Assembly: GCA_016929445.1 (NCBI GenBank)
Contig: JAFGIU010000092.1
Coordinates: 1-33,100 of the forward strand
Reading direction: 5' to 3'
Length of the DNA stretch: 33,100 nt
Origin: Candidatus Omnitrophota bacterium
Lineage (GTDB): Bacteria; Omnitrophota; Gorgyraeia; JAFGIU01
This document shows positions 1 to 33,100 of the stretch, piece after piece. The stretch's first letter is position 1, and every line of letters starts with the position of its first letter. Below the pieces are notes generated by a model. It saw only the letters and a list, made by a program, of their open reading frames with translations. It ran no database searches and was not told the origin of the DNA. The translations under genes were made by a program, and so were the position numbers.

Positions 1-1974
1 GCTCAAACCTTTGCCGAGGATATCGTGAACAACGGCTTCTACAACTGGATCGTTCCGGATGACCGGAACACCACGACCCGTGTGCGTGTCGTTGACTCCA
101 GTGACCCAGATGTATGGGACTCCACCCCTGCTGACTTCACGATTGACTATTACTCCATCACCTGGGAGATGCGTGACCTTCTGACCAACAAGCATCTCGA
201 TCAAATGAGCGTGTCTTGTACCAGCGGCTGGATTCAGGGCGGCATTCTTTCGCCGATCACCCATGATACTCCGTATGGCGCATGGCAGGCGACTTGGAGC
301 CGCGTGGAGTACGGAGACCGCGCCGTGAATTATGTGGCGGATTCGGACAAGACCGTCCAGGAGTTCATGGAAACCAACGTCGTCCATATTTGGAAGGACG
401 AAATCACGGTTGCCTATGATGCCTCGTCCGACACGCTGACCGTTGAATCCATCCTGACTCGCGACGGTTCCGCAGTTCCGGGGCCGGTCAGTAACGAAAT
501 CAATATCTATGACGGCGGCCTTGTGCTCATGAATGACACGGACCTCGTGCCGGATGGCCTGGGCTTCTTTAAACATACCTGGGGCACGCCGACGGGTCTG
601 GTCTCGGGCAAGACCTATCAGTTGGTGTCTACGACTGAACTGGCCAGCGGCGGTATCTTCAATACGCCGACCACCTTCAGCATCACGGAAGCGGCCTCTC
701 TCCAGCAAGTGGCGGATACGGTGAACTCGAAACTGGATATCAGCTTGTCCGAAGCCAGGGACGACATTGTCGATGAAGTCAAAGTCAAACTGGAGGAGGG
801 CCAGCAAGCGATCGAAGACACTCTGGATCAGTTCCAACAGGATGTCCAGGTATCTATTACGAGCTTGGAAGAGGCGGCGGATCGAAACACAGCCTCTGCG
901 GCCGAATTGGAACTGGCAGCCGACAACGCCCAGGAAGCAGCTCACACGCTTGAGGAAATCGCCATCCGGCAGGCTGCCCAACTTCTGCTGCCTCAAAGTG
1001 TGATCACCGGCAGTCCCGCAACATTCCAGTACCGAAACCTTCCAGACTTGCAGCCGGTAATGGATATTCTGGACGAAGACGGCAATAGCATCTACGAGGA
1101 AGAAATCATGAGCCCGGTAGAAGGCAAACCAGGACTGTACTCGTTTACAATCGAGAGAATCCTGACTACCGAGTTTGCGCCAGGACAAGCATTCACCGTC
1201 ATCGTCAATGAACCCGAAACCGGAAGTCTGGAGTCCGGGGCAGTCTTCTGTGATGTCGCGCCTGGCCGTATCCTGGCTCCGAATTCAGTTCTCATCGGAG
1301 ACAAGATGCAGATTCGATTCCGCGGCCAGCTCGGATGGCAGCCGAAGATTACGATCAAGGACTTCGAAGACCAAGCGGTTGTGGACGATCAAATCATGCA
1401 ACTCGTGGCGGGTTCCACAGAGCTCTATGAATTCACGATAGAGGAGATTCGCCAGGAAGACTTCAAACCCGGTAAGCCGGCTACGATGACAGTGGTTGAA
1501 ACTTTAACCGGCACCACGGAAACGGATGTCTTTATCGTGGAATCCACCTCCCTCACGTCCTTGCAGGGATTGATTTCCTCCGGGCTCGGTGCCAAGGAAG
1601 TGGCCCAGGATGCCCTGAGTGCCATCCGCTCGGTGGAATTCATGCTGGGTAGAGGCGGAGATATCGGCGGAGCGCTTGAAGCATTGAAGAGCACCGTGGC
1701 CCAGCTGCCCAAGAAGGCGGCTGAGGAGGGCGGTTCGGGCGAACGCCTCTCCAACCAGATCACCGAGATCTCCGATAAGCTGAATGCCTTGGCCGGCGAG
1801 GAAGGTTTTGACTTCAGTTCAATTATCGGAACGGCCATCGAAAACTCGGAGTCCATCACGGATATCCGCCGCAAGTCTGAAAAGATTCAGGGTGCAAGTG
1901 AGGTCATGCAGCTTATAATGGAGAACAAGCTGGGCGGCGTGGATGACCCCGTCGTGCATGTCCTCTTTGAATAA
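1..1974 (+). CDS. C-terminal part of a large secreted or surface protein (5' end outside window)
   Basis: The frame is open from base 1 and ends with TAA at 1972-1974, so at least 657 residues are visible and the start lies upstream. I do not recognise a named family. The N-terminal visible part looks like beta-rich Ig-like domains, with a segment around residues 10-45 typical of repeated extracellular domains (NNGFYNWIVPDD, then VRVVDSSDPDVW). Residues about 235-330 form a long acidic, Ala/Glu-rich helical or coiled-coil stretch. Two similar beta-rich segments follow, each with a pattern like SxxLYEFTIEEI or GLYSFTIERI about 110 residues apart, then another helical tail. No C-terminal membrane helix is visible. 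The next gene, encoding a membrane-anchored protein, starts 73 bases downstream, which suggests a shared envelope role. Function is unknown. Confidence 0.75.
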   Translation, partial: AQTFAEDIVNNGFYNWIVPDDRNTTTRVRVVDSSDPDVWDSTPADFTIDYYSITWEMRDLLTNKHLDQMSVSCTSGWIQGGILSPITHDTPYGAWQATWSRVEYGDRAVNYVADSDKTVQEFMETNVVHIWKDEITVAYDASSDTLTVESILTRDGSAVPGPVSNEINIYDGGLVLMNDTDLVPDGLGFFKHTWGTPTGLVSGKTYQLVSTTELASGGIFNTPTTFSITEAASLQQVADTVNSKLDISLSEARDDIVDEVKVKLEEGQQAIEDTLDQFQQDVQVSITSLEEAADRNTASAAELELAADNAQEAAHTLEEIAIRQAAQLLLPQSVITGSPATFQYRNLPDLQPVMDILDEDGNSIYEEEIMSPVEGKPGLYSFTIERILTTEFAPGQAFTVIVNEPETGSLESGAVFCDVAPGRILAPNSVLIGDKMQIRFRGQLGWQPKITIKDFEDQAVVDDQIMQLVAGSTELYEFTIEEIRQEDFKPGKPATMTVVETLTGTTETDVFIVESTSLTSLQGLISSGLGAKEVAQDALSAIRSVEFMLGRGGDIGGALEALKSTVAQLPKKAAEEGGSGERLSNQITEISDKLNALAGEEGFDFSSIIGTAIENSESITDIRRKSEKIQGASEVMQLIMENKLGGVDDPVVHVLFE

Positions 1975-1993
1975 GCGTGACAAAGATCCCTTC

Positions 1994-2014
1994 CCCGCCA
2001 CAAAGCGTGGCGGG
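1994..2014 (+). other. Intergenic hairpin, possible weak terminator or processing site
   Basis: CCCGCCAC (1994-2001) pairs perfectly with GTGGCGGG (2007-2014) around a 5-base loop. No T-tract follows, so it is not a canonical intrinsic terminator. It may attenuate transcription or stabilise RNA between the large surface protein gene and the next gene. Confidence 0.4.
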
Positions 2015-2047
2015 TCGGGACACACACACCATCTTAGGAGGTTGGGG

Positions 2048-2857
2048 ATGAGACACCTGGCGTGGGTTCTCGCCGGTGCTCTGCTTCTGGGCGGCTGGAA
2101 TGTCACCGCACAGGCGCAGGAAGCGGGGGAGGCGAGAGAACCTGTAAGCATGAAGGTGGTCGCGGTTAATCCGTCCGCTACCAAACCGCAAGTCACTCCT
2201 GTTAAGATTTACCTTCCCACAGAAGTCGGCCCAGAGCATATTATCGACGACGGCGGTCTCTCGCTCGAGTACGACGACGAGCAGAACATGTACTACGTAT
2301 ACAGCCAAGGTGTCGAACTCAAACCCAAGGAGACCCGCGTCTTTGAAGTCATCGTAGAGGATGTTTGGTATGTGGCGGACGGGGAGATCCTGAAGCTCCG
2401 CAACTACACGGAACTGATCCTCAGCCGTCTGGAGGAAACCGAGTATTACGAGACCGGGAAGGAAATTGCTGAGAGTATCTTTGAGCGGCTGGATAAGATC
2501 GTCACAGACCAGGCAGACGAAACCCTGACCCGAAAGCAGCGCATCGGGAATTTCCGGCGCGCCAATTTGGTGCTCGAAGCCATCGAAGAGGACCTGGCCC
2601 GCATGGAGAAGCTGATTTCCTTTACCGGCGGTCCGCCCGTTCCGGAAATGCTTGAAGAATCGGAACTCAAGTCCGATGCCCCGTCCACAACCACCACCTG
2701 GATGGTCATCTTCCTCATCATGATCTTTATTGCCCTTCTGGGAGGCCAGTTCTTCCTGACCTGGCACCGCCGGGCGCGGGCCGCAGGGGACGTGACCAGC
2801 ATGAAGCAGTTCGATTTCCCGGGGGAAGACAAGGGCGGGCCTGAAGGAGGGCCGTAG
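2048..2857 (+). CDS. Signal-peptide protein with C-terminal membrane anchor, unknown function
   Basis: The protein has 269 residues. The ATG at 2048 is chosen because AGGAGG lies at 2036-2041, six bases upstream, and because it starts a clear signal peptide (MRHLAWVLAGALLLGG, cleavage near AQAQE). A beta-rich domain follows, then a charged helical segment (about residues 130-205). A Pro/Ser/Thr-rich linker leads to one strong transmembrane helix near residues 219-240 (MVIFLIMIFIALLGGQFFL) and a short basic then acidic cytoplasmic tail. The topology is therefore periplasmic body, single anchor, short cytosolic tail. It sits between the large surface protein gene and the epsilon-like gene; partnership with the surface protein is inference. 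I do not recognise the family. Confidence 0.75.
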   Translation: MRHLAWVLAGALLLGGWNVTAQAQEAGEAREPVSMKVVAVNPSATKPQVTPVKIYLPTEVGPEHIIDDGGLSLEYDDEQNMYYVYSQGVELKPKETRVFEVIVEDVWYVADGEILKLRNYTELILSRLEETEYYETGKEIAESIFERLDKIVTDQADETLTRKQRIGNFRRANLVLEAIEEDLARMEKLISFTGGPPVPEMLEESELKSDAPSTTTTWMVIFLIMIFIALLGGQFFLTWHRRARAAGDVTSMKQFDFPGEDKGGPEGGP

Positions 2858-2862
2858 TCCTC

Positions 2863-3108
2863 ATGCTGAAAGTAACTGTGGTGGATCTCCAGCGAACGCT
2901 TTTCCAGGGCCAGGCCACCCGGGTCATCTGTCCGGGGGAATCCGGGGTCTTTGAGATTGCCCGCTTCCACCGCCCCCTTCTCTCCCGCCTCCTCTCAGGT
3001 ACCCTCGTAGTGGACGAACAGCCCTTTGCGATCCGGCGCGGCATAGCCAAGGTGCTCAACGACGAGGTCACCTTGGTCGTGGAGACGGATTTTGAGCGAA
3101 AATTATAA
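2863..3108 (+). CDS. atpC: Short F1 ATP synthase epsilon-like subunit (N-terminal domain only)
   Basis: The protein has 81 residues. It matches the beta-sandwich domain of F1 epsilon: a start of the type LKVTVVDLQRTLFQG, then ATRVICPGESGVFEIARFHRPLL, a leucine/glycine segment (LLSGTLVVD) and IRRGIAKVLNDEVTLVVE. The usual C-terminal two-helix regulatory domain (about 45-50 residues) is absent, so self-inhibition by an extended epsilon arm should not be possible. GGAGG at 2846-2850 lies 12 bases upstream of the ATG. The gene is five bases after the anchored-protein gene and is separated from the other ATP synthase genes by a 323-base leader with its own promoter and riboswitch, so it is probably transcribed with the upstream genes. 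The family call is good; the partnership with the downstream subunits is inferred. Confidence 0.8.
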   Translation: MLKVTVVDLQRTLFQGQATRVICPGESGVFEIARFHRPLLSRLLSGTLVVDEQPFAIRRGIAKVLNDEVTLVVETDFERKL

Positions 3109-3131
3109 CACATTTAAATCCAGCCACTTAC

Positions 3132-3171
3132 AAAAGACCGTAATTGTAAAGTACTTTATAATGAGGTCTTT
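3132..3171 (+). terminator. Extended interrupted hairpin after atpC; possible terminator or operator
   Basis: AAAGACC (3133-3139) pairs with GGTCTTT (3165-3171). Inside lies the 12-base perfect palindrome TAAAGTACTTTA (3147-3158), flanked by ATT and AAT. The sequence continues TCTCTTTATT. It could end the upstream transcript, though the T-tract is interrupted, or be a dyad bound by a regulator just upstream of the promoter at 3199. Neither role is shown. Confidence 0.4.
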
Positions 3172-3198
3172 CTCTTTATTCCATCCTGCTCTGCTCCC

Positions 3199-3227
3199 TT
3201 GAATTTTGAACCGCTGTGTGATATAGT
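3199..3227 (+). promoter_or_regulatory. Sigma70-like promoter for the riboswitch leader
   Basis: TTGAAT (3199-3204) and TATAGT (3222-3227) are separated by exactly 17 bases. Transcription would begin near 3233-3236, about 25-30 bases before the riboswitch aptamer, which is the expected arrangement. This is prediction from sequence only. Confidence 0.6.
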
Positions 3228-3260
3228 GAAGTGTAGTAATAATAATAGGTTGTGAGCAGG

Positions 3261-3369
3261 CCACCGAACGGGCAAACCTCGGGAAACCGGGGGGCGCAAA
3301 GTCACCGGCCCTCCCCAAGCGCAACATAGGTCGCGACCGGCTTGGCGGGCAGCGGGGCTATCGAAGTGG
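3261..3369 (+). ncRNA. GEMM-I (cyclic di-GMP class I) riboswitch aptamer
   Basis: The conserved core of the family is present in order. GGCAAACC (3271-3278) is followed by a stem CCTCGG/CCGGGG (3277-3282 with 3287-3292) closed by the GAAA tetraloop (3283-3286). Then come GCGCAAAG (3294-3301), a CCGG/CCGG stem (3305-3308 with 3337-3340), and GGCAGCGGGGCTATCGA (3348-3364). The closing P1 helix is CCAC-CGA (3261-3267) with TCG-AA-GTGG (3361-3369). The purine that sets ligand preference (Vc2 G20) aligns to G3272, favouring c-di-GMP over the A20 cGAMP-type variants, and the intercalating A47 aligns to A3299. The residue aligned to Vc2 C92 is U3361, an unusual substitution. The aptamer lies between a promoter and an intrinsic terminator upstream of atpE. 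Confidence 0.9.
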
Positions 3370-3388
3370 ACTCGCGGATTGACTGCGT

Positions 3389-3415
3389 AACCCTACCGTT
3401 TGGTAGGGTTTTTTT
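3389..3415 (+). terminator. Intrinsic terminator forming the riboswitch expression platform
   Basis: AACCCTACC (3389-3397) pairs perfectly with GGTAGGGTT (3402-3410) across a GTTT loop, and the T run extends to 3415. It begins 19 bases after the aptamer P1 helix and ends 16 bases before the atpE start codon, the layout of a transcription-attenuating riboswitch. I could not identify a convincing antiterminator, so whether ligand turns the operon on or off is not decided. Confidence 0.88.
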
Positions 3416-3431
3416 GTCGAAAGGCGATCGG

Positions 3432-3647
3432 ATGGGACGCAATATCGCGCTGATTCTGGCATTTGCACTCACGCTCTTGGCCCCGACCATGGTCATGGCC
3501 GCTGCGGCCTTTGCCAGCATCAATGCCCTGGGTCGAAACCCGTCCGCAGCCCCCAAGATTCTCACTGCAATGACCATCACCCTGGTCTTTGCCGAGGCCC
3601 TGGGGATTATTGCACTGCTGGTGATCTGGCAGTTATTTGCGGCTTAG
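3432..3647 (+). CDS. atpE: F0 ATP synthase subunit c (rotor ring proteolipid)
   Basis: The protein has 71 residues and is a two-helix hairpin. Helix 1 spans about residues 5-33 and is alanine-rich, where the family usually has a glycine-repeat motif. The polar loop contains the conserved R35-N36-P37. Helix 2 spans about 43-66 with the ion-binding carboxylate E55 in VFAEALGII. The residues after E55 are Ala-Leu, not the Ser-Thr of sodium-binding rings, and no helix-1 Gln is evident, so proton coupling is expected. The ATG at 3432 is the sensible start: the longer upstream frame runs back through the terminator and aptamer. The coding region lies directly downstream of the riboswitch terminator and so should be the first gene it controls. 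Confidence 0.93.
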   Translation: MGRNIALILAFALTLLAPTMVMAAAAFASINALGRNPSAAPKILTAMTITLVFAEALGIIALLVIWQLFAA

Positions 3648-3656
3648 GAGGTCGAA

Positions 3657-4388
3657 ATGCCACTGGTCTTACTCCTCATCCTTCAGGCGCTGCTTTTCGG
3701 AGGCCTTGTCGTCGTACTGCGCAGCATTCTCCGGCGCAACGTGAGCAGCGCCACAGAACACCTCACCAACCTCAGCCAGGACTATCAGCGCAAAGAAGAA
3801 GAACTCGTTGCCCGGATTGAAGAGGCGGAAAGAAATTATGACGAGAGCATTAAGAGAGCCAGTGCAGAGGCCGCAGAGCTGAAGGAAAGGGCAGAGGACG
3901 ATGCACGGCAGACTGCGGAAAAACTTCTGCAGCAAACCCAAGACGAGGCTGAGGTCATTATGACAAAGGCCTTGGCCACAGCCGAGTCCCTAAAACAGGA
4001 GCTGGACAATGAGGCTGAGAACCGCGCCCTGGAGCGCGCCTGCGATTTGGTGGAGGCTGCCCTGCCCGAGGAGCTCCGCTTGCCGGCCCACCGTTCCTGG
4101 ACCGCAGAGCTGCTCAAGAACGGGTTTTCCCGGCTGGATGAGATGCGGTTGGAGGAAGGCGTGAATAAAGTGCTTGTCCGGACTGCCTTTGCTTTAGAAG
4201 ACAAAGAACTCAAGGCGCTGGAAGCGAAGTTGAAGGAGAAGATGGGCCCGGATGTACAGATCAAACAAGAGGTGGATTCCAGCGCAGTGGCCGGATTTTG
4301 CCTTCAAATCGGGAGTCTTGTCATGGACGGAACCTTGTCCCATCGCCTCAGAGAGACAGCGAGCCATGCAAAACGTGTCACAGAATAG
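3657..4388 (+). CDS. F-type ATP synthase b-delta fusion (peripheral stalk)
   Basis: The protein has 243 residues. An N-terminal membrane helix (residues 2-22) leads into a long, charged Ala/Glu/Lys coiled coil (about 30-125), which is the subunit b stalk. The C-terminal part carries the delta/OSCP C-terminal signature (VLVRTAFALEDKELKALEAK, then IKQEVDSSAVAGFCLQIG and VMDGTLSHRLRE). No separate delta gene is present, so one chain probably supplies both membrane anchor and F1 cap. The region between the coiled coil and the delta signature is too short for a full delta N-terminal helical bundle. AGGAGG (3646-3651) five bases before the ATG fixes the start. The gene follows atpE by nine bases and overlaps atpA by 23. 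b-delta fusions are known in mycobacteria; this one seems more compact. Confidence 0.87.
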   Translation: MPLVLLLILQALLFGGLVVVLRSILRRNVSSATEHLTNLSQDYQRKEEELVARIEEAERNYDESIKRASAEAAELKERAEDDARQTAEKLLQQTQDEAEVIMTKALATAESLKQELDNEAENRALERACDLVEAALPEELRLPAHRSWTAELLKNGFSRLDEMRLEEGVNKVLVRTAFALEDKELKALEAKLKEKMGPDVQIKQEVDSSAVAGFCLQIGSLVMDGTLSHRLRETASHAKRVTE

Positions 4389-5862
4389 ATTCCAAGTCAT
4401 AGAACCGTCCTTTGATGTGCGGGAGGTGGGGCATGTCAAATCCGTGCGCGACTGCATTGTGCGCGCGGTGGGTTTGCCGTCCTGTCTCAACGGACAATTG
4501 GTGGAGTTCTGTAACGGCACCCAAGGGATGGTCATGGGCTTTACCGAAGAGGATGTCCAGATCCTGGCCTTCGGCGTCAAGGGAGAGTTGAGGGCCGGTG
4601 ACGAGGTCTACAACAAGGGAGGCTCCTTCCGGGTGCCGGTTGGAGACAATTTCCTGGGCCGTGTGGTCAATGCGCTCGGGGAACCGGCTGACGGCAAGGG
4701 GCCGGTCGAATCCAAAGGGGACCTCCCGGTTTTCGGAGATGCTCCGGAAATCATGGAACGCGTGCCCGTGCACGAAACCATGGAAATGGGAACGCGCATG
4801 GTGGACGCGGCCATGGCCGTGGCACGCGGGCAGAGGCAGCTCCTGATCGGCGACAAAATGACAGGCAAGAGCACCATCGCCTTGGACGCGGTCCTGAACC
4901 AGAAGGGCCGCGAAACCATTTGTATTTATTGCGTCATCGGCAAGCCTTACTCCACACTGGTCAAAGTCCTTCAGCTCCTGCACGAAAATGAGGCCATGGA
5001 ATACAGCATTGTGGTCAGCGGGATTGCTTCCACTTCCGCCGGAGAGCAGTACTTGGCTCCCTATACAGGAGCAGCCTTGGGTGAGTACTTCATGCGCCGG
5101 GGCAAGCATGTCTTGATGGTGCTGGATGATCTGACCAAACACGCCTGGGTCTACCGCCAACTTTCCCTCCTCATGGAACGCGCCCCGGGCCGTGAGGCCT
5201 ATCCCGGAGACATCTTTTATATCCATTCACAGCTCGTCGAAAGAGCTGCCTGCTTGGCGCCGGAATTCGGCGGCGGCAGCATGACCTTCCTGCCTATTTG
5301 CGACATTTTGCAGGGAGATGTCACGGGGTTTATCCCCACCAATCTCATTTCCATGACAGACGGGCAAATTTACATGAGCACCCCGCTCTTCAACAAGGGC
5401 CAGAAGCCGGCCATCGATCTGGGCCTTTCAGTCTCCCGTATCGGTTCCAAGGGGCAATGGAAGTCCATGAAAGAGGTTTCCGGCCGGATCCGTTTGGAAC
5501 ACCTCCTGTATCAGGACCTCCTGAAGAGCACTCAGTTGCGGTCGAGCCTGTCCGCGGATGCAGCGGCGCGCATCAAGCGCGGTTCCGCCCTCTCTGAGAT
5601 TTTTGTCCAGGGTAAGGCTTCCCCCGTGCCCATTGAGGAGCAAGTGGTTTTGCTTCATGCCTGGAATCAGGGGGTGATGGATGAGCTTTCCGACGAAGAA
5701 AAAAAGCGCTTTAAAGACGATTTTCCGCTGCGTATGCGCGAATGGTACCCGCAAATGTTGCAGGAGATGCGGGATTCACAAAAGCTCACCGACCAGATGA
5801 AGGAGAAGATCGTCGAAGGCGCCAAGCGTTATGTACCCGGTTGGAGTCCAAAGGAGAAATAA
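4366..5862 (+). CDS. atpA: F1 ATP synthase subunit alpha
   Basis: The protein has 498 residues, near the family norm of about 500-510. The N-terminal beta-barrel domain is followed by the nucleotide-binding domain with a Walker A of GDKMTGKST (162-170), a variant of the usual GDRQTGKT(S/T). VLDDLTKHAWVYRQLSLL (252-269) and the PGREAYPGDIFYIHS block (274-288) are conserved. The arginine finger supplied to the beta catalytic site is R358 in LSVSRIGS. The C-terminal helical domain is complete. The ATG at 4366 is preferred over an upstream in-frame ATG at 4252 because the latter adds 38 residues unlike the family and overlaps the stalk gene much more. Alpha would form the hexamer with beta and bind the stalk's delta-like end. 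Confidence 0.95.
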   Translation: MQNVSQNRFQVIEPSFDVREVGHVKSVRDCIVRAVGLPSCLNGQLVEFCNGTQGMVMGFTEEDVQILAFGVKGELRAGDEVYNKGGSFRVPVGDNFLGRVVNALGEPADGKGPVESKGDLPVFGDAPEIMERVPVHETMEMGTRMVDAAMAVARGQRQLLIGDKMTGKSTIALDAVLNQKGRETICIYCVIGKPYSTLVKVLQLLHENEAMEYSIVVSGIASTSAGEQYLAPYTGAALGEYFMRRGKHVLMVLDDLTKHAWVYRQLSLLMERAPGREAYPGDIFYIHSQLVERAACLAPEFGGGSMTFLPICDILQGDVTGFIPTNLISMTDGQIYMSTPLFNKGQKPAIDLGLSVSRIGSKGQWKSMKEVSGRIRLEHLLYQDLLKSTQLRSSLSADAAARIKRGSALSEIFVQGKASPVPIEEQVVLLHAWNQGVMDELSDEEKKRFKDDFPLRMREWYPQMLQEMRDSQKLTDQMKEKIVEGAKRYVPGWSPKEK

Positions 5863-5868
5863 GCCGCT

Positions 5869-8141
<2,273 letters not shown>

Positions 8142-8149
8142 GAAAGCCC

Positions 8150-9706
8150 ATGTCGCAACGCAAGATTCTCAAACTATTGTGGATTGCTTTGATGGTCGGG
8201 GTTGTCTTTGCCCCGCCCGTTATTGCCGCAAAGCAAAATGATCCGGACGGAGCCCGCAGCCGGGTAACCGCTATTCTCATCACCGTGATCCTGGCACAAG
8301 CCACCGGCATTTTGCTCTACAGCTTTTCGCGGCGCAGCAGCAATGCCCGGTTGAATATGGGGCGGGGCGGAAGGGATCCTCTGAATTTGGGTGATTTGGA
8401 GGGGGATCACGTGGCCGGTGCTGTGCTCAAGGAATTGGGCAATATGGCCGGACCGGATAAGATGCGGCGCAAGACCGCCCAGGGCATTTCAAAGCTCGTC
8501 AAAGACAAGATCGAAGAGGAGGTCACTTCCGCCAAAATTGAGCTCTCCCAAAAATATGAGCGCATCCTCGAAGATAAAGACCGCCAGGAAAAAGTGGTCC
8601 GCAAGCAGTACGAAACTGTCGCCGTCGAAAAGAAGCAGACCGAGGCAGTGCTCCGCAGTGTGGCTGAGGGATTGGTTGTCGTCAACGCAAACGGCGAAGT
8701 GATGATGATGAATCCTGCTGCGGAGAAAATGCTGGAGGCCGATAAAAAGGGGAAACTCGGCAAAGGACTTCAGGAAGGGATCGGCGACGAAGGACTGATT
8801 TCTCTTGTCAAGCAATCAAAGGACGGCACCGGCAAAGATATTGAGGTCAGCGGCGAGGACAACACCCGCAAAGTACTGCGATCCAGTACTGCCGTGATTG
8901 AAGATGAAGACGGGAACACGGTGGGCATGGTTTCTGTGCTCAGTGACGTGACCAAGCAGCGCGAACTGGACCGCATGAAGAACGAGTTCATGAACAAGAT
9001 CACGCATGAGCTGAGGACTCCCATTGTCGCGATCCAACACTCCCTGAATGTCGTTCTCAATAAGGTGGCAGGACCCCTGAACGATACTCAGGAAAATTTC
9101 CTGGGTATTGCCAGGCGCAACCTGGAACGCCTTAATATTTTAATCAACGATATCCTGGACTTGGGCAAGCTCGAGGCAAAGAAGATGAAGCTGGAGCCTA
9201 AGCCCACGAAGATCGACACCGTGATCGACGGAGTGATTGAAACACTGAACGCCTGGGCGGAAGCCAAGGACATTAAACTGAAGAGAGACGTTGATTCCCA
9301 GATTCCCAGGATCCTCCTGGACCCGGACCGCACAACACAGGTGTTTTTCAACCTGATGGGCAATGCCATCAAGTTTACACCAAAGGACGGGAGTATCACC
9401 GTAAGCGCAAAGTTTCACGACGCATCCAAAAAGCTCGTGCAGTTGAGCGTTACAGATACGGGCATGGGAATCCCCAAAGCTGATCTCAAACGGGTTTTTG
9501 ACAAATTCCACCAGGTCGCGGGGCGCGCGCCTACGGACATGAGCGGCACGGGTCTGGGGCTGACCATTTCAAAGGAGATTGTGGAATTACACGGAGGGAA
9601 AATTTGGGTGGAGAGTGAGGAAGGCAAGGGGACCACCTTTGCGTTTACACTCCCGGTCGAGGGACCGGCGGGTCCGGAGCAGAAAGGCGAAAGCGATGGG
9701 GAATAA
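8150..9706 (+). CDS. Sensor histidine kinase with an ATP synthase c-subunit-like membrane segment
   Basis: The protein has 518 residues. A hydrophobic N-terminus (5-26) and a polar loop precede a membrane helix (about 40-58). Residues 31-55 align without gaps to c-subunit residues 36-60, with 10 of 25 identical, and Q50 falls at the ion-binding E55. A cytoplasmic coiled coil (105-165) and a PAS-type sensor (about 165-270) follow. The HisKA domain has H286 in ITHELRTP. The ATPase domain has an N box (N401-N405), G1 DTGMG (436-440), the F-box-like FDKFHQ, and G2 GTGLGL (466-471). All catalytic motifs look intact. It starts nine bases after atpD and overlaps the receiver gene by 11 bases, so it probably signals to that receiver. 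Membrane input from ATP synthase state or proton motive force is inference. Confidence 0.92.
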
Positions 9707-10064
9707 CACACATATTTTGTGGATTGATGATGAGGGTGATTTTCTGGCACCCATGGTCTTCTTGCTCGAAAGCAAAGGCTTCAAGGTAAGCACAGCTCCG
9801 ACAGGCGCCGCCGGCCTGGAAAGTCTTGCGGAACTGAAACCCGATATTGTTTTCTGCGATATCAGTCTCCCGGATATGAGCGGAGTGGATGTACTGAGCA
9901 AGATTCGCTCAGGTGTTCCCGGTCAGCCGGTCGTTATGGTTTCGGCCGCCTACCAGGACGGCATGCTCTATGAACAGGCCAAAGAGCTGGGGATTTCAGG
10001 CTTTTTCTGTAAGACTGGAAGCTTTGAAGAACTTGAGAAGATTCTCCTGACGATTCCCGGATAA
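9696..10064 (+). CDS. Stand-alone receiver (CheY-like response regulator)
   Basis: The protein has 122 residues, a single receiver domain with no DNA-binding or enzymatic output. D11 and D12 form the acidic pocket, D55 ([10 protein letters not shown]) is the phosphoacceptor, S83 is the switch Ser/Thr and K106 the conserved lysine. The ATG at 9696 is chosen because the receiver fold begins directly after it (HILWIDDE); the longer in-frame extension lies wholly inside the kinase gene. The 11-base overlap with the kinase gene marks a cognate pair. It must act by protein contact; the next gene encodes the secretion/pilus ATPase, an obvious candidate partner, but this is inference. Confidence 0.93.
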
Positions 10065-10075
10065 GACACACTTAG

Positions 10076-11767
10076 ATGAACGTGAGCACGCATATGGCTG
10101 CACAAAAACTCGGACAATTGCTGGTTGAAAAGGGGCTGATCACCGAAGGCCAGCTGCAAGAGGCCCTAAAAGAGCAGAAGAAGGACAAGGCTTTTTTGGG
10201 CGCCATTGTGGCAGCCAAAGGCTGGGCCTCTGAAGAAGACGTGGCCAAGGTTTTGGCAGAACAGCAGGATATGCCCTTTGCGCGTTTGGGTGAACTGCAG
10301 ATGGACCCGGCCCTGGTTTCCCACGTTCCCCTCAAGATAGCCATGCACTTTCAGGTTGTCCCTGTCCATTTGGAGGGAAACGTTCTCACCCTTGCGGTAG
10401 CAAACCCCCAGAGTGCGCGTCTTGCCGATGAACTGAGCCTGGCCCTGGAACAGAAGTATGTCGTCAAACTGCTCCTCACCACGGACCGGGATATCGGCAT
10501 GGCCCTCAAGAAGTTCTATGGCCTGGGCGCAGATACAGTGGGACAAATCCTGGCCGACAAAGAACCGGAGAAGGGACCCAAGAGAAAAACACCGGAGCAA
10601 GAAGGCGTTCAGGATATCCAGCAGTTGGCCGCCGATGCCTCGGTCATGAAACTGGTAAACCAGCTCTTGCTAGAAGGCTACCAACGCCGCGCCAGTGATA
10701 TTCATTTGGAACCGGCCAGAGGCAAAGTGCGTGTCCGGTATCGAGTGGACGGGCTGCTGCACGATATCGAGGTTCCCGAGGCCATACGCGAACTTTTTCC
10801 TGCCATCGTTTCCAGAGTCAAAGTGATTTCCAATTTGAATCTGGTTGAACGGCGCCTGCCCCAAGACGGCCGCGCTCAGGTCAAAGTGGGCGGTGAAAAG
10901 CTCGACCTGCGCATTTCCGTTCTCCCGACGCCCGTGGGCGAGAGCGTGGTCATCCGTATTCTCCCCAACAAAATGCTGCTTGATGTGAAGGGACTGGGAT
11001 TTGCGCGCGCGGACCAGCGGGCTCTGGAAAGCATGCTTTGCAAACCCCACGGGCTCATCTTTGTCACCGGCCCGACAGGCAGCGGTAAGACCACGACCCT
11101 GTATGCAGCCCTGGGGACTATCCGCCGGGACCAGCGAAAGATCATTACATTGGAAGACCCCGTGGAATACGAAATCGACGGAATCACGCAGGTGCAAGTC
11201 AACCCCCGAATCGGGTTCAGTTTTGCCGAGGGGCTGAGAAGCCTTCTGCGTCACGATCCGGACGTCATGATGGTCGGTGAGGTTCGAGACCTGGAGACTG
11301 CGGAGTTGGCGATCCAAGTTGCTCTTACCGGCCACCTGGTTTTGTCCACCCTGCACACCAACAATGCCTCCACCGGGGTTACCCGTCTTGTGGATATGGG
11401 GATTGAGCCCTTCCTGATCGTATCTTCTGTGGAGTGCTTTATCGCCCAGCGCCTGGTTCGCGTGCTCTGCGAAAACTGTAAACAGGAAACGCCTTCGGAA
11501 TGGAAGGACACCCCCAAAATCTACCGGGCCGTGGGTTGCGAGACGTGTCAGGGAACAGGTTTTTCAGGACGGACATCCATCTATGAAATGCTGCCCTTGA
11601 CAAGCGGGATTCGCGAACTGATCCTCAAGGGGGCCTCGGCCGATGCGATCCAGGAGAAAGCCATCGAACTCGGGATGAAAACCTTGAGAGAGGACGGCTG
11701 GGAAAAAGTAAAGGCAGGATTAACCACACCCGACGAAGTGCTGAGGGTGACCGAGATGGAGCAATAG
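10076..11767 (+). CDS. gspE: Type II secretion / pilus assembly ATPase with c-di-GMP-binding MshEN domain
   Basis: The protein has 563 residues and powers pseudopilus or pilus assembly at the inner membrane. The N-terminal MshEN domain has two 24-residue motifs, 11-34 (KLGQLLVEKG...Q34) and 40-63 (FLGAIVAAKG...Q63), with the family's 5-residue spacer. This is the tandem arrangement described for the c-di-GMP receptor MshE; the leading Arg of motif I is Lys here. The ATPase core has Walker A GPTGSGKT (332-339), the ITLEDPVEY Asp box (357-365), MMVGEVRD as Walker B (398-405) and a His box LSTLHTNNA (423-431). Four cysteines (465, 468, 488, 491) form the zinc-binding module typical of GspE/PilB. 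An in-frame ATG at residue 7 is an alternative start. It follows the receiver gene by 11 bases. Confidence 0.95.
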   Translation: MNVSTHMAAQKLGQLLVEKGLITEGQLQEALKEQKKDKAFLGAIVAAKGWASEEDVAKVLAEQQDMPFARLGELQMDPALVSHVPLKIAMHFQVVPVHLEGNVLTLAVANPQSARLADELSLALEQKYVVKLLLTTDRDIGMALKKFYGLGADTVGQILADKEPEKGPKRKTPEQEGVQDIQQLAADASVMKLVNQLLLEGYQRRASDIHLEPARGKVRVRYRVDGLLHDIEVPEAIRELFPAIVSRVKVISNLNLVERRLPQDGRAQVKVGGEKLDLRISVLPTPVGESVVIRILPNKMLLDVKGLGFARADQRALESMLCKPHGLIFVTGPTGSGKTTTLYAALGTIRRDQRKIITLEDPVEYEIDGITQVQVNPRIGFSFAEGLRSLLRHDPDVMMVGEVRDLETAELAIQVALTGHLVLSTLHTNNASTGVTRLVDMGIEPFLIVSSVECFIAQRLVRVLCENCKQETPSEWKDTPKIYRAVGCETCQGTGFSGRTSIYEMLPLTSGIRELILKGASADAIQEKAIELGMKTLREDGWEKVKAGLTTPDEVLRVTEMEQ

Positions 11768-11774
11768 ACCCGCG

Positions 11775-12995
11775 ATGCCTCTGTATCATTATGTTGCAAA
11801 AAAAGGACCCGGCGAAATTATCGAAGGCGATCTCGAGAGAGACAGCCGGAGCGCGGCACTGCAGCAAATCACGGACATGGGCTACATACCCGTCAAAGTT
11901 GAGGAGATCCAAAGGCACGAGAGCGAGGAGAAAGGGGTGGATGTTGCCCATCTCAAGCGCATCCCCAGGCGGCAAATCAATATCTTTACCCGCCAGTTTG
12001 CCAGCCTGACACGCGCTCAGATTCCGCTGCTGCGCTCCCTGGGTATACTCAGTGATCAAACTTCCAACCCCTCGCTCAAGGCTGTTATCGCGGCGGTCGC
12101 CAAAGAGGTTTCCCAGGGCGCAACGCTTTCAGGCGCCATGGGAAATTGGCCCCAGGTTTTCTCCCCCTTCTATGTGGGAATCACTCACGCCGGGGAAGTT
12201 GCCGGCACATTGCACGTTGTCCTGGAACGTCTGTCGGCCAAGGCCGAGGCCGAGGACAGAATGCTGGCCAAGCTAAGAAGTGCTTTGGCCTACCCGATCT
12301 TCGTCGGGATTGTCGGCGTGCTCACGATTGTGGCCCTGATGACCTTTGTCATGCCGCGCTTGTTGAAGCTGTTCGGCAGTATGGGAGGGGACTTGCCCCT
12401 GCCCACAGTGATGGTGGTCACTGTAAGCCGTTGGATGACCGGCTGGCAGTTCTGGGTGATCCTGTTGCTGGGCTTTTCCGTGCTGAGCTTTGTCTGGAAA
12501 CTCCTGGGGAGCCGGAAAAAACGGTTCGCGGACCGCATTGTGATGCAACTCCCTATTGTTAAAGGTCTTGTGCAAAAACTGGATTTGGCTCGATTCTCGA
12601 GATCCTTTGGATTGCTGCTTGAAAACGGGGTCCCCATTCTCCAGGCCGCGGAAGTCTCCATCCCTGTGATTCAAAATTCGTTCATCCGGGAGGATCTTGA
12701 GAGTCTTCCTGCCGGCCTGCGCGAAGGAGAAAAACTGGCCACCTGTTTAATGAGAGTTCCCGCTGTTTCGGATCCCTTCTTTATCAACACGGTGGCAGTC
12801 GGTGAAGAAGGAGGCCGTGTGGGGGAGGCCTTGCTGGAAATCGCCAATTTCTGTGATGAGGAGTCGGACCGCCAACTTCAGTTAGTGTCCGCATTGATGG
12901 AGCCGGTCATGATATTGGGAGTCGGGGCAGTCGTCGGTTTTATCGTTATGGCAGTGCTGCTTCCCGTGTTTCAGTTCAGTACCATGCTGCGTTAG
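11775..12995 (+). CDS. gspF: Type II secretion / pilus inner-membrane platform protein
   Basis: The protein has 406 residues, the usual length of GspF/PilC. It starts MPLYHYVAKKGPGEIIEGDL, as in the family (short cytoplasmic N-terminus with the Y-x-Y-x-A pattern). It has two homologous GspF domains: one at about 70-190 (FTRQFASLTRAQIPLLRSL) and one at about 270-395 (FSRSFGLLLENGVPILQA). Membrane helices lie near 170-195, 218-240 and 375-400. It couples the GspE ATPase to pseudopilin extraction from the inner membrane. It lies seven bases after gspE and nine before gspG. Confidence 0.94.
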   Translation: MPLYHYVAKKGPGEIIEGDLERDSRSAALQQITDMGYIPVKVEEIQRHESEEKGVDVAHLKRIPRRQINIFTRQFASLTRAQIPLLRSLGILSDQTSNPSLKAVIAAVAKEVSQGATLSGAMGNWPQVFSPFYVGITHAGEVAGTLHVVLERLSAKAEAEDRMLAKLRSALAYPIFVGIVGVLTIVALMTFVMPRLLKLFGSMGGDLPLPTVMVVTVSRWMTGWQFWVILLLGFSVLSFVWKLLGSRKKRFADRIVMQLPIVKGLVQKLDLARFSRSFGLLLENGVPILQAAEVSIPVIQNSFIREDLESLPAGLREGEKLATCLMRVPAVSDPFFINTVAVGEEGGRVGEALLEIANFCDEESDRQLQLVSALMEPVMILGVGAVVGFIVMAVLLPVFQFSTMLR

Positions 12996-13004
12996 GAGGA
13001 GCAA

Positions 13005-13481
13005 ATGAAGGAAACAAGACACCGTAGATTGCGAACTTTGGAAGCGTCTTCAATGGGATTCACCCTGGTTGAGCTCATGCTGGTCATCGTGATTATCGGA
13101 GCCCTTGCCGCTATGGTCGTGCCCAGGCTGGCAGGCCGCTCTGAGGATGCCCGGATTGCGGCGGCGGAGGCGGACATCAGTGGGAATATTTCGCTGGCAT
13201 TAAAGCTGTATGAAGTCGATAACGGACGCTATCCCACCACGGAACAAGGACTCGCTGCGCTGATCGAAAAACCGTCTTCGCCGCCCATACCCAAGAATTG
13301 GCGGGGTCCCTATCTGGAACAAGAGGCCATCGATTCCTGGGGAGAGGAATATGTGTACCGGCTAAGCCGGGAGCACCCCCCCTATGATTATGTGCTCCTC
13401 TCGCTAGGACCGGATGCAAAGCTGGATACAGAGGATGATATCGCGAATTGGGCAATCAAGAAAAAGTCCGGAGGCCGCTGA
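13005..13481 (+). CDS. gspG: Major pseudopilin (type II secretion GspG-like)
   Basis: The protein has 158 residues. The prepilin peptidase site is MG|FTLVELMLVIVII, with Glu at mature position 5 and a leader of 18 residues, somewhat long. The body has the GspG pattern: ALKLYEVDNGRYPTTEQGL, then NWRGPYLEQEAIDSWGEEYVY, and a C-terminal LGPDAKLDTEDDIANW matching the calcium-binding end of GspG (LGADGxxGGxxxDADI). The strong AGGAGG (12994-12999) five bases before the ATG at 13005 supports that start over the internal ATG at 13053. The gene directly follows gspF. A calcium-dependent GspG fold favours type II secretion over type IV pilus for this cluster. Confidence 0.93.
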   Translation: MKETRHRRLRTLEASSMGFTLVELMLVIVIIGALAAMVVPRLAGRSEDARIAAAEADISGNISLALKLYEVDNGRYPTTEQGLAALIEKPSSPPIPKNWRGPYLEQEAIDSWGEEYVYRLSREHPPYDYVLLSLGPDAKLDTEDDIANWAIKKKSGGR

Positions 13482-13484
13482 AAT

Positions 13485-13877
13485 ATGGCAGCTAAAAAGG
13501 GACTGACGCTGATCGAGGTCTTGGTCAGCGTCGTCATACTGGCCACCGGCGCCGTAGCCGTGACCCAGGCCTTGATGCGCGTTTCGCATGCCATGAGTGT
13601 GGCGGAATTCCGGACTCTTTCCACACAATTTGCGGCATCCAAAATGGCTGAAGTGGAGATGCTCGTGGCTCAAGGAGAGGAAGTCCGTCCCGGACAAGGC
13701 CGAACAGGGTTTGGTCTGAGATCTTTTGAATGGACTCTGGACGTGAGCGAAACGCATCTTCTGGATTCAAACAGATTGGGGCTAATCACCCTGGATTTGG
13801 TGTGGAAACGGGGAAGCGCGAGTTACCGCCAGAAATATCAAACTCTGTTGCCGGTATTTCAAAAGGAAAATGGATGA
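13485..13877 (+). CDS. gspI: Minor pseudopilin, GspI-like
   Basis: The protein has 130 residues. A very short basic leader (MAAKKG) precedes LTLIEVLVSVVILATGAVAV, the class III signal with cleavage after Gly6 and Glu5 kept. Length, position between gspG and gspJ, and the LTLIEVLV(S/A)xxIL pattern fit GspI, a component of the pseudopilus tip complex with J and K. GGAGG (13470-13474) is 10 bases before the ATG. No separate gspH is seen; this could also be described as a generic GspH/PilV-type minor pseudopilin. Confidence 0.82.
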   Translation: MAAKKGLTLIEVLVSVVILATGAVAVTQALMRVSHAMSVAEFRTLSTQFAASKMAEVEMLVAQGEEVRPGQGRTGFGLRSFEWTLDVSETHLLDSNRLGLITLDLVWKRGSASYRQKYQTLLPVFQKENG

Positions 13878-14464
13878 AGGCAAAGGGATTTACCCTTATT
13901 GAACTCTTGGTGGCGATGTCCCTGATCGCATTGGTGAGCGGGGCCGCCGTGGCTGTCCTAGCCGGCGGATTAAGAGTTTGGGAACGATACCAGGTAGCCG
14001 GCGTCCAGACCGATATGATGCGCCTGGGCGTCGAACAAATTCGGAAGGACTTGGTGAATGCCCGGCGTTTTGATCTAATTCACTTTGAAGGCAGTTCCTC
14101 GCAATTTCAAGTGCCGGCCACCATCCAGGTAGACTATGAGGAAGGCGGAAGTCTGCAGGAGCTCGGCCAAGTCAGTTATTTTGCGGATAGGCGCTACGGT
14201 TGTTTGGGACGCTCACAGGCTCCTTTCAGTGAACTCAAGCGCCACCGGGCCAAAAGTGACTACACGGTGGTGATAGACGACCTTCAAAATATCAAGTTTT
14301 CCTATTTTGGATCGCAAAAGGAGGAGAGTGAAGCGAAGTGGACCAGCCGTTGGAAATCGCATCTCCTGCCTCAAGCTGTAAAAATCGAGCTGCAGTACGG
14401 AGACGGAACAACAGAGGGGACCTACACCAGTGCAGTCACATTTTCTCTGCCGGGAATCCAATAG
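13874..14464 (+). CDS. gspJ: Minor pseudopilin, GspJ-like
   Basis: The protein has 196 residues. The leader MKAKG precedes FTLIELLVAMSLIALVSG with Glu5 present. The ATG at 13874 overlaps the gspI stop as ATGA, so the longer frame beginning at 13730 is rejected. The body has the beta-rich layout of GspJ (WERYQ, then LRKDL-like IRKDLVNARRF) and ends in a segment LPQAVKIELQYGDG, matching the GspJ pattern for comparing slope and strand near the C-terminus. It would form the tip complex with I and K. Confidence 0.85.
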   Translation: MKAKGFTLIELLVAMSLIALVSGAAVAVLAGGLRVWERYQVAGVQTDMMRLGVEQIRKDLVNARRFDLIHFEGSSSQFQVPATIQVDYEEGGSLQELGQVSYFADRRYGCLGRSQAPFSELKRHRAKSDYTVVIDDLQNIKFSYFGSQKEESEAKWTSRWKSHLLPQAVKIELQYGDGTTEGTYTSAVTFSLPGIQ

Positions 14465-15434
14465 AGGAAGCATCCTGGTGGCAATCGTATGGATCATTGC
14501 CCTGTTGGGGATCTTTGTCGGCTCCCTGGGCGTACGCGCGCAGATGGCCCTTTCTCTGGGAGACCGCTATGAGCAAGACTTGCAGGCCCGCTATCTTGCC
14601 AAAGCAGGGGTCCAATACGGGATGGAGGCCTTGGCACAAGATGTGACCCTGGCTTATGATGGGTCCAACGAGTCTTGGTACAACAATCCGGGCTTGTTTC
14701 TTGAACGGCGTTTGGACACGGGTACTTTTAAAGTGGAGACTTCTGCCGGCCCCAACAGCCCCAAAATACCGGGCTTGCTGGATGAGGACCGCAAGATCAA
14801 CATCAATACAGCTCCCGAGGATGTGCTGCAAAACCTCTTTGTCTTTGCAGCAGACCTCAGCATTCAGGACGCAACGACCGTTGCCCAGTCCATTCTGGAT
14901 TGGCGGGACGAGGATTCAGAAGAGCGCGATTACGGCGCCGAAGGCAGCTTTTACCGCAACAGCCGCCAGGCCCACGAATGCAAAGACGGGCCCCTGGAAA
15001 ATGTTGAAGAGCTCCTGCTGGTCCGCGGCGTCGAAGCAGCCGCCTATCGCGCGGTTCTGCCCTATGTTACGGTATATGGGTCGGGTCACGTCAACTTCAA
15101 CACAGCCGGCACCGAAGTGCTGACTTCTTTGGGCTTCTCCGAAGCCGGGTTGGCAACCCTCAATGGATTCCGGGTCGGAGAAGACGGAATTCCCGGAAAC
15201 GCAGACGACCGCTTGTTCGTGTCTGCCGGCAGCATTGTTTCCGATTTGGAGGCCTTAATTCCGGTTGACGATCTCCAGATTCTCAGCAAGTTGGTGGAAG
15301 ATAAATTTATCGGAGTGAACTCCAGAGCATTCCGCATGCAAGTGGAAGCATGGACCCCGGACGAGCGGGGAAGAGCCCGAATCGAATGTGTGTTTGACCG
15401 GGGCGGCAAAATTTACTTTTGGTCGGAGCATTAG
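14430..15434 (+). CDS. gspK: Large minor pseudopilin, GspK-like
   Basis: The protein has 334 residues from a GTG at 14430. The N-terminus NRGSILVAIVWIIALLGIFVG resembles GspK (RGxALLxVLWxLALL), which lacks Glu5. Family marks include RAQMALSLGD, a linker AKAGVQYGMEAL, LLDEDRKININTAPEDVL, which opens the helix-rich insert with helix-hairpin-helix character, and LDWRDEDSEERDYGAE. GspK caps the pseudopilus tip. The start is not firm: GTG 14430 overlaps gspJ by 35 bases, and no ATG occurs before the membrane segment; GAGGGGA (14413-14419) could serve as ribosome binding site. The frame reads cleanly to TAG at 15434. Confidence 0.85.
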   Translation: MQSHFLCRESNRGSILVAIVWIIALLGIFVGSLGVRAQMALSLGDRYEQDLQARYLAKAGVQYGMEALAQDVTLAYDGSNESWYNNPGLFLERRLDTGTFKVETSAGPNSPKIPGLLDEDRKININTAPEDVLQNLFVFAADLSIQDATTVAQSILDWRDEDSEERDYGAEGSFYRNSRQAHECKDGPLENVEELLLVRGVEAAAYRAVLPYVTVYGSGHVNFNTAGTEVLTSLGFSEAGLATLNGFRVGEDGIPGNADDRLFVSAGSIVSDLEALIPVDDLQILSKLVEDKFIGVNSRAFRMQVEAWTPDERGRARIECVFDRGGKIYFWSEH

Positions 15435-15459
15435 GGCGCGTCAATAAGGGAGGACGCAG

Positions 15460-16929
15460 ATGGGGGCAAAAGCGCGAAGCGGCAGGCATCCAAGCACGGT
15501 GTTCTATTTGGACCGCAAGTGGGTCAAACTCGTCCAGGTTGAGCGCCGCGGCAAGACCTGCCGGATTTCCAAGCTGATTTCTCAGTCAGTCGAAGGATTG
15601 ACCGAAGATGAACTCATCTCCCGCCTCCAGACCACGTGCGAGAGCGAAAAGATTCGTGTGAACCGGGTTCTTATCGCAGGCCCCGCCCATTTCAGCACAG
15701 TCCGGGTATTCACCCTTCCTTCCACTGATCCGCATGAAATCAAGGATATGGTGGAGCTCCAGGTCGAAAAGCATACCCCTTATGCTAAAGAGGAAATCCT
15801 CGTCGACTACCAAGTCATTGCCACGGATTCTTCGGGCTATTCACAGGTTTTTCTCGTAATCGCCCACAGAAGTATCGTGGACCGCGTTGTACGGATTGCG
15901 GAACGTATGCGCTGGTCCGTGGACCGCGTGGGCTTTGATATGGAAGGGCTGGTGAACTGGTTTCATCATAGCTGCAGAGGCGCCGCCGGCTTCGAGGATC
16001 CCGAACGCGGGACCTTGTTGGTCGATATCAATACGGACACAACCTGCGTGGTTATCTTGAATCAGGGCCGCGCTTTCTTCCACAGAAGCATTGCCGGAGG
16101 ATTGGATTCGCTTGTGCAAGATATCGAATCCGGCAAGGCGAATCTGGTCCGCGAACTCAAGCAATCCATGGAAATTTTTGAAGAAGAGGACCTGGGCTTT
16201 GTCGTGGCAGACGCGGTGTTGACCGGCCAAGCCGAATATTTCCCCGGCCTTAACGGGGAAGTCGCGGGCGCGCTGGGCATCAAGGCCTATTGTGTCTCCA
16301 CTTTTCAGGCCGTGGACATCCACAAAGAGAGCGCGGCCGGTGCGGCGCTGGAGAGTATGGGCTCCTTTGCAGGCCTCATCGGGCTGGGCTTGGCCCCGTC
16401 CGAAATCGACCTGACTCCATCGGCCGTGAAGCTCAGGCAATCCTTTGAAGCCAGGTCCCGGGCCTTGACTTCCGTAGGCGTCAAGATCCTGGTGCTTCTG
16501 CTGCTCCTTTCCAGTCTTGCAATCACCCGCATGAGCCGTGAGGAAAAATACGCCGATGCTCTGATTCAAAAGCACGGTGAAATCAGTGAGCCCGCCCAGA
16601 GGCTGGAAACATACCTGGCGCAGCTGGAAATCGTCAAAGACCATCTGGAGCAACGAGGGCAAATCCTGCAGGTGATTCAGGAACTTCAGCAGCTAACCCC
16701 CGCGGCGGTGCGCTGGAAGGAACTATCATTTACGAAGGGCAAAGAAGTAAGCTTCAAGGCCAGCTCCACTGAAATGTCCGTGGTTTTTGATTTCGTATCC
16801 CAACTCGAAAAATCCCCGCTCTTCTCCGCTGTGGAGGCCAAACGCGTATCACGGCAGAGAGTGGAGAGGGAGGATTTGACGGCCTTTGAGGTGGTATGTG
16901 AACTCTCCAACGCGGAGGCGGGGGGATGA
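15460..16929 (+). CDS. gspL: GspL-like / PilM-PilN-like assembly protein
   Basis: The protein has 489 residues. The N-terminal two thirds is an actin-like fold of the PilM/GspL cytoplasmic type (VFYLDRKWVKLVQV near the start, VELQVEKHTPYAKEEILVDY at about 96-115, then TLLVDINTDTTCVVILNQG, a phosphate-loop-like strand). One membrane helix lies near residues 343-360 (VKILVLLLLLSSLAIT). A coiled coil and a ferredoxin-like periplasmic domain follow, as in PilN or GspL. It therefore joins PilM- and PilN-like parts in one chain, recruiting GspE to the platform. GGGAGG (15448-15453) lies six bases before the ATG. It overlaps the next gene by four bases. Confidence 0.85.
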   Translation: MGAKARSGRHPSTVFYLDRKWVKLVQVERRGKTCRISKLISQSVEGLTEDELISRLQTTCESEKIRVNRVLIAGPAHFSTVRVFTLPSTDPHEIKDMVELQVEKHTPYAKEEILVDYQVIATDSSGYSQVFLVIAHRSIVDRVVRIAERMRWSVDRVGFDMEGLVNWFHHSCRGAAGFEDPERGTLLVDINTDTTCVVILNQGRAFFHRSIAGGLDSLVQDIESGKANLVRELKQSMEIFEEEDLGFVVADAVLTGQAEYFPGLNGEVAGALGIKAYCVSTFQAVDIHKESAAGAALESMGSFAGLIGLGLAPSEIDLTPSAVKLRQSFEARSRALTSVGVKILVLLLLLSSLAITRMSREEKYADALIQKHGEISEPAQRLETYLAQLEIVKDHLEQRGQILQVIQELQQLTPAAVRWKELSFTKGKEVSFKASSTEMSVVFDFVSQLEKSPLFSAVEAKRVSRQRVEREDLTAFEVVCELSNAEAGG

Positions 16930-17489
16930 ATCTCTCAAAGTTGTCCAGCCGGGAGCGTTGGGTACTGGGAATCAGCGCCCTTGTTGTTTTTGTGTGGTTC
17001 TCAGACCAAGTCGTGCTGAGATACTGGGGCAGCTACAGCCAAAGTTTGGGCAGCCAGGTCCAAGATCTGCAAGTGGAACTGGAGCGGAACGAAAAACTCC
17101 TGGTGCGGAGGCCTTTTATCGAGGCCGACGTGAAAGCCTACGAGGGGTTTATCCGCAACCGGGACAGCGGAGAAATGGAGCTGGCGCGCCTGATCGACAC
17201 CGTAGAGAAATACGGAGCCCAATCCAATATTTCCTTCAAAGAGATCAAGCCCCTGGATCCTGTTGAGGAGAATGATTATTACCAGTCCGGCATTGAGGTG
17301 CGTTATGAGGGCGCTCTGACCGACTGGATAAAGTTTTTGCACCTCGTACTGACCTCGGAGGTCTTGCTGGAGGTCCAAAAAGCCGAAATCGCTCCGATCG
17401 ATGACACGCGGGATAAGGTCGAAGGGTATGTGCGTATCACCAGTCTGGCCCTGGGTCCTTCAGGAGCCGGGGAGGGCGTTGATGAGTAG
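16926..17489 (+). CDS. GspM / PilO-like inner-membrane protein
   Basis: The protein has 187 residues. A short cytoplasmic N-terminus with SSRERWVLGISALVVFVWF is the GspM-type start (L(S/T)xRER-hydrophobic helix). A periplasmic coiled coil (about 38-75) and a ferredoxin-like domain follow. GspM/PilO dimerise with GspL/PilN to align the assembly platform. It begins inside the stop of the preceding gene (ATGA) and overlaps the following gene by eight bases. GspM and PilO are hard to tell apart from sequence alone. Confidence 0.8.
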   Translation: MNLSKLSSRERWVLGISALVVFVWFSDQVVLRYWGSYSQSLGSQVQDLQVELERNEKLLVRRPFIEADVKAYEGFIRNRDSGEMELARLIDTVEKYGAQSNISFKEIKPLDPVEENDYYQSGIEVRYEGALTDWIKFLHLVLTSEVLLEVQKAEIAPIDDTRDKVEGYVRITSLALGPSGAGEGVDE

Positions 17490-17859
17490 TCCCCAATCTA
17501 AGTTTTGCTACCTAAATAGGTTAATGCCCGTTATAATACTGGCGATTGTTGTTCTGGGGATTTGTGCGCGGGCGGGGCTGACCCAAAATAGTACAGGCTG
17601 GCCGCCTGAAGACTACGAATCCAAGACAACAGTGAAGGAAACCAAGGGTTTGCGTTTTGACGTGCCCGAGGACTGGCCCATTGTGGAGCGCGGAGGGATC
17701 ATTGCTCCGGTTTCCGTAGCCGAATACATGGACCAGCGGATGAAGGCCGTCGAAAAGCGCATGTCCCTCATTGAGACCAAGTTTAACGACCTGGAATCCC
17801 GTCTATTAACTCTGGAGGAGGTACAGAGTGGTTCTGGATCGCTTCGTTCGAGCCAGTAG
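17482..17859 (+). CDS. Small membrane-anchored periplasmic protein with coiled coil
   Basis: The protein has 125 residues. The ATG at 17482 is chosen because it overlaps the preceding stop and puts one hydrophobic segment (about 15-33, MPVIILAIVVLGICARAGL) near the N-terminus as anchor or signal. A region with DVPEDWPIVERGGIIAPVSV follows, then a C-terminal coiled coil (about 80-116) with regular Met/Leu/Ile spacing. I do not recognise a family. Its place after the GspM-like gene and before a foldase-like gene suggests an accessory to the secretion machine, for example in the GspC position, but it has no visible homology-region or PDZ domain. Confidence 0.7.
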   Translation: MSSPQSKFCYLNRLMPVIILAIVVLGICARAGLTQNSTGWPPEDYESKTTVKETKGLRFDVPEDWPIVERGGIIAPVSVAEYMDQRMKAVEKRMSLIETKFNDLESRLLTLEEVQSGSGSLRSSQ

Positions 17860-18793
17860 TTTTATCCTCACAGTCTGCTTGTTGTTCTCACCGCCCCTAT
17901 TCGCCCAAACCGAGCAAAGGGATCCCTCCGAACCTGTGGGGGAGATCTTTGGCGAGCCCGTCCCGCTGGGTAATTATTATTTTGCCAAGAGAGTCCATTA
18001 CCACTTTCCCAGACCCGGGGAACAGAGCCAGGACCCGGAAAAGCTCGAGGAAACTGTGTGGGAAAATCTGATCCTGCACTTTGAGGCCACCCAGCGCGGA
18101 CTGCCCATTACAGACCAGGAGTTTGAGGAGCGCATCAACAAGGTGCTCAAGGACCAGAACCAATCCTTTACGCGCAAAGACACGGAACAGTACGCAGCCT
18201 GGGTCAAGGAGACGCTAGGCTACGATGTCGCACTCTTTGAAAACCAGATGCAATATATGCTGTTGGTGGACAAACTGAAGGATGAAATCCGGAACAGCAT
18301 GCAAGTGACTGTTTCCGAAGAGGAGATGCACCAGGAATTCATCGACCAGCGGCACCATGTGGGCGGCGAGTATGTGCTCTTCGATACCAGGGAAGAGGCT
18401 GAGGAATTCTATCAGAAGTATAAAAAGGAAGCGGATTGGGAGAAGGCCAAGACAAAGGATGAGGAGTTCTGTAAAAACTTCAGCATGATCACTCTCCAGG
18501 CCATCATGGATCTGTGGTCCGTTCCCAGGGAGACCATATTCGCTTTTCATGCCCTGGATGAGGGCTCTGTCGGGCCCCCCATGCCCTTTGGAACCGCAAA
18601 ATGGGGGGTGTTCCGCCTAATGGAAAAAAGGACCGGGGACCTCAATGATTTTCCGCCCAAGCGTGAAGAGTACTTCCAGCGAATTGAAAGGCGTAAGAAG
18701 TACCAAGCACTGGATGAGTGGGTGAAGAACCTGAAGGAACAGTCAAAGCTCAAGGTCTTCATCAACCCTGATACTGGTGAGAATGATTCTTAA
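17828..18793 (+). CDS. SurA/PpiC-like periplasmic peptidyl-prolyl isomerase or chaperone
   Basis: The protein has 321 residues from a GTG at 17828; GGAGG (17814-17818) lies nine bases upstream and a signal peptide follows (SSFILTVCLLFSPPLFAQ). A SurA_N-like helical domain contains NLILHFEATQRGLPITDQEFEERI (about 81-105), a typical layout. A parvulin-like segment near 175-270 keeps VGGEYVLFDTREEAEEFYQK and the late strand GSVGPPMPFGTAKWGVFRLMEK, corresponding to the family's GP(V/I)xTxxGxHI(I/L)K. Catalytic histidines of active parvulins are not obvious, so it may be chaperone only. It overlaps the upstream gene by 32 bases. A client could be a secreted or outer-membrane component of the secretion system. 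Confidence 0.78.
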   Translation: MVLDRFVRASSFILTVCLLFSPPLFAQTEQRDPSEPVGEIFGEPVPLGNYYFAKRVHYHFPRPGEQSQDPEKLEETVWENLILHFEATQRGLPITDQEFEERINKVLKDQNQSFTRKDTEQYAAWVKETLGYDVALFENQMQYMLLVDKLKDEIRNSMQVTVSEEEMHQEFIDQRHHVGGEYVLFDTREEAEEFYQKYKKEADWEKAKTKDEEFCKNFSMITLQAIMDLWSVPRETIFAFHALDEGSVGPPMPFGTAKWGVFRLMEKRTGDLNDFPPKREEYFQRIERRKKYQALDEWVKNLKEQSKLKVFINPDTGENDS

Positions 18794-19655
18794 AAAGCCA
18801 ATCCGCCTTCTAAAACCCGCGACCCTTTTTCTCGGAGTGTCCCTCGTCTGCCTTTGCGCCGCGCCTGCAGGCGCAGACATGCGGCCCGGAGCCCGGTGGA
18901 CCGCGGACATCAACGAAGACTACGAGGATCTTTACGTAGAGACCGCGCGGCAAAAGGACGACTTAGAGAAGGATCTCCAGTTGCAGAAGGCCCTCTACGA
19001 CTCCCTGCGGGCCGAAAGGGATAATCTGGTGGCCCGGGTGGCGGAACTTCAAAAGGAGAATGAAAAGCTTGTGCGCGCGGCCCAAGGCACCTGGGGCACG
19101 CCCAAGGCATTTTCCGAGATGGAGGAGAGGGTTCGCGATCTGCGGGCCAAGCTCAAAGAAGCCGCATCCGAAAAGGTGGCTCTCCTGGAAGAAGTGGCCG
19201 AGGCCAAACGCCAGCGCGAAGAACTGGACCGCCGCCTGCATATCCAGGTGGAAATGGAAGTGGCCAAGCGCCACCAGCGCAGCAAGGAAATGGTCGACGC
19301 CTTGCAGGTGGACCGGAGCCGCCTCGAAGATCAAATAAAACTCCTGAGCAAGGCCTTTGAACAGGAGTCCGCAGGGCTCAAAACCTCGGTCGAAGAAGCC
19401 AAAAATCGCGGGTATGTGCTGGAGGCGGATCTGCAGGATTTGACGGACCGGCTCAAGGCCGAGAAGGATGAACTGTTCCGCATGCGGGCCAGTTATCAAA
19501 AGCTTCTATCCGAAAACGACGAGCTCAAAGGCGACTACTTAGAGGCTGAGAACATCATCCACCAGCTGGACCAGAGACTCAAATCAGCGGAAGAGCAGAA
19601 GAGCGAGGTAGAAGAAACTCTCCGCAAACTGCTGCTCGGCCTAAAAGCCGAATAA
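18783..19655 (+). CDS. Exported long coiled-coil protein
   Basis: The protein has 290 residues from the ATG at 18783; a GTG six bases upstream is an alternative. A signal peptide (about 1-31, LFLGVSLVCLCAAPAGA) precedes an almost continuous coiled coil from about residue 40 to the end, rich in Glu, Lys, Arg and Leu with heptad spacing and one break near 90-105 (GTWGTPKAF). It overlaps the foldase-like gene by 11 bases and is the last gene of the long co-directional run. Only four bases separate its stop from that of a convergent gene. A periplasmic spacer or scaffold role is inference; no family was recognised. Confidence 0.75.
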   Translation: MILKKPIRLLKPATLFLGVSLVCLCAAPAGADMRPGARWTADINEDYEDLYVETARQKDDLEKDLQLQKALYDSLRAERDNLVARVAELQKENEKLVRAAQGTWGTPKAFSEMEERVRDLRAKLKEAASEKVALLEEVAEAKRQREELDRRLHIQVEMEVAKRHQRSKEMVDALQVDRSRLEDQIKLLSKAFEQESAGLKTSVEEAKNRGYVLEADLQDLTDRLKAEKDELFRMRASYQKLLSENDELKGDYLEAENIIHQLDQRLKSAEEQKSEVEETLRKLLLGLKAE

Positions 19656-19659
19656 CTTC

Positions 19660-20523
19660 CTAGGCCTTCGCCGCCAATTCATCCACCTTCCCGAAAGCCC
19701 TCTCCGCCAAAAGCTCGCGCTCCGAATCCGAAATACGGCAACGCGTATGCAGAGTCTGGGAGGGATCCCGGTGAACCTTCGTGAGCACAAGCTGATAAAT
19801 ATCCCGCATCAAGCGGGCCCCCATCCGCGCATCCTCGGAAAACCAGGGGAGCAGGCGATCCGCGCCGCGGAAATAGTACCAGGCCCTGCGGCACTGGAAG
19901 TCCATCATCTCCAAAAACTCCGGTGAGACTTCTCTTGCAATCAAGGATTCCTCGGAACATTGAAAATACTGCAGGTCTTCGGCAGGCAGATAAATCCGGT
20001 TTCGATCCAGATCATCCCCCACATCCCGGAGAATATTCGTCAATTGGAGCGCTATGGCAAAATGCCTGCCCCAATACTGCACTGAGAGATTTTCCGCGTG
20101 CCCGAAAACCACCAGGCAGATCCGGGCAATAGGCGTGGCCACCATATCACAGTAATCGAGGACTTCTTCAAAGGAGGCGTAGCGGCACTTGACCAGGTCC
20201 TGGCGGCAGCCCTGAATCATGGCCTCAAAAACCCTCTTGGGCACGGGATATGTCCGGAGCACATCGCTCAGGGCCTCTGTAATCAGGTGGCTGGGGCGCC
20301 CCTCGTAACAGAGGTCCAGTTCCTGTTTCCATTGGGCAAGGAGCTTCTCCGGCTCCTTGACACTCTCCTCATCCGAGATATCGTCGGCAAAGCGGCAAAA
20401 AGCATAAGCCGCGTAAATCGCTCTCTTTTTGGCCGCGGGCAGATGCTTGAAACCCAGAGAAAAGTTGGTTCCTCTGCGGTGCGTCATTTCTTCGCAATAA
20501 TCATAGGCTTGTTTCAGATTCAT
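19660..20523 (-). CDS. Squalene/phytoene synthase family enzyme (HpnC/HpnD-like)
   Basis: The protein has 287 residues. It catalyses head-to-head condensation of two prenyl diphosphates in this family. Both aspartate-rich motifs are present: FCRFADDISDE (about 43-53) and LTNILRDVGDDLDRNRIYLP (about 161-180), the latter close to the bacterial HpnD-type pattern. The first visible part (YCEEMTHRRGTNFSLGFKHLP) is also typical. Which product forms (squalene, presqualene or a carotenoid precursor) cannot be read from sequence. It is immediately downstream of a flavoprotein gene on the same strand with one base between them, so the two probably form one isoprenoid lipid operon. Confidence 0.92.
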   Translation of the reverse strand: MNLKQAYDYCEEMTHRRGTNFSLGFKHLPAAKKRAIYAAYAFCRFADDISDEESVKEPEKLLAQWKQELDLCYEGRPSHLITEALSDVLRTYPVPKRVFEAMIQGCRQDLVKCRYASFEEVLDYCDMVATPIARICLVVFGHAENLSVQYWGRHFAIALQLTNILRDVGDDLDRNRIYLPAEDLQYFQCSEESLIAREVSPEFLEMMDFQCRRAWYYFRGADRLLPWFSEDARMGARLMRDIYQLVLTKVHRDPSQTLHTRCRISDSERELLAERAFGKVDELAAKA

Positions 20524-20524
20524 C

Positions 20525-21610
20525 CTAAACTCCAGGCAACGGCGCGAGCCGCTTCCGCCAGCGGCAACGGATAAGCGGAATCATGAAAGTCTTCCACCAA
20601 CTGGGCTGGTACCACCATCTCAAATAATTTCTCGGATTGCCGTTAAGCCGCGCCAAGCGGATCAGAGCCTCAGTCGCTGTTTGCCCCCCGGTTTCGTAGA
20701 GGTGCCTGAGCCAAAGACTCGAAAGCATCTGAGGCCGCAGCTGTTTCTGCCACAAGCAGTCGTAATCAAGATTCTCCGTTAGAGCGCGGGCGGCCATCAC
20801 ACCGCTCAGCAGAGCGGAACGGATTCCGAATCCCAGCAGATAGTCCTGGAAACCCGCCGCTTCGCCCACAACCAGGGTCCGGCCCAAACGCAGAGAACCG
20901 GGCAGGCAAAAACTGGCCACGGCGCAGCGCCGCCGGGCTTCCCCGGTCTCAAAGGCCTCAATAGACTGGAAACGGTCCATCACAGCCTTCCAGACACGGT
21001 CAGCCTCTTTGAAGCGGCGGACAATCGCCATGCCGAGTGTGGCCCAGCCTTTGGACACAAATAAATACGCGTAACCGGCGGGTGTGAGCCCCTGGTCCAA
21101 CAATACGTGCATGCGGTCGGAAAGTCCTGTGGAAAAACTGGTTTCAAAACCCAGGCCATCGGCCCTCGAAGGCCCTGTGGCCCAGACCGAAACACCGCTC
21201 CGGTCCCTGATCCGGCTTCCGAAACGGACATCCACCCCGGCCTCCCGGGCCTGCCGCAGCAGGCTCCCGTCGAGCATCCGTTCCCCGGGACCGCGGCGAA
21301 GCAAATAGCCGATGGGTTCCGCGCAGCGCAGGGGAGCGGGCCTGGATTTGGAGCCAAAAAGCGTCATCTCATGCACAGCCTGAGTCGTACAGGCCAAATC
21401 AATGCCCGACCCGGAAAGCAGACGGAGCACATCCTCCGTTTGCGTAAAGTTTTGGAGCATCTGGAAGCCCCCTTGCCAGCGCGGACCCACGCGCGCCTGG
21501 GCCTCATGCACAACGACTTTTCGCCCCTTCCGGGCCAGACACAGGGCCGCGCTGAGGCCTGAAGGCCCCGCCCCGGCAATGTGGATTTCGGGTTCGGACA
21601 TGAGGCTCAT
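20525..21610 (-). CDS. FAD-dependent oxidoreductase, geranylgeranyl reductase-like
   Basis: From the ATG at 21610 the protein has about 361 residues. The dinucleotide-binding motif is IHIAGAGPSGLSAAL near the N-terminus, with the adenosine-ribose glutamate in VVVHEAQ. TPAGYAYLFVSKGWATLGM corresponds to the GYxWxFP...(N/T)xG motif of geranylgeranyl reductases, and GEAAGFQDYLLGFGIRSAL to the FAD-binding GDAAGxxxPxxGxGI motif. A longer in-frame extension to 21799 is rejected because it overlaps the divergent gene and does not resemble the family. An ATG three codons later (21601) is the alternative. Paired with the prenyl synthase, it may saturate double bonds of an isoprenoid lipid; substrate unknown. 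Confidence 0.85.
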   Translation of the reverse strand: MSLMSEPEIHIAGAGPSGLSAALCLARKGRKVVVHEAQARVGPRWQGGFQMLQNFTQTEDVLRLLSGSGIDLACTTQAVHEMTLFGSKSRPAPLRCAEPIGYLLRRGPGERMLDGSLLRQAREAGVDVRFGSRIRDRSGVSVWATGPSRADGLGFETSFSTGLSDRMHVLLDQGLTPAGYAYLFVSKGWATLGMAIVRRFKEADRVWKAVMDRFQSIEAFETGEARRRCAVASFCLPGSLRLGRTLVVGEAAGFQDYLLGFGIRSALLSGVMAARALTENLDYDCLWQKQLRPQMLSSLWLRHLYETGGQTATEALIRLARLNGNPRNYLRWWYQPSWWKTFMIPLIRCRWRKRLAPLPGV

Positions 21611-21612
21611 TC

Positions 21613-21624
21613 TACCATATGGTA
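21613..21624. promoter_or_regulatory. 12-base palindrome between divergent genes
   Basis: TACCATATGGTA is a perfect dyad three bases upstream of the flavoprotein start on the minus strand and about 50 bases upstream of the sugar transferase start on the plus strand. It could be a shared operator, but I see no matched second site and no clear -35/-10 pair. Confidence 0.3.
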
Positions 21625-21673
21625 TACTCTGGGTATTGGGACTGTAACTTCTTTGTTCGACGGAGGATAGATC

Positions 21674-23083
21674 GTGTTCAAACAACATGCCGCCCTGATG
21701 CAGCGTATTCTGGTTTACACAGATTTGCTCCTGCTCATTGCCGTATTCCTCGGGGTCCACTTTGTGGGCTACCGGATTCATCCGTTTTTCCCTTTGCACA
21801 ATTATTTACCCCTCTTGCCTGTCTACTTAGGGTCCTGGCTGGGATTCCTTTACTTTTTCGGGGCCTACCAGTCCAAAAGAGTCAGCGGCAAGGGAGAGAT
21901 CTTCCTCATTATTCTCAAGGCCGGCCTCATCGGAGTGATCGCCTTCACCAGTTTTATTTACATCTTCAGACTGGGTATATTCACAAGCCGCGTCTTCACG
22001 GCGGCCATCTTCAGCTTTGGGGTCGTCTTTTTGGCTCTCGAAAAAATCCTCCTGTCCCAAATCTTCAAGGAGCTTCGCAGACGAGGATTCAACTGGAAGC
22101 AAATCCTGATTGTCGGGTCCGGAGAACGAGCCCAAAAGTTTCTGAACCTCATCGAACAGCATGCGGAATGGGGACTGCGCGTGCTGGGTATTGTGGACAG
22201 GGACCCTGCTTTAACCGGCCAGATGTTGGGTGAGTACCAGGTGGTGGGCTCCTTTGAGGACCTCCCGGATATCCTGCACGACGGCGTGATTGATGAGGTG
22301 GCCTTCATTGTGCCCCGGGCATGGCTTTCCGACATTGAAGCCTTGCTCCTGGCCTGCGAATCGGAGGGTGTGACCGTGCACCTGGCTGTGGATTATTTTG
22401 AATTGCACTTGACCCAAGCTAAATCCACGGACTTTGGGGGCTTCCCGCTGCTCACTTTCGGAAGCGTCCCGGACCGCATAGAGCATCTCTTCATGAAGCG
22501 TATCTTCGATATCGGAGCTTCAACCGTGGCTCTCGCGCTTCTTTCCCCGCTGTTCCTGGGAATTGCGTTATGCATCAAGTATTGTTCAAAAGGCCCTATT
22601 CTGTTCAGACAGACGCGCTGCGGCCTGGCCGGCAGGCGTTTCACCATGTACAAATTCCGCACCATGGTGGAGGACGCGGAATCCCGGCTCGAAGAACTCA
22701 TGGAACAGAACGAGATGGAGGGCCCGGTATTTAAAATGGAAAAGGACCCGCGCCTCACGCCCATCGGGTCTTTTCTGCGCAAGACAAGTCTGGATGAACT
22801 TCCCCAGCTAATTAATGTCTTGCGCGGAGATATGAGTCTGGTGGGACCGCGCCCGCCTCTGCCCTCAGAAGTCGACAATTACGAAAGCTGGCAACGGCGC
22901 CGTTTGAGTATCCGCCCGGGTATCACCTGCATTTGGCAGGCAAACGGCCGGAACCGGATTCAGGATTTCGGCGAGTGGGTCAAGCTGGACCTGGAATACA
23001 TCGACACATGGTCTTTGTGGCTGGACTTCAAAATACTTCTGCGCACGATTCCCAGCGTGCTCTTCGGCGACGGAGCCAAGTGA
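21674..23083 (+). CDS. Polyprenyl-phosphate sugar phosphotransferase (WcaJ/WbaP-like), initiates polysaccharide repeat unit
   Basis: The protein has 469 residues from a GTG at 21674 with GGAGG at 21662-21666. Four or five membrane helices occupy residues 10-125. A Rossmann-type CoA-binding-like domain follows (QILIVGSGERAQKFL, about 143-157). The C-terminal bacterial sugar transferase domain begins with a membrane-inserted helix (about 273-300). It contains KRIFDIGAS, GPILFRQTRCGLAGRRFTMYKFRTM (about 307-331), TSLDELPQLINVLRGDMSLVGPRPP (about 374-398) and RPGITCIWQANGRN. These are the catalytic Asp-Glu and phosphate-binding motifs of the family. It transfers a sugar-1-phosphate to undecaprenyl phosphate at the cytosolic face. 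It opens the exopolysaccharide locus, divergent from the isoprenoid genes. Confidence 0.94.
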   Translation: MFKQHAALMQRILVYTDLLLLIAVFLGVHFVGYRIHPFFPLHNYLPLLPVYLGSWLGFLYFFGAYQSKRVSGKGEIFLIILKAGLIGVIAFTSFIYIFRLGIFTSRVFTAAIFSFGVVFLALEKILLSQIFKELRRRGFNWKQILIVGSGERAQKFLNLIEQHAEWGLRVLGIVDRDPALTGQMLGEYQVVGSFEDLPDILHDGVIDEVAFIVPRAWLSDIEALLLACESEGVTVHLAVDYFELHLTQAKSTDFGGFPLLTFGSVPDRIEHLFMKRIFDIGASTVALALLSPLFLGIALCIKYCSKGPILFRQTRCGLAGRRFTMYKFRTMVEDAESRLEELMEQNEMEGPVFKMEKDPRLTPIGSFLRKTSLDELPQLINVLRGDMSLVGPRPPLPSEVDNYESWQRRRLSIRPGITCIWQANGRNRIQDFGEWVKLDLEYIDTWSLWLDFKILLRTIPSVLFGDGAK

Positions 23084-23091
23084 ATGAGGAC

Positions 23092-23157
23092 GCGGGTTGC
23101 GGAGCGCAGCGAACACAACCCGCTGTCCGAATTCATCCTGAGGCGTAGCCGAAGGAT
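23092..23157. repeat. Two adjacent small palindromic repeats after the sugar transferase gene
   Basis: GCGGGTTG (23092-23099) pairs with CAACCCGC (23116-23123) around GGAGCGCAGCGAACA. Just downstream, ATCCT-GA-GGC-GTA-GCC-GA-AGGAT (23135-23157) is a second interrupted palindrome. Both look like dispersed REP-type repeats; copy number elsewhere cannot be seen from this window. Confidence 0.5.
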
Positions 23158-23239
23158 TTAATTCCAACTGGATTCCCGCCGCCGTCCACCGACTCAGATC
23201 ACCAAACGGGCAGCTTTTTTTGCCCCTAGTTGTATGTGT

Positions 23240-23455
23240 TTATTGGGAATCTTCCGCTAAGCTGTAGGCTTTTCGAGTTGCGTCAAAGCGATCAGCAAAG
23301 GGAATGCCTGCACGGCGAAGTTCATCGCTAAACAGGTCATGATACTTGGACCGAAGCGCAGAAATCTCTTGGCGGGCATGCAGTTCGTCGGGGGGCAATG
23401 ATTCTTCAAGTTGAACAAGATCGATGTATATTTTGGCGGCCTCATGAGGAGTCAT
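23240..23455 (-). CDS. Small protein of a two-gene minus-strand unit, unknown function
   Basis: The 71-residue protein is charged and mostly helical with no membrane segment (PHEAAKIYIDLVQLEESLP near the start). It begins with an ATGA overlap with the upstream 45-residue frame, a sign of real translational coupling. The two proteins share a similar N-terminal helix pattern (ELADAYIKIIEQIE against EAAKIYIDLVQLEE), so they may be related or form a helical partner pair. They are inserted against the direction of the polysaccharide genes. A toxin-antitoxin or mobile cassette is possible, but nothing diagnostic is visible. Confidence 0.55.
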   Translation of the reverse strand: MTPHEAAKIYIDLVQLEESLPPDELHARQEISALRSKYHDLFSDELRRAGIPFADRFDATRKAYSLAEDSQ

Positions 23456-23589
23456 AACTCGTCCTTTACAATACGATATGCGATCCGAGTAACGTGTTGG
23501 CGGTCTTTGTACCGAAGGCCGGAAGTCCGTTCGATCTGCTCAATAATCTTGATGTACGCATCCGCCAGTTCATAAAGGGTAGGATTCAT
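23452..23589 (-). CDS. Very small protein (45 residues) upstream of and overlapping the 71-residue gene
   Basis: Translated by hand: it starts MNPTLYELADAYIKIIEQ and ends RIAYRIVKDEL, stopping at TGA inside the ATG of the next gene (ATGA). Composition is helical and basic with no signal or membrane segment. The coupling to the 71-residue gene is the main evidence that it is real. No family recognised. Confidence 0.45.
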   Translation of the reverse strand: MNPTLYELADAYIKIIEQIERTSGLRYKDRQHVTRIAYRIVKDEL

Positions 23590-23660
23590 GTGAGATAGGA
23601 TATCAATCGGCTTGAGGAAAAGTCAATTGACCCTCCTGGTTGTGCTAGAATGAACCTCTT

Positions 23661-24863
23661 ATGAGTCCAAACTCCCGCGATCTGGCCCGGCATTGGAGAT
23701 TTGTCTCCGGAGTCGTCCTGCTTCTGTTGTCGGCATTTTTTCCCGGCCCGGGTTATGCGGCTACAAGCTGGCTTTTGCCGGTAATTGCCGTTCAAGAAGC
23801 CTTTGACGACAATGTTTACCTGACCCCAAACGACGAATCAGAGGACTTTATAACGAGGATTTCCCCGGGCCTTGTTTTTGAGCCGCAACTCCCGGACCAT
23901 GAATTCAAAGCCGCCTATCTGGCTGATTTATCCTATTTTGCGGACCACAGCAGCCAAAACACCGTGAATCATAACCTGGGCGCTTCAGCCAAACTCAACT
24001 TCAACCGCTGGCGCGTGGAGTTAGACAACGAATTGCTCTATTTTGAGGAGCGCGCCGGCAGCGAAGACACAGCCCGGGTGCCCCGCACCTCCAATCACGC
24101 GAATGCTGAGCTCATCTGTGTGTTTAATAAGCTCGACTTAGGTCTGAAGTTTACCCAACGCATTGAGGATTACCGCAGCGACAATGCCATCGGCGCCTTT
24201 GGCGGCAGGGCCCTGACCTACCAGGACCTGGATTCAACCGAGAATTCCGGGGAATTGGAAATGGGCTTCAAGTTTTGGCCCAAGACCGCGATGCTGTTCG
24301 GCGGCCGCTACGGCACGCTCGCCTATGACTCGGGGAATAAGAGCGATTCCGGATATTTTGATGTCTTGGCGGGGTTGGAGGGCGAATTCCTGTCCAAGGG
24401 CGCGATCGAGGGGAAGATCGGTTACCGCAATCAAAACTTTGAGAACGACGCGGAGGATTTCGATAGTGTGATTTACAGCATCGCCTTGACCGAGACCTTC
24501 ACAAGCCGGGACATTCTTGAGATTGCCTTGGACCGGACAACCTACAGCACCATTTACCAGCAGAACACCTACTTCACAAGCAGCCGGGTTTACGGCGAGT
24601 ACACGCATTCTTTGAACGACCGGCTTGCTGTCAGGCTTGGGACCACCTATTATTACAATGCGTATCCGACCGAGACCACGGAAGGCACTGAGACCGCGGA
24701 AAGGGCGGATCATCTCTGGATTGCCGCATGCGGGCTGGATTATGAACTGCCCCGGTGGGGCACCGTCAACCTGGAATACACCTACATGCAAAAGAACTCG
24801 AATTTTGAGGCCTTTGACTATGGCAACAACCTGCTCAGCCTGGGCCTGAAGAAGAGCTTTTAG
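23661..24863 (+). CDS. Outer-membrane beta-barrel protein of the polysaccharide locus
   Basis: The protein has 400 residues. A signal peptide (about 13-33, VVLLLLSAFFPGPGYAA) is followed by alternating amphipathic strands throughout, rich in Tyr, Asn and Asp. The chain ends in aromatic Phe (LLSLGLKKSF), as expected for recognition by the BAM machinery. Opening EAFDDNVYLTPNDESEDFITRISPGLVF is typical of the barrel family found next to exopolysaccharide exporters (EpsL/BBP2-type). It precedes the Wza-like gene, suggesting a role in polymer export or surface attachment. A weak extended -10 (TGCTAGAAT, 23643-23651) lies so close to the ATG that a leaderless transcript is conceivable; no ribosome binding site is seen. 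Confidence 0.85.
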   Translation: MSPNSRDLARHWRFVSGVVLLLLSAFFPGPGYAATSWLLPVIAVQEAFDDNVYLTPNDESEDFITRISPGLVFEPQLPDHEFKAAYLADLSYFADHSSQNTVNHNLGASAKLNFNRWRVELDNELLYFEERAGSEDTARVPRTSNHANAELICVFNKLDLGLKFTQRIEDYRSDNAIGAFGGRALTYQDLDSTENSGELEMGFKFWPKTAMLFGGRYGTLAYDSGNKSDSGYFDVLAGLEGEFLSKGAIEGKIGYRNQNFENDAEDFDSVIYSIALTETFTSRDILEIALDRTTYSTIYQQNTYFTSSRVYGEYTHSLNDRLAVRLGTTYYYNAYPTETTEGTETAERADHLWIAACGLDYELPRWGTVNLEYTYMQKNSNFEAFDYGNNLLSLGLKKSF

Positions 24864-24873
24864 GGAAAGGACC

Positions 24874-24938
24874 CGTCATTGCGAGCGCAGCGAAGCAATC
24901 TATGCACAACACAGACCCCCGCGGGCCCCGCAATGACG
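24874..24938. repeat. Palindromic repeat element spanning the start of the Wza-like gene
   Basis: The left arm CGTCATTGCG (24874-24883) continues as GAGCGCAGCGAAGCAATCT to 24901. The right arm CGCAATGACG (24929-24938) is its exact inverted complement. The right arm supplies the ATG at 24933 used as start of the exporter. A further half-site GCAATGAC occurs at 24978-24985 inside its signal peptide. Same family as the repeats at 27290-27346 and 28580-28613. Confidence 0.8.
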
Positions 24939-25523
24939 CGCGCGCTCGCAGCGCTGCCGGCCCTTGCCCTGCTTGCCGCAATGACAATGGCCCCGGCCCC
25001 GGCAGAGGCCCAGAATACAGAAGCGTACCGGGTCCAGCCTGAGGACGTGCTGCAGATCACGGTCTATGAACATGAGGATCTCCAGACCAAGGCGCGCGTC
25101 AGCACCGGCGGTGATATCGCGTTCCCGCTACTGGACAAGGTGAAGGTCGCGGGCCTGACCGTGGGCGAGATTGAAGACAAGCTCACCCGCGCCTTGGAAA
25201 AGGACTACCTGGTGCAGGCGCAGGTCCAGGTGTTTATTGAGGAGTATCATGTCAAACAGATTACGGTCTTGGGCGCGGTGAGCAACCCCGGCAAATACGA
25301 CATGCACACAGAGAAAGAGACCACGGTGCTGGAAGCCATCGCCATGGCCGGCGGCTTCACCAAAGTGGCCAGCCTTAACGGCACCCGTGTGATCCGCACT
25401 GAGGGCGGCGTGGAGCAAGCCCTCCCGGTCCGGGTCACCGACATCACCAAAAAGGGCATGAAAGAAAAGGATATCCCCATTCAACCCGGGGACATCATCT
25501 TTGTGCCGGAGAGCTTTTTCTAG
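24933..25523 (+). CDS. Polysaccharide export outer-membrane protein (Wza-like, short form)
   Basis: The protein has 196 residues from the ATG at 24933. It has a signal peptide (about 1-27, ALAALPALALLAAM) and the polysaccharide export domain: YRVQPEDVLQITVYEHEDL (about 31-49), VSTGGDIAFPLLDKVKVAGLT, a SLBB-type segment ITVLGAVSNPGKYDM, and the late motif PIQPGDIIFVPESFF. No lipobox cysteine is visible. It lacks the extra C-terminal domains of E. coli Wza, as in many short exporters. Start choice: an in-frame TTG at 24879 would begin inside the repeat and place a charged stretch before the signal, so it is rejected. The start codon and part of the signal peptide derive from repeat sequence. 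Followed at once by the Wzc-like gene (one-base overlap). Confidence 0.88.
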   Translation: MTRALAALPALALLAAMTMAPAPAEAQNTEAYRVQPEDVLQITVYEHEDLQTKARVSTGGDIAFPLLDKVKVAGLTVGEIEDKLTRALEKDYLVQAQVQVFIEEYHVKQITVLGAVSNPGKYDMHTEKETTVLEAIAMAGGFTKVASLNGTRVIRTEGGVEQALPVRVTDITKKGMKEKDIPIQPGDIIFVPESFF

Positions 25524-27283
25524 TGAACACAAACCCCCCATTTGAGGAAGAAATCGATCTGAGCGACTACTGGCGCGTGCTGAAGCGCCGCAAGTGGACC
25601 GTGTTTTCGGTTTTCTCCGGCACCGTGCTGGCCGTGGCCGTGGCCAGCCTGCTCATGACGCCTGTGTACCGGGCCACGGTTGTGTTGCTGGTCGACCAGG
25701 AAGACAGCAACGTGCTCACGATCTCCGGCAATGATATGGCTCTGGCCACCCAGAATTACGCGGCCTACAAAGAGTATTTCCAGAGCCAGAAAGAGATTAT
25801 CCAGAGCAGGAGCATTCTTGAGCAGGTGTTCAAAGAGTTCAAACTCAACCGCCTGGAAGACTATTCCGAGGGGCGTTCCTCCCGCAGCGGCACCTCCTGG
25901 TCCGCGCAAGCCCGTACCTTTATGAACAGCCTTGTGGAGACCGTCACCGGCCAGGCTGCCCCGCAACCCAGGGTCTATTCCAATCAACCCGATCCGGTTG
26001 AGAAATTTATGGAAGATGTCAAGGTGGAGGAGGTCCGCGGCACGCGCCTGCTCAAGCTCAACGTGGAGAACAAAGACCCGGAGCTGGCCGCGCAGCTCGC
26101 CAACCGCATTGCCGAGGTCTACGTGGAGCGCAACCTGGCCTATATCAGCAAAAGCGAGATATTGACCCTCCAGAAGAACGAATACCTGAAACTCAAAGCC
26201 ACGCTCAACGAATACTCCAAGATCTATAAGGAAAAGCACCCCAAGCTGATCCGGGTCAAGCAGAAGCTTGCGGATATCACCGAAAAGATCCGGCAGGAAA
26301 GCGCGGTGGGCTTTTCCATGGACAATGCCGCAATCCCGGCCACGGACCTGGCCAGCCTGAAGGCCAGCAATGTGAGCGTGCAGGACTGGGCCCAGGCGGT
26401 GTACAAACCCGTCAAACCCAAGAAGAGAAGAAACCTCCTGCTGGCAATCATTTTGGGCCTTTTCGGGGCCGTGGGTTTGGCCTTTTTCCTGGAATATCTG
26501 GACCACTCCGTCAAGAACATCGAGGATATCCGCCACCTGATCGAATGGCCTTTCCTGGGCTATATCCCGGTGATCCGGCGGAGCAAGGAGAATCTGGATG
26601 TCTGGATACGCCTGGAACCCGTGAGCCCGGCTGCCGAGGCCTACCGCACCATCCGCACCAACCTGTTGTTTTCCTCCACTCAGGAGAGGCCCGTCAAAAG
26701 CCTGCTCCTGACCAGTCCGGGCCAGCAGGAAGGCAAGAGTGTGACCGTCAGCAATCTGGCCATTGCCATGGCGCAGACCGGACGAAGGGTGCTCCTGGTG
26801 GACGCGGACATGCGCAGGCCGCGCCAGCATAAGATCTACCAGACCGCCAACAAAAGGGGACTCAGCTCCTTTTTGGCGGCGCAAACCCCCTTTGAGGAAA
26901 CCCTGCATCCCACGGCTGTTGAAAACCTGTGCCTGGTGCCGTGCGGCCCCTGCCCTCCCAACCCGTCGGAGCTCCTGGCCGGGAAAAAGATGGATGAATT
27001 TATGGTCTGCGCGGAATCCCGCTTTGATTTCATTCTCTTTGATACGCCCCCGGTCATGGTCGTGACCGACGCGTTGCTCCTGTCCAAAAAGGTGGACGGC
27101 ACGGTCCTGGTGCTGGAGAGCGGCAAGACCTCCCGCAAGGTGATCCCTTTGCTGCGGCAGAGCCTGGAAAACGCCCAAGCCCGGGTTGTGGGACTGCTCA
27201 TGAACAAGGTCAAAGCCCAAGACGACAACTACGGTGGATACTACTATGCCCGCGCGCGCTACTACGGTGCCGTTACCCAATAG
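25523..27283 (+). CDS. Chain-length determinant / tyrosine autokinase (Wzc-like BY-kinase)
   Basis: The protein has 586 residues from a GTG overlapping the exporter stop by one base. A Wzz domain begins EIDLSDYWRVLKRRKWTVF with membrane helix 1 at about 29-50, a periplasmic coiled coil, the Pro-rich VYKPVKPKKRRN before helix 2 (about 306-325), then the cytoplasmic kinase. The kinase has Walker A SPGQQEGKS (398-406), Walker A' VLLVDADMRRPR, and Walker B FILFDTPP. The C-terminus is a tyrosine cluster (NYGGYYYARARYYG), the expected autophosphorylation tail. It controls polymer length and export with the Wza-like protein. The flippase frame overlaps its 3' end. Confidence 0.94.
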   Translation: MNTNPPFEEEIDLSDYWRVLKRRKWTVFSVFSGTVLAVAVASLLMTPVYRATVVLLVDQEDSNVLTISGNDMALATQNYAAYKEYFQSQKEIIQSRSILEQVFKEFKLNRLEDYSEGRSSRSGTSWSAQARTFMNSLVETVTGQAAPQPRVYSNQPDPVEKFMEDVKVEEVRGTRLLKLNVENKDPELAAQLANRIAEVYVERNLAYISKSEILTLQKNEYLKLKATLNEYSKIYKEKHPKLIRVKQKLADITEKIRQESAVGFSMDNAAIPATDLASLKASNVSVQDWAQAVYKPVKPKKRRNLLLAIILGLFGAVGLAFFLEYLDHSVKNIEDIRHLIEWPFLGYIPVIRRSKENLDVWIRLEPVSPAAEAYRTIRTNLLFSSTQERPVKSLLLTSPGQQEGKSVTVSNLAIAMAQTGRRVLLVDADMRRPRQHKIYQTANKRGLSSFLAAQTPFEETLHPTAVENLCLVPCGPCPPNPSELLAGKKMDEFMVCAESRFDFILFDTPPVMVVTDALLLSKKVDGTVLVLESGKTSRKVIPLLRQSLENAQARVVGLLMNKVKAQDDNYGGYYYARARYYGAVTQ

Positions 27284-28658
27284 CCTGCCCGTCATTGCGA
27301 GCGCAGCACCCGTCATTGCGAGGGAGCGCAGCGACCGAAGCAATCTTTTTCTCACCCCCACCAAGCAAAACTTTCTCTGGATGATGCTCGGTAACGGCGT
27401 CTATGCCCTGTGCCAATGGGGCATGCTCGTTGCCCTGGCCAAATTAGGCAGCCCGCAAGTGGTGGGGCAGTTTGCCCTGGCCCTGGCCATTACCGCGCCC
27501 GTGGTCATGGTCACCAACATGCAACTGCGCGCCGTGCAAGCCACCGACGCCAAAAAAGAATACCGCCTGTCCGATTATGTGTCTGTGCGCGCGGTGTCCG
27601 CGCTTTTGGCCATGGGCCTGACAGGGGCCATTGTGTCTTTGGGGCGTTTTGAGCGCGCTGCGTTGCTGGCTGTCCTCATGATGGCCCTGGCCAAAGCCGT
27701 GGAATCGCTGAGCGACGTGTTCTACGGCTTCTTTCAGCAGAACGAACACATGGTCTACATTGCCGTGTCCCGCATCCTCAAGGGAGCGCTCTCCATCGCT
27801 GTGCTGGCCGGGGTGTTCCATATGTCCGGCAATCTGGCGCTGGCCTTGGCGGGCTTGGCCGGGGCATGGCTGCTCGTGTTTGTGTTCTACGACTGCCGCG
27901 TGGGACGCAGGCTCGCGGCCGTGTATGAACCCGCGGGCCAAACCGCTTTGCTGCGTTCGGCTGCGCACTCCGCGCAAAAGCGCCGCAGCTCGCTGTGGAG
28001 CATTGTGGTGCTGGCCTTTCCGCTGGGGATTGTGATGGGGATTCTTTCCCTGAACACCAACGTGCCGCGCTACGCCATCGAAACACTCCTGGGCAGCCGG
28101 GAGCTGGGCTTGTTTGCGGCGCTGGCCTACACCACAGTGGCAGTCAATATGTTTATCCAGGCCCTGGGCCAGGCCGTGACCCCCAAACTGGCGCAGTTCT
28201 TTGCCGCAGGCAACCTCAAAGCCTTTAAGCGGCTGCTCTTTAAAGTAATCTTCCTGAACGCCGCAATCGGCCTGTTGGGGGTGGGGGTGATCCGGATGGC
28301 CGGGGAGCAGATCCTCACCCTGCTTTACACCCGGGAATACGCCGCTTATGCCAATCTGTTCATGTGGCTCATGGCCGCAGCCGCGCTTTTGGGTGTGGCC
28401 TCGGCCCTGGGTTATGCCATGACCGCGGCCCGGCAGTTCAAGCCCCAAGTGCCGCTTTTTGCGGGTGTGCTTCTTTGCACGGCGCTCTTTTCGTTCTGGC
28501 TGATTCCACAATACAAACTCTACGGCGCGGTAATGGCCCTGATGGGCTCGGCCCTGATTCAAATAACCGGCTCAGCCCTCGTCATTGCGAGGAGCGAAGC
28601 GACGAAGCAATCTGACGCCAAGCGTCATCACGAGCCGACTGTCAGGGAGGCGTGGTGA
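27246..28658 (+). CDS. Polysaccharide flippase (Wzx/MOP-like) with repeat-encoded ends
   Basis: About 470 residues from the ATG at 27246. At least 10 hydrophobic helices fit the multidrug/oligosaccharidyl-lipid/polysaccharide family, starting with FLWMMLGNGVYALCQWGMLVALAKLG and including TNVPRYAIETLLGSRELGLF, a typical flippase signature. It would flip lipid-linked repeat units across the inner membrane. The start is uncertain: GGTGGA (27233-27238) supports 27246, GTG 27234 is also possible, and ATG 27381 lies right at the first helix. The N-terminal extension (PVIASAAPVIARERSDRSNL) and C-terminal tail (ALVIARSEATKQSDAK) are read through palindromic repeats, so they are probably not ancestral to the family. 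Confidence 0.88.
   Translation: MPARATTVPLPNSLPVIASAAPVIARERSDRSNLFLTPTKQNFLWMMLGNGVYALCQWGMLVALAKLGSPQVVGQFALALAITAPVVMVTNMQLRAVQATDAKKEYRLSDYVSVRAVSALLAMGLTGAIVSLGRFERAALLAVLMMALAKAVESLSDVFYGFFQQNEHMVYIAVSRILKGALSIAVLAGVFHMSGNLALALAGLAGAWLLVFVFYDCRVGRRLAAVYEPAGQTALLRSAAHSAQKRRSSLWSIVVLAFPLGIVMGILSLNTNVPRYAIETLLGSRELGLFAALAYTTVAVNMFIQALGQAVTPKLAQFFAAGNLKAFKRLLFKVIFLNAAIGLLGVGVIRMAGEQILTLLYTREYAAYANLFMWLMAAAALLGVASALGYAMTAARQFKPQVPLFAGVLLCTALFSFWLIPQYKLYGAVMALMGSALIQITGSALVIARSEATKQSDAKRHHEPTVREAW
27290..27346. repeat. Tandem copies of the GTCATTGCG repeat at the flippase 5' end
   Basis: A short copy begins GTCATTGCGAGCGCAG at 27291, directly after the Wzc-like stop codon. A fuller copy, CGTCATTGCGAGGGAGCGCAG through GAAGCAATCT, occupies 27311-27346. 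Both are open in the flippase frame. Confidence 0.85.
28580..28613. repeat. GTCATTGCG repeat inside the flippase 3' end
   Basis: The copy begins CGTCATTGCGAGGAGCGAAG at 28580 and ends GAAGCAATCT at 28613. It is translated as VIARSEATKQS in the flippase tail. A small GACGC/GCGTC dyad (28614-28625) follows directly. Confidence 0.85.
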
Positions 28659-28661
28659 TCT

Positions 28662-29783
28662 ATGTCCACTAACCCCATCCGCATCCTCCACATCGTCGGC
28701 GGCATGAACACCGGCGGTGTCGAAACCTGGCTCATGCACGTGTTGCGTCACATCGACCGCACCCGTTTTCAATTGGACTTCATGGTGCACACCGAAGAAC
28801 CCTGCTTTTATGATGAAGAAATCCGTTCGCTCGGTTCGCGCATTCTCCCGTGCATGCATCCCAAGCGCCCGCTGCAATACGCCGCAAACTTTCGCCGCAT
28901 CCTCAAAGAACACGGCCCCTATGATGGGGTGCACAGCCATGTGCATCACTTCAGCGGCTTTACCCTATTGCTGGCCCGGCTTTTTGGGGTGCGGCAGCGG
29001 ATTGCGCACAGCCATAACGATATATCCGTGAAGGAATCTGGAGCTGGCCCGTTGAGACGGTTCTATTTGGCGACTACTGAGTGGTTGATTGAGCGGAGCG
29101 CAACCGTGGGCCTGGCCTGCAGCGAACTGGCTGCTGCCAGTTTGTTTGGACTTAAGTGGAAGAACGACCCACGTTGGAAGGTGCTGTATTGCGGCATCGA
29201 CTTGGAACCCTTCAAGGCCCCTGTGGATCGGGCTGAGGTGCGCACTGAACTGGGATTGCCCCTGGACGCCTTTGTTTTGGGCCATGTAGGTGGGTTTAGA
29301 GAAGCAAAAAATCATGAGTTCTTGCTGGATATCTTTGCCCAAGTGGCAAAGCGGGAATCCAAGGCCTGGCTATTGTTGGTGGGGGAGGGGAGTTTACGCA
29401 AAAAGATTGAGCAGAAAGCCCAGCGTCTTGGCCTTGAGGACAAAGTCATCTTTGCCGGAGTCCGGGCGGATATTCCGCGCCTGATGAAAGGCGCAATGGA
29501 TGTGTTTGTGTTCCCTTCGCGCTGGGAGGGGCTGGGGTTGGTGTTGGTGGAAGCCCAAGCCGCGGGGTTGAGGTGTGCTATTTCGGATGTAATACCTGCG
29601 GAAGTGGTGATAATTCCTCAGCTTGTATGTAGGCTTTCTCTGTCAGGACTGGAAAATTGGGCACAGCAGGTGACCAATGGGGAATGGTTATCGGAACAAG
29701 TGAGTAAATCGCAGTTATTGGTGGAAAATTCCAAATTTAATATAAGAGTCAGTCTAGACGGACTCTGTGCTGCCTATCCGTAA
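28662..29783 (+). CDS. Glycosyltransferase family 4 (EpsF-like)
   Basis: The protein has 373 residues and a GT-B fold. The N-terminal domain begins IRILHIVGGMNTGGVETWLM, the typical acceptor-side loop, with HSHVHHFSGF at about 91-100 and IAHSHND. The C-terminal domain has VLGHVGGFREAKNHEFLLDIF, GEGSLRKKIE and the retaining GT4 EX7E-like motif in EGLGLVLVEAQAAGL. The sugar donor cannot be read. It follows the flippase stop by three bases. From about 29570 the base composition becomes more AT-rich while the frame stays open and the fold pattern continues, so the switch falls within this gene. Confidence 0.9.
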   Translation: MSTNPIRILHIVGGMNTGGVETWLMHVLRHIDRTRFQLDFMVHTEEPCFYDEEIRSLGSRILPCMHPKRPLQYAANFRRILKEHGPYDGVHSHVHHFSGFTLLLARLFGVRQRIAHSHNDISVKESGAGPLRRFYLATTEWLIERSATVGLACSELAAASLFGLKWKNDPRWKVLYCGIDLEPFKAPVDRAEVRTELGLPLDAFVLGHVGGFREAKNHEFLLDIFAQVAKRESKAWLLLVGEGSLRKKIEQKAQRLGLEDKVIFAGVRADIPRLMKGAMDVFVFPSRWEGLGLVLVEAQAAGLRCAISDVIPAEVVIIPQLVCRLSLSGLENWAQQVTNGEWLSEQVSKSQLLVENSKFNIRVSLDGLCAAYP

Positions 29784-29808
29784 GGGCAGGTGTACCCAAG
29801 GGCCTAGA

Positions 29809-31137
29809 ATGCTGCTACCCATGCTTAATTGGGCGACCTTCTTGTGGTTGTTGGTCCTGGCCATCTTTGCGGGTCAGCAGATTATCAAGGGCAGAAGGCA
29901 CTCTGTCTATTTTGTGCTTCCGGTATTTTTTATGTTCTGTGGACTCCCCCTCTTTCTGGATGAAATATTTGGGAGACCCGGCTATCTTAACAAACCGGGC
30001 TTCGCGCTAGCATCCGCAGATGAAACCACGGGTATTATCTACTGCCTGTACATGGCCTTGGTGCCGGTTATCCTCCTCTGCTTTGGTAAACCTAAGTTGA
30101 AAATGAGTGGTGCTACCACTAACAGTGGTTATGCACCGCGGGGTAACCGCAGTGCAAAGCAAAAGAAAACCAGAACTTGGATTATTTGCTGGATGGTCCT
30201 CCTAAGTCCGATTGTACTAGTTTGCCTCTCTCCACTGCCTGCTGAATATCTGACATTCAGTGATACATTACGCTTCTCAGACTCCTATGATGAATTTCAT
30301 ACTTACGTGACTCTCGCATCCAATTTGGCTGCATTGGCAGGGGCTTATCTCATCGCGGTGAGCACACCCAGAGTCCCTGGGCGGTGGCCTAGGCTTGGAA
30401 CTCTTGCTGCTGTGACGGTTTTCATGCTTCTGGCGGTTTGGATCCATGGGAAAAGGAATATTGTAGTTATTATGGCTGTTCTTGCACTCATGGCTCTTCA
30501 TCACCGCGGGTTGTTGAAGGGTGTCAGGGCAGCTGTCTTGATAGTGGCTAGTCTTATCGTTGTGTTTGGCTATTCATTTTTCTTCCAAGTGCATACTGAA
30601 CGAGTGAGTACGACATGGTATGAGAATGTACGGATGGACTTTGGCCGAGATGACGCAATCAAGATGACTCTGTTTGCGGAACTAAATCCAGAGGTGATGC
30701 GAATTTTAGAGTACAGAGGACAGAGTCTCGTATTTCTTGTTGTGTCGTATGTTCCGCGTAAGCTTTGGCCCGAAAAGCCTTTGCCCTACGCGCAGTATTT
30801 CACGTCAGCATTGTTTCTTTCAAGTCCCCGCATGTGGGGTTGGGGGATGACGACGAGTTGGCTGGAAGAGGCTATTGCAAATTTCAGTTGGTTGGGGATG
30901 TTACTCGGCCCCTTGTGTATCGCATTAGTCTGCCGTGCAGGTGATGCTTCGGGAAGTGTCTTGGGGCGGATATTGACACCCCTGGTCGCATGTCTATTGA
31001 TGCTTGTACATGCAATTGCATTCTTTCCGCTGCTCTTGCTATGGTTCTATGTCTCGGTAACAGACTCGTTCAGGAATCATAAGGTAGACAACCTTCGGAG
31101 ACAAAACGCAGCTTATGAAAGCACTCTTTGTCCATAG
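29809..31137 (+). CDS. Polytopic membrane protein, probable polysaccharide polymerase (Wzy/EpsG-like)
   Basis: About 442 residues. The ATG at 29809 is chosen because AAGGG (29798-29802) is six bases upstream; a GTG at 29767 inside the previous gene and an ATG at 29821 are alternatives. About ten membrane helices alternate with a large polar loop near residues 240-310 containing HTERVSTTWYENVRMDFGRD and VPRKLWPEKP. This combination of many helices plus one big periplasmic loop, and the position between glycosyltransferases, fits an O-antigen-type polymerase, a family with little sequence conservation. It overlaps the next gene by 23 bases. Function is inferred from topology and context. Confidence 0.75.
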   Translation: MLLPMLNWATFLWLLVLAIFAGQQIIKGRRHSVYFVLPVFFMFCGLPLFLDEIFGRPGYLNKPGFALASADETTGIIYCLYMALVPVILLCFGKPKLKMSGATTNSGYAPRGNRSAKQKKTRTWIICWMVLLSPIVLVCLSPLPAEYLTFSDTLRFSDSYDEFHTYVTLASNLAALAGAYLIAVSTPRVPGRWPRLGTLAAVTVFMLLAVWIHGKRNIVVIMAVLALMALHHRGLLKGVRAAVLIVASLIVVFGYSFFFQVHTERVSTTWYENVRMDFGRDDAIKMTLFAELNPEVMRILEYRGQSLVFLVVSYVPRKLWPEKPLPYAQYFTSALFLSSPRMWGWGMTTSWLEEAIANFSWLGMLLGPLCIALVCRAGDASGSVLGRILTPLVACLLMLVHAIAFFPLLLLWFYVSVTDSFRNHKVDNLRRQNAAYESTLCP

Positions 31138-32305
31138 CACGCGTTTTGTGCGCACACCGGACGGCAAGGTGTTTACTGGTGGCTCTTTGTCATACGAGCA
31201 TTTGAAAAGATATTTGAAATATTTCGACGCACTCACTGTCATCGGTAGACTATCCGAATGTTCAACACCCCCGGAAAACTGGAGTCTGTCTTCCGGCCCG
31301 GGGGTGAACTTTGCGGGCACACCGGATGATCACGGGAAACCCCTTATGCAATTGCAAACCGGAGCCTCCCGCAAGCTTATTCAGCAGCAGATAGAGGATT
31401 GTGATGCAGTCATTGTGCGGCAATCCCCAATTGGCTGGATGGCTGCGAAAGAAGCACATTCGCAGGGAGTTCCGTGGGCCGTCGAAGTAGTAGCCAGTGC
31501 CTGGGATGACTTTTGGCATTATGGAACACTGCCAGGCAAATTATATGCCCCGCTAGCTTGGTGGGAGTCGCGCCGTTGGACCGGGCAGGCCAAATTCGCC
31601 ATTTATGTAACCCGCCAGTATCTGCAAAAGCGGTATCCCTGCCCCGGGCTTTGCGCCCACGCGTCCAATGTACAAATCAGGCCTGTCCCGAACGCTGTTT
31701 TGGAAGAGCGGCTGGCAGGCTGGAGCGCAAAGCAATCAAACTGCTCCAAGACTCCTGTGATCGGCATGATCGGCTCCTTGTTTACCCGGCACAAAGGGCT
31801 GCATGTCGCGCTAAAGGCTTTATGCAGGCTAAAACAGCAAGGATTGCTGATACATTTACGTGTTTTGGGCAGCGGAAAGCTCGATTCCTGGCAAGCCGCG
31901 GCCAGGCAGCTTGGTGCCGGCGGTTTATTGCACCTGGATGGGAGTCTGCCTGCTGGTGAGCCGGTGATGCAGTGGCTGGACGCTCTGGATATTTACATCC
32001 AGCCGAGCATCACAGAGGGGCTTCCTCGTGCGCTGATCGAAGCCATGAGCCGGGGCTTGCCTGCTTTAGGTTCCACATGTGCAGGCATCCCTGAGTTGCT
32101 ACCCTATGAATGTTTGCATCACCCTGGAGATGATAAGACCCTAGCAGCACAGCTGCGCAGAATGGTTGAGGACAAGTCTTGGCAAATACAACAAGCAAAA
32201 CGGAATTTTGAGAAAGCACAAGAATATTATAGTGATCATGTGAACGCCCAGCGCGATCAGTTTTGGCATAGATTTGTAGAGCACGTAAAAGCAGCAAATA
32301 AATAG
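31115..32305 (+). CDS. Glycosyltransferase family 4
   Basis: The protein has 396 residues in a GT-B arrangement. The N-terminal half starts MKALFVHSTRFVRTPDGKVF and includes DAVIVRQSPIGWMAAKEA. The C-terminal half has VIGMIGSLFTRHKGLHVALKA (about 211-231), LRVLGSGKLDSWQ, and YIQPSITEGLPRALIEAMSRG (about 294-314), the GT4 EX7E motif region, followed by CAGIPELLP, the usual nucleotide-contact loop. Donor and linkage are unknown. Its start overlaps the polymerase-like gene by 23 bases. Confidence 0.9.
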   Translation: MKALFVHSTRFVRTPDGKVFTGGSLSYEHLKRYLKYFDALTVIGRLSECSTPPENWSLSSGPGVNFAGTPDDHGKPLMQLQTGASRKLIQQQIEDCDAVIVRQSPIGWMAAKEAHSQGVPWAVEVVASAWDDFWHYGTLPGKLYAPLAWWESRRWTGQAKFAIYVTRQYLQKRYPCPGLCAHASNVQIRPVPNAVLEERLAGWSAKQSNCSKTPVIGMIGSLFTRHKGLHVALKALCRLKQQGLLIHLRVLGSGKLDSWQAAARQLGAGGLLHLDGSLPAGEPVMQWLDALDIYIQPSITEGLPRALIEAMSRGLPALGSTCAGIPELLPYECLHHPGDDKTLAAQLRRMVEDKSWQIQQAKRNFEKAQEYYSDHVNAQRDQFWHRFVEHVKAANK

Positions 32306-32376
32306 TCTGTTTTGTGCTGGAGCCTGAGTTTTCTGCAGTCTTTGGTTGTAATGTCCAGAAGGAATATTTGCTAGAT

Positions 32377-33100
32377 ATGTTGCGTAAGATTCTAAGATTT
32401 GCTGATAAATGGCTGGGAGGGGTTATCCTGATGTTGAACCTCCCTATGATAAGAAGGGTTGTGTTTGGAAGTAATCGCGGAAAGGAACAAGGGAGCCAGC
32501 CCCAGACATTTGTGATCATAAAAACGGTAGGCATGGGTGATGCCGTTTTGATTCTGTCCGTAATAGACCATTTAAAGAAAAGCATTCCAAACGCAGCAAT
32601 CATTGCCCTCACAACACCGCTTACTGTAGGGATATGGGAAAATCAGCCATGCTTTGCGGAGGTTATTAACTATGACATTCTAGGAAAACAACGAGGCATC
32701 CGTAGCTTCTTGAAGTTGCTCCGTCAACTCCGGGGAAAACAAATAGATTGTGTTATTGATTTCGAACCATATTTTAATCAAACAGCTCTGCTAGCTATGC
32801 TGCTTGGGGCTCCCCGCCGAATAGGTCTTTATTATGGCGCCTCAAAAAGACAATACGCATTTACTGATCCGGTTGAGATAAATCCAGAAGACCATATGCT
32901 AAGGTCTCAAATGTCGCTACTTGAACCGCTTGGGATTCAAGCGGAAATTCACTGCTTGAAAGCACCCGTGGTTTCTGAAGAAGATCGGAAAACACTGCAG
33001 CAGTGGCTTTATTGCAAACAAATTCCAAAAGATTGCCCAATTGTTGCTGTTCATGCTGGATCTGGGGGGAGAGGGAAAGCGCGGCGGTGGCCCCGGGAAA
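32377..33100 (+). CDS. Glycosyltransferase family 9 (heptosyltransferase-like), truncated by window end
   Basis: Translated by hand, the frame runs from an ATG at 32377 to the last base, giving about 241 residues with no stop. The motif FVIIKTVGMGDAVLILSVID (about 46-65) matches the heptosyltransferase start (I-x-(L/I)-(R/K)-x-x-x-(I/M)-GD). Later VIDFEPYFNQTALLAMLLGA, RRIGLYYG and VAVHAGSGGRGKARRWP match the GT9 nucleotide-sugar binding pattern (HxGSxxxxKxWP). The 5' part (about 30 residues) resembles a short amphipathic lead. AAGGAA at 32359-32364 is a distant ribosome binding site. It would add a sugar to lipopolysaccharide core or the polymer made here. Confidence 0.85.
   Translation, partial: MLRKILRFADKWLGGVILMLNLPMIRRVVFGSNRGKEQGSQPQTFVIIKTVGMGDAVLILSVIDHLKKSIPNAAIIALTTPLTVGIWENQPCFAEVINYDILGKQRGIRSFLKLLRQLRGKQIDCVIDFEPYFNQTALLAMLLGAPRRIGLYYGASKRQYAFTDPVEINPEDHMLRSQMSLLEPLGIQAEIHCLKAPVVSEEDRKTLQQWLYCKQIPKDCPIVAVHAGSGGRGKARRWPRE

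Follow-up and report, generated by a model that had tools for sequence, protein, structure and literature searches.

The 33,100-base window analyzed here, a whole contig (C92) of a 2.43-Mb metagenome-type Omnitrophota assembly (G000) to whose positions all coordinates refer, carries a genuine c-di-GMP-I (GEMM-I) riboswitch that is placed to control a set of F-type-like ATPase genes. Judging from the sequences compared, these genes encode a second, divergent and non-respiratory F-type-like ATPase linked to type II secretion/type IV pilus genes, and the explanation that accounts best for the data, and is probably correct, is that the riboswitch acts by transcription attenuation on a unit inside the “symbiotic” F-type-like ATPase/type IV pilus operon of Omnitrophota, a unit that it would turn off upon ligand binding. 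What is observed of this explanation comprises the aptamer, the promoter-like and terminator sequences, the identity of the operon, and the recurrence of such switches at the operon heads of seven relatives.

A cmscan search of the whole window returned a match to RF01051 at 3261-3365 on the + strand, which spans the full model (1-87) at 54.3 bits (E-value of 3.9e-8; the Rfam gathering cut-off for this family is 35 bits) and is the sole match above gathering in the window, so that the GEMM-I aptamer of the original prediction passed the covariance-model check proposed for it. Alignment to Vc2, from which the residue numbering is taken, places G20 at 3271, G21 at 3272, A47 at 3298, position 92 at 3361 (a U), and C93 at 3362; the P1/P2/P3 junction, the G21-C46 pair, A47, and the GNRA loop are all kept, as is the c-di-GMP-selective G at position 20 (G3271). 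The element shares with GEMM-I (RF01051) its three helices, the conserved GGCAAACC, the GAAA loop, GCAAAG, an expression platform beside the gene start (terminator at 3389-3410, gene at 3432), and pilus-type target genes, whereas it departs from the usual representatives in having U92, a J1/2 that is apparently one base shorter, and no P3 tetraloop-receptor sequence (CCUAA...UAUG, found in other copies), as well as in being located inside an operon, ahead of an F-type-like ATPase. The earlier description of the aptamer as “well-formed” needs correcting at position 92 and for the missing P3 receptor.

Position 92 is a C in seven of the seven other GEMM-I aptamers of the genome and in 43 of the 44 sampled within the class (the window aptamer is one of these 44 and the only one with U92); C92 is a feature of c-di-GMP-selective aptamers that the window copy lacks. 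In Vc2, position 92 is the pairing partner of a guanine in the ligand, mutations at positions 20/92 weaken c-di-GMP binding, and the affinity of the G20A/C92U double mutant for c-di-GMP is ~4,900 nM vs. 0.011 nM for the wild type (PMC9049102); no figures on the affinity of C92U alone were found in the papers examined. A U at the ligand-pairing position makes the ligand and the affinity of the window aptamer uncertain, and, given the affinity drop in the double mutant, the switch may be weaker or changed in specificity, or U3361 may be an assembly error. The cyclic dinucleotide sensed, the identity of which we infer, is most likely c-di-GMP.

That U92 would instead pair with an adenine, turning the element into a sensor of cGAMP or of another A-containing dinucleotide, appears unlikely, even if c-di-GMP has one of its guanines read by C92, c-di-AMP is a ligand of the engineered G20A/C92U double mutant (PMC7288161), and structures of C92U Vc2 exist (PMC10671752). 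Among the GGDEF proteins of the genome, the signature is readable in four, which all carry the c-di-GMP-type Asp and none the Hypr Ser/Thr (three further GGDEF hits are not readable by the signature pattern), a SMODS-type synthase was not found in the genome search, and cGAMP was rejected as the ligand on these two counts; U92 is, besides, known from one sequence of one MAG. Natural cGAMP-type switches show the change at position 20 and not at 92, yet G20 is kept in the window aptamer. A decayed aptamer, in which U92, the shorter J1/2, and the lost P3 receptor would have abolished sensing and left a terminator that merely lowers expression, could be envisaged from the score (54.3 bits, below that of several other copies of the genome, which reach up to 90.4 bits), the confinement of U92 to this aptamer among those sampled, and the lack of conservation of its internal position, but is unlikely as well, since P1, P2, P3, G20, A47, and the G21-C46 pair are intact, the promoter, the terminator, and a 9-bp antiterminator are found in the right geometry, and another GEMM-I of the same genome (C127b) has the same short J1/2 with C92. 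A second GEMM-I of the genome that has the short J1/2 (CCGAAC[G/U]GG) of the window copy together with C92, at L228:16507-16615, precedes an FHA-GAF histidine kinase gene. Elsewhere in the phylum, an A at position 20 (AAUAGCAAAC) was seen in three GEMM-I aptamers (L067:1501-1588, L076:1501-1585, and L081:1501-1592) and, as this is the change tied to cGAMP-type switches, suggests cGAMP sensing in Omnitrophota.

The promoter and the terminator that had been predicted around the aptamer are both there: a sigma-70-like promoter sequence (TTGAAT-17-TATAGT with an extended TG), recognized by consensus match, lies at 3199-3227 (+) within the operon, 3' of the epsilon gene (two promoter-like sites found vs. 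0.4 expected in shuffles), and an intrinsic terminator at 3389-3415 (+) combines a 9-bp stem (3389-3397/3402-3410; AACCCTACC-GTTT-GGTAGGGTT at 3389-3410; 0.4 expected) with a T tract to 3415, which ends 16 bases ahead of the c-subunit ATG at 3432. Transcription would start from this promoter, and the 5' strand of the aptamer (P1/J1-2, including G20; 3263-3271, +) is predicted to act as an antiterminator by forming 9 bp with 3396-3404, i.e., with the inner arm and loop of the terminator. Without the ligand, this pairing would allow read-through, whereas the ligand-bound aptamer would lock 3263-3271 in P1/J1-2, leaving the terminator at 3389-3410 free to form and to stop the transcription of the c-b/delta-alpha-gamma-beta-kinase-regulator-GspEFG unit. 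The use of the aptamer 5' strand by the modeled antiterminator is what suggests an OFF-switch. The helix is the MFE structure of nascent transcripts ending at 3404-3406, and 9 of 300 shuffles were as good; in the full-length transcript, the margin of the terminator fold over the antiterminator is only 2.1 kcal/mol, and the terminator fold prevails whether or not ligand-type aptamer constraints are rewarded, so the OFF direction, which we infer, rests on a kinetic argument. Across the class, the antiterminator test gave a permutation p of 0.044 and the 3'-side control pairing a p of 0.026, which makes the antiterminator evidence suggestive only; the four best antiterminator self-matches among the 38 switches are all from this genome. 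ON wiring, in which the bound aptamer would extend P1 (3248-3251/3389-3392 and 3256-3259/3383-3386) and take the terminator foot, and in which the A47 strand would, in the ligand-free state, pair with 3380-3387 and let the terminator form, is possible in terms of the folding models but is less favored than OFF: the helices that it needs do exist, and the MFE (-66.6) is the ligand-free fold that combines the A47-strand helix with the terminator, but the bound aptamer with the terminator (-64.3) is far better than the bound aptamer with the extended P1 (-55.4), and, as an antiterminator, the 9-bp 3263-3271/3396-3404 helix is stronger.

The genes around the switch are all encoded on the + strand. 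Upstream of it are the 3' portion of a giant surface-type gene that the contig start truncates (25-1974; ORFs at the same place in relatives encode about 2,000-9,000 aa), a conserved operon protein with a signal peptide-like start, a C-terminal TM segment, and no Pfam family (1943-2857), and an epsilon-like subunit of 81 aa consisting of the N-terminal domain only (2863-3108; PF02823). The first gene 3' of the switch encodes a c-like subunit of 71 aa with the carboxylate present (3432-3647) and is followed by those of a fused b/delta-like subunit (3657-4388), a divergent alpha subunit (4369-5862), the gamma subunit (5869-6723), a divergent beta subunit (6720-8141), a PAS sensor histidine kinase (8150-9706), a response-regulator receiver domain protein (9678-10064), a GspE/PilB-type ATPase with an N-terminal MshEN region (10076-11767), a GspF/PilC-type platform protein (11775-12995), and a GspG-type pseudopilin (13005-13481), and then by further pseudopilin, GspJ/GspK-, PilM/PilN-, and PilO-like genes (13485-17489). 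The histidine kinase and the response regulator between beta and GspE were seen only in the window; the N-terminal hairpin of the kinase faintly resembles a c subunit (with Q for E), a likeness that is not claimed here, the profile match being marginal (6.3 bits). By sequence alone, the region 3' of the pilus genes (19660-33100) contains squalene/phytoene synthase-, FAD oxidoreductase-, and exopolysaccharide/glycosyltransferase cluster-like genes.

In the original prediction, the regulated genes were taken for the core F-type ATP synthase, and this is the part that did not hold, as opposed to the placement of a GEMM-I with a terminator to control ATPase genes, which did. That the window encodes the core synthase, with the switch coupling a second messenger to energy conversion, is a highly improbable reading: the genes are indeed homologous to those of alpha, beta, gamma, epsilon, b/delta, and c, with P-loops that look intact, but the genome has its canonical alpha, beta, and a genes on another contig (C1), whose canonical operon includes the only subunit a of the genome, and subunit a is absent from both the window operon and the cluster loci searched. 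The window beta falls into a clade apart from canonical ATP synthase beta (support of 1.0), and 155 of 384 same-class genomes contain such a divergent beta (a genome search with the single window beta gave no matches, whereas an alignment query did recover relatives). The c-subunit carboxylate is an E in 24 of the 42 family members and is replaced by Q, V, A, or F in the remaining 18, a loss that argues against ion translocation. In about 50 clusters, the gene order is giant gene, small TM protein, epsilon-N, c, b/delta, alpha, gamma, beta, MshEN protein or GspE, GspF, and GspG, tying the ATPase to pilus/secretion genes. As the ATPase is not the core synthase, second-messenger control of energy conversion does not follow.

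The system itself is not new: a “symbiotic F-type ATPase/T4aP locus” of Omnitrophota, whose alpha is reported to group with Mycoplasma type-2/3 ATPases, was published in 2023 and described as non-respiratory (PMC10066038). The window operon agrees with it in the phylum, in the presence of a divergent F-type ATPase beside type IV pilus genes, in its non-respiratory nature, and in the giant ORFs of the same genomes, while the present analysis adds that subunit a is absent and that the c carboxylate is often lost, and neither a riboswitch nor c-di-GMP control is named in that publication. Mycoplasma F1-like ATPases (type 2/3, including the M. mobile gliding motor) are likewise an extra alpha/beta pair outside ATP synthesis with a proposed role as a motor; the NCBIfam models of these ATPases match here well below their cut-offs. 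Unlike them, the Omnitrophota version retains genes for c, b/delta, and epsilon-like subunits and adjoins a pilus/secretion system.

Eight GEMM-I aptamers of the genome score above the cut-off, each followed by a hairpin and a T tract (a terminator of this type follows 38 of the 44 GEMM-I sampled in the class), and the genes that follow those outside the window operon encode histidine kinases, response regulators, a giant FecR/Ig-domain protein, and other surface-type products. Conservation of the leader at orthologous loci, a further check proposed at the outset, was not borne out: no GEMM-I was found in the epsilon-c gap of ~45 other ATPase cores, including close-relative clusters 64-73% identical in beta, which makes the internal position special to the window. 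However, a GEMM-I with a terminator is located on the same strand upstream of the giant gene, ~0.3-3 kb away from it, in seven relatives (G238, G358, G135, G070, G346, G048, and G057), i.e., at 7 of roughly 13-16 visible operon heads (those with the giant-gene start assembled) or, as G048 and G057 were chosen because the switch had already been seen there, at an unbiased 5 of roughly 11-14, whereas, with 3.8 switches per genome, ~0.05 would be expected by chance in 13 heads. With head switches in seven relatives far exceeding chance, c-di-GMP control of the system probably recurs in the phylum; the operon head of the window itself is not visible, the contig starting inside the giant gene. The recurrence appears to be new within the literature searched, in which no paper was found to feature Omnitrophota and riboswitches together. 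It is doubtful that such recurrent regulation of the giant-protein/F-type-like ATPase/pilus operon by GEMM-I-type switches and a natural C92-to-U variant of changed affinity or ligand in the window copy both hold true; if they do, the latter would be a natural counterpart of the engineered specificity mutant. Five relatives have, in the interval from the head riboswitch to the giant gene, an ORF encoding an IS200-like Y1 transposase domain (L225:3683-4651 and L276:13975-14982, both with a Pfam match; similar N-termini in G135, G070, and G346), which may belong to the operon as a fixed component.

The GspE of the operon itself might be another point of contact with c-di-GMP, as its MshEN domain (PF05157) is preceded by a pair of 24-residue motifs set 5 residues apart, a layout known from c-di-GMP binding (PMC5013675). 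Compared to MshE/PilB-type traffic ATPases (PMC5013675), both motifs and the exact spacer are present, but the first Arg is replaced by Lys in one motif and by Phe in the other, rendering c-di-GMP binding by this GspE uncertain. The genome does encode diguanylate cyclases with an intact GGDEF signature. A pilus-linked motor falls within the range of functions established as GEMM-I targets, and, as the operon encodes a pilus-linked ATPase and not an energy-making synthase, what the window switch governs is probably attachment and not energy, with the ATPase presumably working together with the pilus in attachment or motility. The tempting claim of a second messenger switching the core ATP synthase is thereby removed, and what takes its place is a signal, most likely c-di-GMP, for a poorly understood motor-plus-pilus system that has been proposed to serve attachment/predation in a large uncultured phylum, together with a testable RNA, in which U92 provides a natural case for examining ligand choice by GEMM-I aptamers.
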